In this document: positions 1-64,000 of the stretch, piece by piece | Position numbering within the stretch: position 1 is the first letter of the stretch | Layout of the letters: each line of letters starts with the position of its first letter | Assembly (NCBI RefSeq): GCF_018729455.1 | Contig: NZ_JAHHZF010000016.1 | Location: 1-64,000, forward strand | Reading direction: 5' to 3' | Source: Prosthecodimorpha staleyi | GTDB taxonomy: Bacteria > Pseudomonadota > Alphaproteobacteria > Rhizobiales > Ancalomicrobiaceae | DNA: 64,000 nt | Made by a program: the position numbers and the translations under genes | Notes under the pieces: model-generated | What the model was told of the DNA's origin: nothing | Databases searched by the model: none | What the model saw: the letters and a program-made list of their open reading frames with translations, nothing else

Positions 1-390
1 GGGATGCCGCCGGAGAGCCCCCGATCTCCGAACGGATCCCCGGCCGGAGCGCCAGCGGAGAGCCGGGGCCTACTCTCCTCGCAACCTGCCGCGAGGCCCT
101 GTTTTCTCGCGTGATCTTGACGCGGCCGTGAGGCGAGTAGGTCCCGGATCGGCGGCCCGGCGGGCCTTGTCCGGGATTGCGGTTGGGGGGTGGAAAGGGG
201 CGGGGGATGCCGCCGGAGAGCCCCCGATCTCCGAACGGATCCCCGGCCGGAGCGCCAGCGGAGAGCCGGGGCCTACTCTCATGGCTACTTACCGCAGTGC
301 CCCAAATTCACGCGTGATCTTGATGCCGTTGCGACGCGAGTAGGTCCCGGATCGGCGGCCCTTCGGGCCTTGTCCGGGATTGCGGTTTCG
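1..390. repeat. 203-bp tandem repeat, about 1.9 copies, mosaic of conserved and variable blocks
   Basis: The first 190 bases recur at an offset of exactly 203. Bases 1-77 match 204-280 without a mismatch, 108-120 matches 311-323, 133-158 matches 336-361, and 162-185 matches 365-388. Between these blocks, 78-107 versus 281-310 matches at only 17 of 30 positions and 121-132 versus 324-335 at 6 of 12, with no length change. Each copy contains a 13-bp arm (63-75, 266-278) that pairs with 135-147 and 338-350 through 12 Watson-Crick pairs and one G-U pair. A second short hairpin has arms GGCCC and GGGCC, and its three-base loop differs between copies while the arms do not. No protein-like reading frame is convincing. 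The array probably continues to the left of the window. Confidence 0.85.
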
Positions 391-431
391 AGTGGGGGAT
401 GGCGGCGGATCGCCCTCAACCTCCGCCTCCG

Positions 432-1550
432 TCAGCCCAGGCTCTTGCCGTGGGTTTCGAGGCTGGCGGCAAGGGGGGTGGTGCCGGCGCCGGGCTGTTC
501 GGGGCGGACATAGCGGCCGTCGACCACCCGGATCGGCTCGGCGAAATGGTCCTTGATCCAGGGGATGTATTCCAGGATCGAGGAGGCCGGGTGCCAGAAG
601 CTCAGATGGACATGGACCTGACTCATCTCGCCGGCATGCGGGGCGACCGGCAGCCGGTGCGCGAGAGCGAGGTCGGCGACCTCGATATATTCCGTGATGC
701 CGCCGAGCCGGGTCACGTCGGGCTGGACGAAATGCACCGCCCCGGCATCGAGGAAGCTGCGGAAGGCGTCGAGCGTGTAGAGCTGTTCGCCGAGGGCGAC
801 GGGGATGCGGCTGGAACGGGCGAGCGCGGCATGCGAGGCCACGTCGTCGTACCAGAGTGGTTCCTCGAACCATAGGATGTCGAGCGGTTCGGCGGCGCGG
901 GCGAAGCGCAGCGCGGTCGGCAGGTCCCACTTGCCGTTGCCGTCGATGGCCATGGTCACGTCGGGGCCGATGGCGCGGCGCACGGCCTCCAGCCGGCGCA
1001 CGTCGCGCATCGGATTGTCGTGGCCGACCTTGACCTTGATGCGCCGGAAGCCCTCCTCCTCGACGGCCTTCCGGCAGAGATCGACCAGGAGATCGTCGCC
1101 GAAGGAGAGCCAGCCGATATCCGTATTGTAGGCGTCGAGATGCTCGCGGGTCGCCCCGCCGAGATGGCGCCAGAGCGGCAGGTCGGCGCGCTTGGCGGCC
1201 AGATCCCAGAGCGCGATGTCGACGGCCGCCACCGCCAGATGGGTGATGCCGGCGCGACCGACCCATTGGGTCGCCGGATTGCGGGCGAGCTTCTTCCAGA
1301 GCCGGCGATGGTCGCGCGCATCCTCGCCGAGCAGCAGCGGGGCGTAGCAGTCGCGGATGCAGGCGGTGATCAGGCGGTCGGAGGCAAGATGGGCGTGGGT
1401 GCCGGTGAAGCCCCAGCCCTCCAGGCCGTCCTCGGTGCGGATGCGCGTCCCGACCACGCCCCAATGGGTGATCGAATGGGTCGAGTCCGCGATCGACGAC
1501 GCCGTCAGCGGCAGGTGCATGATGAAGGGATCGACGGCGGTGATCTTCAT
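432..1550 (-). CDS. Enolase-superfamily protein, mandelate racemase/acid-sugar dehydratase type
   Basis: This 372-residue protein has the two-domain layout of mandelate racemase/muconate-lactonising enzymes. The barrel carries K172-x-K174, metal ligands D203, E229 or E230 and E255, and the second acid-base pair D278/H305 (in VAPHAGE). Family members with this set usually dehydrate sugar acids after abstracting an alpha proton with Mg2+ bound; the actual substrate cannot be read from the sequence. The start at 1550 gives the typical MKITAVD opening; an in-frame upstream ATG exists but adds only 12 unconserved residues. It is divergent from a GntR regulator, the usual arrangement for sugar-acid catabolic genes controlled by an FCD-type repressor. 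Confidence 0.85.
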
Positions 1551-1603
1551 GGCGGGGACGCGCTCCATTCTTCCGGAGAGAAACATCGGCCGCAGGGCTT
1601 GGC

Positions 1604-1628
1604 AATAAAAAATTTTCTGTTTTTTATT
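1604..1628. promoter_or_regulatory. AT-rich inverted repeat in divergent promoter, candidate GntR operator
   Basis: A perfect 9-bp inverted repeat (AATAAAAAA / TTTTTTATT) with a 7-base spacer lies in the 104-bp gap between the enolase-family gene and the GntR gene. The gap is far more AT-rich than its surroundings, so it probably holds both promoters. GntR/FCD proteins commonly bind such palindromes in the divergent promoter they control. The assignment to this regulator is inference. Confidence 0.4.
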
Positions 1629-1654
1629 TTAATAGGCAAAACGAGGAGACCGCC

Positions 1655-2335
1655 GTGAGCCTGAGCAGAGCCACCCTTGCAGATCGGGCCTATGCGGAAC
1701 TGCGCGACCGGATCCTGTCCGGCCGCCTCGGCGGCGGACGCCGACTGCTGCCGGAGGAACTGGCGGGCGACCTGGACATCAGCCCGACGCCGATCAAGGA
1801 GGCGCTGATCCGGCTGGAGGCCGATGGGCTGGTCGAAAGCCCCTTGCGCAAGGGCGCTTTCGTGCGCCGTTTCACGGCGCGGGTGGTCGAGGAACTGTGC
1901 GAGGCGCGCATGATGATCGAGCCGCCCTCGCTGCTGAACGCCTTCGTGTCGGGCGGCATCACGGCCGAACTGGTCGCCAGCCTGCGGCGCAATCTCGCTC
2001 TCCATGCGCGCCACGCGGAGGGGGGCACGCTGGACGACCTGCAGATGGCGCTGGCACTCGACCGCGAATTCCACGAGATGATCGTCGCGGCGGCCGACAA
2101 CGAGACCGTCAGCGCCTGGCACGCGAAGCTGCTCTGTCAGACCCATACGGTGCTGGTCTGCCGGAACGATTCCTATGGAAGCGCGATCGGGGAACATGCG
2201 GCCATCGTGGACGCAATTGCCGAGGGCCGCCCCCAGGAGGCTGCCGAGGCCTTGCACCGGCATCTGCACGAGGCGATGGCCAACATGCTGCGCGCGGTCC
2301 GCCTCTACGAGGACCGCTCGACAAGCCGCGGGTGA
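1655..2335 (+). CDS. GntR-family transcriptional regulator, FadR/FCD subfamily
   Basis: The protein has 226 residues. Residues 1-70 form a winged helix (LADRAYAELRDRILSGRL, then SPTPIKEALIRLEADGLV). Residues 85-215 match an FCD ligand-binding domain with the metal-site pattern DREFH, EHAAI and LHRHLHEA. It starts at GTG with a GAGGAG ribosome site 6 bases upstream. FCD regulators bind small carboxylates and usually repress neighbouring catabolic genes. Here the divergent enolase-family gene and perhaps the downstream peptidase are the likely targets. Confidence 0.9.
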   Translation: MSLSRATLADRAYAELRDRILSGRLGGGRRLLPEELAGDLDISPTPIKEALIRLEADGLVESPLRKGAFVRRFTARVVEELCEARMMIEPPSLLNAFVSGGITAELVASLRRNLALHARHAEGGTLDDLQMALALDREFHEMIVAAADNETVSAWHAKLLCQTHTVLVCRNDSYGSAIGEHAAIVDAIAEGRPQEAAEALHRHLHEAMANMLRAVRLYEDRSTSRG

Positions 2336-2441
2336 AACGAGCGGGCGCGCCCGCGCAGGTGGGACGAGCCGTATCCGGCATTCCCAAGCATGTATCCGGG
2401 GCTTTAGGGTCGAGGCCGTCCGAAACCATCGTGGGGCCGCC

Positions 2442-4232
2442 ATGCCGCTTCCCTTCCGGCAGACCTTCGCCCGCACGCTCGATATCCTCGTCGCCGCGAC
2501 CCGGCCGGGCGAGACGGTCGAGGCCTGGACCTTCGACGACGCGGCAGCGCGGCGGGCGGCGGAACGGCGGGTCGCCGCAGCCGGCGGCCATGCCACATTC
2601 CGCAGCGCCTACAAGCCGCTCGTCACCTTCTTTCGCGAAGAACTCGAACTCACCGATTGCCGGAGCGTGACCGTGCGCTATCCGGTCCACCCGGCCGCGC
2701 CCGCGACCCGCTTCCGGCTCGAGGCCTATCCGCTCGCCGCGCTGCTGGCGCCGGTCCCCCTGTACCTGGAGCCGCTGCCCGCCGGCGAGGACCTGCACTA
2801 CCGGGTCGAGATCGAGCGGGCTGCCGGCATCGAGCATCATCGCGTGTTCGCCCCCAACCATCTCCGGACCGATCATCTCGGCGCCGAATGCCTGACGCCG
2901 ACCGGCTGGGCGCGGCGGATACGGGCAGCGGAGGGGGCCCTGGATGGGAATGGCGCGGGCCTCGCGGACGGGCAGGACGCACGGCTCGAGACCGACTACG
3001 AGGCCCTGTTCGGGGCGGCGCTGGCGGCCGTCGCCGACCATCCCTGGCCGGAGACCGAGCCCCATTACGAGGAACTGCTCCTGCGCGTCCGCATCCCTGC
3101 CGCCGACGAACCGCTCGGCGTCGGCCACGAGACCCTGAGCCTCGCCGAGGCGATGCACGAGGAGCTCTATTTCTCGATCCTGGAAGGGTTCGGCGCCCGC
3201 TCCGGACGCCCGCCCGGCGACCGGCGGCTGCGCCCGGGCCAGATCGTGCCGGAGGTCGCGGTCGGCGCCGGCCCGCCGGAGATCGAGATCGCACTCCGGC
3301 CCTTCGCCGTCGACGAAGCCGAGGCGCCGGGCCGTTTCGACGAGGCCGACGACGGCCCGCCGTCGCCCGTGACCATCGCCGCCGAACTCGACCGGCTCGG
3401 CGGTGTCGCCTTCCAGGTCCGCAGTCGCGCGGGGCGCCCGGTCTGGGCGCGCCATTTCGCCGGGTCGGATGCGGCCGTGATGATCTCCGCCGCCCAGCAT
3501 GCCAACGAGACCACCGGCATCGCCGGCGCGCTCGCCGCGGCGGGCGCGATGGAGCCTTGGCCGGGCCGGCATTTCACGCTCTGCCCTTTGGAGAATCCCG
3601 ACGGCCACGCGCTGCACCGGCGCCTCTGCGGCGAGCATCCCGCCCACATGCACCATGCCGCCCGCTACACCGCACTCGGCGACGATCTCGAATATCGCGA
3701 GGCCGGGCCGGACGGCACCGGTCTCTACGAGAAGGCGATCCGCCACGAGGCGGTCCGGCGTTCCGGCGCGCGGCTGCACGTCAATCTGCACGGCTACCCG
3801 GCGCATGAATGGACCCGGCCGCTGACCGGCTACATTCCGCGCAACTTCGCGCTCTGGACCATCCCGAAGGGCTTTTTCCTGATCCTGCGCCATCACGCCG
3901 GATGGGCGGCGGCGGCCGAGGCGCTGCTCGACCGGGTCACGCGGGACCTTGCCGAGTTCGACGGACTCGTCGCCTGGATTGAGGCGCAGCGGCGGCAGTT
4001 TGAGACCTATGCTGGCGCCGTCGAGGTCCGGATGGTCAACGGCCTGCCGTGCCACGTCTCCGCCGACGATCGCGGCGTGGTGCCGGTGACGTTGATCACC
4101 GAGTATCCCGACGAGACCATCCGTGGCGATGCCTATCGCCGCGGCGTCGCGGTGCAGAAGGCGACGGTGCTGGCCGCCTACCGGGCCTGGCAGGCGGTCG
4201 CCCGTGCCGGTCTGGCGCCCGGGGGCGGTTAG
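2442..4232 (+). CDS. M14-like zinc carboxypeptidase family protein with large N-terminal extension
   Basis: The 596-residue protein carries an M14-type site in its C-terminal half: H353-A-N-E356 (HxxE), H450 in a VNLHGYPAHEW segment, and E554 in LITEYPDE, matching two zinc ligands, the third ligand and the catalytic glutamate. Residues 1-330 do not resemble the peptidase domain and have no visible signal peptide, so the protein is probably cytoplasmic. The substrate could be a peptide or an amide-linked small molecule. ATG 2442 is chosen because the frame upstream overlaps the GntR gene. It lies 106 bp after that gene on the same strand. Confidence 0.7.
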   Translation: MPLPFRQTFARTLDILVAATRPGETVEAWTFDDAAARRAAERRVAAAGGHATFRSAYKPLVTFFREELELTDCRSVTVRYPVHPAAPATRFRLEAYPLAALLAPVPLYLEPLPAGEDLHYRVEIERAAGIEHHRVFAPNHLRTDHLGAECLTPTGWARRIRAAEGALDGNGAGLADGQDARLETDYEALFGAALAAVADHPWPETEPHYEELLLRVRIPAADEPLGVGHETLSLAEAMHEELYFSILEGFGARSGRPPGDRRLRPGQIVPEVAVGAGPPEIEIALRPFAVDEAEAPGRFDEADDGPPSPVTIAAELDRLGGVAFQVRSRAGRPVWARHFAGSDAAVMISAAQHANETTGIAGALAAAGAMEPWPGRHFTLCPLENPDGHALHRRLCGEHPAHMHHAARYTALGDDLEYREAGPDGTGLYEKAIRHEAVRRSGARLHVNLHGYPAHEWTRPLTGYIPRNFALWTIPKGFFLILRHHAGWAAAAEALLDRVTRDLAEFDGLVAWIEAQRRQFETYAGAVEVRMVNGLPCHVSADDRGVVPVTLITEYPDETIRGDAYRRGVAVQKATVLAAYRAWQAVARAGLAPGGG

Positions 4233-4258
4233 CTCCCGGGGTCGGATGACGCAAGGGC

Positions 4259-5440
4259 TCAGAGCCGCTCGATCGCCAGTGCGATGCCCTGGCCGCCGCC
4301 GATGCACATGGTGATCAGTGCCCGCCGGCCGCCGGTGCGCTTTAGATGCGAGATGGCCTTCACGGTCAGGATGGCGCCGGTGGCGCCGACCGGGTGACCG
4401 AGCGCGATGGCGCCGCCGTCCGGGTTGGTCTTGGCGGGATCGAAGCCGAGATCGCGGGCGACGGCCAGCGCCTGCGCGGCAAAGGCCTCGTTCGATTCGA
4501 CCAGATCGAAATCCTCGATGGTGAGGCCGGTCCGCGCGAGCAGGCTGCGCACCGCCGGCACCGGGCCGATGCCCATCAGGCCCGGTTCGACGCCGGCATG
4601 GGCGTAGCCGATGATGCGGGCCAGTGGGGTCAGCCCAGCGGCGGCCGCGCGGCGCTCGGAGGTCAGCACGACGGCCGCCGCGCCGTCATTGATGCCGGAG
4701 GCGTTGCCGGCCGTGACCGTGCCACCCTTCCGGAAGACGGTCGGCAGCTTGGCGAGGCTTTCGACGGTCGTGTCGGGCTTTGGATATTCGTCGACCGCAA
4801 ACGAGACCGTGGTGCGGCCCTTCTGCACCTCGACGGCGAGGATCTGGTCGGCGAAGCGGCCGTCGGCGAGCGAGGCCGTCGCGCGGCGCTGGCTTTCGGC
4901 GGCGAAGGCGTCCTGCTCGGCGCGCGAGATGCCCCATTTCTCGGCGACGTTTTCGGCCGTGATGCCCATGATGCCGCTGCCGAACGGGTCGGTCAGGACG
5001 CCGGTCAGGCCGTCGGCGAGCGTGGTGTCGCCGAGCCGCTGGCCGAAGCGGCCGGAATTCAGATAGTGCGGCGCCCGGCTCATCACCTCCGCACCGCCCG
5101 CCACCGCGACCTCGACATCGCCGAGCATGATCGACTGTGCGGCGGAGACGATCGCCTGCACGCCGCTGCCGCAGAGCCGGTTCAGCGTCATGGCCGGGGT
5201 GGATTTGGGGATGCCGGCGTCGATGCCCGCGACCCGGGCCAGATAGGCGTCCTGCGGGCCGGTCGGGATGACGTTGCCGAACACGACATGGCCGACCTGT
5301 TCGGCCTCGACCGTCGCGCGCCTCAGCGCTTCCGCCGCCACCTTGGCGCCGAGCCCGGCCGGCGTCTCGCCCGAGAGGCTGCCGCCGAAACTGCCGATCG
5401 CGGTCCGCGCCGCGCCGACGATCACCACCTGTTCGGTCAT
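4259..5440 (-). CDS. Acetyl-CoA acyltransferase (thiolase)
   Basis: At 393 residues the length is standard for thiolase II. The nucleophile is C90 (LNRLCGSG), H349 lies in GGAIALGHPVGATG, and C379 in MCIGGGQG. The enzyme cleaves a 3-oxoacyl-CoA to acetyl-CoA and a shortened acyl-CoA, or runs the reverse condensation. It is the last gene of the eight-gene minus-strand operon that starts at 13005. In an atu-type pathway it would cleave the 3-oxoacyl-CoA produced after loss of the carboxylated methyl branch. The start MTEQVVIVGA is the family's usual N-terminus. Confidence 0.95.
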   Translation of the reverse strand: MTEQVVIVGAARTAIGSFGGSLSGETPAGLGAKVAAEALRRATVEAEQVGHVVFGNVIPTGPQDAYLARVAGIDAGIPKSTPAMTLNRLCGSGVQAIVSAAQSIMLGDVEVAVAGGAEVMSRAPHYLNSGRFGQRLGDTTLADGLTGVLTDPFGSGIMGITAENVAEKWGISRAEQDAFAAESQRRATASLADGRFADQILAVEVQKGRTTVSFAVDEYPKPDTTVESLAKLPTVFRKGGTVTAGNASGINDGAAAVVLTSERRAAAAGLTPLARIIGYAHAGVEPGLMGIGPVPAVRSLLARTGLTIEDFDLVESNEAFAAQALAVARDLGFDPAKTNPDGGAIALGHPVGATGAILTVKAISHLKRTGGRRALITMCIGGGQGIALAIERL

Positions 5441-5480
5441 TCCGCCCCTCCTACTTCTTTCGTTCTGTGTCGTTTGCGGC

Positions 5481-6122
5481 TCAGGTCCGCTCGGCGATCG
5501 AGGCGGCGACGAGGCGCGGATAGTGGGACCGCATCTCGGCCGCAAAGGTCTCGATCGGCATGTCGTCGTAGCTGCCGCGGTCGAGCACATAGTCCATGTG
5601 CCGGCGGCCGTCGGGGTCGAATTCGTGGAAGATCGAGTCGCTGCGGCCGTCGAAATCGAGCGGCTTGACGTTGAACTTCCGGCAGAAGGCCAGGTCGAAG
5701 GCCGGCGTCGCCTTGACCCATTGGCCGTCCAGGTGAAGCACCGTGTAGGCGTGCCAGTAGAAGACGTCGGTGCCGATCAATTCGAGCATGCGCGGCGTCG
5801 AGAGATGGTTGCGCACGTCCGCAAAGCCGATCCGGGCCGGGATGCCCGCCGCTCGCGCCGCCGCGGCCAGCGCGATCGCCTTGGGCACGCAGAAGGCCGC
5901 CGGTGCTGCCAGCACGTTGGAGGCGACGAAAAGATGCGGCTCGATGCCGAAATGGCGCATGTCGTAGGGGATGGCATCGCGCATGGCGTAGTAGAGGCGG
6001 ATTGCCCGTTCGCGGTCGCTGCCCGTGCCGGCATGCCGGGTCACGAAATCCCGCACCGGTTCGGACTGCGAATCGATGAAGGCCGTCGGCTGCAGTGCCG
6101 CGTTCCCGTCAGCCTCGCTCAT
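5481..6122 (-). CDS. Transglutaminase-like cysteine hydrolase family protein
   Basis: The protein has 213 residues with a transglutaminase-core triad: C78 in FCVPKAIALAAAARAAGIPA, H124 in YWHAY, and D143 in the TPAFD segment. No signal peptide is seen. Such proteins in catabolic operons are mostly uncharacterised and may hydrolyse an amide or thioester. ATG 6122 is preferred over ATG 6131 because an AGGGAG site lies 9 bases before it but touches the upstream ATG. The gene sits between the DsbA-fold isomerase and the thiolase in the same operon, so it presumably acts on a pathway intermediate. The reaction is unknown. Confidence 0.8.
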   Translation of the reverse strand: MSEADGNAALQPTAFIDSQSEPVRDFVTRHAGTGSDRERAIRLYYAMRDAIPYDMRHFGIEPHLFVASNVLAAPAAFCVPKAIALAAAARAAGIPARIGFADVRNHLSTPRMLELIGTDVFYWHAYTVLHLDGQWVKATPAFDLAFCRKFNVKPLDFDGRSDSIFHEFDPDGRRHMDYVLDRGSYDDMPIETFAAEMRSHYPRLVAASIAERT

Positions 6123-6135
6123 GGCGCCCATCTCC

Positions 6136-6747
6136 CTATGCCGTTGCGTCTCGGCGCTCGCCGAGCCGCCAGGCGATCTGCGGCAGGCGGTCCGCTCCGA
6201 AGAAGCCCTCGCCGTCGACGACCGCGTAGGGCGAGCCGATCACGCCGATGCCGGCCGCCTCCTCGATCGCCGCCGCCAGCCGGCCGCGGCCGTCTGCCCC
6301 GTCGATCATCGCCTGAACCGCCTCCGGGCCGAAGGCTAGCACGCTCGGCAGGTCGGCCAGCACTGCCCGATCGGCTATGTCGCGGCCCTCGACGAAGAAG
6401 GCGCGGAAGATGTCGCGGGCGAGCGGCAGCGCCAGGTCGGGACGCTCCGCGGTCGCAGCGTGATGCAGCCGGGCGGCGAGATGGGCCGAGATCTGCAACG
6501 GATCCGGCATCCGGTACGGCACGCCATAAAAGGCGGCCGAGCGCGCCACATCCAGGTCGAAATAGGCGCGCCGGGCCGGCTTTTCGAGCGGATTGCCGAC
6601 GCCCTGGCCCTTGAACACCGCCCAGAGCAGGATCGGGCGCAGTTCCAGCGCCCGGCCGTGGCGTGCGGCCAGTTCGGCCAACGGGTCGAGGGCGAAATAG
6701 GCGTAGGGCGAGGCGAAGTCGAAGTAGAGGCGGATCGGTTCGGGCAT
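6136..6747 (-). CDS. DsbA-fold 2-hydroxychromene-2-carboxylate isomerase-like protein
   Basis: The 203-residue protein belongs to the GST-kappa/2-hydroxychromene-2-carboxylate isomerase group: it opens LYFDFASPYAYFALDPL, with S13 where thioredoxin-fold oxidoreductases have the active cysteine, and later has the cis-proline-type segment GVIGSPYAVVDGE. Characterised members isomerise ring-opened naphthalene intermediates with glutathione. No aromatic-ring genes are nearby, so the substrate here is probably different. Start ATG 6747 lies two bases past the stop of the upstream carboxyltransferase gene, which suggests translational coupling. Confidence 0.8.
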   Translation of the reverse strand: MPEPIRLYFDFASPYAYFALDPLAELAARHGRALELRPILLWAVFKGQGVGNPLEKPARRAYFDLDVARSAAFYGVPYRMPDPLQISAHLAARLHHAATAERPDLALPLARDIFRAFFVEGRDIADRAVLADLPSVLAFGPEAVQAMIDGADGRGRLAAAIEEAAGIGVIGSPYAVVDGEGFFGADRLPQIAWRLGERRDATA

Positions 6748-6749
6748 GG

Positions 6750-8357
6750 TCAGAACCTGAAGACGCCGTAGCCCGGAGGTCCGAGCGGGGCATTGAGGGA
6801 GGCCGAGAGGGCAATGGCGAGGGCGTTGCGGGTGTCGACCGGATCGATGATGCCGTCGTCCCACAGTTCCGAGGTCGAGTAGTAGGCCGACAGCTGTTCC
6901 TGGTAGGCCTTGCGGGTCTCTTCCCAGACCTGATCGACCGCCGCCTGATCGAAGGTTCCGCCGGCCCGCTTCATCTGGTTGGCCTTGACCTCGGCCAGCG
7001 TGTTGGCGGCCTGGTCACCGCCCATGACGCCGATCTGGTGGTTCGGCCAGGCGAACAGGAAGCGGCCGTCGAAGGCGCGCCCGCACATGCCGTAATTGCC
7101 GGCGCCGAAGGAGCCGTTGCACATCACGGTGAATTTCGGCACCCGCGAGCAGCTCTGCGCCATGATCATCTTGGCGCCGTCCTTGGTGATGCCGCGGCGC
7201 TCGTATTCGCGGCCGACCATGTAGCCGGTGATGTTCTGCAGGAAGACCAGCGGGGTGTTGTTCTGGTTGCAGAGCTCGATGAAGTGGGCCCCCTTCAGCG
7301 AGCTGTCGTTGAACAGCACGCCGTTATTGGCCAGGATGCCGACCTTGTAGCCCCAGATGTTGGCATAGCCGCAGATCAGCGTGGTGCCGTAATTGGGCTG
7401 GTATTCGTGGAAGCGGCTGCCGTCGACCATGCGGGCGATGATCTCGCGCATGTCGAAGGCCTTCTTGATGTCGTCGGGCACGATCCCGTAGATGTCCTGC
7501 GGATCATAGAAGGGATCCTCCGGCGCCTCGCGCTGCAAAGGCCAGCGCTCCGACCGGTCCCATTGCGCGACGATCTCGCGACCGATCGCGATGGCGTGCT
7601 CCTCGCTGTCGGCCGGGTAATCGCAGGTGCCCGACACGCTGGTATGCATCTCGGCGCCGCCGAGATCCTCGACCGAGACATCCTCGCCGGTCGCGGCCTT
7701 GACCAGCGGCGGCCCGCCCAGGAACACCGCTCCGGTGCCGCGCACGATAACGCTGTAGTCCGAGAGCCCGGGAATGTAGGCGCCGCCGGCCGTGCAATGG
7801 CCGAACACCAGCGACAGCTGCTTGACCCCCATCTTGGACAGGATCGACTGGTTGCGGAAGATGCGGCCGGCCATGTAGCGGTCGGGGAAGACTTGGCTCT
7901 GCAGCTGCAGGAAGCCGCCGGCGGAATCGCACAGATGCACGACCGGCAGGCGGTTCTCCATGGCGATGTCGAGCGCCCGCACGATTTTCTTGGCGGTCAA
8001 CGGATACCAGGCGCCGCCCTTCACGGTCGGGTCGTCGGCGCGCACGATCACCTCGCGCCCCGACACGATGCCGATGCCGACGATCGAACTCGCCGACGGC
8101 GCCTCGCCGCCATAGGCCATGTTGGCGGCGAGCGAGGACAGTTCCAGGAAGGGTGTGCCGGGATCGAGCAGCTTCTCGATCCGCTGGCGCGGGGTCAGCT
8201 TCTTCTGACGGGCGAGCCGGTCGAGGTCGCGCTGCGGCCGCAGATGGCGGGCGGCCTCCTGCTTCTCGCGGAACTCCGCGACCAGGCGCCGATTGTGCGC
8301 CTCGTTGCGGCGGAACTCGGCCGAGGCGGTGTTGATGGAGGATTCGATCCGTCGCAT
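6750..8357 (-). CDS. Acyl-CoA carboxylase carboxyltransferase (beta) subunit, methylcrotonyl/geranyl-CoA type
   Basis: At 535 residues it matches the length of biotin-dependent acyl-CoA carboxylase beta subunits. Typical oxyanion-hole segments are present: GHCTAGGAYIPGLSD, GGPPLVKAATGE in the N domain, and QNITGYMVGREYE with GSFGAGNYGMCGRAFDGR in the C domain. The enzyme transfers CO2 from carboxybiotin to a 3-methyl-2-enoyl-CoA. With an AtuA-family gene in the operon the substrate is more likely a geranyl-CoA-like acyclic terpenoid (AtuC role) than 3-methylcrotonyl-CoA (LiuB role), but sequence alone does not settle this. It is followed by two accessory genes and a thiolase. Confidence 0.9.
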   Translation of the reverse strand: MRRIESSINTASAEFRRNEAHNRRLVAEFREKQEAARHLRPQRDLDRLARQKKLTPRQRIEKLLDPGTPFLELSSLAANMAYGGEAPSASSIVGIGIVSGREVIVRADDPTVKGGAWYPLTAKKIVRALDIAMENRLPVVHLCDSAGGFLQLQSQVFPDRYMAGRIFRNQSILSKMGVKQLSLVFGHCTAGGAYIPGLSDYSVIVRGTGAVFLGGPPLVKAATGEDVSVEDLGGAEMHTSVSGTCDYPADSEEHAIAIGREIVAQWDRSERWPLQREAPEDPFYDPQDIYGIVPDDIKKAFDMREIIARMVDGSRFHEYQPNYGTTLICGYANIWGYKVGILANNGVLFNDSSLKGAHFIELCNQNNTPLVFLQNITGYMVGREYERRGITKDGAKMIMAQSCSRVPKFTVMCNGSFGAGNYGMCGRAFDGRFLFAWPNHQIGVMGGDQAANTLAEVKANQMKRAGGTFDQAAVDQVWEETRKAYQEQLSAYYSTSELWDDGIIDPVDTRNALAIALSASLNAPLGPPGYGVFRF

Positions 8358-8361
8358 GGGG

Positions 8362-8868
8362 TCAGCGCTCCTCGGTCACCGGCTGCAATCGCGCCAGGAC
8401 CGCATCCTTGTCGAACACGTCGCCCTCGCGCACCGCGACCTCGGCCAGGATGCCGTCGCGCGGGGCGGCCAACGCCATCTGCAGTTTCATGCTCTCGATG
8501 GTGATGATCGCCTCGCCGCGGCGCACCGCATCACCGGCCGCCTTGTGGACGGCGACGACAGCGCCGGGCATCGGCGCGCGCACGCGATCGGACCCGCCGC
8601 CGCTCGCCGCGGCCTCGGCGGCCGGGTCGTAGGGCCGCGCCTCGTAGGTACGCCCGTCCAGGCGGATGTCGACGCCGCCGCCGGCGCCGGGCGCGCGCGT
8701 GAAGGCGACCGGTCGGCCGTCGATGCGCAAGCTCTGCGGTCCGGACCGGCCGTCGCACAGGTCCTCGACCCGGTAGCGGTGGCCGCCGATCTCGACGAGG
8801 AGATGCGGGCGGCGGGCCACGATCGCGATGCCGTGGACCTGGCCGTCGATCATGATCTTGAAGGTCAT
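8362..8868 (-). CDS. Biotin carboxyl carrier protein of acyl-CoA carboxylase
   Basis: This separate 168-residue protein ends in a biotinyl domain (residues about 95-165) with the acceptor K128 in IESMKLQM; the usual motif is AMKM. Residues 1-80 resemble the small BT/linker region that precedes the biotinyl domain in methylcrotonyl- and geranyl-CoA carboxylase alpha subunits. It starts two bases after the stop of the biotin carboxylase gene and ends four bases before the carboxyltransferase gene. In most relatives this domain is fused to the carboxylase, so here the alpha subunit is encoded in two pieces. Confidence 0.9.
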   Translation of the reverse strand: MTFKIMIDGQVHGIAIVARRPHLLVEIGGHRYRVEDLCDGRSGPQSLRIDGRPVAFTRAPGAGGGVDIRLDGRTYEARPYDPAAEAAASGGGSDRVRAPMPGAVVAVHKAAGDAVRRGEAIITIESMKLQMALAAPRDGILAEVAVREGDVFDKDAVLARLQPVTEER

Positions 8869-8870
8869 GG

Positions 8871-10391
8871 TCAATTCCTCCAGGCGCCGATGGACGCGTG
8901 CGGCTCCGGCACGTCGAGGACGAGCGCGCGGAATTCGCGCAGGCCGAGCGCGGCGGCGATCAGCGCCTCGTGCAGTCGTCCGGTCTCCGGTGCGCCGGAG
9001 GCGAGCGCCTCGCGGTGCTCGGCGACGAAGCCGGTGTGAAGGTCGCCGGCGCGGAAGGCCGGATGGTCGAGCACCCGGGCCAGATAGTCGATGTTGGTCG
9101 TCACCCCGAACAGCGCGAGGTCGCCGAGCGCGGCGATCGACCGGTCGATGGCTGCCGTGCGGTCGGCGCCATGGGCGACCAGCTTGGCGAGCATCGGATC
9201 GAAATCGGCCGTCACCTTCTGGCCGCGGTCGAGCGCGTTCTCGAAGCGCAGATAGGGGGCTTCGGGCACGGCCAGATGCTGGATGGTGCCGGTCTCGGGC
9301 AGGAAGTCGCGCTCCGGATTCTCTGCGCAGATGCGGCACTCGACGGCATGGCCGCGGGCGGTCACGGCGTCCTGGCCGAAGGGCAGGCCATGGCCGGCGG
9401 CGATCTCCAGCTGCAGCCGCACGAGATCGAGGCCCGTGATCATCTCGGTGACCGGATGCTCGACCTGGAGGCGGGTGTTCATCTCCAGGAAGAAGAAGCG
9501 GCCGTCGGCGCCGAGGATATACTCGACCGTGCCGGCATTGCGGTAGCGCGCGGCGGCGGCGAGACGAACCGCGGAGGCGCAGATCTCGTCGCGCAGACCC
9601 GCCGGCAGGTTGGCGGCCGGAGCCTCCTCGATGATCTTCTGGAAGCGGCGCTGCACCGAGCATTCGCGCTCGAACAGATGGATCGCGCCGCCTTCGCCAT
9701 CGCCGAAGACCTGCACCTCGATATGACGCGGCCGTTCGACGAAGACCTCGGCATAGACGCGACCGTCGCCGAAATAACGCTGCGCCTCGCTCGAGGCGAT
9801 GCGGGCGGCGCCTTCCAACTGGTCCGCCGAGCGGACGATGCTCATGCCCTTGCCACCGCCGCCGGCTGCCGCCTTGATCAGGAGAGGGAAGCCGATCGCC
9901 TCGGCGCGGCGAACGAAATCGGCCAGATCGTCGGTCGGCATCACCGACGGGGCGACCGGGACGCCATGCTGGTCGGCGAAGTTGCGTGCCGAGATCTTGT
10001 CGCCCATCAGCGCGATCGAGGCCGCATCCGGCCCGACGAAGACCAGGCCGGCCTCCGCGACGGCCCGCGCAAAGCCGGCATTCTCGGACAGGAAGCCGTA
10101 GCCCGGATGGATCGCGTCCGCCCCGGTGGCGAGCGCCGCGGCGACGATCTGACGGATGTCGAGATGGGCGGCGACCGGGGTGTCGCCCTTCAATTCGACC
10201 GCCTCGTCGGCGAGCCGGACATGCTGGGCGCGCGCCTCGACGGCATGATGCACCGCAACCGCCGCGATGCCCATCTCGCGCAGGGTCCGGATGATACGGC
10301 AGGCGATCTCGCCGCGATTGGCGATCAGCACCTTGCGGAATGGGACGTGACGCGACGCCCGCCCGGCAGGATCGGAGGAGGAGAGGCTCAT
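8871..10391 (-). CDS. Biotin carboxylase subunit of acyl-CoA carboxylase
   Basis: The 506-residue ATP-grasp enzyme contains KVLIANRGEIACRIIRT, the glycine-rich loop KAAAGGGGKGM, RDCS-like ERECSVQRR, and EMNTRLQVEHPVTE. It carboxylates biotin with ATP and bicarbonate. It lacks the BT and biotinyl domains that complete a 650-670-residue alpha subunit in canonical methylcrotonyl- or geranyl-CoA carboxylase; those are supplied by the next gene. Its ATG overlaps the stop of the AtuA-family gene (ATGA). It acts with the carboxyltransferase encoded at 6750-8357. Confidence 0.95.
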   Translation of the reverse strand: MSLSSSDPAGRASRHVPFRKVLIANRGEIACRIIRTLREMGIAAVAVHHAVEARAQHVRLADEAVELKGDTPVAAHLDIRQIVAAALATGADAIHPGYGFLSENAGFARAVAEAGLVFVGPDAASIALMGDKISARNFADQHGVPVAPSVMPTDDLADFVRRAEAIGFPLLIKAAAGGGGKGMSIVRSADQLEGAARIASSEAQRYFGDGRVYAEVFVERPRHIEVQVFGDGEGGAIHLFERECSVQRRFQKIIEEAPAANLPAGLRDEICASAVRLAAAARYRNAGTVEYILGADGRFFFLEMNTRLQVEHPVTEMITGLDLVRLQLEIAAGHGLPFGQDAVTARGHAVECRICAENPERDFLPETGTIQHLAVPEAPYLRFENALDRGQKVTADFDPMLAKLVAHGADRTAAIDRSIAALGDLALFGVTTNIDYLARVLDHPAFRAGDLHTGFVAEHREALASGAPETGRLHEALIAAALGLREFRALVLDVPEPHASIGAWRN

Positions 10392-12214
10392 CGGCGGGTT
10401 TCCATGGCGGCGACACCTTCGAGGCGGCCACCGGGTTGGAGCCAGGCAGCGGGCACCGGCACGGGCATGTCCATCAGCACCTGCGCCATGGCCTTGCCTT
10501 GCGGATCGTAGCGCAGCGACGCGATGCCGCCGCCGCCGAGCGCGCGGTGCAGGAGGAAGTTGAAACCGTCGAGGCCGGGCCAGTCGAAGCGCTCGACCGG
10601 GCCGCGGACGTGGTGGGCGAACCAGCCGCGCACGGCTTCCGCCGTCAGCGCGCGGGCGATCGGCGCCACGAAGTCCGGGTGCCGCGCCATCACGCCGATA
10701 TTGGCGATGTCGCCCTTATCGCCGCTGCGGGCCGTGGCCAGAGCGACCAGCGGCACGGCGACGGTCGGTCCATCCGGCACCGGCGCCGTTGCGACCTCGC
10801 CGGGGGCGGTCTCCGGGACGGAGCGCTCGGTTCCCGGCGCGGTCGCAACCTCGATCGCGGCGTCGCCGGTCTTCACCGACACGACGACATCGCGCTTGTC
10901 GATCAGGAAGGAGAACAGCCGCACCACCGGCTGCGGCTCGGGCCGGCCGCCGGCAAAGCCGGTCAGGCTCTGCGCCATCGCGGTGGCGGCGGGATAGATC
11001 TCGCGGGCGAAGATCTGCAGCGCGTCCCGGCTGGCATGGCGCACGCCGACCTTCAGGATCACCTCGCGCGCCGGCGAGGCGGCGGGGGCGACGCCGTAGC
11101 TGGTCTCCGCGCCGAGCACTTCGATCGACGTTTCCGCAAACCGGTCGAACCCTGCCGCCGCGATCAGCCGCTCGGAGCGGGCCAGGATCGCCGTGCCGAC
11201 CTTCTCGGCCCGCAGCGCCGCGTCGCGGCCGACGATCATCATGGTCGCGGTGCAGCGCCAGCCGTCCGCATAGGTGGCGCTGACCTTGTAACTCGGCGTC
11301 GGCGGCAGGCCGCGCGCGCCGGTGACCCGGACCCGGTCCGGCCCGACGGCCTCCAGCCTGACGTCCGACCAGTCGCAGATCACGTCGGGAAGCAGATAGG
11401 CGGCCGGATCGCCGACCTCGTAGACGACCTGCTCGGCGACGATTGGAGGCGTGATCCGACCGCCGGTGCCGTCCGGCTTGCCGACCTCGAAGCTGCCGTC
11501 CGCCCGGCAATCGGCGATGGGGAAGCCCATGTCGGCCCAGTCGTCGGCGACCGCGCGCCAGTCGGTCGTGATCCCGCCGGTCGCCTGCGCGCCGCATTCC
11601 AGGATGTGACCCGCGAGGCTGCCGGCCGAGAGCTGATCGTAGTCTTCCGGCGTCCAGCCGAACTCGTGGATCAGCGGCCCCAGCACCACCGCGCTGTCGA
11701 CGCAGCGGCCGGTGACCACCACGTCGGCGCCGGCATCGAGCGCGGCGGCGACGCCGAAGGCGCCCAGATAGGCATTGATGCTGGCGGTCTTCGCCGGGAA
11801 GGGGGCGCCCGAGAACATCTCGGTGACGCCGGCGGCGCGGAACTGCTCGGCCCGGTCGGACAGGTCGTCGCCGGTCACCACCGCGACCTTGAGATCGACC
11901 CCGACTTCCGCGAAGGCGGCCAGCAGTGCGTCACGGCAGGCTTCCGGATTGACCCCGCCGGCATTGGTGACGACGCGGATGCGCTTCTCCGCGATCTCGC
12001 GGGCGAGCGGTTTCATGACCAGCGACACGAAGTCGGTCGCATAGCCGAGGGTCGGCGTCTTGGCCTTCATCCGGGCCAGGATCGACATGGTGATCTCGGC
12101 CAGATAGTCGAGCACCAGATAGTCGATCCCGCCGGAGCGGACGAGCTGGCGCGGGCCTTCCGGGCTGTCGCCCCAGAAGCCGGCGCCGCAGCCGATGCGG
12201 ATGGTGTCGCGCAT
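10388..12214 (-). CDS. atuA: AtuA family protein (acyclic terpene utilisation, DUF1446)
   Basis: The 608-residue protein opens MRDTIRIGCGAGFWGDSPE, typical of the AtuA/DUF1446 family, and ends in the AtuA-like ferredoxin-fold domain (from about residue 485, VALATARSGDKGDIANIG). In Pseudomonas the first gene of the acyclic terpene utilisation cluster encodes this family; its biochemical role is not firmly known. No HMG-CoA-lyase-like gene is present here, so AtuA might act after hydration of the carboxylated intermediate, which is inference. The start at 12214 is nine bases past the stop of the enoyl-CoA hydratase gene. Confidence 0.85.
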   Translation of the reverse strand: MRDTIRIGCGAGFWGDSPEGPRQLVRSGGIDYLVLDYLAEITMSILARMKAKTPTLGYATDFVSLVMKPLAREIAEKRIRVVTNAGGVNPEACRDALLAAFAEVGVDLKVAVVTGDDLSDRAEQFRAAGVTEMFSGAPFPAKTASINAYLGAFGVAAALDAGADVVVTGRCVDSAVVLGPLIHEFGWTPEDYDQLSAGSLAGHILECGAQATGGITTDWRAVADDWADMGFPIADCRADGSFEVGKPDGTGGRITPPIVAEQVVYEVGDPAAYLLPDVICDWSDVRLEAVGPDRVRVTGARGLPPTPSYKVSATYADGWRCTATMMIVGRDAALRAEKVGTAILARSERLIAAAGFDRFAETSIEVLGAETSYGVAPAASPAREVILKVGVRHASRDALQIFAREIYPAATAMAQSLTGFAGGRPEPQPVVRLFSFLIDKRDVVVSVKTGDAAIEVATAPGTERSVPETAPGEVATAPVPDGPTVAVPLVALATARSGDKGDIANIGVMARHPDFVAPIARALTAEAVRGWFAHHVRGPVERFDWPGLDGFNFLLHRALGGGGIASLRYDPQGKAMAQVLMDMPVPVPAAWLQPGGRLEGVAAMETRR

Positions 12215-12222
12215 GGCCGGCC

Positions 12223-13005
12223 TCACTTGCCGGTCCACACCGGCGGGCGCTTCTCGGCGAAGGCGGTGAAGCCTTCGCGGGCGTCCTCGGTGCGGGCCAT
12301 GTTGGCGAGCATGAATTGCGCATATTCGAGCGCGGCGTCGGTCGACATCTCGCGGATCTTCGCGAGCGCCTGCTTGCCGAGACGGATGCCGGTCGGCGAC
12401 TTGTCGACGATGCGGCCGATGAGCCAGTCGGTCTTGGCATCGAGCTCGGAGGCCGGCACCGCATAGTTGACGATCGAGGCGGCCTCCGGGTCTCCGGCGC
12501 GGATCAATTCCCCGGTGATGCACAATTCGGTCAGACGGCGATAGGGCAGCACGCGTAAGAGATAGGGCAGGATCATCATCGGGAAGAGGCCGACCTTGAC
12601 CTCAGTGACGCCCATCAGCGCATCCTCGCGGGCGACCACCAGGTCGCAGGCGCAGACCAGCCCGAAGCCGCCGGCCAGCGCATGGCCGTTGACGCGCGCC
12701 ACGATCGGCAGGCGGCAGGCATCCATCCGGCGCAGCAGGCGGCTGACATAGTGGCGCGGATCGGCGGCGTCGATGGTGAAGGGCGTGCCGTCGGCGCCGG
12801 GCTTCAGGTCGCCGCCGGCACAGAAGGCCTTGTCGCCGGCGCCGGTCAGGACGACCACGCGCACTTCGGGATCGGCCTCGGCGGCATCGAGCGCCACCAC
12901 GATGGCGGCGGCGACGGATTCGTTCAGCGCGTTGCGGCGGCTCTCGCGGTCGATGGTGACGACCATCGCGGCGCCTTCGCGACGGGTGGTGACGGCGTCG
13001 GTCAC
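12223..13005 (-). CDS. Enoyl-CoA hydratase/isomerase family protein
   Basis: The 260-residue crotonase has the oxyanion segments FCAGGDL and VNGHALAGGFGLVCACDLVVA, and the helix VTEVKVGLFPMM where catalytic glutamates sit. It is the first gene of the minus-strand carboxylase operon. In the atu pathway this position would be the isohexenylglutaconyl-CoA hydratase (AtuE); in leucine breakdown it would be methylglutaconyl-CoA hydratase. GTG 13005 is chosen because GGGAGG lies just upstream; a TTG four codons earlier falls inside that ribosome site. Confidence 0.9.
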   Translation of the reverse strand: MTDAVTTRREGAAMVVTIDRESRRNALNESVAAAIVVALDAAEADPEVRVVVLTGAGDKAFCAGGDLKPGADGTPFTIDAADPRHYVSRLLRRMDACRLPIVARVNGHALAGGFGLVCACDLVVAREDALMGVTEVKVGLFPMMILPYLLRVLPYRRLTELCITGELIRAGDPEAASIVNYAVPASELDAKTDWLIGRIVDKSPTGIRLGKQALAKIREMSTDAALEYAQFMLANMARTEDAREGFTAFAEKRPPVWTGK

Positions 13006-13291
13006 GATTCCTCCCAAGTCGGTGGGTCCGTCCGGCGCCCGAAACAGCGGCCGGCGAACTCTTCGCCTCGTAAATGATTTGAGTTCATTTGTGCTGTCAA
13101 TATGCCTTCGCGGCCAATTCAGCGCTTCCCCGCGCGAAATCTGAACCTTGCCCGAAAGGCCCGGAAAACGAGTGTTGACACTGCGGTCCGGTCACTGATG
13201 AAATGCGCTCAGTAAAAACGGTCGGAACGGCCGGGTTCGCTGTCGTTGCCGGATCGGTCGCGGCGGCCGGCCCTTCCAGGGAGGAGACGAA
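13006..13291. promoter_or_regulatory. Divergent promoter region of the atu-like locus with candidate TetR operator
   Basis: This gap separates the minus operon (starting at 13005) from the plus operon (starting at 13292). A perfect inverted repeat AAATGA-N7-TCATTT lies at 13072-13090. On the minus strand a TTGACA box (13100 down to 13095) precedes it, so the repeat would sit over the -10 region of that promoter, as expected for a repressor site. On the plus strand a TTGACA box lies at 13175-13180 with a weak -10. The TetR protein encoded at 16025-16753 is the obvious candidate ligand. Confidence 0.5.
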
Positions 13292-14515
13292 ATGAACGCT
13301 GCCAGCGGAGTTGGGGCGGGGCGCAACCAGGCCATGGCCTTCGATCTCGACGAGGATCAGCGCGCCATTCTCGATCAGGCCGACCGCTTCGGCCGCAACG
13401 AACTCTATCCTCTCTGCCGGCGCATGGACGACGAGGAGTGGTGGCCGGAGGAGGCCTTTCCGAAGCTCGGCGCGGCCGGCTTCTTCGGTGCCACCATCCC
13501 CGAGCAATATGGCGGGGCCGGGCTCGATCTGCTCGCCGCCGGCCTGGTGCTGCAGGGCTTCAGCCGCTGGAACCACGCCATGGCGCTGTCGGTGGCGGCG
13601 CACGACAATCTCTGCGCCAACAACATCTACCGAAACGGCAACGAGGACCAGCGCCGGCGCTATCTGCCCGATCTCTGCGCCGGCCGCACCATCGGCGCGC
13701 TCGGCCTGACCGAACCGGGGGCCGGCTCCGACGCGCTCGGCTCGATGCGCACCACCGCCCGCCGCGACGGCGACCATTATGTGCTGAACGGATCGAAGAT
13801 CTACATCACCAACGGTCCGGTCGCCGACGTGCTGCTGGTCTATGCCAAGACCGACAAGGAGCGCGGCGCGAAGGGCATCTCGGCCTTCATCGTCGAGAAG
13901 GATTTCCCCGGCTTCCGCGTGGCGCAGAAGCTGGTGAAGATGGGCTATCGCGGAAGTCAGACCGCCGAACTGGTGTTCGAGGATTGCCGCGTGCCGGTCG
14001 CGAACCGGGTCGGCGAGGAGAATCAGGGCGTCGCCGTCGTGATGAGCGGCCTCGATCTGGAACGGGCCATGATCTCGCCGATCTGCCTCGGCGTCGCCGA
14101 GCGGGCGCTCGAGCTTTCGATCGACTATGCCAAGACGCGCCAGCAGTTCGGCAAGCCGATCGGGTCCTTCCAGATGGTCCAGTCGATGCTGGCCGACATG
14201 TATGTGCTGGTCGAGACCATGCGCAGCTTCACCTACCGGGTGCTCGCGGAAGCCGCCCCGCTGGAGATCGGCGGCGGCGGGCGCGGCGACATCCACAAGC
14301 TGACCGCGGCCTCGGTTATGTATGCCGCCGAGGCCTGCCACCAGGTGCTGGATAAGGCCGTCCAGGTCCATGGCGGCAGCGGCTACATCTGGGAATCGGA
14401 GATCAATCGCCTGTTCCGGAGCACCAAGCTCCTGGAGATCGGTGCCGGCACGACCGAAGTCCGCAAGATGATCATCGCCGGCGAACTCCTGAAGGGCATG
14501 ACGCGGAATGGCTGA
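13292..14515 (+). CDS. Acyl-CoA dehydrogenase, isovaleryl-/citronellyl-CoA type
   Basis: The 407-residue FAD enzyme has the three acyl-CoA dehydrogenase domains (GLTEPGAGSDA, YITNGPVAD, then the C-terminal helical bundle). The glutamate found as YEGT in most family members is missing: the segment reads LEIGAGTTE with A385 there. Instead E257 in GLDLER occupies the helix position used by isovaleryl-CoA dehydrogenase. This arrangement tolerates a 3-methyl branch, so a branched substrate such as citronellyl-CoA or isovaleryl-CoA is expected. GGGAGGAGACGAA precedes the ATG. It overlaps the next gene by 8 bases. Confidence 0.92.
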   Translation: MNAASGVGAGRNQAMAFDLDEDQRAILDQADRFGRNELYPLCRRMDDEEWWPEEAFPKLGAAGFFGATIPEQYGGAGLDLLAAGLVLQGFSRWNHAMALSVAAHDNLCANNIYRNGNEDQRRRYLPDLCAGRTIGALGLTEPGAGSDALGSMRTTARRDGDHYVLNGSKIYITNGPVADVLLVYAKTDKERGAKGISAFIVEKDFPGFRVAQKLVKMGYRGSQTAELVFEDCRVPVANRVGEENQGVAVVMSGLDLERAMISPICLGVAERALELSIDYAKTRQQFGKPIGSFQMVQSMLADMYVLVETMRSFTYRVLAEAAPLEIGGGGRGDIHKLTAASVMYAAEACHQVLDKAVQVHGGSGYIWESEINRLFRSTKLLEIGAGTTEVRKMIIAGELLKGMTRNG

Positions 14516-15413
14516 GGCGACCTCCGGACAGGCCCCCGAATTCGGGCTCGAAGATGCCGATCTGGCCGCGGAACCGACCGTGTTCGGCGAGACGGCGTTT
14601 GCCGGCAAGACCGTGCTGATCTCCGGCGGCGCCGGCGGCATCGGCAAGGCGACGGCCTGGCTGATGGCTCGCTGTGGTGCCGCCGTCGTGCTGACCGGGC
14701 GCGACGAGGCCAAGCTCGACAGCGCCGTGGCCGCCTTGCGCGCCGCCGGTCTGGACGCTTCGGCGAAACCCTGCAACGTGCGCGATCCGGCCTCGATCGC
14801 CGCGTTGCACGACTGGATCTGGGACGAGATCGGCGGGCTCGACATTCTCGTCAACAGCGCCGGCGGACAATTCCCTCAGCCGGCGATCGACTTCTCGGTC
14901 AAGGGTTGGAACGCCGTCATCGACACCAACCTGAACGGCACCTGGTACATGATCCAGGAAGCCGGGCGGCGCTGGCGCGACGCCGGGCGGCCGGGCAGCA
15001 TCGTCTCGATCGTGGTCGTCACCCGGCAGGGCCTGCACGGGGTCGCCCATTCGATCGCGGCGCGCTCCGGCGTGATCGGGCTGACCCAGGCGCTGGCCGT
15101 GGAATGGGCCCCGCTCAACATCCGCATCAACTGCGTCGCGCCCGGGTCGATCGAGACGCCCGGCTGGCGGGTCTACGATCCGAGCGTGATCACCGCCTAT
15201 CCGCGCTCGAACCCGATGATGCGCACGGCCAGCAGCTGGGAGGTGGCCGAGGCCTGCGCCTATCTGACCGGGGACGGCGCGCGCTACGTTACCGGAGAAG
15301 TCTTGAACGTCGCCGGCGGCGGCCAGCTGTGGGGCGAGACCTGGACGATCCCGCGTCCGGATTATTTCAGCGGCCCCGGCCGTACCCTGCGCCAAAAGGA
15401 CGATACGCCATGA
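14508..15413 (+). CDS. Short-chain dehydrogenase/reductase, AtuB/peroxisomal enoyl-CoA reductase-like
   Basis: The 301-residue protein has a Rossmann motif GGAGGIG (residues 40-46) and NSAGGQFPQPAIDFSVKGWNAV, a signature shared with AtuB/AtuG-type and peroxisomal trans-2-enoyl-CoA reductases. The usual Tyr-x-x-x-Lys is replaced: the aligned stretch at 181-186 reads HSIAAR, as in that subgroup. A 28-residue N-terminal arm precedes the fold. The enzyme could oxidise citronellol/citronellal or reduce a 2-enoyl-CoA. It overlaps the acyl-CoA dehydrogenase gene upstream and the MaoC gene downstream. Confidence 0.88.
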   Translation: MAEATSGQAPEFGLEDADLAAEPTVFGETAFAGKTVLISGGAGGIGKATAWLMARCGAAVVLTGRDEAKLDSAVAALRAAGLDASAKPCNVRDPASIAALHDWIWDEIGGLDILVNSAGGQFPQPAIDFSVKGWNAVIDTNLNGTWYMIQEAGRRWRDAGRPGSIVSIVVVTRQGLHGVAHSIAARSGVIGLTQALAVEWAPLNIRINCVAPGSIETPGWRVYDPSVITAYPRSNPMMRTASSWEVAEACAYLTGDGARYVTGEVLNVAGGGQLWGETWTIPRPDYFSGPGRTLRQKDDTP

Positions 15414-15841
15414 CCCAGCCGCCGCTCGAAATCGGCAAGACCTATCTCACCCCCGGCCGCACGGTCGGGGAGGGCGACATCACCCTGTTCGCGGGTCTGG
15501 TCGGCGACTTCACGCCCGTCCACATGGATGCGGACTATTGCAGCCGGACGAGCTTCGGCAGCCGCATCGCCCACGGCCCGCTGACCATGGCGACCGCCAT
15601 CGGCCTGTTCACCCATGTCGGCGTCCTGGGCGAACGGGTCGTCGCGCTCCTGAACCTGAACTGGGATTTCTCCGCCCCGGTGCGCATCGGCGACACCATC
15701 CGGGCCGAGGTCACCATCGAGGCGCTCCGCCCGACCTCGAAGGGCGGACGCCATGTCTGCTCCCTGCTGTTCCGGGTGCTGAACCAGACCGGCGCAGAAA
15801 TCCAGCGCGGCACCATGAAGGTTCTGCTGCAGGGGCTTTGA
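15410..15841 (+). CDS. MaoC-like (R)-specific enoyl-CoA hydratase family protein
   Basis: The 143-residue hot-dog-fold protein carries the hydratase-2 motif in VGDFTPVHMDADY (D33, H38) followed by GSRIAHGPLTM. Family members add water to trans-2-enoyl-CoA or related thioesters. The ATG overlaps the upstream stop (ATGA), so it is translated with the reductase. It is the last gene of the three-gene plus operon that diverges from the carboxylase operon. Confidence 0.9.
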   Translation: MTQPPLEIGKTYLTPGRTVGEGDITLFAGLVGDFTPVHMDADYCSRTSFGSRIAHGPLTMATAIGLFTHVGVLGERVVALLNLNWDFSAPVRIGDTIRAEVTIEALRPTSKGGRHVCSLLFRVLNQTGAEIQRGTMKVLLQGL

Positions 15842-16024
15842 GTCCGCAGGTGCACGGGGTGTCGGGGGCAGAGCCGCCCGGGCCGTCGCCCGGCCTTCGG
15901 CTTGCTTGTCCGGACCTCGAATCTCCCGATCTCGCAGTCTCGGTCCGGCTGCCGTCGGCGGGGCTGGGAGCCACGGGGCAGGGCGGAGGCGTTCGTGCGA
16001 ACGCCGCTCCCCCGGGGAATTCGG

Positions 16025-16753
16025 CTACGCCGTCTTTCGAACGCGCTTCTTCGGCGGCGTTTCGGTGATCGCTTCCAGGCGCTGGGTGGCGGCGTCGAGG
16101 CGGGCGAAGAGGGTGTCGAAGGTGACGGCGCCCTTCCGGTCTGTGGCGAGGCCGCGATAGACCATGTTGGTGATTTGGTCGGCGATCTGATCGGGATCGA
16201 AATCGCCCTCGTTGCGCAGGAAGGCCCAGGTGCGATGCTCGATCGCGCCGAAGACCATGTCGCGCACTAGGCTCGGCGACGTGTCCGGGCGCAGTTCCCC
16301 ATTGGCGACCGCCGCTTTCACGACATCGATGAGACGGTGGGTATAGGCCTGATTGAGCTTGAACAGTCGCGAGCCGCGATAGTCGGGGGTCGGGCGGATC
16401 TCTTGGAACATCAGCCGCGACAAGGCCGGATCGCGCCGGATCGACATGAGATGCGTGTGGACGATGAAGCGGATCTGGTTCCAGACGCCGCGAATGCCTG
16501 CGAACTGTTCGGCATCCTGGGTCAGAAGTTCCTCGAACCAGAGTTCGACGACCTTGACCAGAAGCTCGCGCTTGTTGGCGAAGAAGCGATAGATGCTGCC
16601 TTCGACGACGCCGGCCCTCACGGCAATGTCCGTGATCAGGGCTTCGCTGTAGCCCTTTTCTGTAAACACATCGCGCGCCGCCTTCATGATGTCGGAGATC
16701 CGGCGTTCCGGCGGCAGCCGGTTGACCTGTCTTTTCACCGCACTTCGTGCCAT
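16025..16753 (-). CDS. TetR/AcrR-family transcriptional regulator
   Basis: The 242-residue protein has an N-terminal TetR helix-turn-helix (residues about 18-65, ending ITDIAVRAGVVEGSIYRFF) and an all-helical ligand domain. GGGAG lies 5 bases before the ATG. It is 44 bp downstream of an acyl-CoA ligase gene on the same strand and next to the atu-like operons; in Pseudomonas a TetR repressor (AtuR) controls atu genes. It is therefore the best candidate for binding the AAATGA-type sites at 13072 and 18751. The ligand is probably an acyl-CoA, which is inference. Confidence 0.9.
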   Translation of the reverse strand: MARSAVKRQVNRLPPERRISDIMKAARDVFTEKGYSEALITDIAVRAGVVEGSIYRFFANKRELLVKVVELWFEELLTQDAEQFAGIRGVWNQIRFIVHTHLMSIRRDPALSRLMFQEIRPTPDYRGSRLFKLNQAYTHRLIDVVKAAVANGELRPDTSPSLVRDMVFGAIEHRTWAFLRNEGDFDPDQIADQITNMVYRGLATDRKGAVTFDTLFARLDAATQRLEAITETPPKKRVRKTA

Positions 16754-16797
16754 TCCGCTCCCTTTCCGGTGGTGTCTGGAATTGCCAGCGTCGGAGT

Positions 16798-18348
16798 TCA
16801 GCTGAGAAGATCCTTGTAGAGACGCTCCATTTCATGCCGCAGGATCTTGCCCGTGGTCGAGCGGGGAAAATCCTCGAAGCGGATGAAATGGATCGCCTTC
16901 GGCCGCTTGTAGCCGGCCAGGTGTTCCTTGCAGAGCCGGTCGATCTCCTCCGCGCCGAGACTGTCGTCAGTCCGCGCCACGAAGGCGACCGGGACCTCGC
17001 CCCAGCGGCTGTCCGCACGGCGCAGGACGATGGCATCGCCGATGCGCGCGTCGGCCAGCAGCACCCGTTCGATCTCGGCCGGATAGATGTTCTCGCCGCC
17101 GGACTTGATCATGTATTTGGCGCGGTCGACGAAGTCGTAGCTGCCGTCCGGATTGCGGCGGAACAGGTCGCCCATGCGGAAATAGCCGCCGGCGAAGTCC
17201 CGCGCATTGGTCGCCGCCGCGTTCCAGTAGCCGGAGAACACGGTCGGTCCGCGCACCGCCGCCTCGCCGGGCTCGCCGTCGGGCACCTCGTTGCCGTCCG
17301 GATCCAGCAGGCGCAGGTCGCACATCGAACTCTTGCGCTTCGACAGGCGCTCCGGGATTTTGCCCGGCGGGATCAGCATGGCGGAGGCGGGCGGCAGGCC
17401 GGTCTCGGTCGAGCCAAAGCTGTTCAGGTAGGGGGCGCCGGTCAGGCCCGACAGTTCCGCCATCAGCTTCAGCGGCACGAGGTCGGCCATGGCGCCGACC
17501 GCGCGGATGCCGCGGGGCCGGATGCCGCGCGCCTTCAGAAGTTCGACCACGGGCTCGATCGAGCCGGGCATGAGCAGGAGCCAGCCGAGCAGGTGGCGCT
17601 CCATGATCGCGACGATTCGCTCGGCGTTGAACCCGTCGACCACATGCACGATCGAGCCGGACATCAGGGCGCCGAGCATCTGGTCGGTCGAGCCCATGTG
17701 GAACATCGGCGCCCAGGCGACGAAGCCGTCGGCTTCGGTGGCGCGCATGTCCATGCGCAGCACCGCATTGCGGGCGATTTCGGCGCGGTGGCTGATGGCG
17801 GCGCCCTTGGGCAGGCCGGTCGTACCGCTGGTATAGAGGACGATCAGCGGATCTTCGGGCTCGGCGGCGACCGGCGGGGCTTCGTCCGCGGCGTCGGCGA
17901 GGAGCGCCGCATAGTCGCGCTCGATCACCAGGCTCGGGACATCGAGACCGAGCGCAGCGGCAGCCTCGGCGAAGCGCTGCGAGGCGATCAGCAACTGCGG
18001 GCCGACCAGCGTCACGCAATGGGCGAGCTCGGTCCGGCTGAGCCGCCAGTTCTGGCAGGCGACCACGGCGCCGAGCCGGGCGGCCGCAAGCTGGATCTCG
18101 ATATACTCGTGCCGGTTCTCGGACAGGAGTGCGATCACCGATCCGCGCTTCAGGCCGCGAGCGGCAAGGGCGGCGGCGAGGCGGCGGACACGGGCGTCCA
18201 GCTCGGCATAGCTGCAGGCCGTGTCGCCCTGCAGAATCGCCGTGGCTGCAGGCCTGTCGCGGGCCTGGGAGGCGAAGAGCTCATAGACTGTCAGGCCGCC
18301 GGCACGGCCGATCGCTGCGCTCGTCGCTTCCGCCATCGCTTCGTTCAT
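16798..18348 (-). CDS. Class I adenylate-forming acyl-CoA ligase
   Basis: The 516-residue enzyme has the AMP-binding P-loop LYTSGTTGLPKGA and the late motifs GYWNAAATN, RMGDLFRR and VDRAKYMIKSGGENIYPAEIE, with the C-terminal catalytic lysine region TTGKILRHEM. It would activate a carboxylic acid to its CoA thioester, as AtuH-type ligases do. ATG 18348 is preferred over ATG 18354 because GGGAG lies 6 bases before it. It shares an operon with the TetR gene and diverges from the first liv-type operon. Confidence 0.92.
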   Translation of the reverse strand: MNEAMAEATSAAIGRAGGLTVYELFASQARDRPAATAILQGDTACSYAELDARVRRLAAALAARGLKRGSVIALLSENRHEYIEIQLAAARLGAVVACQNWRLSRTELAHCVTLVGPQLLIASQRFAEAAAALGLDVPSLVIERDYAALLADAADEAPPVAAEPEDPLIVLYTSGTTGLPKGAAISHRAEIARNAVLRMDMRATEADGFVAWAPMFHMGSTDQMLGALMSGSIVHVVDGFNAERIVAIMERHLLGWLLLMPGSIEPVVELLKARGIRPRGIRAVGAMADLVPLKLMAELSGLTGAPYLNSFGSTETGLPPASAMLIPPGKIPERLSKRKSSMCDLRLLDPDGNEVPDGEPGEAAVRGPTVFSGYWNAAATNARDFAGGYFRMGDLFRRNPDGSYDFVDRAKYMIKSGGENIYPAEIERVLLADARIGDAIVLRRADSRWGEVPVAFVARTDDSLGAEEIDRLCKEHLAGYKRPKAIHFIRFEDFPRSTTGKILRHEMERLYKDLLS

Positions 18349-18547
18349 TCCCATCTCCCGAACGTCTTTTCATGCTTTCCGGCGGATCGGCCGGGCGACC
18401 GTGCAACGGTCTCAGGAAGCTGGCAGAATAGTCCGCGCAGCGAACCCGCGCGAGCCGGCGTCCCTGCTTCGAGGGCCTGCCCGTCTGCCGCATGGGCAGG
18501 CGCCCCAAAGGCTGTCCCGGAAGCCACGAATTAGGCCTCCGACCGCA

Positions 18548-18576
18548 TTGACAAAGACACTGGGGTCGCCACTAAT
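18548..18576 (+). promoter_or_regulatory. Candidate sigma70-type promoter for the first liv-type operon
   Basis: TTGACA at 18548-18553 is followed, after exactly 17 bases, by ACTAAT at 18571-18576. An ATTCATCAT stretch follows at 18584-18592. The site is about 240 bp upstream of the first ATPase gene in the 469-bp gap divergent from the ligase gene. Confidence 0.4.
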
Positions 18577-18750
18577 AAACATCATTCATCATCGCTCGAT
18601 GCGATGCAAGTGCCTCGAAAGAAGGCACGCAATCGGGAAGGAACCGGCGTGAACAGGCGCAAAATTCGGCCACGGCAGCGCCCGATGCGGGTGCGCCGAA
18701 CCGAGTTCCGCAGCTTTCAGCGCCCGATCGGGACGAGCGGGGGTGGTCGT

Positions 18751-18770
18751 TGATAAGTCTCGTTCATTTA
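18751..18770. promoter_or_regulatory. Candidate TetR operator upstream of first liv-type operon
   Basis: The minus strand reads AAATGA-N7-TTATCA over this interval, which keeps the left arm and spacing of the perfect AAATGA-N7-TCATTT repeat at 13072-13090. It lies about 50 bp before the start of the first ATPase gene. Membership in one regulon is inferred from this resemblance only. Confidence 0.3.
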
Positions 18771-18817
18771 GCACATGCAGCATGGTGTCGTGTCGCGCTG
18801 CGGGACGGGATGGTGGC

Positions 18818-19606
18818 ATGCTTGCGCTGACCAACGTCCAAGTCCTCTACGATCGCTCGATACAGGCGGTGCGCGACGTGTCGCTGACCGTGCCGCAGGG
18901 CAAGGTGGTCGCCCTGCTCGGCTCCAACGGGGCCGGCAAGTCGACCATCCTGAAGGCGATTTCCGGCGTGCTCGGCCAGGAAGACGGCGAGGTCATCGGC
19001 GGTGACATCCGCTTCGAGGGCAGCAGCCTCCTCGGCGCCCCGCCGCGGGCGATTATCGAGCGTGGGCTGCTCCAGGTGCCGGAGGGGCGCGCGCTGTTCG
19101 CGACCCTGACGGTCGAGGAGAACCTGATCATGGGCGGCTACCTCCGCTCGCCGGCCGAAACGCGCGAGGGGCTGGAGCGGATCTATGCCATGTTCCCCCG
19201 CGTCAAGGAGCGGCGCAAGCAGATCGCCGGCTACCTGTCGGGCGGCGAACAGCAGATGGTCGCGATCGGGCGGGCCCTGATGGGGCGACCGCGGCTCCTG
19301 ATGCTCGACGAGCCGTCGCTCGGCCTCGCGCCCCAGATCGTGGAGACGATCTTCGAGACCGTGTTGGCGCTGAACCGCGACACCGGGCTGACCGTGCTGC
19401 TGGTCGAGCAGAACGCCCAGGTGGCGCTGAAGGCGGCGAGCTACGGCTACATCATCGAGAACGGGCGCATCGTGCTGGACGGCCCGGCCGAGAAGCTGGC
19501 CGCCAATGACGATGTGCAGGAGTTCTATCTCGGCTTCGCGGCCGGCGAACGGAAGAGCATGCGCGACGTGAAGCACTACAAGCGTCGCAAGCGGTGGCTG
19601 TCATGA
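18818..19606 (+). CDS. livF: ABC transporter ATP-binding protein, LivF type (module 1)
   Basis: The 262-residue ATPase has Walker A at 35-42 (GSNGAGKS), signature LSGGEQQ at 140-146 and Walker B LLMLDEP at 160-166. It pairs with the LivG-type ATPase encoded next, overlapping by ATGA. Its C-terminus ends in a strongly basic tail, [11 protein letters not shown], shared with the LivF of module 2. The start ATG 18818 is the first that gives the normal family N-terminus (MLALTNVQVLY). The substrate of the transporter is not shown; the operon's ligase suggests a carboxylic acid. Confidence 0.92.
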   Translation: MLALTNVQVLYDRSIQAVRDVSLTVPQGKVVALLGSNGAGKSTILKAISGVLGQEDGEVIGGDIRFEGSSLLGAPPRAIIERGLLQVPEGRALFATLTVEENLIMGGYLRSPAETREGLERIYAMFPRVKERRKQIAGYLSGGEQQMVAIGRALMGRPRLLMLDEPSLGLAPQIVETIFETVLALNRDTGLTVLLVEQNAQVALKAASYGYIIENGRIVLDGPAEKLAANDDVQEFYLGFAAGERKSMRDVKHYKRRKRWLS

Positions 19607-20376
19607 GCAGGATTCTCGAACTCGAAGGCGTCAGCAAACGCTTCGGCGGGCTGACCGCCGTCAACGAGGTCAGTCTCTCCGTCGAGGAGGGACAGATCTA
19701 CAGCCTGATCGGTCCGAATGGGGCCGGCAAGACGACCCTGTTCAACCTGATCAGTGCCGTGCTGGCACCGACCTCCGGCCGGATCGTGTTCGACGGACGC
19801 GACATCACGCGCCTGCCGACCCATGCGCTGGCACGGCTCGGCATCGCCCGGACCTTCCAGAACCTGGCCGTTTTCAAGCACGAGACCGTGGTCAACAACC
19901 TGCTCGTCGGCCTGCACACCCATCTCGGCGCGGATCCGATCTCGGCCGCCTTCTTCTGGGGACGGGCGCGCCGGGAGGAGTTGAAGGCGCGCGAACGGGT
20001 CGAGGAGATCATCGACTTCCTGGAGATCGAGGACCTGCGCGACCATGTCGTCGGCACGCTCTCCTACGGCCAGCAGAAGCGGGTCGAACTCGGCCGGGCG
20101 CTGGCCATCGGGCCGCGGCTGCTTCTGCTCGACGAGATGGTCTCGGGCATGAACCAGGAGGAGCGCGAGGACATCGCCCGCTTCATCCTGGACCTCAAGG
20201 AGGAACTCGGAATGACCGTGTTCATGGTCGAACACGACATGGGCATCGTGATGGACATCTCCGACCACGTCTGCGTCGTCAATCACGGCCGCAAGATCGC
20301 CGATGGAACGCCGGCCGAGGTCGCCGCCGACCCGGCCGTGATCGAGGCCTATCTCGGGACGAAGCAGGCAGCATGA
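19603..20376 (+). CDS. livG: ABC transporter ATP-binding protein, LivG type (module 1)
   Basis: The 257-residue ATPase has Walker [10 protein letters not shown] (37-45), signature [15 protein letters not shown] and Walker B LLLLDEM, followed by the LivG-type SGMNQEE. It forms the ATPase pair with the preceding LivF-type protein on the cytoplasmic face of the importer. Start and stop overlap the neighbouring genes by ATGA on both sides, so LivF, LivG and the ligase are translationally coupled. Confidence 0.93.
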
Positions 20377-22217
20377 CCGAGGCCGATCTCCTCACGACCC
20401 GGACCATGCCGCAGATCCTGGCTTGGCGCGCGGACCAGATGCCGCGCGCCCTGGCGCTGCGCGAGAAGGTGCGCGGGCTCTGGCGGCAGACCACTTGGCG
20501 GGACTATTTCGAGCGCACCCGGGCCTTCGCCATCGGCCTCCATGCGCTCGGCTTCCGGGCAGGCGACCGGCTCGCGATCGCGGCCGACGACTGCCCGGAA
20601 TGGTTCCTGGCCGATCTGGCCGCCCAGATGCTCGGCGGCGCCGGGCTCGGCCTCTACCCGACCAATCCCTGGCCGGAGATGCAATATATCCTGCGTCACT
20701 CGCGCGCCCGCTTCGTCGTCTGCGGCGACCAGGAGCAGACCGACAAGGTGCTCGACGCCCGCCGTCTCGACGGCGGCCTGCCGGACCTGGAGCGGATCGT
20801 CACCATCGACCAGAAGGGCATGCGCGGATACTCCGAGGATGGGCTGACCGCCTTCGAGGCCGTCCTGCAGCTCGGTCGCGACCGCGCCGCCGAACTCGGG
20901 CCGGCCGTCGATGCCGCGCTCGCCGCCGGCCGACCGGACGACACCGCGATCATCGTCTATACCTCCGGCACGACCGGCCATCCGAAGGGCGCGATGCTCA
21001 GCCATCGCAATATGCTGCATTCGGCCGGCGAGGTGGTGCGCATCCACGGGCTGGATGCGAAGAGCTATTCGGTGTTGTGCTATCTGCCGCTCTGCCATGT
21101 CGCCGAACGCAGCTTCTCGACCGTCATGCAACTGGTCACCGGCTGCACGGTCAGCTTCGCGGAATCGATCGATACCGTCGTTGTCAACCTGCGCGAGGTG
21201 GCGCCGAAGGGTTTTCTCGGCGTGCCGCGCATCTGGGAGAAGATGCAGCAGAGCATCTTCTACAGGCTCAAGGACGCGACGCCCTTGCAGCAGCGCGTGC
21301 TGGCCAGGAGCCTCGCGCTCGGCCGCGATATCGCCTTGCGGCGTATGGCCAATGGCGGCCGCTTCGCCTCGCTCGGCGACCGGCTGACCTATGCGTCGCT
21401 GTGGATCGCCTGCTTCCGGGGCCTGCAGACCTTCCTCGGGCTCGACCGGGTCCGCGCCGGCTTCTGCGGCGGGGCGACGGTCTCGCCGGAGGTGCTGCTG
21501 TTCTTCTGGACCATCGGCGTGCCGGTCTATCAGATCTACGGCATGACGGAATCGGCCGGCGTCTGCCACACCCAGCGCCCCGGAGCGACCACGCTCGGCT
21601 CGTCGGGCACGAAGATCGACGGCATTGACGAGCGCATCGCCGCGGATGGCGAAATGCAGATCCGCGGCCCGAGCGTGTTCAAGGGCTATCTGTTCGACGA
21701 GGAGGCGACCGCGCGCGCCGTGCGCGACGGTTGGCTCCTGACCGGCGACATCGTCGAGATCGGTCCGACCGGCGAGATGACCGTGCTCGACCGCAAGAAG
21801 GACATCCTGATCACCTCCGGCGGCAAGAACATCACGCCGTCGCTGATCGAGAATGCCCTGAAGGATTCGCCCTTCATCCGTGAGGCGATCCTGCTCGGCG
21901 ACGGCCGCAACTTCCTGGCCGCGCTGATCCAGATCGACCTCGACACCACCGGCCAGTGGGCGCAGTCGCGCAACATTGCCTACACGACCTATCCGACGCT
22001 CGCCGCCCACGAGCAGGTCTACGACCTGATCCGCGAAGAGGTGAACCGCGTCAACGAGCGTTTCGCCCGGGTCGAGAACATCCGCAAGTTCGTGATCCTG
22101 AAGAAGGAACTCGACCATGACGACGGCGAGCTGACCGCCACCATGAAGGTGCGTCGCAAGGCCATCGAGGCCAAGTTCGGGGCCGAGATCGAGCAGATCT
22201 ACGGGAGGGCCGGCTGA
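20373..22217 (+). CDS. Long-chain-type acyl-CoA synthetase (AMP-forming), module 1
   Basis: The 614-residue enzyme belongs to the long-chain fatty acyl-CoA synthetase group: P-loop IVYTSGTTGHPKGAMLSH, YQIYGMTE, GWLLTGDIVEIG and DRKKDILITSGGKNITPSLIE. The C-terminal part is long, as in FadD15/ACSBG-like enzymes. It sits between the ATPase and permease genes of an importer, an arrangement that suggests the imported acid is activated to CoA as it enters. The chain length or branching of the substrate cannot be read. Confidence 0.93.
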   Translation: MTEADLLTTRTMPQILAWRADQMPRALALREKVRGLWRQTTWRDYFERTRAFAIGLHALGFRAGDRLAIAADDCPEWFLADLAAQMLGGAGLGLYPTNPWPEMQYILRHSRARFVVCGDQEQTDKVLDARRLDGGLPDLERIVTIDQKGMRGYSEDGLTAFEAVLQLGRDRAAELGPAVDAALAAGRPDDTAIIVYTSGTTGHPKGAMLSHRNMLHSAGEVVRIHGLDAKSYSVLCYLPLCHVAERSFSTVMQLVTGCTVSFAESIDTVVVNLREVAPKGFLGVPRIWEKMQQSIFYRLKDATPLQQRVLARSLALGRDIALRRMANGGRFASLGDRLTYASLWIACFRGLQTFLGLDRVRAGFCGGATVSPEVLLFFWTIGVPVYQIYGMTESAGVCHTQRPGATTLGSSGTKIDGIDERIAADGEMQIRGPSVFKGYLFDEEATARAVRDGWLLTGDIVEIGPTGEMTVLDRKKDILITSGGKNITPSLIENALKDSPFIREAILLGDGRNFLAALIQIDLDTTGQWAQSRNIAYTTYPTLAAHEQVYDLIREEVNRVNERFARVENIRKFVILKKELDHDDGELTATMKVRRKAIEAKFGAEIEQIYGRAG

Positions 22218-23089
22218 TGGATTTCCTGGTTCTCCTGATCGCCACCGGCCTCGTCGCCGGCGCCACCTACGGGCTGATCGCGATCGGCTTCGCGCTGATC
22301 TACAAGGCGACCGGCGTGGTCAATTTCGCCCAGGGCGAGCTGGTCATGCTGACCGCCTATATCGGCTACTCGCTCGCCGGCGCCTTCGGGCTCACCTTCA
22401 TTCCGCTGCTCTTGGTCGCGGTGCCGATCTCGATGGCGGTCGGCCTGGTTCTGGAACGCATCTTCATTCGCCCTATGCTCGGCGAGCCGCCCTTCGCCAT
22501 CGTCATGGTCACGGTCGGACTGGCCGTCATACTGCGCGGCCTGATCATCGTGGTCTGGGGCTCCCAGCCGGCCAATTTCGATGCCGGCATCCCGACCACG
22601 GTGATCCGTCTCGGCAACGTGCCCTTCTATCCGGCGCAGCTGATCATGATCGCCGCGCTCGGACTGGTGGTTCTCGCCATGTGGGCCTTCATGCGCTTCA
22701 GCCGCTACGGCATCGCCATGCGGGCGGTCGCCGCCAACGAGACGGCGGCGCTTTTGACCGGGGTCAGCGTCAGCCGCATCCACGCGCTCGCCTGGGTGCT
22801 CTCCTCCGGCATCGCCGCGATCGCCGGCATGCTGTTCGCGGCCAACTTCAAGCTGGCGCCGGACCTCTGGTTCCAGGGCCTGAAATCCTTCCCGGCCGTG
22901 ATCCTCGGCGGCATGGATTCGATCGTCGGCGCGGCGGTCGGCGGCATCGCGATCGGTCTGATAGAGAGCCTGTCGCAGGGCTATATCGGCGAGGGCATGC
23001 GCGAGATCGCCGGCTTCATCGTCATCATCCTGGTCCTGATGGTGCGTCCCTACGGGCTGTTCGGCAGCCGTGATATCGAGCGGGTGTGA
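22217..23089 (+). CDS. livH: ABC transporter permease, LivH type (module 1)
   Basis: The 290-residue protein is almost entirely hydrophobic with about eight membrane segments and opens LIATGLVAGATYGLIAIGFALIY, the LivH pattern. GGMDSIVGAAVGGI near the C-terminus is the usual cytoplasmic loop facing the ATPases. Its ATG overlaps the ligase stop codon (TGATG). It forms the channel with the LivM-type protein encoded next. Confidence 0.93.
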   Translation: MDFLVLLIATGLVAGATYGLIAIGFALIYKATGVVNFAQGELVMLTAYIGYSLAGAFGLTFIPLLLVAVPISMAVGLVLERIFIRPMLGEPPFAIVMVTVGLAVILRGLIIVVWGSQPANFDAGIPTTVIRLGNVPFYPAQLIMIAALGLVVLAMWAFMRFSRYGIAMRAVAANETAALLTGVSVSRIHALAWVLSSGIAAIAGMLFAANFKLAPDLWFQGLKSFPAVILGGMDSIVGAAVGGIAIGLIESLSQGYIGEGMREIAGFIVIILVLMVRPYGLFGSRDIERV

Positions 23090-23090
23090 G

Positions 23091-24137
23091 ATGCGTACGG
23101 GACACCTGAAGACCTCGCCCGGCCAGTTGGTCGCCCTCAGCGACAGCCCGGCCGTCTGGGCCTGGGTCGGCGTGCTGGCGGTCGGCCTGATCCTGCTGCC
23201 CTATCTCGTCGGCAACTACATGCTGACCCTGGTCGTCTCGGCCATGGCGGCGGTAATCGGCGCGGTGGCGCTCAACATGCTGACCGGGCAGACAGGCCTG
23301 ATCTCGCTCGGCCAGTCGGGCTTCCTGGCGGTCGGCGCCTATGCCAACGCGATCCTCTTGTCCGACTACGGGCTGCCGGTCTGGCTGACGCTCCCGGGTG
23401 CCGGCCTGACCGCGACCGCCATCAGCCTGATCGTCGGCGTGCCGTCGCTGCGCCTGAAGGGCCTCTACCTGGCGATCACCACGCTCGCCTTCTCGTTCAT
23501 CATCAGCCACATCATCCTCTATTCCGAGGAGCTGACGCACGGGCCCAACGGCATCTTCGTCAAGGGCGCGCGGCTCTTCGGCTACGACGTGCAGCGCGGC
23601 TGGCCGCTCTACTATCTGGCGCTCGCGCTGACGGCCGGCACGATCCTGGCGGCCCTCAACCTGACCCGCACCCGGATCGGCCGGGCCTGGATCGCCATCC
23701 GCGACCACGACATCGCCGCCCGGGCGATGGGCATCGACCTCGTCCGCTACAAGCTGCTCGCCTTCGCGGTCTCGTCCTTCTTCGTCGGCATCGCCGGAGC
23801 GCTGCTGTCGCTGCAGCTGCGCTTCGTGAATGTCGACGTGTTCGGCCTGATCCTGTCGATCGAGGCTTTGGCCATGATCATCCTCGGCGGAATGGGATCG
23901 GTCGCTGGCGCCGTGCTCGGGGCGATCTTCCTGTCCTTCCTGCCGGAGGTCCTGCGCATCGGCTTCGCGCTGGTAACCGATCCGAATTCGACCTTCTACA
24001 CCAACTACGTCTACGAGATCCGCGGCATCGCCTATGGTCTCGTGATCGTCGTCTTCCTGCGCTTCAAGCCCGACGGCCTCGTCGGGATGTGGCGGGATGC
24101 GCGGAAATACTGGTCCAACTGGCCGTTGGCCTACTAA
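23091..24137 (+). CDS. livM: ABC transporter permease, LivM type (module 1)
   Basis: The 348-residue integral membrane protein has the LivM signature ALNMLTGQTGLISLGQSGFLAVGAY and LRLKGLYLAITTLAF, with GGMGSVAGAVLGA as the ATPase-contact loop. About nine to ten membrane segments are visible. It starts one base after the LivH stop. It is followed, after a clear GGAGG site, by the binding-protein gene. Confidence 0.93.
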   Translation: MRTGHLKTSPGQLVALSDSPAVWAWVGVLAVGLILLPYLVGNYMLTLVVSAMAAVIGAVALNMLTGQTGLISLGQSGFLAVGAYANAILLSDYGLPVWLTLPGAGLTATAISLIVGVPSLRLKGLYLAITTLAFSFIISHIILYSEELTHGPNGIFVKGARLFGYDVQRGWPLYYLALALTAGTILAALNLTRTRIGRAWIAIRDHDIAARAMGIDLVRYKLLAFAVSSFFVGIAGALLSLQLRFVNVDVFGLILSIEALAMIILGGMGSVAGAVLGAIFLSFLPEVLRIGFALVTDPNSTFYTNYVYEIRGIAYGLVIVVFLRFKPDGLVGMWRDARKYWSNWPLAY

Positions 24138-24163
24138 GAAACGTACGATACCCGGAGGAAACC

Positions 24164-25330
24164 ATGAAGACGATCGCATCTGCCGTTCTGGGAATGCTCG
24201 TCGCCGGTCCGGCCCTGGCGGCCGATCCGGGCGTCACCGATACCACCATCAAGATCGGCGACGTGAACATCATGACCGGCCCAGCCGCCTTCGTCGGGCG
24301 CGGCTTCTCGGTCGGCTCCAAGGTGGCGGCCGAGGAGGTCAATGCCGCCGGCGGCATCAACGGCCGCAAGATCGTGGTCATCACCGAGGATGACGGCTAC
24401 GTGCCGGCGCGTTCCTTCCAGGCGCTGACCAAGCTCCTGGAGGTCGACCAGATCTTCGCGCTCAATGGCACCTCCGGCACCGCCAACGTGCTCGCCATGA
24501 TGCCGCTGATCACCGAGCACAAGCTGCCGACCGTGGTCAGCCAGGCGCCGGCGCCGGTCGTCTACAACCCGGTCCGCCCGACCGTGTTCACCTTCGGCGC
24601 CACCTACGAGAACGCCTTCTACGCCCAGTTGAAATATATCCACCAGAAGATGGCCAAGCCCGATGCCGTCTATGGTCTCGTTCGCCAGGACGACGACTTC
24701 GGCAAGGACATCGAGGTTGGCTTCGACCGGGCAGTGAAGGACTTCAACCTCAAGGCCCCGGTGCGCATCCGCTTCAAGAAGGGCACCACCAACTTCTCCG
24801 CCGAAGTGGCGCAGATGAAGCAGGCGGGCGTGACGGTACTGGCCAATGGCGGCATCTTCGCCGGCGCCGCCAACATCCTGTCCGAGGCGCGCAAGCTCGA
24901 CATGCCGCTGATCCCGGCGGAAGTCTGGAGCGAAGGCATCCCGGCCTCCGCGGCCCTGCTGGCACCGGCCGGCTACGACTATCTGGTCGGCGACTACGTC
25001 TCGCTGAGCGGGCCGGCCAACGAGAAGTTCCGCGAACTGGCCAAGAAATACGTGTCCGAGGACGAGCTGAAGAACATCAGCCGCTACACCTATGCGTCCT
25101 ATATCGGCATGAAGGCGCTGATCGAGGCCATGCGCCAGTGCGGCAAGGATCTGACCCGCGCCTGCACGGTCGAGAAGCTGCGTACGCTCAAGGGTCTGGA
25201 TACCGGCGGCCTGAGTGCCCCGGTCGACTTCACCAACGAGAAGCAGCTCTCGGGAACCGCCGTCGCCGTCTACCAGTACGACATCAAGTCGGCGACCTTC
25301 AAGCCGCTGACCGGCTTCGAGCAGTACTGA
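24164..25330 (+). CDS. Periplasmic substrate-binding protein, LivK-like (module 1)
   Basis: The 388-residue protein has a Sec signal peptide (MKTIASAVLGMLVAGPALA, cleavage before ADPG) and the type I periplasmic-binding fold: IKIGDVNIMTGPAAFVGRG, EEVNAAGGINGRKIVVITEDDGY, and a C-terminal YDIKSATFKPLTGF segment. It captures the ligand for the module 1 importer. GGAGG lies 5 bases before the ATG. Confidence 0.93.
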   Translation: MKTIASAVLGMLVAGPALAADPGVTDTTIKIGDVNIMTGPAAFVGRGFSVGSKVAAEEVNAAGGINGRKIVVITEDDGYVPARSFQALTKLLEVDQIFALNGTSGTANVLAMMPLITEHKLPTVVSQAPAPVVYNPVRPTVFTFGATYENAFYAQLKYIHQKMAKPDAVYGLVRQDDDFGKDIEVGFDRAVKDFNLKAPVRIRFKKGTTNFSAEVAQMKQAGVTVLANGGIFAGAANILSEARKLDMPLIPAEVWSEGIPASAALLAPAGYDYLVGDYVSLSGPANEKFRELAKKYVSEDELKNISRYTYASYIGMKALIEAMRQCGKDLTRACTVEKLRTLKGLDTGGLSAPVDFTNEKQLSGTAVAVYQYDIKSATFKPLTGFEQY

Positions 25331-25350
25331 GCCGAGTGGGGAGCGCCGCG

Positions 25351-26319
25351 ATGGCCATTCCGAATTCCCTTGCGGGCCGGCTCTCGGTGCCGGTCATCGC
25401 GTCGCCCATGTTCCTGATCTCCGGGCCGGATCTGGTCGTCGAATGCTGCCTCAACGGCGTCGTCGGCACCTTCCCGGCCCTCAACCAGCGCACGACCGAG
25501 GGCTTCGCGGCCTGGCTCGACCAGATCGCGGAGCGCCTCGCGCCGGCCGGGGCGGGTGCGGCGCCCTACGGCGTCAATCTCGTCGTCCACCGCAGCAATC
25601 CGCGGCTCGACCGCGATCTCGAGGTCGCGATCGCCCACAAGGTGCCGCTGATCATCACCTCGCTCGGGCTCAACCGGGATCTGATCAAGGCCGTGCAAGC
25701 CTATGGCGGCCTTGTCTTCCACGACGTGACCACGCTCGCCTTCGCCGAGAAGGCCGCCGCCGCCGGTGTCGATGGGCTGATCGCGGTAACGGCCGGGGCG
25801 GGCGGGCATGCCGGCCTGTTGAACCCGATCGCCGCGCTGGCCGAGATGCGCCGCATCTTCGACGGTACGCTGATCCTCGGCGGGGCCATGTCGAACGGCG
25901 CGCAGGTCGCCGCGGCGCGATTGATGGGGGCCGATCTCGCCTATCTGGGCACCCGCTTCATGGCGACCCGCGAAAGCCAGGCCCCTGCGGCGCTGCACGA
26001 GATGATGCTTGCCGGCCGCGCCTCCGACATCGTGCTGACGCCGGCCATCAGCGGCGTGCCGGGCAACTTCCTGCGCGCCAGCATCGCGGCGGCCGGTCGC
26101 GACCCGGACGACCTGACGAAGCCGGCGCAACTGGATTTCGGCACCGGCGAGGCCAAGGCCTGGCGCGACATCTGGGCCGCCGGGCAGGGGATCGGCGGCA
26201 TCGACGACATCCCGCCGGCGGCGGAACTCTGCCGCCGCCTGGCGGCAGAGTATGAAGCGGCGCTGACCGGTGCGCCCGGTCTGTCCATGCGCAGCGCGCT
26301 ACCGTCGATCGCCGGTTGA
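25351..26319 (+). CDS. Nitronate monooxygenase family FMN protein
   Basis: The 322-residue TIM-barrel protein resembles NMO/2-nitropropane dioxygenase-like flavoproteins: VPVIASPMFLISGPDLVVEC at the start, GVNLVVH, HDVTTLAFAEKAAAAGVDG, TAGAGGHAG and GGAMSNGAQVAAARLMGADLAYLGTRF. Characterised members oxidise nitronates, but related ones in fatty acid operons act as enoyl reductases or remain unassigned. It is 20 bp after the binding-protein gene, closing module 1. Confidence 0.85.
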   Translation: MAIPNSLAGRLSVPVIASPMFLISGPDLVVECCLNGVVGTFPALNQRTTEGFAAWLDQIAERLAPAGAGAAPYGVNLVVHRSNPRLDRDLEVAIAHKVPLIITSLGLNRDLIKAVQAYGGLVFHDVTTLAFAEKAAAAGVDGLIAVTAGAGGHAGLLNPIAALAEMRRIFDGTLILGGAMSNGAQVAAARLMGADLAYLGTRFMATRESQAPAALHEMMLAGRASDIVLTPAISGVPGNFLRASIAAAGRDPDDLTKPAQLDFGTGEAKAWRDIWAAGQGIGGIDDIPPAAELCRRLAAEYEAALTGAPGLSMRSALPSIAG

Positions 26320-26368
26320 ACGGTTGCCGGAAGGGTCGGTGGCATGATCACGGCTTACAATGTCGGCG

Positions 26369-26399
26369 TTGACAGTGCTGGCTGGGTGCTATTCATTCA
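26369..26399 (+). promoter_or_regulatory. Candidate promoter of second liv-type operon with TATTCATTCA box
   Basis: TTGACA at 26369-26374 is followed after 15-17 bases by TATTCATT. The stretch TATTCATTCA (26390-26399) overlaps the presumed -10 and is one half of the TGAATGA-type palindrome bound by some acyl-CoA-responsive TetR repressors. It lies in the 227-bp gap before the LivG gene of module 2; the rest of the gap shows no gene. Confidence 0.35.
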
Positions 26400-26546
26400 C
26401 AAGCAATACTAAGCGTCGACACGAACAAGAACGACGCGGGCTGGGAGGTTAGACTTGAGGTGGAGTGAGTTTCACTTCGCGTGGGGGCCGGTGCGCGTGG
26501 TCTTCCGCACGGTCGGCACGGCCGCCGAGCAGGGCGGGTCGCCGGC

Positions 26547-27407
26547 ATGACCGGGGCCCCGACCGTCCCGTCACCCGCCATTCCGTCCGCGGCCGCGTCG
26601 CGCGCCGATCGGCCGGTCGTCCTCGGCTGCCAGGGCATCGAGCGCTCCTTCGGCGGTCTGCGTGCGCTGAAGGGCGTTTCGCTGGAGGTGCGCGAGGGCG
26701 AGATCCTCGGCCTGGTCGGCCCGAACGGGTCCGGCAAGACCACCATGGTCAATGTGGTCACCGGCTTCTATCCGCCCCAGGGCGGCAAGATTACGCTCTA
26801 CGGTGACGACGTGACCGGCCTCGCCCCGCACAAGGTCGCGCAACGCCGCGTCGCCCGCACCTTCCAGAATCTCGCCCTGTTCAAAGGCATGAGCGTGCTC
26901 GACAACATCCTGATCGGGCGCCACGTCCACATGCGGCCGAGCGCGCTCGGGGCGCTGTTCTACTGGTGGTGGGCGGAGCGCGAGGAATTGGCGCATCGGC
27001 GCGTCGTCGAGGACGTGATCGAGTTCATGCAGCTGCAGGACATCCGCGACGAGCCCGTCGAGGTGATCCCGCTCGGCCTGCAGAAGCGTGTCGAACTGGC
27101 CCGTGCGCTGGTCTCCGAGCCGCGCTTCCTGATCCTGGACGAGCCGATGGCCGGCATGAACCAGGAGGAAAAGGAATATATCGCCCGCTTCATCCTCGAT
27201 GCGCGCGAGGCCCGCGGCGTCACCATCCTGATCATCGAACACCACATGGACGTGGTCACCGCCATCTGCGACCATGTCGTGGTTCTCAGCTACGGGGAAA
27301 TCATCGCGGAAGGGCCGCCCGCGCAGGCGATCGCCCATCCGAGCGTGGTCAGTGCCTATCTGGGCGAGCGCGCGGCCAAGCGCCAGCGCGGGGGAGCGGC
27401 GACATGA
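26547..27407 (+). CDS. livG: ABC transporter ATP-binding protein, LivG type (module 2)
   Basis: The 286-residue ATPase has Walker [10 protein letters not shown], the LivG-type region [21 protein letters not shown], signature-like [15 protein letters not shown] in place of LSGGQ, and Walker [16 protein letters not shown]. An N-terminal stretch of about 30 residues precedes the fold. It overlaps the following ligase gene by ATGA. Its LivF partner is encoded at the far end of the operon (32679). Confidence 0.92.
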
Positions 27408-29335
27408 CGGCGCCCCTCGTGCAGACCGGGCTCACCGCCGCGGCGGACCTGCCGCAGACCTTGATCGCCGCCCTGGTCCGAAACGCCACGGTCTATCGCG
27501 ACCGCGTCGCTTTCCGCGAACGGCGCTACGGCATCTGGCAGGAGCAGACCTGGACCGAGGTTCTCGACGAGGTTCTGGCCATCGCGGCGGGACTGGAAAC
27601 GCTCGGGCTGTCCGCCGGCAGCGCCATGACGGTGATCGGTGACAACCGACCCCGGCTCTACTATGCGATGCTGGCCGCCAACATGCTGCGCGCCTTCCCG
27701 TCGCCGGCCTTTCCGGATATCCCGCTCGAGGAACTGATCGCCGCCACCCGGCATGGCAACGCGATGATCGCCATCGGCGAGGACCAGGAACAGGTCGACA
27801 AGCTCCTGGAACTGCGTGCGGCCACCGGCCGCGCGGCCACCATCCTCTATGACGACGAGCGCGGCTTCGACACCTATGCGGCCGACGGGCTGATGTCGAT
27901 CGAGGCGCTGGTTGGCCGCGGCCGCGAACGGCTCGCCCGCGAGCCCGGCTTGCGCGATCGCCTGATCGGCGCCGCCCGCCCCGACGACGTGACCGTGCTG
28001 CTGCATTCCTCCGGCACGACCGGCCTGCCCAAGGGCATCCCGCTGCTCCACCGCAATGTCACCCGGGGCGTCGCGAATGCCGCCCGCAGCGGCTATTTTT
28101 ACCCGCACGAGGAGCTCTACGCCTATCTGCCGACCGCCTGGGTCGGGGATTTCGTCTTCACGCTCGGCGCCGGGCTGATGATGGCGGCGACCATCAACGT
28201 GCCCGAGCGCCAGGAGACGGTGTTGCGCGACCTGCGCGAGGTCTCGCCGACCTTCTATCTCGCCGCCCCGCGCGCCTGGGACCAGATGCTGACCCGCGTC
28301 CAGGTCGGCATGAAGAACTCGACCCCGTTCAAACGCTGGCTGTTCGACACCATCATGCCGCGCGCCATCGAACTGGAGCGCAAGCGCCTGGCCGGCGGCA
28401 CGCCGACGCTGTCCGAACGGGTGGTCGACGCCATCGGCAACCTGCTGGTCTACGCCCCCTTGCGCGACTATCTCGGGCTCGCGCGGGCCGAGCGGGCCTT
28501 CACGGGCGGCGAGGCGCTCGGCGAGGACACCTTCCTGTTCTTCCGCGCGCTCGGCATCAAGCTGAAGCAGTTCTACGGCCAGACCGAAACCTGCGCGCTG
28601 ACCGCGGCCCAGACCGAAGGCCACGTCAAGCTGCACACGGTCGGCCGGCCGATCGAGGGGGCGGAGATCCGCATCGACGACAGCGGCGAGATCCTGGTGC
28701 GCTCACCCTCGGTGATCCCCGGCTATTTCGACGACCCGGAGGCGACCGCCAAGGCGATCGAAGACGGCTGGCTGCATACCGGCGATGCCGGCCGCTTCGA
28801 CGAAGACGGCGACCTGATCGTGCTCGGCCGCGTCAGCGAGGTCGTGCGTACCGCCGCGGGCGAGCGCTACATCCCGAACTTCATCGAGAACCGGCTGAAA
28901 TTCAGCCCCTATATCCGCAACGTCGCGGTGCTCGGCGCCGGCCGCGACCTCTTGACCGCGATCGTCTGCATCGATTTCGACGCGGTCGGCCACTGGGCCG
29001 AAGAGCGCGCGCTGTCCTACACCTCCTATGCCGAGCTGTCGCAGCGGCCGGAGGTGCAGGGCCTCGTCGCCGAGGTCGTCCGGCACGTCAACAAGACCCA
29101 GCCCGAAGCCCTGCGCGTCCGCCGCTTCGTCAACCTGCACAAGGATTTCGATGCCGATGACGGCGAGATCACGCGCACCCGCAAGCTGCGCCGCAACATG
29201 ATCGAGACCACCTATGCGCCGCTGATCGATGCACTCTATGGCGGGGCGGTCGAGACCGTCTACGAAGCGGCCATCACCTACGAGAATGGCGAGCGGGGCG
29301 TCATCCGGCGCACCCTCCGGATCGGCGAGGTCTGA
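27404..29335 (+). CDS. Long-chain-type acyl-CoA synthetase (AMP-forming), module 2
   Basis: The 643-residue protein is a distant paralogue of the module 1 ligase. P-loop VLLHSSGTTGLPKGIPLLH has H-S where most have Y-T; QFYGQTE, GWLHTGDAGRFDEDGDL and the C-terminal DDGEITRTRKLRRNMIE follow. Like its paralogue it lies between LivG and LivH genes. The substrate is probably a hydrophobic carboxylic acid imported by module 2. Confidence 0.92.
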   Translation: MTAPLVQTGLTAAADLPQTLIAALVRNATVYRDRVAFRERRYGIWQEQTWTEVLDEVLAIAAGLETLGLSAGSAMTVIGDNRPRLYYAMLAANMLRAFPSPAFPDIPLEELIAATRHGNAMIAIGEDQEQVDKLLELRAATGRAATILYDDERGFDTYAADGLMSIEALVGRGRERLAREPGLRDRLIGAARPDDVTVLLHSSGTTGLPKGIPLLHRNVTRGVANAARSGYFYPHEELYAYLPTAWVGDFVFTLGAGLMMAATINVPERQETVLRDLREVSPTFYLAAPRAWDQMLTRVQVGMKNSTPFKRWLFDTIMPRAIELERKRLAGGTPTLSERVVDAIGNLLVYAPLRDYLGLARAERAFTGGEALGEDTFLFFRALGIKLKQFYGQTETCALTAAQTEGHVKLHTVGRPIEGAEIRIDDSGEILVRSPSVIPGYFDDPEATAKAIEDGWLHTGDAGRFDEDGDLIVLGRVSEVVRTAAGERYIPNFIENRLKFSPYIRNVAVLGAGRDLLTAIVCIDFDAVGHWAEERALSYTSYAELSQRPEVQGLVAEVVRHVNKTQPEALRVRRFVNLHKDFDADDGEITRTRKLRRNMIETTYAPLIDALYGGAVETVYEAAITYENGERGVIRRTLRIGEV

Positions 29336-29340
29336 CGCCC

Positions 29341-30228
29341 ATGGACTGGATGCTGATCGCCGAACTCGCCGTCAACGGGGTCTTCGTGGGGCTGATGTAT
29401 GCCCTAGTCTCGCTCGGCATGGTGTTGATCTACAAGACGTCCGGCATCGCCAACCTGGCGCAGGGCGCCATCGCGATGACCGGCGGCTATGTCGCCTGGG
29501 TGCTGCTCGCCGGGCTCGGTGCGCCGGTCTGGCTGGCCATTCCCGGTGCGCTGGTCGGCATGTTCGGCTTCGGCATGCTGATCGAGCGCGTCGCATTGCG
29601 GCGGATGATCGGCCAGCCGGTGATCATGACCATCATGCTCACCCTCGGCATCGAGATCATGCTGCGCGGGCTGCTGCCGGGCGTGTTCGGCGCCTCGGTC
29701 AAGCGGCTCGACATCGGCATCCCGCAAGCGCCGCTGTTCGTCGCCGACCTCCTGATCAACCGCGCCACCCTGATCGGCGGCGGCATCTCGCTGGTGCTGA
29801 TCGTCGCCTCGCTGATCTTCTTCAATTCGCGCTTCGGCGTCGTCATGCGGGCAGTCGCCGACGACCAGACCGCATCCTGGTCGGTCGGCATCCGGGTCGA
29901 GCGGGCGATCGCGGTCGCCTGGGGCCTCGGCGCGGTCGCCGCCACGGCGGCCGGCATCCTGTGGGGCTCGACGCAGGGCGTCGACTGGTCGCTCTCGCTC
30001 CTGCTCATCAAGGCGCTGGCGATCGCCATCCTGGGCGGGCTCGATTCCATCGGCGGCGTGCTGATCGCCGGCGTCATCGTCGGCGTCGCGGAGAGCCTCG
30101 CCACCGGTGTGGTCGACCCGCTGGTCGGCGGCGGCACGCGCGATATCGTTGCCGCCGTGATCATCCTGGCCACGCTGCTGTTCAAGCCGCACGGCCTGTT
30201 TGGCCGCGAACATATCGAAAGGGTGTAG
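29341..30228 (+). CDS. livH: ABC transporter permease, LivH type (module 2)
   Basis: The 295-residue membrane protein opens LAVNGVFVGLMYALVSLGMVLIY, has GIANLAQGAIAMTGGYVAWVL, and the loop GGLDSIGGVLIAGVIVG near the end. About eight membrane segments are visible. It begins five bases after the ligase stop. Confidence 0.93.
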   Translation: MDWMLIAELAVNGVFVGLMYALVSLGMVLIYKTSGIANLAQGAIAMTGGYVAWVLLAGLGAPVWLAIPGALVGMFGFGMLIERVALRRMIGQPVIMTIMLTLGIEIMLRGLLPGVFGASVKRLDIGIPQAPLFVADLLINRATLIGGGISLVLIVASLIFFNSRFGVVMRAVADDQTASWSVGIRVERAIAVAWGLGAVAATAAGILWGSTQGVDWSLSLLLIKALAIAILGGLDSIGGVLIAGVIVGVAESLATGVVDPLVGGGTRDIVAAVIILATLLFKPHGLFGREHIERV

Positions 30229-30232
30229 CCCC

Positions 30233-31306
30233 GTGTTCTACAGACGCGCCGGCATCCGGCACACCCGCTATCAGGACGAACGCCAGCTGTTCCCGCTCGC
30301 CTTCGACCGCGGCCTGATCCTGACCGTCCTCGCAGTGCTTCTGGCTGCGCCGATCCTGTTCGACCGGCTGTGGCTGACCGGCTATCTGCTGCCCTGGCTG
30401 ATCTGGACCTCGGCCGCGCTCGGCCTCAACCTGCTGATGGGCTGGGCCGGGCAGATCCATCTCGGCTACGGCGCCGTGATGGGGATCGGGGCCTATACCG
30501 GCGTGCATCTCGTGCGCTTCGGGGTGCCGCTCGAAATCGCCATGATCGCGGGCGGCATCATGAGCGCCGGCATCGGCACGGTGTTCGGCGCCGCCGCGCT
30601 CCGGATGAAGGGCATCTACCTGGCCATGGCGACGCTCGCCATGCAGTTCATCGTCGACTTCGTCATCTCGCACAATGCCGCGATCAGCGGCGGCACGCTC
30701 GCCACCCTGCAGGTGCCGTCGGTGCGCTTCCTCGGCGTGCCGCTGACCAGCGATTGGGCGACCTACTATTTCGCGCTCTTCGTCTGCTTCGTGATCACGC
30801 TCTTCATGCTCAACGTGAAGCGCACCAGTTTCGGGCGGGCGCTCGCCGCCCTGCGCGAGAAGGACTATGCGGCCCAGATCCTCGGCGTCTCGACCTTCCG
30901 CTACAAGCTGATGGCCTTCTGGGTCTCGTCCTTCATCGGCGGCGTGGTCGGGACGGTGCTGGCGGTCGCCTATCTGCGCGCCGTCTCGCCCGACCAGTTC
31001 CACCTGGAGCTCTCGATCCAGATCCTCGCGATGATCATCGTCGGCGGCCTCGGCAGCGTGCTCGGCCCCTTCTTCGGCACGGCGCTGATCCTGTTTGCCC
31101 CGATCGTCCTCAACAACATGCTCGGCAGCGTGGCTGCGACCTTCGGGCTCGACCTGCCGATCGACATGCGCGCCCACCTGCCGCTGCTCGCCTACGGCCT
31201 GCTGGTGATCGGCTTCCTGCTCTACGAGCCGCTCGGCCTCGCCAAGCTCTACGCCAACTTCCGCAACTACATGCTCGTCTGGCCGTTCCGCCACGCCCAG
31301 CGGTGA
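30233..31306 (+). CDS. livM: ABC transporter permease, LivM type (module 2)
   Basis: The 357-residue membrane protein has ALGLNLLMGWAGQIHLGYGAVMGIGAY, LRMKGIYLAMATLAMQF and GGLGSVLGPFFG, the LivM landmarks. GTG 30233 is chosen because it lies just after the LivH stop; the ATG 11 codons earlier would overlap LivH. A cytoplasmic N-terminal stretch of about 30 residues (VFYRRAGIRHTRYQDERQLF) precedes the first membrane segment. Confidence 0.9.
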   Translation: MFYRRAGIRHTRYQDERQLFPLAFDRGLILTVLAVLLAAPILFDRLWLTGYLLPWLIWTSAALGLNLLMGWAGQIHLGYGAVMGIGAYTGVHLVRFGVPLEIAMIAGGIMSAGIGTVFGAAALRMKGIYLAMATLAMQFIVDFVISHNAAISGGTLATLQVPSVRFLGVPLTSDWATYYFALFVCFVITLFMLNVKRTSFGRALAALREKDYAAQILGVSTFRYKLMAFWVSSFIGGVVGTVLAVAYLRAVSPDQFHLELSIQILAMIIVGGLGSVLGPFFGTALILFAPIVLNNMLGSVAATFGLDLPIDMRAHLPLLAYGLLVIGFLLYEPLGLAKLYANFRNYMLVWPFRHAQR

Positions 31307-31344
31307 CGGCCCCCCAACAGAACAAGGGCTAGGAGGAAACACTC

Positions 31345-32607
31345 ATGTCGATCGATCGTCGGAGTTTCATCGCCGGCACGGCCGCCGTCGCGGCCCAGTT
31401 CGGCTTCGCGTCCCGGGTCTATGCCGAGGACAAGATCGTGCGCTTCACCATCGCGCAGGATTTCACCCGCATCTACACCTTCGTCACGTCCGAATACAAT
31501 CAGGGCCAGCGCGACTACTTCGCCCTCGTCAACGAGCGCGGCGGGGTCGGTGGCTACAAGATCGTCGCCGACGTGACCGATCACGCCAACGACCTGCCGC
31601 GCGCCATCGAGGCCTATGAGCGCGGCAAGCGCGAGGGCGCGGTGCTGATCGATCCGCTCTCCACCCCGGTCGCCCGCGCCCTGGTGCCGCGCGCGCTCGA
31701 AGACAAGATCAACATGATCACCGCCTATTCGGGCCGCAGCGACGCCGCCGACGGCACCGCCTTCCCGTATGTTCTGCCGCTGTCGATCAACTACTGGACC
31801 CAGGCCGGCCTGATCATCGAGAATTTCAAGAAGACCGAGAAGGGCAGCCTGAAGGGCAAGAAGATCGTCTTCGTCCATATCGACACGCCCTTCGGCAAGG
31901 AGCCGCTGTCGATCCTGCAGGTGCTCGCGCAGAAGGAAGGCTTCGAGCTTCTGACCTTCCCCTATACCCCGCCGGGCAACGACCAGTCGGCGATCTGGCC
32001 GCAGGTGCGCCGCGCCCGTCCGGACTTCGTGATCTTCTGGGGCGCCGGCGTCGGCCAGACTGTGGCGCTGACCGAGGCGATCCGCAACGGCCTGCCGATG
32101 GACCGGGTCTCGTCGAGCGTCTGGCTGTCGGAATCCGACATGGATGTGGTCGGCCGCGATGCCGCCAAGGGCGTGATGAAGGTCGAGCCCTGCGTCGGCG
32201 GCCGCGAACCGAAGATCATCAAGGACATCCTGGCCGAGGTGGTCGGCAAGGGGAAGGGCGCCGGGCCGGAGGCCAAGGTCGGCACCGCCTACTACAATTA
32301 CGGCGTCCAGATGGGTGCGCTGATGGTCGAGGGCGTCCGCCTCGCCGCCGCCAAGGCGCCGAACGGCCCCGTCACCGGTCCGTGGCTCAATGACGGCCTG
32401 CGCTCGATCACCAACTTCACCGCCGAGGGCCTGCTGCCGCCGACGACGGTGACCCGCGAGGACCACCAGGGCGGCGGCATGGGCCGAATCTCGCGTTGGG
32501 ACGGGGCGAAGTTCGTGCCCGTCACCGACTGGTTCTCGGCCAACCAGGATGTGGTCTGGGGCGAGATCAAGAAGAACTCCGAGACCTTCAAGACGACCGG
32601 CAAGTGA
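31345..32607 (+). CDS. Periplasmic substrate-binding protein with Tat signal, LivK-like (module 2)
   Basis: The 420-residue binding protein begins MSIDRRSFIAGTAAVAAQFG, a twin-arginine signal (RR-S-F), with likely cleavage after VYA. So it is probably folded before export, unlike the Sec-exported protein of module 1. The type I binding fold is visible (NQGQRDYFALVNERGGVGGYK, STPVARALVPRALEDKINMI). GGAGGAAACACTC precedes the ATG. It supplies ligand to the module 2 permease. Confidence 0.92.
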   Translation: MSIDRRSFIAGTAAVAAQFGFASRVYAEDKIVRFTIAQDFTRIYTFVTSEYNQGQRDYFALVNERGGVGGYKIVADVTDHANDLPRAIEAYERGKREGAVLIDPLSTPVARALVPRALEDKINMITAYSGRSDAADGTAFPYVLPLSINYWTQAGLIIENFKKTEKGSLKGKKIVFVHIDTPFGKEPLSILQVLAQKEGFELLTFPYTPPGNDQSAIWPQVRRARPDFVIFWGAGVGQTVALTEAIRNGLPMDRVSSSVWLSESDMDVVGRDAAKGVMKVEPCVGGREPKIIKDILAEVVGKGKGAGPEAKVGTAYYNYGVQMGALMVEGVRLAAAKAPNGPVTGPWLNDGLRSITNFTAEGLLPPTTVTREDHQGGGMGRISRWDGAKFVPVTDWFSANQDVVWGEIKKNSETFKTTGK

Positions 32608-32627
32608 CCCGGATCGACACAACGGAA

Positions 32628-32652
32628 CCCGGCCGCGCGCAGCGCGGTCGGG
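32628..32652 (+). other. Intercistronic stem-loop after the binding-protein gene
   Basis: CCCGGCCGCGC (32628-32638) pairs with GCGCGGTCGGG (32642-32652) around a GCA loop, giving 11 pairs including one G-U. No T-run follows, so it is not a classical terminator. It sits 20 bp after the binding-protein stop in the only sizeable gap inside module 2, where it could protect the upstream mRNA or reduce read-through into the LivF gene. Confidence 0.55.
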
Positions 32653-32678
32653 GCGCTTCTCGGGGTTAGGTCGGAACC

Positions 32679-33470
32679 ATGGCGCTCCTGTCGCTGAACA
32701 ATATCGAAGTCGCCTACGACCAGGTCTTCCTTGCCGTGCGGGGCGTCTCGATCGAGGTGCCGGAGCGCGGCCTGGTCGCGCTGCTCGGGGCCAACGGCGC
32801 CGGCAAGAGCACGGTGCTGAAATCGATCTCCGGTCTCCTCAAGCCGGAGCGCGGTGCCGTCAATCGTGGCGAGATCGCCTTCGACGGCCGCTCGATCCTG
32901 GCGATCGATCCGCCCGACCGGGTCCGGCTCGGCATCGTCCATGTGCTCGAGGGGCGGCGCGTCTTCGGCCATCTGACGCCCAAGGAGAACCTGATCGCCG
33001 CGGCGACCATGCATCGCGACCGCGGCCATGTCGCGGCCCTGATCGACCGCATGTTCCAGACCTTCCCGCGGCTGGCCGAGCGCGCCAAGGCCAAGGCCGG
33101 CTATCTCTCCGGTGGCGAGCAGCAGATGCTGGCGATCGCCCGTGCGCTGATGACCGAGCCGCGCCTCCTGATGCTCGACGAGCCGAGCCTCGGCCTGGCG
33201 CCGTTCCTGGTCGACGAGATCTTCGACATCATCCGCGCGATCAACGAGCGCGACGGCGTCGCGGTGCTGCTGGTCGAGCAGAACGCCACCGCCGCCCTGG
33301 AGATCGCCCATTCCGGCTATCTGATCGAGAACGGCCGCATCCTGATGGGCGGCACCGCGGAGGTGCTGCGCAGCAATCCGGACGTGGCCGACGCCTATCT
33401 GGGCGGCCACCAGAAGGTCGACTATCACGCGGTCAAGCATTACCGCCGGCGCAAGCGCTGGCTGGCCTGA
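32679..33470 (+). CDS. livF: ABC transporter ATP-binding protein, LivF type (module 2)
   Basis: The 263-residue ATPase has Walker A GANGAGKST, signature LSGGEQQ, and Walker B LLMLDEPSLGLAPF. It partners the LivG-type ATPase encoded at 26547. Its C-terminus (KHYRRRKRWLA) is nearly the same as that of the module 1 LivF. It lies 71 bp after the binding-protein gene, behind a stem-loop. Confidence 0.92.
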   Translation: MALLSLNNIEVAYDQVFLAVRGVSIEVPERGLVALLGANGAGKSTVLKSISGLLKPERGAVNRGEIAFDGRSILAIDPPDRVRLGIVHVLEGRRVFGHLTPKENLIAAATMHRDRGHVAALIDRMFQTFPRLAERAKAKAGYLSGGEQQMLAIARALMTEPRLLMLDEPSLGLAPFLVDEIFDIIRAINERDGVAVLLVEQNATAALEIAHSGYLIENGRILMGGTAEVLRSNPDVADAYLGGHQKVDYHAVKHYRRRKRWLA

Positions 33471-33551
33471 GAGGATGTGAAGGAATGCCCGAAAGGTGCG
33501 GACGTGGGCGAAGAATACCCATGATATCGAAGGGCATTCTTTCGCATCCTC
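33471..33551 (+). other. Long RNA stem-loop between livF and PaaK-like gene
   Basis: Bases 33471-33490 pair with 33532-33551 over 20 continuous positions: 18 Watson-Crick and two G-U pairs in the plus-strand transcript, with a 41-base loop. On the minus strand the two wobbles would be A-C mismatches, which argues for a structure in the sense RNA. The left arm begins immediately after the LivF stop codon; the right arm ends 31 bases before the next start. There is no T-run. It may be an attenuator, processing site or mRNA stabiliser. Confidence 0.65.
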
Positions 33552-33582
33552 GATCCCTTCATAAACTCTGAGGGTCCGATCC

Positions 33583-34815
33583 ATGGCGAAATTCCACGAC
33601 CGCCGCGAGACGCAGGCGCCGGCCCGACGCGAGGCGGACCTGATGGCCCGGCTGCCCGCCGTGGTCGCCGCCGCCCGGGCACTGCCGGCCTGGCGGCGTC
33701 TCCTCGCCAAGGTCGACCCGGCGACGGTGGTCGATCGCGCGGCGCTGGCCCGGCTGCCGGTGTTCCGCAAGTCCGATCTGCCCGCCCTCCAGCGCTCGGG
33801 CCTGCCCTTCGGCGGCGCCATCCCGGGCCGGCCGGGCGACTACCGCCGGCTGATGATGTCGCCGGGCCCGATCTTCGAGCCGGAGGCCCATGACGAGGAT
33901 CCCTGGCGGGTCGCTCGCGCCCTGACCGCCGCCGGGATCGGCCGGCGCGGGGTGATGCTGAACACCTTCTCCTACCACCTGACCCCGGGCGCCTGGTGCT
34001 TCGACGCCGGCGCGCGGGCGGTCGGCTGCGCGGTCATTCCGGCGGGCCCCGGCAATATCGACGCCCAGCTCGACCTGATCGAGGCCTACCGGCCGGATGC
34101 CTATGCGGGCGTGCCGGACTTCCTCAAGCTGATCCTCGATGCCGGCCGCGACCGGGGCCGCAACGTCGGCTCGATCCGCCGCGCCATCGTCTCCGGCGCG
34201 GCCTTTCCGCCCTCGCTGCAGGCGGAGTTCCGCGCGCGCGGCATCGACGCCTATCAGCTCTACGCGACCGCCGAATGCGGCGCGATCGCCTATGAGACGC
34301 CGGCCCGCGAGGGGCTGGTCGTCAACGAGGACATCATCCTGGAGATCCTGCGCCCCGGCACCGGCGATCCGGTCGCGGAGGGCGAGGTCGGCGAGGTGGC
34401 GGTCACCATCCTCGATCCGAAGAAGCCGCTGCTGCGCTTCGCGCTCGGCGATCTCTCCGCCATCCTGCCCGGCCGCTCGCCCTGCGGGCGCAGCAATGCG
34501 CGCATCCGCGGCTGGCTCGGCCGGGCCGACCAGGCCGCCAAGGTCAAGGGCATGTTCGTCCGGCCCGAGCAGGTCGCCGCCGTGCTGGCGCGGCACACCG
34601 AGGTCGGCCGCGCACGGCTGGTCGTCGCCCGGGCCGGGGAGGCGGATGTGATGACGCTCCAGGCGGAATGCGCGGCACCCGGACCGGGCCTTTCGGACGC
34701 CTTGGCGGCGACGGTCAGGTCGGTCATGAAACTCAGAGCGGCGATCGAACTGGTGCCGCCGGGCAGCCTGCCCAACGACGGCAAGGTCATCGAGGATAGG
34801 CGTCCGGTCGGCTGA
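33583..34815 (+). CDS. PaaK-like AMP-binding enzyme (phenylacetate-CoA ligase family)
   Basis: The 410-residue protein resembles phenylacetate-CoA ligases: LMMSPGPIFEP in the nucleotide-loop area, SGAAFPP, YQLYATAECGAIAYET, LRFALGDLSAIL and GRADQAAKVKGMFVRPEQV. The P-loop that reads SSGTTG-like in PaaK is not evident here, so the nucleotide site may be altered. It would activate a carboxylic acid, probably aromatic or short-chain. It follows LivF behind a long stem-loop and precedes a crotonase gene. Confidence 0.8.
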   Translation: MAKFHDRRETQAPARREADLMARLPAVVAAARALPAWRRLLAKVDPATVVDRAALARLPVFRKSDLPALQRSGLPFGGAIPGRPGDYRRLMMSPGPIFEPEAHDEDPWRVARALTAAGIGRRGVMLNTFSYHLTPGAWCFDAGARAVGCAVIPAGPGNIDAQLDLIEAYRPDAYAGVPDFLKLILDAGRDRGRNVGSIRRAIVSGAAFPPSLQAEFRARGIDAYQLYATAECGAIAYETPAREGLVVNEDIILEILRPGTGDPVAEGEVGEVAVTILDPKKPLLRFALGDLSAILPGRSPCGRSNARIRGWLGRADQAAKVKGMFVRPEQVAAVLARHTEVGRARLVVARAGEADVMTLQAECAAPGPGLSDALAATVRSVMKLRAAIELVPPGSLPNDGKVIEDRRPVG

Positions 34816-34844
34816 TCGGGATGGCGGGACCGGGAGGGACGGAT

Positions 34845-35636
34845 ATGGAGCGCAGGCAGGAAGACGTCGTATTGGTATCGCGACGCGGCTCGACGGCGAT
34901 CGTGACGATGAACCGGCCGGGCGTGCTGAACGTGCTCGACGAGGCCATGGCGGACGGTCTCGTGGCGGCCTTCTCGACGCTGGCCGCGGACGACACCGTG
35001 CGGGTCGTGATCCTGGCCGGGGCCGGACGTTCCTTCATGGCCGGCGGCGATCTTGCCCGCTTTCATGCCGATCTCGAAGGCGCGCCCGGGACGGCGGCCG
35101 GTCTGATCGACAAGTTCCACCGGCTGATGCGGATCATGAAGGACATGCGCGCGGTCGTCATCGCGGCCGTGCACGGGCCGGTCGCCGGCGGCGGGGTCGG
35201 GCTCGCCTTCGCGTGCGATCTGGTCGTCGCCGCGGAAGGGACGACCTTCCTGTCGGCCTATACCAAACTCGGCACCAGCCCGGACGGCGGCACGACCTGG
35301 TCGCTGACCCGTCTAATGGGACCGCGGCGGGCGCTGGAATTCGTGCTCTTCAACCAGCCGCTGCCGACCGACAAGGCGCTCGAATGGGGCATGGTCAACC
35401 GGGTCGTGCCGAAGGATGATCTGATGGCTGCGGTGGACGGGCTCGCCGACCGGCTGGTCGCCTCGGCGACCGGGGCGACCGCATCGGTCAAGCGGCTGAT
35501 CCAGTCGGCCACGCAGGCGAGCTTCGACGAGCAGCTCGACCGCGAAAAGGCCTCCTTCGTCGCGGCCGCCGGCACGGCGGATTTCCGTGAAGGCATCTCG
35601 GCCTTCTTCGAGAAGCGGCAGCCGTTCTTCTCCTGA
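34845..35636 (+). CDS. Enoyl-CoA hydratase/isomerase family protein
   Basis: The 263-residue crotonase has the oxyanion segments FMAGGDLARF and VHGPVAGGGVGLAFACDLVVA, and a YTKLGTSPDGGTTW region like PaaG-type isomerases, where aspartate rather than glutamate lies near the active site. It may hydrate or isomerise enoyl-CoA esters made from acids imported by module 2. ATG 34845 is chosen because GGGAGGG lies 6 bases upstream; an earlier in-frame ATG (34821) has no such site. It is the last gene of the operon. Confidence 0.88.
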   Translation: MERRQEDVVLVSRRGSTAIVTMNRPGVLNVLDEAMADGLVAAFSTLAADDTVRVVILAGAGRSFMAGGDLARFHADLEGAPGTAAGLIDKFHRLMRIMKDMRAVVIAAVHGPVAGGGVGLAFACDLVVAAEGTTFLSAYTKLGTSPDGGTTWSLTRLMGPRRALEFVLFNQPLPTDKALEWGMVNRVVPKDDLMAAVDGLADRLVASATGATASVKRLIQSATQASFDEQLDREKASFVAAAGTADFREGISAFFEKRQPFFS

Positions 35637-35779
35637 TCGGAGGCCTTGCCGGCGTGCCGGGGCGCCCTTCCCATCGGATTGGGGACGGCTTCCTTGCCCG
35701 GCCCGCCGGGATGCGGTTTCATTCCTGACAGCCGGCGGGGCCCCCGCCGAACGAATCCCGGCGGTCAGGATTTCTCATC

Positions 35780-37777
35780 ATGCAGACGGACGATCTCGGG
35801 CCGAAGCGCCCGTTGGCAGCGGTGTTCAATGTCGGAACCATCCTGACCGCGGCGCTGCTGGTCTCGATCGCTTCGGCCGAAAGGCCGGCGCGGGCGGCCG
35901 GCCCTCAGGGAACAGCGAGCGCTGCGGCCGGCGCCGACAAGCGACCGGCCAAGCCGGTGCGCGGCGAGAAGGCCGGCAAGCCCGGCAAGCCCGGCAAGGC
36001 CGGTCAACCGTCCGCCGCCGAGACGAAGCCGGCCCCGGTTCCCGCCGCGGATCGCAGCGGCGAAGTGATCGCGCCGCCGAAGGGTCCGGCCGACGCCACG
36101 GCGCCCGCCGCCTCGAAAGCCGACACCAAAACACCCGACACCAAGACACCCGAAGCGAAACCGGCTGCGGCCGGCGTCGCGGCACCGACAACCGAGACCA
36201 AGGGCGGTCCGGACACCAAGGCCACGACGGAGACGAAAGCCCCCGCCGATGGCAAGTCCGGCGTGTTGCCGGCCGCCGGGTCCGCAGCGGGCGTGGCGGC
36301 GGGAGCAGCCGCGGGGGCGGCTGCGGCGCCGGCGGCGCCGCCGGAGGCCGGGAAGCCGGTCACCGGCGGGCCCGATCCGCAGCCGGGAGAGAAGCGCGAA
36401 CTGGTCGCCGAAAGCGCCGAGCCATCGCTCGACGAGCTTGCCAAGTCGGTCGAACTGGGCGGCCGGGTGATCGGCGGCGCGCCGGCCAAGCCCGGGCAAT
36501 GGCCCGGCATGGTCGCCATCATGATGACCAAGCCGGACAAGAAGCCGTCGCTGTTCTGCGGTGGTACGCTGATCGACGCCGAATGGGTGCTGACCGCGGC
36601 CCATTGCGTTGTGCCGATGACCAAGGCCGCCGGCAAGGCGACCTTCACGGTGCGCGAGGGCACCGCCGACCTCGATACCGCGCCGGCCGGCGATATCGAG
36701 ATCGCCGCGATGGTCGCGCATGCCGACTATTCGACGACGACCTTCGCCAACGACATCGCCCTTCTGAAGCTTGCCCGACCGGCCAAGTCGGCCCGCCAGA
36801 CCCTGGTCCGCGGCAGCGAGGTCCCGGGCCTCGTCAAGGACGACGCCAAGGCCACCCTGATCGGCTTCGGCCGCACCAGCGGCGACGGCAGCACGTCGCA
36901 ATCCCTGCTGCAGCTCGATGTCGGCCTGATCGGTGAACCCAAGTGCCGGGAGGCGCTCGGCGAGCGCATTTCCGGTGCCACGGTCTGCGCTGCGCGGCCG
37001 AAGGGATTCGGAGCCTGCAACGGCGACAGCGGCGGCCCGCTCTTCGCCCTCGATGCGCGCAGCCGCTTCGTCCAGGTCGGCGTCGTCAGCTACGGCCCCA
37101 AGGGCTGCACCGACAAGCTGCCGGACGTCTATGCATCCGTCGGCCATTTCGAGGCCTGGATCAAGGAGCGCGTGCCCGCCGCCGCGTTCGCGCCGCTGCC
37201 TGAGGCGGCGAAGCCCGCGATGGCGGCCGTCGATCAGGCGCTGGTGCCGCTGACGGCCGGTGCCGCTGCGGCGGCGCCGAGCACCGTTGCCCAGGTCCGG
37301 CTGCAGATCATTCAGGGCGATCGGCTCAAGGTCGGCAGTTTCGCCGATCTGCGCATCCTGTCCTCGACATCCGGCCGCCTCGTCGTTTTCAGCCAGGGAC
37401 CCGACGGACAGGCCCACCAGATCTATCCCTCCAAGGGCATGCCGAGCGGGCGCGCGGAAGGGTCGCCCGCCACGATCGAGGCCGGACGCTCGATCTCCAT
37501 CCCGTCGGCCAAGGCGCGCCAGCAGGGCTACCGCTACAAGATCCTGCCTCCGGCCGGTCCGAACAGGTTGATCGCCGTCGTGGTCCCCGAGCGCGCCAAG
37601 GCCGACGACCTGATCGTCCGTCATGCCGACGGTGACCCGATTCCGGACTTCGACCGCTTCGTCGCCGAACTGATCCAGCGCGAGGTGGCGAGCCGGGCGG
37701 AGAGCGACGTGAAGGACCTGATCGTCGCCCCGCTCGACCGCGGAACCGCGACCCTCGACTACGAGATCGTCGAGTAG
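35780..37777 (+). CDS. Secreted trypsin-like serine protease with disordered linker and DUF4384-like C-terminus
   Basis: The protein has 665 residues. A hydrophobic segment at 14-32 looks like a signal peptide or anchor. Residues 40-215 are low-complexity Ala/Pro/Lys/Thr/Gly with short repeats (KPGKPGKAG, KTPDTKTPEAKP). A trypsin domain follows at 228-465, starting GRVIGGAPAKPGQWPG, with H275 (TAAHC), D325 (NDIALLK) and S417 (GDSGGP). Residues 505-605 resemble the DUF4384 fold (DRLKVGSFADLRI, YPSKGM, IEAGRSISIPS). The enzyme probably acts in the periplasm or at the surface. No partner gene is evident. Confidence 0.88.
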   Translation: MQTDDLGPKRPLAAVFNVGTILTAALLVSIASAERPARAAGPQGTASAAAGADKRPAKPVRGEKAGKPGKPGKAGQPSAAETKPAPVPAADRSGEVIAPPKGPADATAPAASKADTKTPDTKTPEAKPAAAGVAAPTTETKGGPDTKATTETKAPADGKSGVLPAAGSAAGVAAGAAAGAAAAPAAPPEAGKPVTGGPDPQPGEKRELVAESAEPSLDELAKSVELGGRVIGGAPAKPGQWPGMVAIMMTKPDKKPSLFCGGTLIDAEWVLTAAHCVVPMTKAAGKATFTVREGTADLDTAPAGDIEIAAMVAHADYSTTTFANDIALLKLARPAKSARQTLVRGSEVPGLVKDDAKATLIGFGRTSGDGSTSQSLLQLDVGLIGEPKCREALGERISGATVCAARPKGFGACNGDSGGPLFALDARSRFVQVGVVSYGPKGCTDKLPDVYASVGHFEAWIKERVPAAAFAPLPEAAKPAMAAVDQALVPLTAGAAAAAPSTVAQVRLQIIQGDRLKVGSFADLRILSSTSGRLVVFSQGPDGQAHQIYPSKGMPSGRAEGSPATIEAGRSISIPSAKARQQGYRYKILPPAGPNRLIAVVVPERAKADDLIVRHADGDPIPDFDRFVAELIQREVASRAESDVKDLIVAPLDRGTATLDYEIVE

Positions 37778-37920
37778 GGCCGGGCGCGGCCGGGCACGGC
37801 CACCGTCATTGTCGACGGCGCTCCCCTGGAACCGGGCCTCATTCCGGATTGCCGAGGGGTGCGACGGCATGGCACATGTCTCCGATCCGCCCGCGAGAGG
37901 CGGGGAGGAGATGGCCGGGA

Positions 37921-39543
37921 ATGACAAGTATCGATGGGGACTACGATTATATCGTCGTCGGCGCCGGCTCGGCCGGCTGCGTGCTGGCGAACCGGCTGTC
38001 GGCGGATGCCTCCAAGCGCGTCCTGGTGCTCGAGGGCGGCGGCTGGGACAACTGGATCTGGTTCCACATTCCCGTCGGCTATCTGTTCGCGATCGGCAAT
38101 CCGCGCTCGGACTGGATGTTCGAGACCGAGAAGGAGCCGGGCCTGAACGGCCGCGCCCTGCGCTATCCGCGCGGCAAGGTGATCGGCGGCTGCTCGGCCA
38201 TCAACGCCATGATCTCGATGCGCGGCCAGGCGGCGGACTACGACCACTGGCGCCAGCTCGGCCTCGCCGGCTGGGGCTGGGACGATGTGGCCCCGGTCTT
38301 CCGCCGCCTCGACGACCATTTCATGGGCGACAGCGAACATCACGGCACCGGTGGCGAATGGCGCGTCGAGCCGCCGCGCCTGCGCTGGGACGTGCTCGAC
38401 GCGGTCGCCAACGCGGCCGCCGAGATGGGCGTGCCGCGCACGCGCGACTTCAACACCGGAGACAACGAGGGCGTCGGCTATTTCCACGTCAACCAGAAGC
38501 GCGGCCTGCGCTGGTCGACCGCGCGCGCCTTCCTGAAGCCGGTCCTGAAGCGACCGAACCTGCGCCTTCTGACCTCGGTTCTGGTCGAACAGGTGCTGGT
38601 CGAACAGGGCCGGGCGGTCGGCGTCCGGTTCCGGCAGGGCGGCGAGACGAAGACGGTGCGCTGCCGCGGCGAGGTGATTCTCTCGGCCGGCTCGCTCGGC
38701 TCCGCGCAGATCCTGCAATTGTCCGGCATCGGCCGACCCGACTGGCTGGCCGAACACGGCATCGAGACCCGGGTCGAACGGATCGGCGTCGGCGGCAACC
38801 TGCAGGACCACCTGCAGCAGCGGGCGATCTACAAGGTCACCGGCGTCAAGACGCTCAACGAGACCTACCATTCGCTGATCGGCCGCGCCCTGATGGGGCT
38901 CGAATTCGCCGCCTTCCAGAGCGGCCCGCTGACCATGGCGCCGTCTCAACTCGGCATCTTCACCCGCTCCAACCCGTCCGCTGAGCGGGCCGACATCGAG
39001 TTCCACATCCAGCCGCTGTCGCTGGAGAAGTTCGGCGATCCGCTGCACCGCTTCCCGGCCATCACGGTCTCGGCCTGCAACCTGCGCCCGACCTCGCGCG
39101 GCAGCGTGCGCCTGCGCTCGGCCGACCCGGCCGCCAAGCCGGTAATCGCGCCGAACTATCTGGCCACCGAGGCCGATCGCCTGGTCGCCGCCGATGCCAT
39201 CCGGGTCACCCGCCGGCTGATGAAGCGGCCCGCCGTCGCCCGCTTCCGGCCCGAGGAATATCTCCCCGGACCGTCCGTCGGCGACGACGATGCGGCCCTC
39301 GCCAAGGCGGCCGGCGATATCGGCACGACCATCTTCCACCCGGTCGGCACGGCCAAGATGGGCCTGCCGAGCGATCCGACGGCGGTCGTCGACGAGCGCC
39401 TGCGCGTCTATGGCGTGGCCGGGCTCAGGGTGATCGACGCCTCGGTGATGCCGACCATCACGTCGGGCAACACCAACACGCCGACCATCATGATCGCCGA
39501 CAAGGGCGCCGCCATGGTGATCGAGGATGCGCGCGGGCGCTGA
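37921..39543 (+). CDS. GMC-family FAD oxidoreductase (choline dehydrogenase-like)
   Basis: The 540-residue flavoprotein has the FAD motif VVGAGSAGCVLANRLS near residue 12, GGCSAINAMISMRG, LSAGSLGSAQILQLSGIG, and the C-terminal FHPVGTAKMG and GNTNTPTIMIADKGA signatures. GMC enzymes oxidise alcohols to aldehydes or ketones; the substrate is unknown. ATG 37921 has GGGGAGGAG 11 bases upstream; two earlier in-frame ATGs add an unconserved, arginine-rich leader. Confidence 0.93.
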   Translation: MTSIDGDYDYIVVGAGSAGCVLANRLSADASKRVLVLEGGGWDNWIWFHIPVGYLFAIGNPRSDWMFETEKEPGLNGRALRYPRGKVIGGCSAINAMISMRGQAADYDHWRQLGLAGWGWDDVAPVFRRLDDHFMGDSEHHGTGGEWRVEPPRLRWDVLDAVANAAAEMGVPRTRDFNTGDNEGVGYFHVNQKRGLRWSTARAFLKPVLKRPNLRLLTSVLVEQVLVEQGRAVGVRFRQGGETKTVRCRGEVILSAGSLGSAQILQLSGIGRPDWLAEHGIETRVERIGVGGNLQDHLQQRAIYKVTGVKTLNETYHSLIGRALMGLEFAAFQSGPLTMAPSQLGIFTRSNPSAERADIEFHIQPLSLEKFGDPLHRFPAITVSACNLRPTSRGSVRLRSADPAAKPVIAPNYLATEADRLVAADAIRVTRRLMKRPAVARFRPEEYLPGPSVGDDDAALAKAAGDIGTTIFHPVGTAKMGLPSDPTAVVDERLRVYGVAGLRVIDASVMPTITSGNTNTPTIMIADKGAAMVIEDARGR

Positions 39544-39555
39544 GCGGAGCGCGCG

Positions 39556-40014
39556 TTAGCCTTCGCCCCGCGCCGTGCGCCGGGCGAACACCGCCTTGGC
39601 GGCGAAGAGGCCGTTGAGGGCCGCCGGGAAGCCGGCATACACGGCCATCTGCATCAGCACCTCGACGATCTCGGCCCGGCTCAGGCCGACATTGAGGCCG
39701 GCTTCGATATGGACCTCCAATTGCGGAGCGGCGTTGCCGAGGGCAGCCAGGGCCGCGATGGTGGCGATCTCGCGTTCGCGCAGGCCGAGGCCGGGGCGGG
39801 AATAGATGTCGCCGAACGGGAACTCGAACACATAGGTGGCGAAGTCCGGCGCGATGTCGGCGAGCGCGGCGATCACCGCCGTGCCGGCATTGCCGTCGAT
39901 TTCAGCCAGCGCGCGCCGACCGCGTTCGAGCCGGCTTTCGGCTCCCGACGGAATGGGACCGGCCGGAAGCGGGGCGACCGGGGTGGAGGCGTTCGGGATG
40001 GAGGGATGCAGCAT
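39556..40014 (-). CDS. Carboxymuconolactone decarboxylase family protein
   Basis: The 152-residue helical protein matches the CMD/AhpD-like family in its central region (LREREIATIAALAALGNAAPQLEVHIEAGLNVGLSRAEIVEVLMQMAVYAGFPAALNGL). It lacks the CxxC pair of AhpD. Its role is probably decarboxylation or detoxification of a small molecule and is not settled. Start ATG 40014 lies 113 bases inside the upstream MerR gene in another frame; no later start retains the conserved core plus a ribosome site. Confidence 0.8.
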   Translation of the reverse strand: MLHPSIPNASTPVAPLPAGPIPSGAESRLERGRRALAEIDGNAGTAVIAALADIAPDFATYVFEFPFGDIYSRPGLGLREREIATIAALAALGNAAPQLEVHIEAGLNVGLSRAEIVEVLMQMAVYAGFPAALNGLFAAKAVFARRTARGEG

Positions 40015-40378
40015 GGTTGTCGATCCTCGTCTCGGCGTCGGCATAGCCGGCGATTTTGCTGTCGAGGACGATCAGGCAGGCCTGCCATTCGGCGACGCGG
40101 GCGCGCACGGTCTCCCGGTGGGCTTCTAGCAGGCGCTGCCGCTCGGAACCCGTGTCCGGCCCGGCTCCCCGCAAGGCCGCGTAGCGCAGCATCTCGCGGA
40201 TCGGCATGCCGGTGGTCTTCAGCCGGGCGAGGAACTCGATCCAGTTCAGGATCGAGGCGTCGTAGTCGCGCTGGCGGGAGCCGTCCCGGTCGGCATAGGG
40301 CAGGAGCCCGATCCGCTCGTAGTAGCGGATCGTGTGCGCCGACAATCCCGAACGCCGGGCCAGTTCACCGATCTTCAT
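39902..40378 (-). CDS. MerR-family transcriptional regulator
   Basis: The 158-residue regulator begins MKIGELARRSGLSAHTIRYYERIGLLPYADRD, the classic MerR DNA-binding domain, followed by a dimerisation coil (about 75-120). No cysteine metal site is visible, so it more likely senses an organic signal or redox state. Its last 37 residues, rich in Arg/Pro/Ser, overlap the start of the CMD-family gene. The two genes are probably co-transcribed and the regulator may control both. Confidence 0.85.
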   Translation of the reverse strand: MKIGELARRSGLSAHTIRYYERIGLLPYADRDGSRQRDYDASILNWIEFLARLKTTGMPIREMLRYAALRGAGPDTGSERQRLLEAHRETVRARVAEWQACLIVLDSKIAGYADAETRIDNHAASLHPERLHPGRPASGRSHSVGSRKPARTRSARAG

Positions 40379-40503
40379 GAAAGTCTGCCTTTCGTCTCGA
40401 CGCCCGGGACGCTACGGGTTCGAGCGCGCTCGAAGTCAAGGAGCATTCTTGGCGATTTCGCTCGCGCCGCAGGACCGCATCGCCGACCGTTGGATCGCAT
40501 CGC

Positions 40504-41403
40504 TCACGGCCCCCGGGTGCCGGCATGGTGGCGCTGGTACTGTGCCGGCGTGATGCCGACCGATTTGCGGAACTGGCGCGTGAAGGCGGCCTGGTCGGCG
40601 TAGCCGCAGTCGAGTGCGACGCTGACGATCGGCGCATCGGTGTGGCGCAGGCGGCTGCAGGCACGCTCGATTCGCGCCCGGATCAGATACTGGCGCACCG
40701 AGACCCCGAACAGGCTGCGCATGCGCGCGTCGAGCTGGTGGGCGGTCAGGCCGGCGCGGGCCGCCAGGTCGTCGATGCGCAGCGGCCGATCCAGTTCGGC
40801 CTCGATATGATCGATCACCCGCGCGAGATTGCCCATGTCGCGGCCTGCGCCGCCGATCGACTGCAGATCGCGCGAGATGCCGGTCAGCCCGATCACGGCA
40901 TGGTCATCGCCGACGATCGGTTCCTTCCAGGTCAGGCACCAGTCCTCGCTGCCGCCGGGATACAGATGCAGTTCGAGCTTGCCGTGGATAGGCTGCCGGT
41001 CGGCGATCACGCGCCGGTCCTGCTCGGCGATGCGCCGGCCGAGGATGCCGGGAAAGACCTCCGCGGCCGTCAGCCCGATCAGCTCATCCTTGCGGGCGCG
41101 GCCGGTGCGCGCGGCGAGCGTCCGGTTGACGGTGACGTAGCGGCCGAGAGCGTCCTTCACGAAGAAAACCGTGTCGGTGATCGCGTCGAACAGGTCCTCG
41201 CAGACGAAGGAATGGCCGAGCCGCTTCAGGAGGGGCGACGGATCGCCGGCGGAGCCGCCCGAAGCGGGGACGCCCGGAGCTAGGCCTTCGGGGGCGGGGA
41301 GGGGCTTGGTCTGGGGCCGCTGCACGCTTGTGCCGATTCCGGATTGTGCGGCCCGGGTTCGGACAAGACCGCCTGCCGTTGATGCTGGCACGATCGCGGC
41401 CAT
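40504..41403 (-). CDS. AraC-family regulator with N-terminal PAS domain
   Basis: In this 299-residue protein, residues about 66-180 form a PAS domain (FDAITDTVFFVKDALGRYVTVNRTLAARTG, GLTAAEVFP) and about 195-295 an AraC helix-turn-helix pair (IDDLAARAGLTAHQLDARMRSLFGVS, CGYADQAAFTRQFRKSVGITPAQYQR). The first 60 residues are low-complexity, so the true start may be later. It diverges from the DHDPS-family gene and probably activates it in response to a small ligand or cofactor bound by the PAS domain. Confidence 0.88.
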   Translation of the reverse strand: MAAIVPASTAGGLVRTRAAQSGIGTSVQRPQTKPLPAPEGLAPGVPASGGSAGDPSPLLKRLGHSFVCEDLFDAITDTVFFVKDALGRYVTVNRTLAARTGRARKDELIGLTAAEVFPGILGRRIAEQDRRVIADRQPIHGKLELHLYPGGSEDWCLTWKEPIVGDDHAVIGLTGISRDLQSIGGAGRDMGNLARVIDHIEAELDRPLRIDDLAARAGLTAHQLDARMRSLFGVSVRQYLIRARIERACSRLRHTDAPIVSVALDCGYADQAAFTRQFRKSVGITPAQYQRHHAGTRGP

Positions 41404-41453
41404 CGAGACAAGCGCGGCGGCCCCGGACGGACTGCCGCGGCATGGAGGGACAC

Positions 41454-42410
41454 ATGTCGGCCACCATCTTCCGCGGCACGATGCCGGCCTTGATGACGCC
41501 CGTGACGGCGGATCGCGAACCCGATTTCGACGCCCTGGTGCGCAAGGGCCGGGAGCTGGTCAGGGCCGGCATGTCGGCCGTGGTCTATTGCGGCTCGATG
41601 GGTGACTGGCCGCTCCTGACCGACGAACAGCGCATGACCGGCGTCGAACGCCTCGTCGCCGCCGGCCTGCCGGTGGTCGTCGGCACGGGCGCGCAGAACC
41701 CGAAGCGGGCGGCCGCGCTCGCCGCCCATGCCCGCGCGGTCGGTGCGCAGGGCCTGATGCTGATCCCGCGCGTTCTGTCGCGCGGCGCCTCGATGGCGGC
41801 GCAGCGCGCCCATTTCGATGAAGTGCTGGCGGCCGGCGAGGGCCTGCCGTCGGTCATCTACAACAGCCCCTATTACGGCTTCGAGACCCGCGCCGACCTG
41901 TTCTTCGAACTGCGCGCGCGCCATCCGCACCTGATCGGCTTCAAGGAATTCGGTGGCGCCGCGTCGCTGCGCTACGCGGCCGAGCACATCACCGGCCGCG
42001 ATCCGGACGTGATGCTGCTGGTCGGCGTCGACACCCAGGTGGTGCACGGCTTCGTCAATTGCGGCGCGGTCGGTGCCATCACGGGTATCGGCAACGTGCT
42101 GCCGCGCGAGGTGCTGCAGCTGGTCGCCCTGTGTCAGCAGGCGGCGGCGGGCGATGCCACCGCGCGCCGGCTGGCCGGCGAACTCGATCAGGCGCTCGGC
42201 GTGCTGTCGTCCTTCGACGAGGGCGTCGATCTGGTGCTCTATTACAAGTATCTGATGGTGCTCGAAGGCAATCCGGAATATGCGCTGCACGTCAATTCGA
42301 GCGACGCACTCAGCGCCAGCCAGCGGCGCTATGCCGAGACCCAGCTGAAGCTGTTCAAGGCCTGGTATCAGTCCTGGTCCGGCGCCGCGGAGCTTGCCCG
42401 ATGCGCGTGA
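41454..42410 (+). CDS. DHDPS-family lyase/deaminase, probably 1-pyrroline-4-hydroxy-2-carboxylate deaminase
   Basis: The 318-residue TIM barrel has the Schiff-base lysine K164 (LIGFKEFGG) and Y140/Y141 in IYNSPYYGF. Family members include dihydrodipicolinate synthase and sugar-acid aldolases. Because it overlaps a hydroxyproline-epimerase-like gene by 10 bases, the deaminase of trans-4-hydroxyproline breakdown is the best fit. It would convert the cyclic imine to 2-oxoglutarate semialdehyde. GGAGGG precedes the ATG. Confidence 0.8.
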   Translation: MSATIFRGTMPALMTPVTADREPDFDALVRKGRELVRAGMSAVVYCGSMGDWPLLTDEQRMTGVERLVAAGLPVVVGTGAQNPKRAAALAAHARAVGAQGLMLIPRVLSRGASMAAQRAHFDEVLAAGEGLPSVIYNSPYYGFETRADLFFELRARHPHLIGFKEFGGAASLRYAAEHITGRDPDVMLLVGVDTQVVHGFVNCGAVGAITGIGNVLPREVLQLVALCQQAAAGDATARRLAGELDQALGVLSSFDEGVDLVLYYKYLMVLEGNPEYALHVNSSDALSASQRRYAETQLKLFKAWYQSWSGAAELARCA

Positions 42411-43342
42411 TCGATTCGCACACCGAGGGCGAGCCGACCCGCCTGATCGTCGACGGCGGCCCGCCGCTCGGCACCGGCCCGCTCGCGCTCCGGCGCGAGC
42501 GCTTCGCCCGGGACTTCGACGACTATCGCCGCTTCGCCGTCAACGAGCCGCGCGGCAGCGATGCGGTGGTCGGGGCGCTGCTGTGCGAGCCCGAGGATCC
42601 GACCGCGGCCGCCGGGCTGATCTTCTTCAACAACACCGGCTATCTCGGCATGTGCGGCCACGCCACCATCGGGGCGGCCGTGACGCTCGCCCGGATGGGA
42701 CGCATCGGCCCCGGCCGGCATCTGTTTGAAACGCCGGTCGGCCCGGTGACGGTCCTGCTCGACGGTCCGAACGCGGTCACGATCGAGAATGTGCCGAGCT
42801 TCCGGCACCGTGCCGGGGTGGCGATCGAGGTCGACGGACTCGGGACGGTGGTCGGTGATGTCGCCTGGGGCGGCAACTGGTTCTTCCTGGCCGAGGCCTC
42901 GCCTTTGCCGCTCGAGATGGCCCACATTCCCGGGCTGATCCGCGCCGCCGAGGCGGTCGCGCGCGCGCTCGCTGCCGCCGGGATCACCGGCACGGACGGC
43001 GCGGCCGTCGATCATGTCGAGTTCTTCGGCCCGCCCGCCGGTGCCGATGCGCACAGCCGCAACTTCGTGCTCTGTCCCGGCGGCGCCTATGACCGGTCGC
43101 CCTGCGGCACCGGCACCAGCGCCAAGCTCGCCTGCCTCGCCGCCGGCGGCAAGCTCGCGCCGGGCGTCGACTGGGTCCAGGAAAGCATCGTCGGCAGCCG
43201 CTTCACCGCGCGCTACCGCCTGGACGAGGCCGGCCGCGTCATCCCGAGCATCACCGGCCGCGCCTATGTGGTCGCCGAGGCGACGCTGCTGCGCGACCCG
43301 GGCGACCCCTTCGCCAATGGCATCGTACCGCTGGCGGCGTGA
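42401..43342 (+). CDS. Proline racemase family enzyme, probably 4-hydroxyproline 2-epimerase
   Basis: The 313-residue enzyme has both catalytic cysteines, C85 (GYLGMCGHATIG) and C235 (DRSPCGTGTSAKLA), which distinguishes epimerases from the Thr-containing dehydratases of the family. It opens with MRVIDSHTEGEPTR, typical of hydroxyproline epimerases. It would interconvert trans-4-hydroxy-L-proline and cis-4-hydroxy-D-proline. The D-hydroxyproline dehydrogenase and semialdehyde dehydrogenase of the pathway are not in the window. Confidence 0.85.
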   Translation: MRVIDSHTEGEPTRLIVDGGPPLGTGPLALRRERFARDFDDYRRFAVNEPRGSDAVVGALLCEPEDPTAAAGLIFFNNTGYLGMCGHATIGAAVTLARMGRIGPGRHLFETPVGPVTVLLDGPNAVTIENVPSFRHRAGVAIEVDGLGTVVGDVAWGGNWFFLAEASPLPLEMAHIPGLIRAAEAVARALAAAGITGTDGAAVDHVEFFGPPAGADAHSRNFVLCPGGAYDRSPCGTGTSAKLACLAAGGKLAPGVDWVQESIVGSRFTARYRLDEAGRVIPSITGRAYVVAEATLLRDPGDPFANGIVPLAA

Positions 43343-43405
43343 GAATCTGTCCCGGGTGCTATGGCGGCTCCGCTGGTCGGGGCGCCCGGGCCTCGACGAT
43401 ACCGG

Positions 43406-43440
43406 GCCTGCCGGAAATCCGGCAGGCAGGTCGTTCTTTC
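43406..43440 (+). terminator. Stem-loop terminator candidate after the hydroxyproline genes
   Basis: GCCTGCCGG (43406-43414) and CCGGCAGGC (43419-43427) form a perfect 9-bp stem with an AAAT loop, followed by a weak T-rich tail (TCGTTCTTTCT). It lies 64 bp past the epimerase stop and would end that transcript. Confidence 0.5.
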
Positions 43441-43558
43441 TGATGCCGCAACGGCGGGAACGACCGGACCGCATCAGTTCGAACCGGACCGATCCTTGAG
43501 GTACCCGCCGGGGGCATCCCCGTCGGTCATCGTCCGCCCTTTCCGGTCAGGGGAGGCC

Positions 43559-43616
43559 GGCACCGTGAACCGCAGAAGTCGCGAGCCCGCAGCAACGGTT
43601 TCGCGGTTCAGGTGCC
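43559..43616. repeat. Stem-loop with single bulge in the convergent gap before rkpG
   Basis: GGCACCGTGAACCGC (43559-43573) pairs with GCGGTTCAGGTGCC (43603-43616) over 14 positions with one bulged G, leaving a 29-base loop. The surrounding 519-bp gap between the convergent epimerase and rkpG genes shows no credible gene. It could be part of either 3' untranslated region. Confidence 0.45.
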
Positions 43617-43861
43617 GCCTCCTCTGGCCCGAGACGGTGGTCGCCCACCGGCGGAGCGCGCCGGAGCGTTGGCGTCCCCTGGCGGCCGGCGGCTGGGGCC
43701 GGGCGCGCGGAGCGCCACACGCCCCATGACATGGTCATCGATTGGATGTTCCGGGCAGCCGGGGCGAGGCGTCAGCCGGTCGAGGGCATCCGCCCGAAGC
43801 GGACGCCCGTCCGCACCGGGTTGCCGACGGCGCCGGGCTACGCGATGACCGGCCGAGCCGG

Positions 43862-45244
43862 TCAGCTGCCGCCGGCCAGCCGCTTCCAGGCCGGCATTTC
43901 GGTGCGCATCTGGCGGATTTCGCGATCGACGATGGCGACGGTCTCGCGGATCTGCGCCTCGTCATGCTCGGCGGTGATGAAGAAGCGCAGGCGCGCCTGC
44001 TTCTCCGGCACGGCCGGGAAGATGATCGGCAGCACATTGACGCCAGCCTCGTAGAGGCGGTTGGCGCACATCACGGCGGAAGTCGAATCGCCGATGATTA
44101 CCGGCACCACGGCGGCATTGATGGCGGTGCCGGTATCGAGACCCGCCTCGCGGCAGAGGTCGAGGAACAGCTTGGCGTTGGTGCGGATCTTCTGGGCCCG
44201 CCAGGGTTCGCGCTCCAGCACCTCGATCGACTTGATCGCCGCCCCGGCCAAGGCCGGCGGGAAGCCGACCGAGAAGACGAAGCCCGGCGCGCCGGCCTTC
44301 AGGATCTCGATCAGGGCATGCGAGCCTGCGATATAGCCGCCTGCGGCCGCGAAGGACTTGGACAGGGTGCCCATCCAGATCTCGATCTCGTTCGGATCGA
44401 CGCCCTGCTCCTCGGCGAGGCCGCGGCCATGCGCGCCAAGCACGCCGGCCGAATGCGCCTCGTCGACCATCAGCCAGGCATCGTGCCGGCGCTTGATGTT
44501 CACCAGCCGCTTCAGGTCCGGCATGTCGCCGTCCATGCTGTAGAGGCCCTCGACCACGATCAGGCAGCGCTCGTGACGCGACCGGGTGCGGGTCAGGTGC
44601 TCTTCGAGCGCGTCGAGATCGTTATGGGCGAACATCAGCCGCGTGGCGCCCGACATGCGGGTACCCTCGACGATCGAGTTGTGGCTGAGCGCGTCGCACA
44701 GGATGAGGTCTTTCGGCCCCATCAGGTGGCCGATGGTCGACACGTTGGTGGCATGGCCCGAGACGAAGACGACCGCGTCCTCGGTGCCGTGCAAGCGGGC
44801 CAGCGCCATCTCCAGCTCGTGGTGGATCGGCCGCTCGCCGGCGACCAGCCGGCTCGCCGACACCGTCGTGCCATAGCGGTCGATCGCCGCTTTGGCGGCC
44901 GCCGAAACCTCCGGATGGCCGTTCAGGCCGAGATAATTGTAGGACGCGAAGTTGAGCAGCGTGCGGTTGCCACACAGCGTGGTCGCGCCGGCCCGGCCCT
45001 CATGAACGTGGAAGAACGGGTTGGCGATGCCCGAAAGCTCCGCTGCCGCCGCCATCATGCGCAACTGCTTGTGCTGCGGCATGGCCGAGAAGTCGAATGC
45101 CTTGGGACCGACCGGCGCAGATTCGAGCATGGCGGGTTCGTCGCCGTCGCGTTCGCGCCGATTTTGAGCTTTCGCCTTCAAGTCCGCGAGAAGCTTGGAC
45201 TTCTCATTCTTGGCCAGACCTTCGATTCCACGCGGAGCCGTCAT
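43862..45244 (-). CDS. rkpG: PLP-dependent alpha-oxoamine synthase, RkpG-like
   Basis: The 460-residue enzyme belongs to the 8-amino-7-oxononanoate synthase/serine palmitoyltransferase group: PLP lysine K296 (MGTLSKSFAAAGGY), D261 and H264 in MVDEAHSAG, and SHNSIVEG. The family condenses an acyl thioester with an amino acid and releases CO2. Its first 60 residues are an extra basic helix-rich arm compared with about 390 residues in typical relatives. The ATG overlaps the stop of the giant PKS-like gene (TGATG). In Sinorhizobium rkpG follows rkpA and is needed for K-antigen capsule; here it could offload the RkpA acyl chain as a long-chain aminoketone. Confidence 0.85.
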   Translation of the reverse strand: MTAPRGIEGLAKNEKSKLLADLKAKAQNRRERDGDEPAMLESAPVGPKAFDFSAMPQHKQLRMMAAAAELSGIANPFFHVHEGRAGATTLCGNRTLLNFASYNYLGLNGHPEVSAAAKAAIDRYGTTVSASRLVAGERPIHHELEMALARLHGTEDAVVFVSGHATNVSTIGHLMGPKDLILCDALSHNSIVEGTRMSGATRLMFAHNDLDALEEHLTRTRSRHERCLIVVEGLYSMDGDMPDLKRLVNIKRRHDAWLMVDEAHSAGVLGAHGRGLAEEQGVDPNEIEIWMGTLSKSFAAAGGYIAGSHALIEILKAGAPGFVFSVGFPPALAGAAIKSIEVLEREPWRAQKIRTNAKLFLDLCREAGLDTGTAINAAVVPVIIGDSTSAVMCANRLYEAGVNVLPIIFPAVPEKQARLRFFITAEHDEAQIRETVAIVDREIRQMRTEMPAWKRLAGGS

Positions 45245-48200
45245 CAGAACACCTTCTTGATCGTCTGGCCGCGCCGCTCGATCGCCTCGGCCACGGCGGC
45301 GAGATCCTCCGCCGTCGATCCCTGGAAATCGGTATGGCTGTTGGCCAGCGTCTCCGTATCGCTGGTCGCCGACATGGCATCGCCGCCCTGGATCCGCGCC
45401 ACCATCTTGGTGGCGATATCGTGCAGCGTGGCGCCGTTGGCAAGCGACATGAGCGGGATTTCCACGCCGAGCCGGCTTTCGGCGGCCATGCGCAGTTCGA
45501 GCGCCATCAGCGAGTCCATGCCGATTTCGGAGAGCGGCTTGTGGCGGTCGATATCGTCGCCCGGCATCCGCAGAATGCGGCCGATTTCGGCTCCGAGCAG
45601 GCGGATGACCCGCTCCAGCGCCTCGGCAGGCGGCAGGGCCATGATCTCCTCGCGTGCGGCCTGATCGCCGCCCTCCGCGCTTTCCGCCGCGCCGAGATCG
45701 CCGAGATCGGCGAAGAGCGGGGTGGAGACCAGCTTCAGTTCCTTCGAGGCCGACGCCCAGTCGATCCGGGCGAAGCCGATCGCAGCCTTGTCCATGGCGG
45801 TCGGATCGAGCGCCATCAGGGCCTCGAGGCCGTCGAGTGCCTCCTCGACCTTCAGAGCGCTGCGGCCGAGCTTGCGCGCCAGCATCTCGTTGACCTGCGT
45901 GTTGCGGGCCAGGTAGCCGGCATCGCCGATCGCACCCCACGCCACGGCGAGGCCGGGGAGGCCTTCGGAGCGGCGCTTGCGGGCCAGGGCTTCGAGATAG
46001 GCGTTGGCGGCCACGTAGTTGGCCTGGCCCGGATTGCCGACGATGGTCGTTGCCGACGAGAACAGCACGAAGCAGTCGAGATCGAGACCGCGCGTTGCCC
46101 GGTCGAGGATCGCCGCAGAAGCGACCTTCGGATGCAGGACGGTCCGGATGCGTTCCGGCGTCAGATTCTGCACCAGGGCATCGTCCAGCACCATGGCGGT
46201 GTGGAAAAGGCCCTTGAGCGGCGGTCCGCCGGCGGCAAGCCGGGCAAGCAACGCCTCGACGGCCTTCGGATCGGCCGCGTCGACCGCCAGGGTCTCCACC
46301 GTGGCGCCGATCGCCTCAATCTCGCGTACGATCTCGACCGCATCACCTTCGACGCGCCCGCGCCGACCGATCAGGACCAGATGGCGCGCGCCGCGCTGGG
46401 CGAGCCGCCGTGCGAGGCCGAGACCGAAGCCGCCGAGGCCGCCGACGATCAGGTAGCGGCCTTCGGCCGAGACCTTGAAGCCGGGTGCCGTCGGCATGGC
46501 CGAGACTGCCGGCATCGCCGGCGGGGTGATCACGATCTTGCCGATATGGCCGGCCTGCTGCATCAGCCGGAAGGCCGCTGTGGCATCCTCGGCCACGAAG
46601 GCGCGGAACGGCAGCGCGGTGAGAGAGCCGTCCTCGAACAGACGCATCAGGTTGCGGAACAGCCGCTCGGCCAGTTTCAACTGACGGGTCAGCAGTTGGT
46701 CGGCGTCGATGCCGAAATAGCTCAGATTCTGGCGGAACGGCCGCAGGCCGAGCCGGGTGTTGCCGTAGAAGTCGCGCTTGCCCAGTTCCAGGAAGCGGCC
46801 GAAGGGCTTCAGCACCTGGACCGAACGCTCCATCGCCTCGCCGGCGAGCGAGTTCAGCACCACGTCGACACCCTGGCCGCCGGTCAGGCGCATCACCTCG
46901 TCGGCGAAGGCCAGACTGCGCGAATCGAGCACATGATCGGCGCCGAGCGTCTCCAGCAGCACCCGCTTCTCGCGGCTGCCCGCGGTGGCGATCACGGTGG
47001 CACCATGCGACTTGGCGATCTGCAGGGCGGCCAAGCCGACGCCGCCGGCGCCGCCGTGGACCAGCACGGTCTCGCCCTCCTCGAGGCGGGCGAGGTGCAC
47101 CAGCGCATAATAGGAGGTCAGGAAGGCGACCGGTATGGTGGCGGCCGCTTCGAACGACATCTGGGCCATCAGCGGGGCCACGGCATGGGCCGGCACCGTG
47201 ACATGGCCGGCAAAGGCCGCCGCCGCGAAGGCGACGCAAGGGTCGCCGACGTTGAAGCCGGTCACGCCCGGCCCGACCGCGCTGACCACGCCGGCGCATT
47301 CCATGCCGAGGGTCGGGCCGGCGAAGCCGTCCTCCAGAGCTTCCGGCGGCAGCAGGCCCATGGCCCACATCACGTCGCGGAAGTTGAGGCCGGTGGCGCG
47401 GATCTCGATCTCGATCTCGCCCGCGCCGGGCGCGGTCCGCGCCACGGTCGACCAGGTCAGCCGATCGAGCGAGCCCTGGCCGGCGATATCCAGGCGCCGG
47501 GTCAGCGGACCGCCGACGCCGGCAAGGCTGCTTTCGCCAAGCAGGCCGCCGCGCACCACGCGCAGCGCCGAGCGGCGGTCGGCGTCGAGCACGATCTCGT
47601 GCTCCGCGCCGGCATTCTCGATCTCGTGGGCGATCCGGATGGCCGCCTCGGACGGCGCCAGCGACGGCGACGCGTCGATCTGGCGGATGTCGAGATTGGG
47701 ATGTTCGTTGGCGACCACACGGGCAAAGCCCCACAGTGCCGCCTGAGCCGGGCGATGCGTCGGCAGCCCGACGATCGCCTGCGCCGCGCCCGGCGCAATC
47801 GTCCAGACGCGAACCTCACGGGTGCCGAGCGCTCGGGCGAGCGACCCGAATGCCGCGGTGCGCGCCAGCACGGCTGCTTCCGCATCCTCCTCGGAAGCCG
47901 AAGCGCCGTAGGCGAACACCACCTCGAAGTCGCCCTCGGGCAGAGCCTCGCGCAACTTCGCATCGGCATCGGCCGAGCCGTCGAGCGGCACCACCTTGGT
48001 CGAATAGGCCGCCGGCGGATGCGCCTCGTCGGACGGGAGATGATCGATCAGGATCTTCACCGGGCGACGGCCGCCGTTGAGCTGGGCGACCAGCGCGTCG
48101 GAGAGCGCGCGACCGCGGCCCTCGCCGTTGGTCACGAGCACGACCGGCTTGCGCACCGGCGCCGGGGCCTCGGCCATCCGGGGCGCCTCGGGCGCCGTGC

Positions 48201-51200
48201 CGGTCACCAGGAAGGCCGCCGCAGCGCCATCGATCAGATGATCGACGCGCACATCGCGGAACCCGGCCTGACCGGCCAGGTTCGACCAGCGCGCACGCCG
48301 GTCGGGCAGGCGACCGACGGGACGGTCCGGATCGGCCGACAGACGCCACCAGTCGGGGGCGATACCGCGCAGGGCATCCACAAAAGGCCGGCCTTCCGGC
48401 TCGCACAGGACGATCGCGCCGCCCGGGACGAGTCCGCGCCCGACCAGCGACAATGTCGCGCCCAGATCCGGCCAGCGATGCGCGCCATCCGCGGAGACGG
48501 CGAGGTCGTAGCGCACGCCGTTCTCACCGTCGAAGCTCGCCCATTCCGCCGTATTCAGCAGGCGGTGATGGCCGATCAGCAGGCGCGCCCGTTCGAGGAC
48601 CGACGGATCCGGATCCGTCAACGTCACCGAACCGGTCTCCGGATCAAGTCCGGCCAGAATGCGCCGGACGAGGCCCTGGTTTTCGGCGCCGAGCACCAGG
48701 ATCGACAGCGGACGATCCTTCGGCGCGACCGCGATCAGGTCCTCGACGAGGCGGGCGACGGTCACGGCGATCGGCGCGAAGCTCGGCGATCCGCTCGCCA
48801 GATGATCGCGCATCGCCTCCGAGCCGATCGGATCGCTGCCGCCATCGACCAGCCGCCGCTCCAGAAGGTCGGCGAGGCGCGACAGCATCGTGGCTTCGGC
48901 GATCCAGGCCGGCTGATCGGCCACGATGGTGCGGATCAGACTGTCGACGGAAGGGTTGTCGGAATCGTCCTCAAGGACCCAGCGGCCGTCGGTCTGACGG
49001 GCCTGGCCGTCCTCTTCGAGGCCTGCGAGCAGGCGGGCGAAGAGCGGACGCATGTCGGGATGGATGCGACCGCGAGCCACCAGATCGGCGATCTGGAACC
49101 CGTTGCGGTCGGCGCCGACGATCCGGCCGATCACGCCGGCGGCCAGATAGGTCAGGGCGGCGTCGACCAGGATGCGGCCTTCCGCGGGATCCGCGGCTCC
49201 GTCCTCCGAGGCGAGCCCGAGCCGCTCGGCGGCGGCGGCCGGACCTTCCGGCCAGGCGGCTTCCACTGCAGAGGCCAGTCCGTCCTGCGGCAGACGGACC
49301 GGTACGGTCTGATACACGAAGTCGTCGAGCGTCGCTTCCCGCGACAACTGGACGGCCGAGAAGCGGGCGCCGGAGAGCGAGGCGACGACCGCGCCGGCGT
49401 CATCGAGGAGCGTGAACACCGCTTCGATCGACTTGACCGAACCCTTGGTCAATTCAAGCCGCGCCGAGGCCACCGCCGCGCCGGGGGCGAAAATGCGCAG
49501 CGAGCCGATCCGGGTCGGCAGGAAGCTCTGCTGGCGGCCGCCCATGCCACGCTCTGCAAGAAGGGCGAAAAGGCCGTGGAAGGCGGAGTCCAGCAGCGTC
49601 GGATGCAGCATGTAGCCGCGCTCGTCCAACGGGGCCTGAGGACCGGCGAAGCGGATCGTGGCGGTCCGGTCGTCGACCACGTCGACGCTGGCGGCGCGAC
49701 GGAACGCCGGGCCGTATTCCAGCCCGAAGGTCTCGGTCAGACGATAGAGTTCCGCCGCCGACATGGTCCGACGGGCCGGACCGATCGCGGCCGGCGCCGG
49801 CATGGTCTCGACCGGAACGGCGGACAGGGCGCCGCGGGCGTGCAGGCTCCACTCGTCGCCGGTCAGGCGATGGCGGCTCAGAATCTCGACCACCATGCCG
49901 TCATGGGAGACGCGGACCGACACCTCGCGCGGCTCCGACGGCTCGATGACGAGCGCGCGGACGATATCGAAATCCTTCAGCTCGATATGGTCGGTGCCGA
50001 GCAGTTCCCGACCGGCGGCGAGCGCCATTTCGGCAAGGCCGGCAGCCGGCACGACGATGGCACCGTCGACCTTGTGGTCGGCGAGCCACGGCTGCAGTTC
50101 CGTGTCGAGATGGTTGAAGAAGACCGGTCCGCCCTGACGGTCGGCCAGACCGATCAGCGGATGCGCGGTCGGCCGATAGGTCGACAGGGCTTCGGGCGTG
50201 AGGTCGAGCTTGTAGGGCTGGTTCTGCCAGGCGTAGGCCGGCAGGTCGGCCGTGCGGGGGCCGGTGCCGAACAGGGCACGATCGTCGACCGCCGCCCCAT
50301 GGGCGACGACGCCCGCCGCGATGCGGGCGATCGGGTCGACCGCTTCGGAATCGGCCCTGTCGAGAGACGACAGCGCGGCGCCGGTGAGGCTCGCTTCCTT
50401 CAGGATGTCGTTGACATAGGCGCCGAGCACCGGGCGCGGGCCGATTTCGAGGAAGACGCGATAGCCGTCCTCGGTCAGAGCCTTGACGCCCGCTTCGAAG
50501 GCGACGGGCTGGCGCACATTCTCCCACCAATATTGCGCGTCGAGCGCCTCGCCGGGCACGATCCCGCCCTTGACGGTGGAATAGAACGGAATCCGCGATG
50601 CCCGCGGCCTGATATCCGCCAAGGTCTGCATCAGCGGCTGACGGATCGGATCGACCAGCGCGCAATGGAACGGATAGTCGAGGTCCAGCCGCTTGAAGGC
50701 CCAACGCTTGGAGCGGGCGAATTTCAGGAACTGGTCGAGCGAATCGATCCGGCCCGAAATGGTTACGCCGCGCGGGCTGTTGATGGCCGCGATCTCGATG
50801 CCCGGATAGCCGGCCTCGGCGATCGCCTTCTCGGCCTCCGCGGCCGGCATCAAGAGGGCGGCCATGCCGCCGAGATGGCGCGTGATCTCCTGGTGGGTCG
50901 AGCGCGCGTGGATGACCTTCACGGCATCGGCGAGATCGAGCGCACCGGCCGCCCAGGCGGAGGCGACCTCGCCCACGCTGTGCCCGACCACGGCCCGGGG
51001 CTTGATGCCACGCATCGCCAGCGCCTCGACCAGCGCCACCTGGACGCCGAACAGCAGCGGCTGTGCGACTTCGGTCCGCTCGATCTCGTTCTCGATCTCT
51101 TCGGAGAACATGGTCGTCAGAAGCGACCAGCCGGCCCGACCCATGAACACCCGGTCGACCTTCTCGAAGGCCTTCTGGAAGTCCGGATTGACCCGGTAGG

Positions 51201-52857
51201 CAACGCGGCCCATGCCGGCCCATTGCGAGCCGTTGCCGGAGAAGACGAAGGCGAGCCCGCCCTCGCGGACCGGGGCGCGGGCGTCGACGATCTGGGCCGT
51301 GCGGTTACCGGCGAGCCATTCGTCGAGCGCGCCGACCATCTGGTCATGCGCCATCGGCAGGGTGACGATCCGGTGCTCGTGCCGATCACGGCCGTGTGCG
51401 GCGGCGGCGAGCAGGGCCTGGGCCGCCGCAGGGGTCGCCGCGGCCAGGCGGTCGCGATAGCCGGCGACCAGCTTCTTCAACGATTCGCGGCTATGGGCGG
51501 AAACCACGAGCGGGGTCGGGCCGCTGCCGGCCTCGTTGGCGCGGACCGGTTCGCCCTCGCGGATGACCACATGGGCGTTGGCGCCGCCGAAGCCGAAGGA
51601 GTTGATGCCGGCATGGCGCGGCCGGCCGCCGCGCGGGATGGCGACGGGCTCACTGGCGACCGACAGGTTCAGTTCGCCGAAGGGGATGTCCGGGTTCGGC
51701 GTGTGGAAATGCAGCGAAGCCGGCAGGACCTCGTTTTCCAGCGCCAGGATCGATTTCAGCATGCCGGCCACACCCGAGGCCGGCTCCAGATGGCCGACAT
51801 TGGTCTTCACCGAGCCGACCGGCAGCACGCGCTGGCGCCGCTGGCCGAGCTTGCGGCCGAGCGCTCCGGCTTCGGCCGGATCGCCGACCCGAGTGCCGGT
51901 GCCGTGCGCCTCGACGAAGGCGAGGTCTTCCGGATCGATGCCGAAGCGGGAATAGACCTCCTCCAGCAGGGCGGCCTGCATGTCGGACGACGGCAGCGAC
52001 AGGCCGACCGTGCGGCCGTCGGAATTGATGCCGGTGCCGACGATGGTGGCGCGGATGCGGTCGCCGTCGGCGCGCGCCTTCGGGGCGGCCTTCAGCACCA
52101 TGGCAACGGCGCCCTCGGAGCGCACATAGCCGTCTCCGGCTGCGTCGAAGGCGCGGCAAAGGCCGGTCGGCGACAGCATCGACGCACGGGCGAAGCCGAT
52201 GAAGGGCACCGGCGAGCCGAGCACGTTGACCCCGCCGACGATGGCGGTGTCGATCCGGCCGGAGCGAATGGCCTCGGCGGCCTCATGCATGGCGACGAGC
52301 GAGGACGAGCAGGCGGTATCGACCGTGAAGCTCGGGCCGCGCAGATCGAAAATATAGGAAATCCGATTGGAGATGATCGACAGCGTGTTGCCGGTCATGA
52401 ACTGGGCATCGATCGCCGCCGGATCGAAATAGAAGCGGTTCATGTAGTCCGACGACGAGGCGCCGATATAGACCCCGACGCGCTCGCCGGTCAGGCGCGA
52501 CGGGCGCAATCCGGCGTGTTCGAGCGCCTCGTAGGTCACCTGCAGCAGCATCCGCTGCTGCGGGTCCATCTGGATCGCTTCGCGCGGGCTGATGCCGAAG
52601 AAGCCCGGGTCGAAGTCGAAAACGTCCTCAACGATGCCGGCCGAGAAGGTGTAGCTCTTGCCCCACACATTCTTGTTCGGGTGCAGGAAGCGTTCCGTGG
52701 CGAAGCGGTCCGAACTGATCCGGGTCACGGCGCAGCGGCGTTCGTTCAGAAGCGTCCAGAACGAAGGCACGTCCGGTGCGGAAGGCAGCCGGCAAGCGTA
52801 ACCGACGATCGCGATTTCGGTTTCTCGGTCAGCCATGGTCAATCGGTTCGCCGTCAT
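45244..52857 (-). CDS. rkpA: Iterative type I PKS/fatty-acid-synthase-like megasynthase, RkpA-like
   Basis: The 2537-residue enzyme has these domains in order: ketosynthase 11-435 (C183, H318, H356); acyltransferase 536-830 (S627 in VVGHSVGE); dehydratase 897-1170 (H928, D1090); methyltransferase-like 1320-1555 with a degenerate SAM loop (VLGAENQG); structural ketoreductase about 1570-1770; enoylreductase 1800-2110 (HGGAGGVG); ketoreductase 2130-2320 (GGLGGFG, Y2281); and ACP about 2410-2490 (S2449 in GMDSL). There is no thioesterase. One fully reducing module fits iterative synthesis of a saturated chain, as proposed for Sinorhizobium RkpA, which has about the same length. ATG 52836 is an alternative start. 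The product is probably released by RkpG. Confidence 0.9.
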   Translation of the reverse strand: MTANRLTMADRETEIAIVGYACRLPSAPDVPSFWTLLNERRCAVTRISSDRFATERFLHPNKNVWGKSYTFSAGIVEDVFDFDPGFFGISPREAIQMDPQQRMLLQVTYEALEHAGLRPSRLTGERVGVYIGASSSDYMNRFYFDPAAIDAQFMTGNTLSIISNRISYIFDLRGPSFTVDTACSSSLVAMHEAAEAIRSGRIDTAIVGGVNVLGSPVPFIGFARASMLSPTGLCRAFDAAGDGYVRSEGAVAMVLKAAPKARADGDRIRATIVGTGINSDGRTVGLSLPSSDMQAALLEEVYSRFGIDPEDLAFVEAHGTGTRVGDPAEAGALGRKLGQRRQRVLPVGSVKTNVGHLEPASGVAGMLKSILALENEVLPASLHFHTPNPDIPFGELNLSVASEPVAIPRGGRPRHAGINSFGFGGANAHVVIREGEPVRANEAGSGPTPLVVSAHSRESLKKLVAGYRDRLAAATPAAAQALLAAAAHGRDRHEHRIVTLPMAHDQMVGALDEWLAGNRTAQIVDARAPVREGGLAFVFSGNGSQWAGMGRVAYRVNPDFQKAFEKVDRVFMGRAGWSLLTTMFSEEIENEIERTEVAQPLLFGVQVALVEALAMRGIKPRAVVGHSVGEVASAWAAGALDLADAVKVIHARSTHQEITRHLGGMAALLMPAAEAEKAIAEAGYPGIEIAAINSPRGVTISGRIDSLDQFLKFARSKRWAFKRLDLDYPFHCALVDPIRQPLMQTLADIRPRASRIPFYSTVKGGIVPGEALDAQYWWENVRQPVAFEAGVKALTEDGYRVFLEIGPRPVLGAYVNDILKEASLTGAALSSLDRADSEAVDPIARIAAGVVAHGAAVDDRALFGTGPRTADLPAYAWQNQPYKLDLTPEALSTYRPTAHPLIGLADRQGGPVFFNHLDTELQPWLADHKVDGAIVVPAAGLAEMALAAGRELLGTDHIELKDFDIVRALVIEPSEPREVSVRVSHDGMVVEILSRHRLTGDEWSLHARGALSAVPVETMPAPAAIGPARRTMSAAELYRLTETFGLEYGPAFRRAASVDVVDDRTATIRFAGPQAPLDERGYMLHPTLLDSAFHGLFALLAERGMGGRQQSFLPTRIGSLRIFAPGAAVASARLELTKGSVKSIEAVFTLLDDAGAVVASLSGARFSAVQLSREATLDDFVYQTVPVRLPQDGLASAVEAAWPEGPAAAAERLGLASEDGAADPAEGRILVDAALTYLAAGVIGRIVGADRNGFQIADLVARGRIHPDMRPLFARLLAGLEEDGQARQTDGRWVLEDDSDNPSVDSLIRTIVADQPAWIAEATMLSRLADLLERRLVDGGSDPIGSEAMRDHLASGSPSFAPIAVTVARLVEDLIAVAPKDRPLSILVLGAENQGLVRRILAGLDPETGSVTLTDPDPSVLERARLLIGHHRLLNTAEWASFDGENGVRYDLAVSADGAHRWPDLGATLSLVGRGLVPGGAIVLCEPEGRPFVDALRGIAPDWWRLSADPDRPVGRLPDRRARWSNLAGQAGFRDVRVDHLIDGAAAAFLVTGTAPEAPRMAEAPAPVRKPVVLVTNGEGRGRALSDALVAQLNGGRRPVKILIDHLPSDEAHPPAAYSTKVVPLDGSADADAKLREALPEGDFEVVFAYGASASEEDAEAAVLARTAAFGSLARALGTREVRVWTIAPGAAQAIVGLPTHRPAQAALWGFARVVANEHPNLDIRQIDASPSLAPSEAAIRIAHEIENAGAEHEIVLDADRRSALRVVRGGLLGESSLAGVGGPLTRRLDIAGQGSLDRLTWSTVARTAPGAGEIEIEIRATGLNFRDVMWAMGLLPPEALEDGFAGPTLGMECAGVVSAVGPGVTGFNVGDPCVAFAAAAFAGHVTVPAHAVAPLMAQMSFEAAATIPVAFLTSYYALVHLARLEEGETVLVHGGAGGVGLAALQIAKSHGATVIATAGSREKRVLLETLGADHVLDSRSLAFADEVMRLTGGQGVDVVLNSLAGEAMERSVQVLKPFGRFLELGKRDFYGNTRLGLRPFRQNLSYFGIDADQLLTRQLKLAERLFRNLMRLFEDGSLTALPFRAFVAEDATAAFRLMQQAGHIGKIVITPPAMPAVSAMPTAPGFKVSAEGRYLIVGGLGGFGLGLARRLAQRGARHLVLIGRRGRVEGDAVEIVREIEAIGATVETLAVDAADPKAVEALLARLAAGGPPLKGLFHTAMVLDDALVQNLTPERIRTVLHPKVASAAILDRATRGLDLDCFVLFSSATTIVGNPGQANYVAANAYLEALARKRRSEGLPGLAVAWGAIGDAGYLARNTQVNEMLARKLGRSALKVEEALDGLEALMALDPTAMDKAAIGFARIDWASASKELKLVSTPLFADLGDLGAAESAEGGDQAAREEIMALPPAEALERVIRLLGAEIGRILRMPGDDIDRHKPLSEIGMDSLMALELRMAAESRLGVEIPLMSLANGATLHDIATKMVARIQGGDAMSATSDTETLANSHTDFQGSTAEDLAAVAEAIERRGQTIKKVF

Positions 52858-53594
52858 TCGCTCTCATTCGCGTCCGCCAAGGGACGTCAGTCTCGCCGCC
52901 GTCCCATCCGGGCCGAGCGAATCGACTGCCGGACCCCCGGGCGCCCAGTCCGCCACCGTCCGACTGTCCTTAACCGCCGATCCGCGCGAAGGAATCAGCG
53001 TCCCGTCACTGGGTTTTCGATCAAGTGCGCATGGACCCCGTCCGGGTGATACCCCATCGGGTGCGATGGTCGCAACTGCGGACTGATCACGGTTTCTATC
53101 GAAACTGTAATGGTCCCCAGCAATGTTCGGTTTACGGTGCCGTCGTTTTCAGACGTCCGAATCCGCACCGGCAGGGCGGCGCGTGAGGCGACGTCGGGGC
53201 TGCCGTCGCTGTCGGCGACCGACAGGGAATGCACATCTGTCGGAAGTGTCTTTCGTCGATGCCGGTCACCGGCGCGTCTGGCCCGGCCGGACCCGTCCCG
53301 GCTTTCGAATCCGAGACGAATGCCCGTCCGTACCGGGCTGTCGCGAGCACGGTTTGCGCCCCGAAGGCTCCCGGTGACCGAAACGATAGTGGCGCCTCCC
53401 GGCGATACGCCAAATCCTTGGCTCCGAAACTACGCACCTACTAATCTATCTAATCCTTGCCCTCCCGCGCCCTTTCCGGGTGTGGACGCGTCGCTGGCGG
53501 CAGATTAAGTTCGGCCCGATTGTCGGCCGTTCGTCAGGTTCGGAACTTCGCCAAGGCCTGCTTGCGAAGCGACACACAAGGGGAAACGGGTGCT
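52858..53594. promoter_or_regulatory. Divergent regulatory region between rkpA and kpsC-like gene
   Basis: This 737-bp gap has no convincing gene on either strand. It contains a GTTTC-TATC-GAAAC inverted repeat at 53092-53105 in a relatively AT-rich patch (53080-53160), and a second AT-rich patch CTACTAATCTATCTAATCC at 53439-53457 that could hold the kpsC promoter. Both promoters of the capsule genes must lie here. A reading frame open from 53457 joins the kpsC gene, but its first 46 residues look non-coding. Confidence 0.45.
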
Positions 53595-55715
53595 GTGACG
53601 ACCGGACTGGAGGCGTTGAATCTACGGCGCGTCACGGCTTTCTCTCGTGGGATCATAGAGATCCCGACTCTCGGAATTCTTCTCGGGGTGGAGACGTTTG
53701 TACCCCGACCTCGAGCGCGAGCAAATCCGTCGGACTTGGATGCAGTGGTCGGCTGGGGCTTCAAGGCCACGGCGACTCGGGCGCGCGGCTTCGCCTCCCG
53801 CAATGGGTTGCGCTACATCGCCCTCGAAGACGGCTTCCTGCGCTCGGCCGGCAACAGTGTCGTCAAGCCGCCGCCCATTTCGGTCGTGCTCGACGATCTC
53901 GGCATCTATTACGAAGCGCGCCAGCCTTCGCGTCTGGAAACGCTGATCATGCAATCCGCTAGCGATCCGGGCCTGATGGCGACCGGTCGTGAGGCGCGGC
54001 GGCGCATGGTCGACCTGGGGCTGACCAAGTACAATACGCTTGGCAAGGGGCATCCGGCCGACCGTCTCGGTCGCCGGCGCCGCGTGCTTCTGATCGATCA
54101 GACCTTCAACGATCAGTCCGTCGCCGGGGCGGGGGCCTCTGCGGTCACCTTCCAGCGCATGCTGTCGGAGGCTCTGGCCGCCTACGAAGCCTCCGACATC
54201 GTGGTCAAGTCCCATCCAGACGTGATTGCCGGCCGGGCACGCGGCTATCTCGATCAGGATGCGGCCCGCCATGGCGTGGACGTGCTGCGCGAGCATCTCG
54301 GCACCTATGAACTGTTACCCTGGTTTGACGAGATTTGGACGGTCTCGAGCGGTTTCGGCTTCGAGGCCTTGATGGCCGGCGCAAAGGTGTGCTGTTTCGC
54401 GGCCGCCTTCTACGCCGGCTGGGGCCTGACCGACGACAGCCGGTCGGAAGTACGGGCCCAGGCCTGGATGAAACGCAGAACGCGCGGCATTACGGCCGAT
54501 ATGCTGGCCGCCGCCGCGCTGGTCGCCTATCCGCGATATGCCGATCCGGTGCGCGACGAAGCGCTGTCGGCCTTGACGGCCATGGACCGGCTGGCGGCCT
54601 GGCGCGACCGGTATCTCGTCGAGACGCGCAATTTCGTCGCGGTCGGCTTTTCGACCCAGAAGCGCGTGGTGGCGCGCAACTTCTTCGAAGCCGGGCCCGG
54701 CCATCTCAGTTTCTGCGAACCGGCGGAAGCGATCGAACTGGCGACGGCTCTCTCGGCGGGCCTGCTCGTCTGGGGCGACCGGATTGATCCCCAATTGGAG
54801 GAGACCGCTCGGCGGAGTGGACTGGCCGTCACCCGGCTGGGCCCGGGTCCGATCGACGCGCGGGCGGTGGCGACCGAAGCTGTCCCGCTTCCTTCGATCG
54901 CCCAAGACGATTTGGGCATCGACTATGATGCGACGCGTGCATCGAGTTTCGAAGACTTGGTCAATACCGCCGCGCTCGACCAGCTCATGGTCGCCCGGGC
55001 GGCGTATCTTGGCGAGCGCCTGGTCGCGCTGGATCGTGCCGCCGCGACCAGCGGTGGGGACCTCAAGGCGAGCGTGCTGGCGCGTGCCGAGGGGCGGCCG
55101 GTTGTGGTGGTGGTCGGAGATCTGCTGAACAAGGCGCAGACGCGACTGGGCCAGGCGGCGATCCGGAACAACCGGGCGCTGCTGCGCGCCGCGCGCCGCG
55201 AGGCACCCGACGCCTACGTGGTCTTCATGGAGCCACCGGGGCTGGAATCGCGCCGGCGCGCCGGCTGGATCCCGCATGCCGCGCTCCGCCCCTACGCCGA
55301 TCTCATCCTGTGCGACCCGGACATGTCGGCATTGTTCGAGATTGCGGCGGAGGTGCATGTCAACACCTCCTCGCTCGGGCTCCTGGCCTTGCTCTACGGC
55401 GCCAAGGTGGTCTCCTGGGGCATGCCGGCCTATGCCGGCTGGGGGGTAACGGAAGACCGGGCGCCGATCCCGCGCCGCAATCGCCGCCTCAGCCGGGACG
55501 AACTGCTGGCCGCGATCTTCCTGCTCTATCCCCGCTATCTCGATCCCCAGACCGGAATTCCCTGCGAAGCGGAGGATCTGGTGCGGCGGATCGAGACTCT
55601 CGGGCCGGGGCCGGCCCGTTCCCTGACGAGTGGCCGGCGCCTGCGCAACCAGTTGATCCGGCTCGAGGCGACGGTGCGCCATATTCTGTTCGGATGGATG
55701 GGCGACAAGTCCTGA
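53595..55715 (+). CDS. kpsC: Capsule polysaccharide biosynthesis protein, two-domain KpsC-like Kdo transferase
   Basis: Two tandem copies of the KpsC/KpsS-type glycosyltransferase fold are visible. The first has VGWGFKATATRARGFA, YIALEDGFLRSAG, DDLGIYYEARQPSRLE, VKSHPDV and FYAGWGLTDD; the second repeats DDLGIDYDATRASSFE and PAYAGWGVTEDRAP. In E. coli KpsC adds alternating beta-Kdo residues that link capsule to phospholipid. GTG 53595, behind AGGGGAAACGG, gives 706 residues, close to the usual KpsC length; the frame extends to an ATG at 53457 whose added 46 residues lack family features. Divergence from rkpA supports a shared capsule role. Confidence 0.85.
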   Translation: MTTGLEALNLRRVTAFSRGIIEIPTLGILLGVETFVPRPRARANPSDLDAVVGWGFKATATRARGFASRNGLRYIALEDGFLRSAGNSVVKPPPISVVLDDLGIYYEARQPSRLETLIMQSASDPGLMATGREARRRMVDLGLTKYNTLGKGHPADRLGRRRRVLLIDQTFNDQSVAGAGASAVTFQRMLSEALAAYEASDIVVKSHPDVIAGRARGYLDQDAARHGVDVLREHLGTYELLPWFDEIWTVSSGFGFEALMAGAKVCCFAAAFYAGWGLTDDSRSEVRAQAWMKRRTRGITADMLAAAALVAYPRYADPVRDEALSALTAMDRLAAWRDRYLVETRNFVAVGFSTQKRVVARNFFEAGPGHLSFCEPAEAIELATALSAGLLVWGDRIDPQLEETARRSGLAVTRLGPGPIDARAVATEAVPLPSIAQDDLGIDYDATRASSFEDLVNTAALDQLMVARAAYLGERLVALDRAAATSGGDLKASVLARAEGRPVVVVVGDLLNKAQTRLGQAAIRNNRALLRAARREAPDAYVVFMEPPGLESRRRAGWIPHAALRPYADLILCDPDMSALFEIAAEVHVNTSSLGLLALLYGAKVVSWGMPAYAGWGVTEDRAPIPRRNRRLSRDELLAAIFLLYPRYLDPQTGIPCEAEDLVRRIETLGPGPARSLTSGRRLRNQLIRLEATVRHILFGWMGDKS

Positions 55716-55796
55716 CGGGTATGCCTCGCGGCTGGCTTCGGCGGCCGATAAGGCCGGCCACCGGTGGTCGCTGGTCGGTTCGGGCAGGCCGGGGCT

Positions 55797-56984
55797 TCAG
55801 ACCACGACGGTCAGGGTCTCTGCCGCCCGGGTCACCCCCGTGTAGAGCCAGCGATCCCGGTGCTCCCGGAACGCGAAGGCTTCGTCGAACAGGACCACAT
55901 CGTCCCATTGCGAGCCCTGCGCCTTGTGCACCGTCAGCGCATATCCGTAGTCGAACTCGTCGGAGGAACGGCGCATCTGCCATGACAGATCGCCCTCCTT
56001 GCCTTCGAAGAAATCCGGCAGGACCGAGACGTGAATGCGTGCCCGCGTGCCGGCCTCGTCGGGCGCGACATCGTATTTCAGGTAGCCGCCTTTCGGTTCC
56101 TTGCGCCGATTGACCCGGAAGATGCCGCCGTTCTGCAGACCCTTGGACTTGTCGTTGCGCAGGCAGACCAGTTTCTCGCCGACCTCGGGATGCGGACTTG
56201 TATAGCCGCGCAGTTCCCGGATGCGCTTGTTGTAGCCGTGCCGGGTCCGGTTCAGGCCGACCAGAACCTGGTCGGCGGCCAGGATCCGTTCGGCATCGAT
56301 GTCCCGACGCCGTATCACGCTCGATCGGCCGAAATGCCCGATTTCGAGCGGCCGGCCCTCGCGGATGTCCATCGACATGCGAACGATCGGATTGTCGGCC
56401 GCCTGCCGATGGACCTCGGTCAGCATCACGTCCGGCTCCGCTTCGGTGAAGAAGCCGCCGCCCTTGATCGGCGGCAACTGGGCCGGATCGCCCAGGACGA
56501 GCGTCGGCTTGCCGAAGGAAAGCAGGTCGCGGCCCAGTTCCTCGTCGACCATCGAACACTCGTCGATGACGATCAGTTTGGCCTTGGAGACGTCGCTTTG
56601 ATGGTTGATGGCGAAGGAGAAGGTTTCCTCCTCCTCGTCCTCGGCCGACTTGCGGCGTGGGCGGTAGATCATGCTGTGGATTGTGGTCGCGCCTTCGCAG
56701 CCCTTCTGGCGCATAACCATCGCCGCCTTGCCCGTGAAGGCGCCGAAGCAGACATCGCCGTCGATCCCTTCGGCGACATGGCGGGCAAGCGTCGTCTTGC
56801 CCGTGCCGGCGAAGCCGAACAGGCGGAAGACCTGCGGATGGCGTCCCTTCAGCCAGTCCTTGACGGCCTTGAGCGCCGCATCCTGTTCGACAGACCAATC
56901 CAAGGGCGCGTCCGACACTGGAACGAAACAAGAATCATCGGCACGGTACCGGCTCGCCGACAAGTCTGCAACCGAAGCCACCAA
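55797..56984 (-). CDS. RecD/Dda-like superfamily 1 DNA helicase
   Basis: The 395-residue ATPase has Walker A FGFAGTGKTT (56-65), Walker B VIDECSM (D141, E142), GDPAQLPP, and the C-terminal UvrD_C_2 segment YALTVHKAQGSQWDDVVLF with LYTGVTRA. It would unwind DNA 5'-3'. No ATG lies near the N-terminus; a TTG at 56984 or the next GTG codon would start it, without a strong ribosome site, so the N-terminus is uncertain. It is convergent with the kpsC gene and functionally unrelated to its neighbours. Confidence 0.88.
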   Translation of the reverse strand: MVASVADLSASRYRADDSCFVPVSDAPLDWSVEQDAALKAVKDWLKGRHPQVFRLFGFAGTGKTTLARHVAEGIDGDVCFGAFTGKAAMVMRQKGCEGATTIHSMIYRPRRKSAEDEEEETFSFAINHQSDVSKAKLIVIDECSMVDEELGRDLLSFGKPTLVLGDPAQLPPIKGGGFFTEAEPDVMLTEVHRQAADNPIVRMSMDIREGRPLEIGHFGRSSVIRRRDIDAERILAADQVLVGLNRTRHGYNKRIRELRGYTSPHPEVGEKLVCLRNDKSKGLQNGGIFRVNRRKEPKGGYLKYDVAPDEAGTRARIHVSVLPDFFEGKEGDLSWQMRRSSDEFDYGYALTVHKAQGSQWDDVVLFDEAFAFREHRDRWLYTGVTRAAETLTVVV

Positions 56985-57091
56985 ACGCGCCGATCATGAT
57001 GGGACGAACAAAGCCCGGCGTAACACCCGGCAATCCATACGCCGCCACGGCGGCGCTCCGTCGGCAGAATTCGGGCACCGGCCGGTCGGAT

Positions 57092-57826
57092 TCAGCGGGC
57101 GAGCGCCATGGCCCGGTCGAAGGCCGGGCCGAAGCCCTTCAGGGCGACTTTGAGGATGACGTTGCCGCCGGATGCGGCCTCGGCGGTCAGGTTCAAGGTC
57201 TGCGCTTTGCGCAGGGTCGCCACGGCCTTGGCGTCCAGGCTCAACGGCACGACACATCCGCCGGGCAGGCAGGTTCGGAACTTCGCCGTCGAGAGCGGCG
57301 GCGCCGCCTCTGGCTGGAGATCCACGCCCCGTTCGATGACCAGGCCGAACGGCAGGATGGCGGTCCCCTCGGTCTTCTCGCCGCCGGACAGTCGGAGTTC
57401 GATCGCCAGGATGCGCTGCCGGGTCGTCCCGTCGAACTGTTGCAACACGACCGAACACCGGCGCGGGCCCGGTCCGGCTCGTCCCGAGGCGGGGGCCGGT
57501 TCCTGCAGGCAGATCACCCTCCAGCCGTCGTACGTCTCCTCGATCGTGGACGGGGTCACATCCTGCGATGACGGCCCCGATGCGCCCGACGGCGACAGGG
57601 CAGGGGCCGTCGCGGCGGCATTGCTCGCCGGAGCGCCGACGGGTGCCGCAGGGCGCTGGCTGGCGGCCGGCCTGATCGACTGTGCTTCGGTGATCGACGT
57701 GCCTGCCAGCACGGCGATCGCAGTGATCACGGCAGCAACAGGTCCGGCCGGTCGAGGCGCATGGCGCCTCACATGATCAGGCACACGCGGACAGCCGGAA
57801 GACCGGTTCGGGCGCATCGACCGCAT
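57092..57826 (-). CDS. Invasion-associated locus B (IalB) family secreted protein
   Basis: The 244-residue protein has an arginine-rich start, a hydrophobic export segment (about 28-48) and a Pro/Ala/Ser linker to residue 95. The IalB-like domain follows: YDGWRVICL, RRCSVVLQQ, LPFGLVIERGVDLQ, FRTCLPGGCVVPLSLD and ALKGFGPAFDRA. The paired cysteines fit a periplasmic disulphide. IalB homologues are common in Hyphomicrobiales and their function is mostly unknown. GGAG lies 6 bases before ATG 57826; ATG 57817 is also possible. Confidence 0.85.
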   Translation of the reverse strand: MRSMRPNRSSGCPRVPDHVRRHAPRPAGPVAAVITAIAVLAGTSITEAQSIRPAASQRPAAPVGAPASNAAATAPALSPSGASGPSSQDVTPSTIEETYDGWRVICLQEPAPASGRAGPGPRRCSVVLQQFDGTTRQRILAIELRLSGGEKTEGTAILPFGLVIERGVDLQPEAAPPLSTAKFRTCLPGGCVVPLSLDAKAVATLRKAQTLNLTAEAASGGNVILKVALKGFGPAFDRAMALAR

Positions 57827-57842
57827 TCGCCTCTCCGGTCGC

Positions 57843-60503
57843 TCAGAATGCCACCTTCATGCCGCCGCGCACCGAACCGGCACGGGCATGATCGGAGGTG
57901 AGGGTGCCGTCGATGTCCGAGAAGATGCTGACATTCTTCACCAGGACGATATCGAAGCCGAGCCCGACCGTGGTTCCGTAGATCGTCCGATCGCCGAGCG
58001 CGCGCACCGTGAAGTCGGTATCGAGCACGGTTGCGCCATAGCCGGTCTTGCCGATGGTCTCTTGCGCGAAGCCGGCGGCCTTGAGCCAGTAGTTCATCGG
58101 GCGGCCTTCCGAACTGGTCTGATAGTTCAGCTTGGCTTCGAAGCGCTGCTCCAGGCCCTGCGCGGTGTGGGCGTCGTAGCGGACATTCTGCGACGAGCCG
58201 CGCTCCCTGTAGCCGTCATAGGCGGCGGCGACGTAGCGCGCCTTCAGGCTCGGCGTCAGCGACCAGCGATCGCCGAGCGCGAAGCGGGTGGCGAGCGCCA
58301 GTTCGCCCGCGCCGAACCAGCCGTCGAAGCTGCCGGTGGCGGTTTCGCCACCGCTTCCAATCCGGCGCTTGGTTTCGGTCCGGATGTAGCCGCCGGCCAG
58401 CACCGCATCGAGCCAGGCGGTGCCGAGCGTGCGCCGGGCATAGCCACCGGCCAGGCCGATATCGCCGCTCGACGAGCCGGAACCGCCATCCAGCGTGGAC
58501 GAGGTCTTGCCGCCGCCGCCGAAGGTGCCGAAGCGCCAGTCGTCATGCTGATGGTCGATACCGCCCGCGAGGCCCCACTGGCGCGATTGCAGGGCGCCCT
58601 GGCCGCCGCTGGCATCCTGCTGGCGCGCAGCGGCGAGGCTGCGCAGCCAGACCAGGTTGCCATAGGCGTCATAGGTGGTGCCCTGGCCGATCGAGCCGGT
58701 CTGAATGTCGGTCGGCGAGGGCCGGGCGGTGGTGTCGGCGTAACCGAGCGGCGCGCCGGAGGTGCGGACCGGGCGCGGTGCGTCGATGGCGATGATGTCG
58801 CCGACCAGGCCCAGGATGCCGCTTGAGAAGTCGCGCACCATGCTGGGGCTGGCCGAAACCGTCTTGTTGTCGACGACGACGATGTTGCCGGCCTTGGTGT
58901 CCGGATCGATGCCGGAGGTGATCAGCGTCAGCGACTTGTCCCTGACGTTGATCTGGTTCGAGTTGACCAGATAGTCCTCGACCGCCAGCGTATACGAGCC
59001 GGTGTGGAAATTGATGGTGTTCCCGGTCGTCGAGTTGAAGTCGACCGCACCGTTGAAGCGCGCCGAATTGTAGACGTTGAGCGTGTTGTTCGAGCCGTTA
59101 TACCAAATGGCCGCGGAACCGCCGGAGATGCGGCCGCTGGCATTGATGGTGCTGCCGGACCCGCCGATCTCGATGCCGTAGGTCCCGCCCGAGACCCGGC
59201 CACCGGCCCCGACGGTGACCGTCGTCGTACCGGTGTCGTTATAGGCATAGATGCCGCGGCGCGTGCCCCCGGTCACCTTGCCGTCGACCGAGATCGTCTG
59301 GATGCCGCCGAAGGCGTGGGAGTTGATGCCATCGTCCCCGCCCGTAATCTTGCCGCTGGTTTGGACGATGGTCTGGTTGCCGCCGAAGGTGTTGGCTTCG
59401 ATGCCGGAGATCGTGCCGATGACGTTCCCGGCCGTCTGGACCTTGGTGTCGCCCGTGCCCAGGTGACTGACCTCGATGGCCGCTTTGCCGTAGATCAGGC
59501 CGGCGGTCTGGACGACCGTTAGGTCCCCCGTATTGGAGGAATAGTTGCCGACATAGAGACCTCCGGAATAGGGCTCCGTCGATCCGATCGTGCCGGATAC
59601 GGTGACGTTGGTGTCGCCGGTACCCCCATTGAACAGCAAGGCACCGGCTCCGGAACCGATGATCGAACCGCCCTTCTGGGTGAAAGTCAGGTCGGTGGAA
59701 TTCGGACCATTCTGCACGTAAACGCCGTAGCTGCCGGCACCAAGCGACTGAACGGTGCTCGATGTCGTGACGTTGGTGTGCCCGGTGCCGGCATTGTAGG
59801 CATAGATCCCGTAGGAATCGCCCGTGATGGATCCGCCGTTCTGGACGATGTCGAGGTTCTTGGCGGTGATGCCGTTGGAGACGTAGAGCGTGTTGAGCGT
59901 CCCGGCCACGGCCACCGAGGTGTTCCCAGTGCCACCGTTAAAGGCCTCGATGCCGCTATAGCCGCCGGAGATCGTGCCGCCCGTCTGATTGATGGTCAAA
60001 TCGGTCGTATTGGAATTGGTCGAGACGCTCAGACCGGTCAGGGCCCCTGACAGTTCGCCGGCACTCGTAATGGTCGTTGCGCCGGTGCCGCCGTTGTAGA
60101 CATACAGTCCGAAAGCGAATCCGACGATCTCGCTGCCCGCCTCAGCCGTGACTGTCATGGAGCCGCCGACGGTGTCGACATAGGCACCGAAAGTTTCAAG
60201 CGGCCCGACGGTCTTGTAGGTCTTCTCGAACAGGACCGATCCGTTCAAAAAATTGTTGCCGCGCGTCTCCCCCGAGCAGACGGTGATGTCGCCGTTATAC
60301 ATGCAGTCGGCGCGGGCGGGGCCGATGGCGAAGAGCAGACCGACGCCGGCCAGGATCGCGCTGGCCGCCACGCTGCCGAGCAGCCGTTCGACTGTCCGGC
60401 CTTGATCCGACACATCTATGGCGGGCAATGCGGCGGATGAGCCGGCCCATTGGCACGGGGATCCGAGGGCACAAGCGGGCGCATGGCGAACGAAGCTGAG
60501 CAT
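57843..60503 (-). CDS. Autotransporter (type V secretion) with beta-helix passenger
   Basis: The 886-residue protein has an N-terminal hydrophobic export segment (about 53-73, ending GPARADC) preceded by an unusually long 50-residue leader. Residues 75-500 form a glycine/threonine-rich passenger of imperfect 35-40-residue repeats, each with a TDLT or N-T-V strand followed by QTGGTI- and YGI-like turns, as in pectate-lyase-like beta-helices. About 620-886 is the outer-membrane barrel ending in VAF with terminal phenylalanine. GGAG lies 6 bases before ATG 60503. It is probably a surface adhesin. Confidence 0.88.
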   Translation of the reverse strand: MLSFVRHAPACALGSPCQWAGSSAALPAIDVSDQGRTVERLLGSVAASAILAGVGLLFAIGPARADCMYNGDITVCSGETRGNNFLNGSVLFEKTYKTVGPLETFGAYVDTVGGSMTVTAEAGSEIVGFAFGLYVYNGGTGATTITSAGELSGALTGLSVSTNSNTTDLTINQTGGTISGGYSGIEAFNGGTGNTSVAVAGTLNTLYVSNGITAKNLDIVQNGGSITGDSYGIYAYNAGTGHTNVTTSSTVQSLGAGSYGVYVQNGPNSTDLTFTQKGGSIIGSGAGALLFNGGTGDTNVTVSGTIGSTEPYSGGLYVGNYSSNTGDLTVVQTAGLIYGKAAIEVSHLGTGDTKVQTAGNVIGTISGIEANTFGGNQTIVQTSGKITGGDDGINSHAFGGIQTISVDGKVTGGTRRGIYAYNDTGTTTVTVGAGGRVSGGTYGIEIGGSGSTINASGRISGGSAAIWYNGSNNTLNVYNSARFNGAVDFNSTTGNTINFHTGSYTLAVEDYLVNSNQINVRDKSLTLITSGIDPDTKAGNIVVVDNKTVSASPSMVRDFSSGILGLVGDIIAIDAPRPVRTSGAPLGYADTTARPSPTDIQTGSIGQGTTYDAYGNLVWLRSLAAARQQDASGGQGALQSRQWGLAGGIDHQHDDWRFGTFGGGGKTSSTLDGGSGSSSGDIGLAGGYARRTLGTAWLDAVLAGGYIRTETKRRIGSGGETATGSFDGWFGAGELALATRFALGDRWSLTPSLKARYVAAAYDGYRERGSSQNVRYDAHTAQGLEQRFEAKLNYQTSSEGRPMNYWLKAAGFAQETIGKTGYGATVLDTDFTVRALGDRTIYGTTVGLGFDIVLVKNVSIFSDIDGTLTSDHARAGSVRGGMKVAF

Positions 60504-60568
60504 CAGCATCTCCGGCCGGATCGAACGGTTCAAACTGGTGAAGTCCAACGAATCATTGGGTGAATCGC

Positions 60569-60598
60569 ATGGTTAATCGGTATCGTAATGTTGGTTAA
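60569..60598 (-). promoter_or_regulatory. Two CtrA-like half-sites upstream of the autotransporter
   Basis: On the minus strand TTAACCAT occurs at 60576-60569 and TTAACCAA at 60598-60591, 22 bases apart, or two helical turns. TTAACCAT is the CtrA half-site known from alphaproteobacteria. Both lie 65-95 bp upstream of the autotransporter start, in an AT-rich stretch. Confidence 0.45.
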
Positions 60599-60728
60599 TT
60601 CTGCAATAACGGAACAATCAAAGACTTGCAGATTTGCCGCGTTTGCGCCGTCGATAGGCGTATTCCGACCGGCCTTGTCACATGCCCGGGCGGCCATGGT
60701 GCTTCCGCCCGGCAATGATCTGAGTTGA

Positions 60729-60744
60729 ATTCATTTAAATGAAT
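60729..60744. promoter_or_regulatory. Perfect 16-bp palindrome ATTCATTTAAATGAAT
   Basis: A perfect palindrome lies 127 bp before the inositol-monophosphatase-family gene in a 367-bp gap that is otherwise without genes. It contains TCATTT and AAATGA, the same hexamers as the candidate operator at 13072 but in inverted order and without spacer. It could be an operator for a dimeric repressor. Confidence 0.4.
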
Positions 60745-60870
60745 ATATCGGGCCGGTGCTCATCCGCGGCGGCGGCTTTTGCAGGGACGTCACGATTGTC
60801 ATCCCGGCCAATCCGGCGCAAAACCTGCGGCGACGCCAGCAAGGCTTCTCGTCGGGATGAGGATACTGTG

Positions 60871-61671
60871 ATGGACGACCGCGCGCTGGCCCTGCGCCTG
60901 CATGCCGCCTGCTCGATCGCCACCGAGGCCGGCGCCCTGGCGCGGCGTCTGTTCCTGGAACGGCCTCAAGGCGACTACGCCCTGAAGGGTCCGCAGGACT
61001 ACCTGACCGAGGCCGATGGCGCCGTCGAGGCGCTGGTGCGCGCGCGCCTAGCGGCCGTCTTCCCCGACGACGGCATGATCGGCGAGGAGACTGGCGGGTC
61101 GGCCGCCGCGGCGACCTGGATCGTCGATCCGATCGACGGGACGGCCAATTTCGCGCGGGGCGTGCCGCATTTCTGCGTCTCGATCGGGCTCCTGGTCGAC
61201 GGGCGCCCGGAACTCGGTGCGATCGCGGCGCCGATGCAGAGCGAACTCTACGCCGCACGACGCGGCCAGGGCGCGACGTTGAACGGGCGCCCGATCCGCG
61301 CGGCGTCGACCGGCGCGCTGGCGGAAGCGGTGGTCGAACTCGGCTGGTCGCCGCGCCGCCCGGCAGCCGACTATCTGGCGCTGACCGAACGGGTGCTGGC
61401 ATCCGGCGCCAGCGTCCGCCGCGCCGGGTCGGGCACGCTCGGTCTCGCCTATGTGGCGGCCGGGCGCTCCGACGGCTATGCCGAACTGCATATCCGTGCG
61501 TGGGATGTCCTGGCCGCCCTGGTACTGGTCGCCGAGGCCGGCGGCCTGACCAGCGATTTCTTCGCCGAGCCCGACTGGCTGGCCGGTGCCCCGGTGCTGG
61601 CCGCCGCGCCGGGGATCGGCACGGCGCTTTCGGAAATGGTCGGGATCTCGCTTTCCCCTACGAGATCATAA
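60871..61671 (+). CDS. Inositol monophosphatase family protein
   Basis: The 266-residue Mg2+-dependent phosphatase has E72/E73 in GEET, D86 and D89 in WIVDPIDGTANF, and the distal metal motif AWDVLAALVLVAEAGG. Family members hydrolyse inositol phosphate, histidinol phosphate, fructose-1,6-bisphosphate or 3'-phosphoadenosine 5'-phosphate; the sequence does not decide which. ATG 60871 follows GAGGATACTGTG; a GTG one codon earlier is possible. Confidence 0.92.
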   Translation: MDDRALALRLHAACSIATEAGALARRLFLERPQGDYALKGPQDYLTEADGAVEALVRARLAAVFPDDGMIGEETGGSAAAATWIVDPIDGTANFARGVPHFCVSIGLLVDGRPELGAIAAPMQSELYAARRGQGATLNGRPIRAASTGALAEAVVELGWSPRRPAADYLALTERVLASGASVRRAGSGTLGLAYVAAGRSDGYAELHIRAWDVLAALVLVAEAGGLTSDFFAEPDWLAGAPVLAAAPGIGTALSEMVGISLSPTRS

Positions 61672-62206
61672 CCTTGGCGGCGGGCCGGCATCCGTGCGCA
61701 GCGGCTGCGAACGTTTTGGATTCAGCGGCACTCAAGCACCCGCCCGATCGATACTTGCGAAAATTGAGCATTTTTCGACTTCCATCAAATATGTCAGTCG
61801 TCGTTATGGTTCTTTACACAAACGCAAGACTTTGATGTCATCGTATTCGTAGCCAGGGTGATTCGTTATCGCCTTTGCCGCTCGCCCTTCGGGCGTTTCC
61901 TCCCAAGACTGGGCCGCCGCTTCGACGGCCCTTTTTTTTGCCCGAAGCCCGACCTCTGTCGGGCCATCGGCCGGTGGATGCGGGGCCCGCAAGCCGGGAG
62001 CGGGCCATCGGCAGGCCCGAGAGCAGGGCGCGCCCGTCGAGGGCAGAGGTCGGCATCGGCGTGCATCGAACCGCTGGCATCCTTGGGCGATCGGCGCCAT
62101 AACTGACTCCGTCGCACCATGAGGGGCCCTCCCAACGGGCTGATCGACAAACATATTCAAGAATTTGGGTGTTCGGCCGGAGCCGGGGCCGAAGGCGGGG
62201 TCTGCC
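61672..62206. other. 535-bp intergenic region with AT-rich patch, terminator and an opposing small reading frame
   Basis: No gene is certain here. Bases 61740-61840 are AT-rich. On the minus strand an open frame ends at 61804 with a plausible C-terminus (HPGYEYDDIKVLRLCKEP), using codons such as AAA, TTG, CGT and TGT that are unusual for this GC-rich DNA; upstream it runs into sequence that looks non-coding. On the plus strand a strong terminator ends at 61939. The region could contain a small RNA or the remnant of a foreign gene. Confidence 0.4.
61911..61939 (+). terminator. Rho-independent terminator with eight-T tail
   Basis: GGGCCG pairs with CGGCCC around a nine-base CCGCTTCGA loop region, directly followed by eight T residues. 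It is the strongest intrinsic terminator in the window. It lies 240 bp beyond the inositol-monophosphatase-family stop, so it ends either that long 3' leader or an independent small transcript. Confidence 0.7.
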
Positions 62207-63367
62207 ATGCTGATTTCCGAAATCGTCGCCGAAGAGAACGACTTCGTCGCCCTGCGGCGGCAACTGCACAACCGCCCCGAACTCGGCTACGAGGAGCATG
62301 AGACCAGCGACCTGGTCGCACGCCTGCTCGGCGACTGGGGCTATGCGGTGCATCGCGGTCTGGGCGGGACTGGCGTCGTCGGCACGCTCACGGCCGGCAC
62401 GGGCACGCGGCGGATTGGCATCCGCGCCGACATGGATGCCCTGCCGATCCTGGAGGAGACCGGGCTCGCCTATGCGAGCGCTATCCCCGGCAGGATGCAT
62501 GCCTGCGGACATGACGGTCACACGGTCATGCTGCTTGCTGCCGCCCGCCATCTCGCCCGCTCGCGCAGCTTCGACGGCACCATCCATCTGATCTTCCAGC
62601 CTGCCGAGGAAGGCCTTGCCGGCGCCCGGCGGATGATGGACGAAGGCCTGTTTCGGCTGTTCCCGTGCGACGCGGTCTTCGCCGTGCACAACTGGCCGAA
62701 CCGGCCGGTCGGCGATTTCCTGTTCCGGCCGGGTGTGCTGATGTCCGCCGCCGACAACGTGATCATCACCATCGAGGGCAAGGGCGGCCACGGCGCCCAT
62801 CCCGAAATGGCGGTCGATCCGATCGTGGCCGGCGCCTCCACCGTGATGGCGCTGCAGACGATCGTCTCGCGCAACATCGACCCGCAGGAGCCGGCGGTGA
62901 TCACCGTCGGCGCCTTCCAGTCCGGGCAGGCGTCCAACGTCATCCCGGGCGCGGCGACCTTGAGACTATCCGTGCGCAGTTTCGCCGAGTCCGTACACGA
63001 CCAGTTGGAAGACCGCATCACCGCGGTCGCGCGACTGCAGGCGGAAAGCTACGGCTGCACGGCAACGGTCGACTATCGGCGCATCTATCCGGCACTGGTC
63101 AACACGCCGGAGGAAACCGCCTTCGCTCACGCCCTTGCGGTGGAGATCGCCGGCGCCGACCGGGCCCATATCGTGGCACGCCCGACGCCCGGCAGCGAGG
63201 ACTTCGCCTTCATGCTGCAGGAGAAGCCGGGCTGCTACTTCCTGCTCGGCGCCGGCGACGGACCGATGCTGCACCACGCCAAATTCGACTTCAACGACGC
63301 CATCCTGACCCGCGGGGCAAGCTTCTGGGTCCATCTGGCCGAGCGCTATCTCGCCAAGGCGGCGTGA
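62207..63367 (+). CDS. M20 family amidohydrolase (hippurate hydrolase-like)
   Basis: The 386-residue metal-dependent hydrolase has the M20D landmarks: C100-G-H102 in HACGHDGH, E134/E135 in QPAEEG, H161 in AVHNWPN, GGHGAHPEMAVDPI in the lid domain, and PGSEDFAFML near the end. It cleaves N-acyl amino acids or related amides, with two metal ions in the cytoplasm. ATG 62207 gives the family's normal N-terminus; a frame extends 14 codons upstream without support. Confidence 0.92.
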   Translation: MLISEIVAEENDFVALRRQLHNRPELGYEEHETSDLVARLLGDWGYAVHRGLGGTGVVGTLTAGTGTRRIGIRADMDALPILEETGLAYASAIPGRMHACGHDGHTVMLLAAARHLARSRSFDGTIHLIFQPAEEGLAGARRMMDEGLFRLFPCDAVFAVHNWPNRPVGDFLFRPGVLMSAADNVIITIEGKGGHGAHPEMAVDPIVAGASTVMALQTIVSRNIDPQEPAVITVGAFQSGQASNVIPGAATLRLSVRSFAESVHDQLEDRITAVARLQAESYGCTATVDYRRIYPALVNTPEETAFAHALAVEIAGADRAHIVARPTPGSEDFAFMLQEKPGCYFLLGAGDGPMLHHAKFDFNDAILTRGASFWVHLAERYLAKAA

Positions 63368-63466
63368 GCGCGGCGCGGCCGCACCGGGACGCGGCGCCGG
63401 GATAGGGACGTCGATGGACGCGGGGGCTGCCGACGAGGGGCGCCGGCAGACGCGGGGGAACGCCGT

Positions 63467-63925
63467 TCAGATGCGGATCATCGCCCCCACTTCTGCGGCG
63501 TCGGCCGGGGCGTCGTCCTCGTCCGACGGAGCGGCGATGACCTCGCTCCAGGCACGGATCGTGTTCAGATAGGTTTCCATGATGCGCGCCAGGCGGGCAC
63601 CGTCGAGGCCACGCCAAGCGACCGGCAGGGTCAGGATGACCCGCGGCGTCTCGTCGCCGGACAGGCTCAAGGTCGCGCCGAGCGTCGCATGCCAGAAATG
63701 GTTGCCCTTGAGCAGGTCTTCGTAGACCGCAGGTCCGTTGGCCGGCACGCCGAGATCGGTGATCAGCCAGAGGGCGTCGGCATCCGCGCGATACTGAAAG
63801 TTGATCTGCAGGCCGCCGTCGAAGGCGAGGGCGGTCGCGCCGTCCGCGTCGAGCGCCAGGGCCGGTAGACCGATCTGGCCTCCGAACTCGGTCAGCAGAT
63901 TGGCAAGCGCCGGATCGATGTTCAT
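63467..63925 (-). CDS. CesT/Tir-chaperone-like type III secretion chaperone
   Basis: The 152-residue acidic protein begins INPD-like (MNIDPALANLLTEFGGQIGLPALALDADGATALAFDGGLQINFQY), the helix-then-sheet pattern of class I type III chaperones, with a short acidic tail. Such proteins dimerise and hold one effector for secretion. GGGGGGA lies 6 bases before the ATG. Upstream genes lie outside the window, so the partner is unknown. No other type III gene is visible here. Confidence 0.55.
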   Translation of the reverse strand: MNIDPALANLLTEFGGQIGLPALALDADGATALAFDGGLQINFQYRADADALWLITDLGVPANGPAVYEDLLKGNHFWHATLGATLSLSGDETPRVILTLPVAWRGLDGARLARIMETYLNTIRAWSEVIAAPSDEDDAPADAAEVGAMIRI

Positions 63926-64000
63926 GGCTGTCCCCCCATTCGGATGCGTTGCGGTCCGCCGAAGCGGATCGTTTCCTCTCGGTCTGGCCGGCGTCGCGCC

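Follow-up and report, generated by a model that had tools for sequence, protein, structure and literature searches.

Genes and promoters at the locus

The gene content was analysed in a window of 64,000 nucleotides (positions 1 to 64,000 of contig NZ_JAHHZF010000016.1) from Prosthecodimorpha staleyi (GCF_018729455.1). The AtuA, crotonase, carboxylase, thiolase, dehydrogenase, reductase, TetR and ligase genes listed by the first-pass annotation were all found in place with strong Pfam matches, and the open reading frames at 4259-15841 are long and mostly abutting or overlapping. Beyond that list, the minus operon holds separate biotin carboxyl carrier, HCCA-isomerase-like and transglutaminase-like genes, a MaoC gene ends the plus operon, and further along lie the genes of a Liv-type ABC transporter and of a second ligase. 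The features are given below.

4259-5440, minus: thiolase, BktB-like, last in the minus operon (NF006552, 608.8 bits, cut-off 565)
5481-6131, minus: transglutaminase-like protein (PF01841, E 3.5e-12)
6136-6747, minus: HCCA-isomerase / kappa-class GST-like protein (PF01323)
6750-8357, minus: carboxyltransferase (beta subunit), placed by the tree in a third gamma-carboxylase clade (PF01039; support 100/100; pocket Ala)
8362-8868, minus: biotin carboxyl carrier protein, separate gene (PF00364, E 2.5e-16; biotin motif ESMKL)
8871-10391, minus: biotin carboxylase, separate gene (PF00289, PF02786, PF02785)
10388-12214, minus: AtuA (PF07287, E 9e-141; PF23544, E 3e-24)
12223-13005, minus: crotonase (PF00378, E 9e-54)
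13073-13089, no strand: candidate operator, inverted repeat AATGA-N7-TCATT between the divergent operons
13292-14515, plus: acyl-CoA dehydrogenase, isovaleryl-CoA-dehydrogenase type (PDB matches 4o5m, 4kto, 1ivh)
14508-15413, plus: short-chain dehydrogenase/reductase, SDR (PF13561, E 9e-50)
15410-15841, plus: MaoC-like hydratase, end of the plus operon (PF01575, E 3e-20)
16025-16753, minus: TetR regulator (PF00440, PF17932)
16798-18354, minus: AMP-forming acyl-CoA ligase (PF00501)
18574-18590, no strand: candidate operator, second and less regular copy of the inverted repeat, between acs-tetR and the transporter operon
18812-25330, plus: Liv-type ABC transporter operon with ligase (Pfam)
18812-19606 and 19594-20376, plus: transporter ATPases (Pfam)
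20373-22217, plus: ligase inside the transporter operon (Pfam)
22217-23089 and 23070-24137, plus: transporter permeases (Pfam)
24089-25330, plus: transporter binding protein (Pfam)

The thiolase scored 571.5 bits against the BktB equivalog model NF042999, which is under its cut-off of 725. The top PDB match of the HCCA-isomerase-like protein was 3fz5 (E 3e-22), which is possibly a 2-hydroxychromene-2-carboxylate isomerase, and the transglutaminase-like protein gave no match in a PDB sequence search at E 0.1. The crotonase is probably the hydratase of the carboxylated enoyl-CoA.

The gene order is also found in a different species of the genus, in a different genus of the family and in other Pseudomonadota, hence the arrangement exceeds chance. 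The survey of AtuA loci kept 80 of at least 583 confirmed stretches, and the locus display omitted BLAST matches of low coverage or overlapping better ones. A crotonase relative stands directly before AtuA in loci L034, L035, L037, L078, L081 and others. Relatives were found of the transglutaminase-like gene (L034, L035, L081, with a partial match in L110), the HCCA-isomerase-like gene (L034, L035, L078) and the MaoC-like gene (L035, L077, L080); L034 also carries the biotin carboxylase. The AMP ligase gave tblastn matches of 64-94% in L034, L035, L080 and L167, and TetR relatives are present in other loci bearing the cluster. Relatives of the transporter ATPases and ligase adjoin the cluster in L034, L035 and L037, and of the ATPases in L080. 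Family scans of some neighbour genes in related loci (TRAP transporter, aldehyde dehydrogenase, thioesterases, TetR, thiolase-like, ligase and unrelated genes) gave no clear substrate hint. A search of the open-access literature, judged by title and start of abstract, found neither the split-type cluster nor structure 9evf described.

A 17-bp inverted repeat was found in both divergent promoters. Its pattern occurs at three places in the 6.19 Mb genome, two of them these promoters; the third overlaps the beginning of an ORF named LysR-like by eye and is regarded as a chance occurrence, base composition predicting 0.41 sites. Among the surveyed loci the repeat has 11 sites in 7 of the 26 split-type loci against a single site in 57 other AtuA loci, and the exact repeat is absent in 19 of the 26. 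The repeat was first derived from the promoter pair of L034 (0 of 200 shuffles) and its pattern was subsequently widened to accommodate the window sites, so the L034 sites and the window sites do not test it independently. The two window promoters aligned directly did no better than shuffles (33 of 200 reached the score), and a search of 12900-18900 gave no sigma-70-like promoter. Judged from the sequence, the shared repeat likely joins both operons, the TetR gene, the CoA ligase and the Liv-type ABC transporter into one regulon, and the TetR at 16025-16753 is the probable owner of the candidate operator.

The dehydrogenase and the carboxylase

The five PDB sequences matching the dehydrogenase at E 1e-96 or below are all isovaleryl-CoA dehydrogenases. 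Its segments LDLER (with Glu) and EIGAGT (where the usual catalytic Glu is lost), both features of the isovaleryl-CoA dehydrogenase type, align with 1ivh. The alpha subunit of the carboxylase is split into separate biotin carboxylase and carrier genes, in contrast to fused alpha subunits; the biotin carboxylase shares 51% identity with the N-terminal part of the fused MCC alpha of the same genome, and the carrier protein aligns with fused alpha subunits in their C-terminal region.

The carboxyltransferase tree, which omits 24 of 81 rows (long or near-duplicate), revealed a third clade of 20 rows with support of 100/100, apart from the geranyl- and methylcrotonyl-type groups. The geranyl-type group, made up of the carboxyltransferases of canonical-looking atu loci, is separate at 100/100 with the window enzyme outside it, and the methylcrotonyl-type (Phe) group excludes the window enzyme at 97/91. 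In a wider tree the third clade has 25 rows (SH-aLRT 100), and with midpoint rooting the window enzyme falls on the methylcrotonyl side; the PCC outgroup was dropped from the trees because of its very long branch. The phylogeny called for by the first-pass annotation thus supported neither a grouping with geranyl-type enzymes nor one with methylcrotonyl-type enzymes.

According to a portion of PMC4673880, the methylcrotonyl-CoA carboxylase beta subunit has Phe at the pocket position (Phe191/Gly162), preceded by an insertion, the geranyl-CoA carboxylase beta subunit has Gly and lacks the 3-residue insertion, and mutation of this residue shifts the substrate preference of both. The window enzyme has Ala in place of the pocket-blocking Phe and retains the methylcrotonyl-type insertion, thereby matching neither pattern. 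Within the 25 rows of the third clade Ala occurs in 12 and Gly in 13, whereas the methylcrotonyl-type group has Phe in its 24 rows. The window carboxyltransferase scored 603 bits against PaMCC and 449 bits against PaGCC. A chain labelled PCC beta (9tps) reached 596 bits, yet has an MCC-type segment with Phe; the next PCC-labelled chain, 1vrg, scored 264. On sequence grounds the carboxyltransferase is a branch distinct from both known ones, which suggests that the Phe/Gly guideline, as given in that portion of PMC4673880, needs a third class. Such a class would correct carboxylase annotation across a range of Pseudomonadota.

Plain geranyl-CoA carboxylase identity was rejected on account of the clade and the missing deletion. 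These, together with the split alpha subunit, also speak against a reading of the locus as the Atu system itself and give no support to an acyclic monoterpene substrate. A true acyclic terpene (citronellate or geranate) pathway, its carboxylase being a diverged geranyl-CoA carboxylase, would account for the same kinds of parts as in atu, AtuA included, and for the small pocket residue; it is nevertheless unlikely in view of the tree, the insertion, the split subunit and the extra thiolase, MaoC and ABC transporter genes.

AtuA and the lyase step

AtuA scored 470.1 bits against PF07287 (cut-off 22.8) and 86.1 bits against PF23544 (cut-off 27). Its AlphaFold model (pLDDT 88.8) had a sole Foldseek match at E 0.001, the citramalate lyase chain 9evf_A (E 4e-22), with Z 31.3 over 421 of 456 residues at 3.8 A and 18% identity. 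The AtuA profile also picks up citramalate lyase by sequence (9erq_A, E 1.9e-8), a chain labelled by its depositors as AtuA family protein, citramalate lyase subunit A. The small chain 9evf_B matched the model weakly (E 6.8e-3, TM 0.65 by target) and, as a guess from size, corresponds to the AtuA C-terminal domain. HMG-CoA lyase was absent among the structure-search matches listed for the AtuA model, which excludes nothing.

The first-pass statement that no HMG-CoA-lyase-like gene is present extends to the whole draft genome (47 contigs, 99.96% complete): PF00682 matched three of its proteins, LeuA, NifV and CimA, and a profile search with NF004283 at E 1e-40 gave no match. The wider comparison revealed an MCC-like carboxyltransferase in 38 of 61 genomes (that of P. 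staleyi included), and HMG-CoA lyase was not found at E 1e-40 in 20 of these 38. Full-length AtuA is absent in 16 of the 20, so the order may possess an unknown lyase, which could also act in the present pathway; the argument that AtuA must be the lyase as no other exists is weakened accordingly. A search of the open-access literature on the leucine-route lyase found no paper. Of the genomes that carry named AtuA loci, 17 were tested and all gave an HMG-CoA-lyase match at E 1e-40, 16 of them over the cut-off, which indicates that AtuA is no simple substitute for HMG-CoA lyase. Paracoccus alkenifer DSM 11593 and Solimonas variicoloris DSM 15731, both with the cluster, likewise possess an HMG-CoA lyase.

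A second leucine/isovalerate pathway, with AtuA in place of the missing HMG-CoA lyase, would agree with the isovaleryl-type dehydrogenase, the position of the carboxyltransferase in the midpoint-rooted tree and the lyase result for P. staleyi. It is very improbable, because the genome carries a leucine-type set elsewhere (L042), comprising an isovaleryl-type dehydrogenase and a methylcrotonyl-type carboxylase with Phe in the pocket, against Ala in the window enzyme, and because those 16 genomes lack full-length AtuA as well as the lyase. Leucine as the main reading was rejected because of this set, in agreement with the first-pass annotation, which gave it as the main alternative.

AtuA as the lyase, one of two options in the first-pass annotation, is backed by the fold and by the lyase search. 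The model and its neighbourhood make AtuA the probable 3-hydroxy-3-alkylglutaryl-CoA lyase, acetate-releasing; with the HMG-CoA lyase argument weakened, this rests mainly on the fold match, ThnQS and gene linkage, and similarity of fold shows no reaction as such. A portion of PMC12016498 reports, as the authors' unpublished results, that the AtuA-like ThnQS cleaves a tertiary-hydroxy dicarboxylic acyl-CoA. The acetate-releasing Atu step was assigned to AtuA by PMC4847356 and to LiuE in Pseudomonas in a portion of the review PMC4097962; a genome that has AtuA and the carboxylase, and whose search for HMG-CoA lyase gave none, would permit a clean test between the two.

The pathway may also run as proposed with an unknown lyase elsewhere cleaving the product and AtuA in another role. 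The 16 genomes and the LiuE assignment favour this, but it is distinctly improbable when set against the match of AtuA to citramalate lyase in both fold and sequence, ThnQS and the position of AtuA beside carboxylase genes in many loci. A group of 39 rows in the AtuA tree (SH-aLRT 87) takes in 26 of the 27 split-type rows, 10 labelled 'none' and 3 geranyl-type, so the putative lyase and the carboxylase did not travel strictly together; the label 'none' covers contigs ending near AtuA, and L037, L077 and L100 were called split by hand.

Proposed pathway and known systems

The first-pass proposal of a pathway for 3-methyl-branched acids in two divergent operons was supported in its logic of carboxylating the beta-methyl group, hydrating and cleaving. 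We consider with reasonable confidence that the regulon serves uptake and breakdown of a soluble C3-methyl-branched acid larger than isovalerate, with AtuA as the acetate-releasing lyase. This proposal takes the gene content, order and conservation, the clade, the pocket residue, the negative lyase search, the AtuA fold match and the repeat as its direct basis, and every reaction, the substrate class and the regulator are read from them. The ABC transporter would import the acid, the AMP ligase would form its CoA ester, and the isovaleryl-type dehydrogenase would yield the 3-methyl-2-enoyl-CoA. The three-polypeptide biotin enzyme (BC, BCCP, CT) would then carboxylate the methyl group, and the crotonase would hydrate C3 to give a 3-hydroxy-3-R-glutaryl-CoA, a tertiary alcohol that is non-oxidisable. 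AtuA would release acetate, and the remaining 3-oxoacyl-CoA would pass to the thiolase; the solved structure of its relative contains ADP, so AtuA may use ATP in this step. The SDR and MaoC proteins may act in further beta-oxidation rounds, and TetR probably represses all the operons via the shared inverted repeat. A more detailed version is offered tentatively, in which the imported acid is of medium size, the three-polypeptide enzyme is a third carboxylase, an ATP-using AtuA releases acetate or acetyl phosphate, and the HCCA-isomerase-like enzyme isomerises the enoyl-CoA to the geometric isomer accepted by the carboxylase.

The locus shares AtuA, gamma-carboxylase, acyl-CoA dehydrogenase, crotonase, SDR, ligase and TetR with the Pseudomonas atu system (PMC4847356; canonical-looking loci such as L151). 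Unlike atu, it has a carboxyltransferase of a separate clade, with Ala and without the deletion, and an alpha subunit split in two; the gene order also differs, and genes for a thiolase, MaoC, HCCA-isomerase-like and transglutaminase-like proteins and an ABC transporter are added. The liu leucine/isovalerate pathway has the same dehydrogenase, gamma-carboxylase and crotonase logic, whereas here AtuA is present, the pocket Phe is replaced and the leucine-type set is separate. ThnQS of anaerobic naphthalene degradation is likewise AtuA-like and cleaves a comparable substrate according to that portion of PMC12016498, although it is encoded by two genes and acts on a cyclic substrate, and it is likened by description and not by sequence. 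The citramalate lyase CmlA (9erq, 9evf) shares the predicted AtuA fold over 421 residues, and both enzymes would cleave a tertiary hydroxy acid; AtuA here is one fused chain against the two of 9evf, and its substrate is presumably a CoA ester. This match offers a testable mechanism for AtuA.

Gene layout and candidate operator

The genes named in the first-pass annotation, an Atu-like set for 3-methyl-branched acids in two divergent operons, were confirmed, and its interpretation was upheld by half. The features are as follows.

13005 down to 4259, minus strand: crotonase, AtuA (10388-12214), biotin carboxylase, biotin carrier, carboxyltransferase (6750-8357), HCCA-isomerase-like, transglutaminase-like and thiolase genes
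13073-13089, between crotonase and dehydrogenase: candidate operator AATGA-N7-TCATT, perfect arms
13292-15841, plus strand: acyl-CoA dehydrogenase, SDR and MaoC genes
Adjoining the two operons, minus strand: TetR and AMP ligase
18574-18590, between ligase and transporter: less regular copy of the candidate operator
Divergent from TetR and AMP ligase: ABC transporter operon of Liv type that includes a second ligase

A second species of the genus carries the whole set as well (L035; identity of 93% for AtuA and 99% for the carboxyltransferase), as does a different genus within the family (locus L034); the core was seen in a further family of this order (L037 with L167). The HCCA-isomerase-like protein, whose best PDB match was 3fz5, might at a guess act as an isomerase on enoyl-CoA. 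By tblastn of 22 loci its gene and the transglutaminase-like gene were each detected at 3 loci besides the window, the latter also as a partial match in locus L110. The window also holds a nitronate-monooxygenase-like ORF (25138-26319) directly after the first transporter operon's binding protein and, following that operon, a second Liv-type set (26966-35636) of AMP ligase, two permeases, binding protein, another AMP-binding protein and crotonase. A long ORF at 2175-4232 (earliest start) had no Pfam match at 1e-5 and appeared zinc carboxypeptidase-like by eye; a minus-strand ORF of 2537 codons occupies 45244-52857.

The repeat emerged when the divergent promoter pair of L034 was aligned, the two sharing a stretch equalled in 0 of 200 shuffles; the window's own two promoters, aligned alone, gave nothing better than shuffles (33 of 200 equally good). 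The pattern occurs at three places in the 6.19-Mb genome, two being the window sites, with 0.41 expected by base composition and 0 sites for the backwards control pattern. A slightly looser pattern gave no further site in the 64-kb window. Among the loci listed, exact sites were present in 7 of 26 split-type loci (separate biotin carboxylase and carrier genes), 11 sites in total, near dehydrogenase/crotonase, tetR/dehydrogenase or transporter genes, and only once in 57 other AtuA loci. The other 19 split-type loci had no exact repeat, some lacking the region itself. L037, L077, L078, L081 and L082 took no part in defining the pattern. The TetR is the presumed owner of the repeat, and operons and transporter likely form one regulon under it.

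Carboxylase type and the leucine route

A leucine (liu) pathway had been named as the main alternative to the Atu reading. The same genome carries a separate leucine-type set at locus L042, with an isovaleryl-type dehydrogenase, a fused methylcrotonyl-CoA carboxylase (MCC) alpha subunit and an MCC beta subunit whose pocket has Phe, which makes a role in leucine breakdown unlikely for the window cluster. The closest solved relatives of the window acyl-CoA dehydrogenase are isovaleryl-CoA dehydrogenases (4o5m, 4kto, 1ivh), with which it has an EIGAGT segment in common, and its LDLER segment is as in 1ivh. These segments presumably mark a moved catalytic Glu. Such a dehydrogenase is consistent with a C3-branched substrate.

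The window carboxyltransferase scored 603 bits against Pseudomonas MCC vs 449 against geranyl-CoA carboxylase (GCC), a score that alone is misleading on carboxylase type. Named genomes were scanned for AtuA relatives (80 loci taken of at least 583 confirmed), the neighbourhoods of 86 loci were compared with the window proteins, and further carboxyltransferases from relatives were added. The proposed phylogeny with GCC and MCC placed the window enzyme with neither: three groups appeared both in a quick 81-row tree and in a careful one built from 57 of these rows, supported in the latter at 100/100 (geranyl type), 97/91 (methylcrotonyl type) and 100/100 (third group, including the window). The Atu logic holds, but the carboxylase belongs to a clade of its own.

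Phe191 of human MCC, as numbered in a structural paper (PMC4673880), was mapped to its alignment column by counting along the aligned human chain. In the 81-row tree, Phe stands there in 24/24 methylcrotonyl-type rows. In the 32 geranyl-type rows the residue is small and three residues are deleted, in agreement with that paper, while the 25 third-group rows have Ala (12) or Gly (13) and 23 keep the insertion. Since in that paper this residue decides the fit of geranyl-CoA, the window enzyme should accept a substrate larger than 3-methylcrotonyl-CoA. By descent it should be no GCC. Split-type genes were also seen at the Nevskiaceae loci L091, L093 and L100, with deletion and Gly in both readable carboxyltransferases (L091, L093). 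These loci have neighbours in common, those of L091 giving sub-cut-off matches to thiolase/lipid-transfer and HMG-CoA-synthase models, and the setting may be one of sterol side-chain metabolism.

The structural paper describes biotin carboxylase and carrier as one chain in MCC and GCC (PMC4673880), whereas in the window they are two genes. Their 506 and 168 residues sum to 674, vs the 676 residues of this genome's fused MCC alpha, and a forced alignment put the break near residue 527 of that chain, between the carboxylase and carrier parts. Biotin-carboxylase-type ORFs below 700 residues (earliest start; 2 of 25 ended by contig or locus end) were counted at no fewer than 25 of the loci listed, plus L034.

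AtuA and the lyase step

The reported absence of an HMG-CoA lyase was borne out: the three PF00682 proteins of the genome carry the NCBIfam names LeuA, NifV and CimA, and the HMG-CoA lyase model had no match at E 1e-40 there or in the relative's genome G001. On the suggestion that AtuA fills this step, a lyase elsewhere being the other option, there is evidence on both sides. PMC4097962 assigns the step in Pseudomonas to LiuE, while PMC4847356 counts AtuA, for this reaction, among the enzymes that were characterised or provisionally identified. The search covered 61 genomes (own plus 60 relatives). In 38 of them a carboxyltransferase matched the window genome's MCC beta at E 1e-80; for 20 of these 38 the HMG-CoA lyase search gave nothing at E 1e-40, and 16 of the 20 were also without full-length AtuA. 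Lack of the enzyme is thus frequent in the order, where a different lyase may exist. All 17 tested genomes behind named AtuA loci had an HMG-CoA-lyase match, 16 over cut-off. Locus L033 holds an AtuA gene near an HMG-CoA-lyase-like gene (the pair lying at 3781-4740 and 8865-10628), with no gamma-carboxylase match in that stretch.

In favour of AtuA stands its likeness to citramalate lyase in fold and sequence. The structure predicted from 37 sequences (pLDDT 88.8, pTM 0.90) matched 9evf_A, citramalate lyase with bound ADP and pyruvate, as the sole PDB chain at Foldseek E <=0.001 (E 4e-22; Z 31.3 over 421 residues, 3.8 A), and the small chain 9evf_B weakly (E 6.8e-3). The AtuA profile found the same protein as 9erq_A (E 1.9e-8), named by its depositors an AtuA family protein, citramalate lyase subunit A. 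R170, D173, E206, C207, Y265, E266, P270 and K310 are invariant in the 37 sequences and identical in aligned segments of 9erq_A. The AtuA family was formerly called DUF1446. Work on E. coli O157:H7 published in 2015 noted that a DUF1446 gene follows the one for methylaspartate ammonia-lyase on its downstream side, and that citramalate had no known fate (PMC4682846). ATP use by AtuA would follow by analogy solely from ADP in the title of 9evf. An acetate/acetoacetate--CoA ligase family ligase (below cut-offs), seen near the cluster in L105 (575-2512) and six related loci, would suit an acetate-freeing lyase.

Because of the missing HMG-CoA lyase, the match to citramalate lyase, the invariant residues, the DUF1446 report and the divided relatives together, AtuA is favoured as the enzyme that would free acetate from a tertiary 3-hydroxy acid. 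In several of those relatives AtuA is two ORFs, of about 450 and at least 104 residues, an arrangement that resembles the two chains of citramalate lyase.
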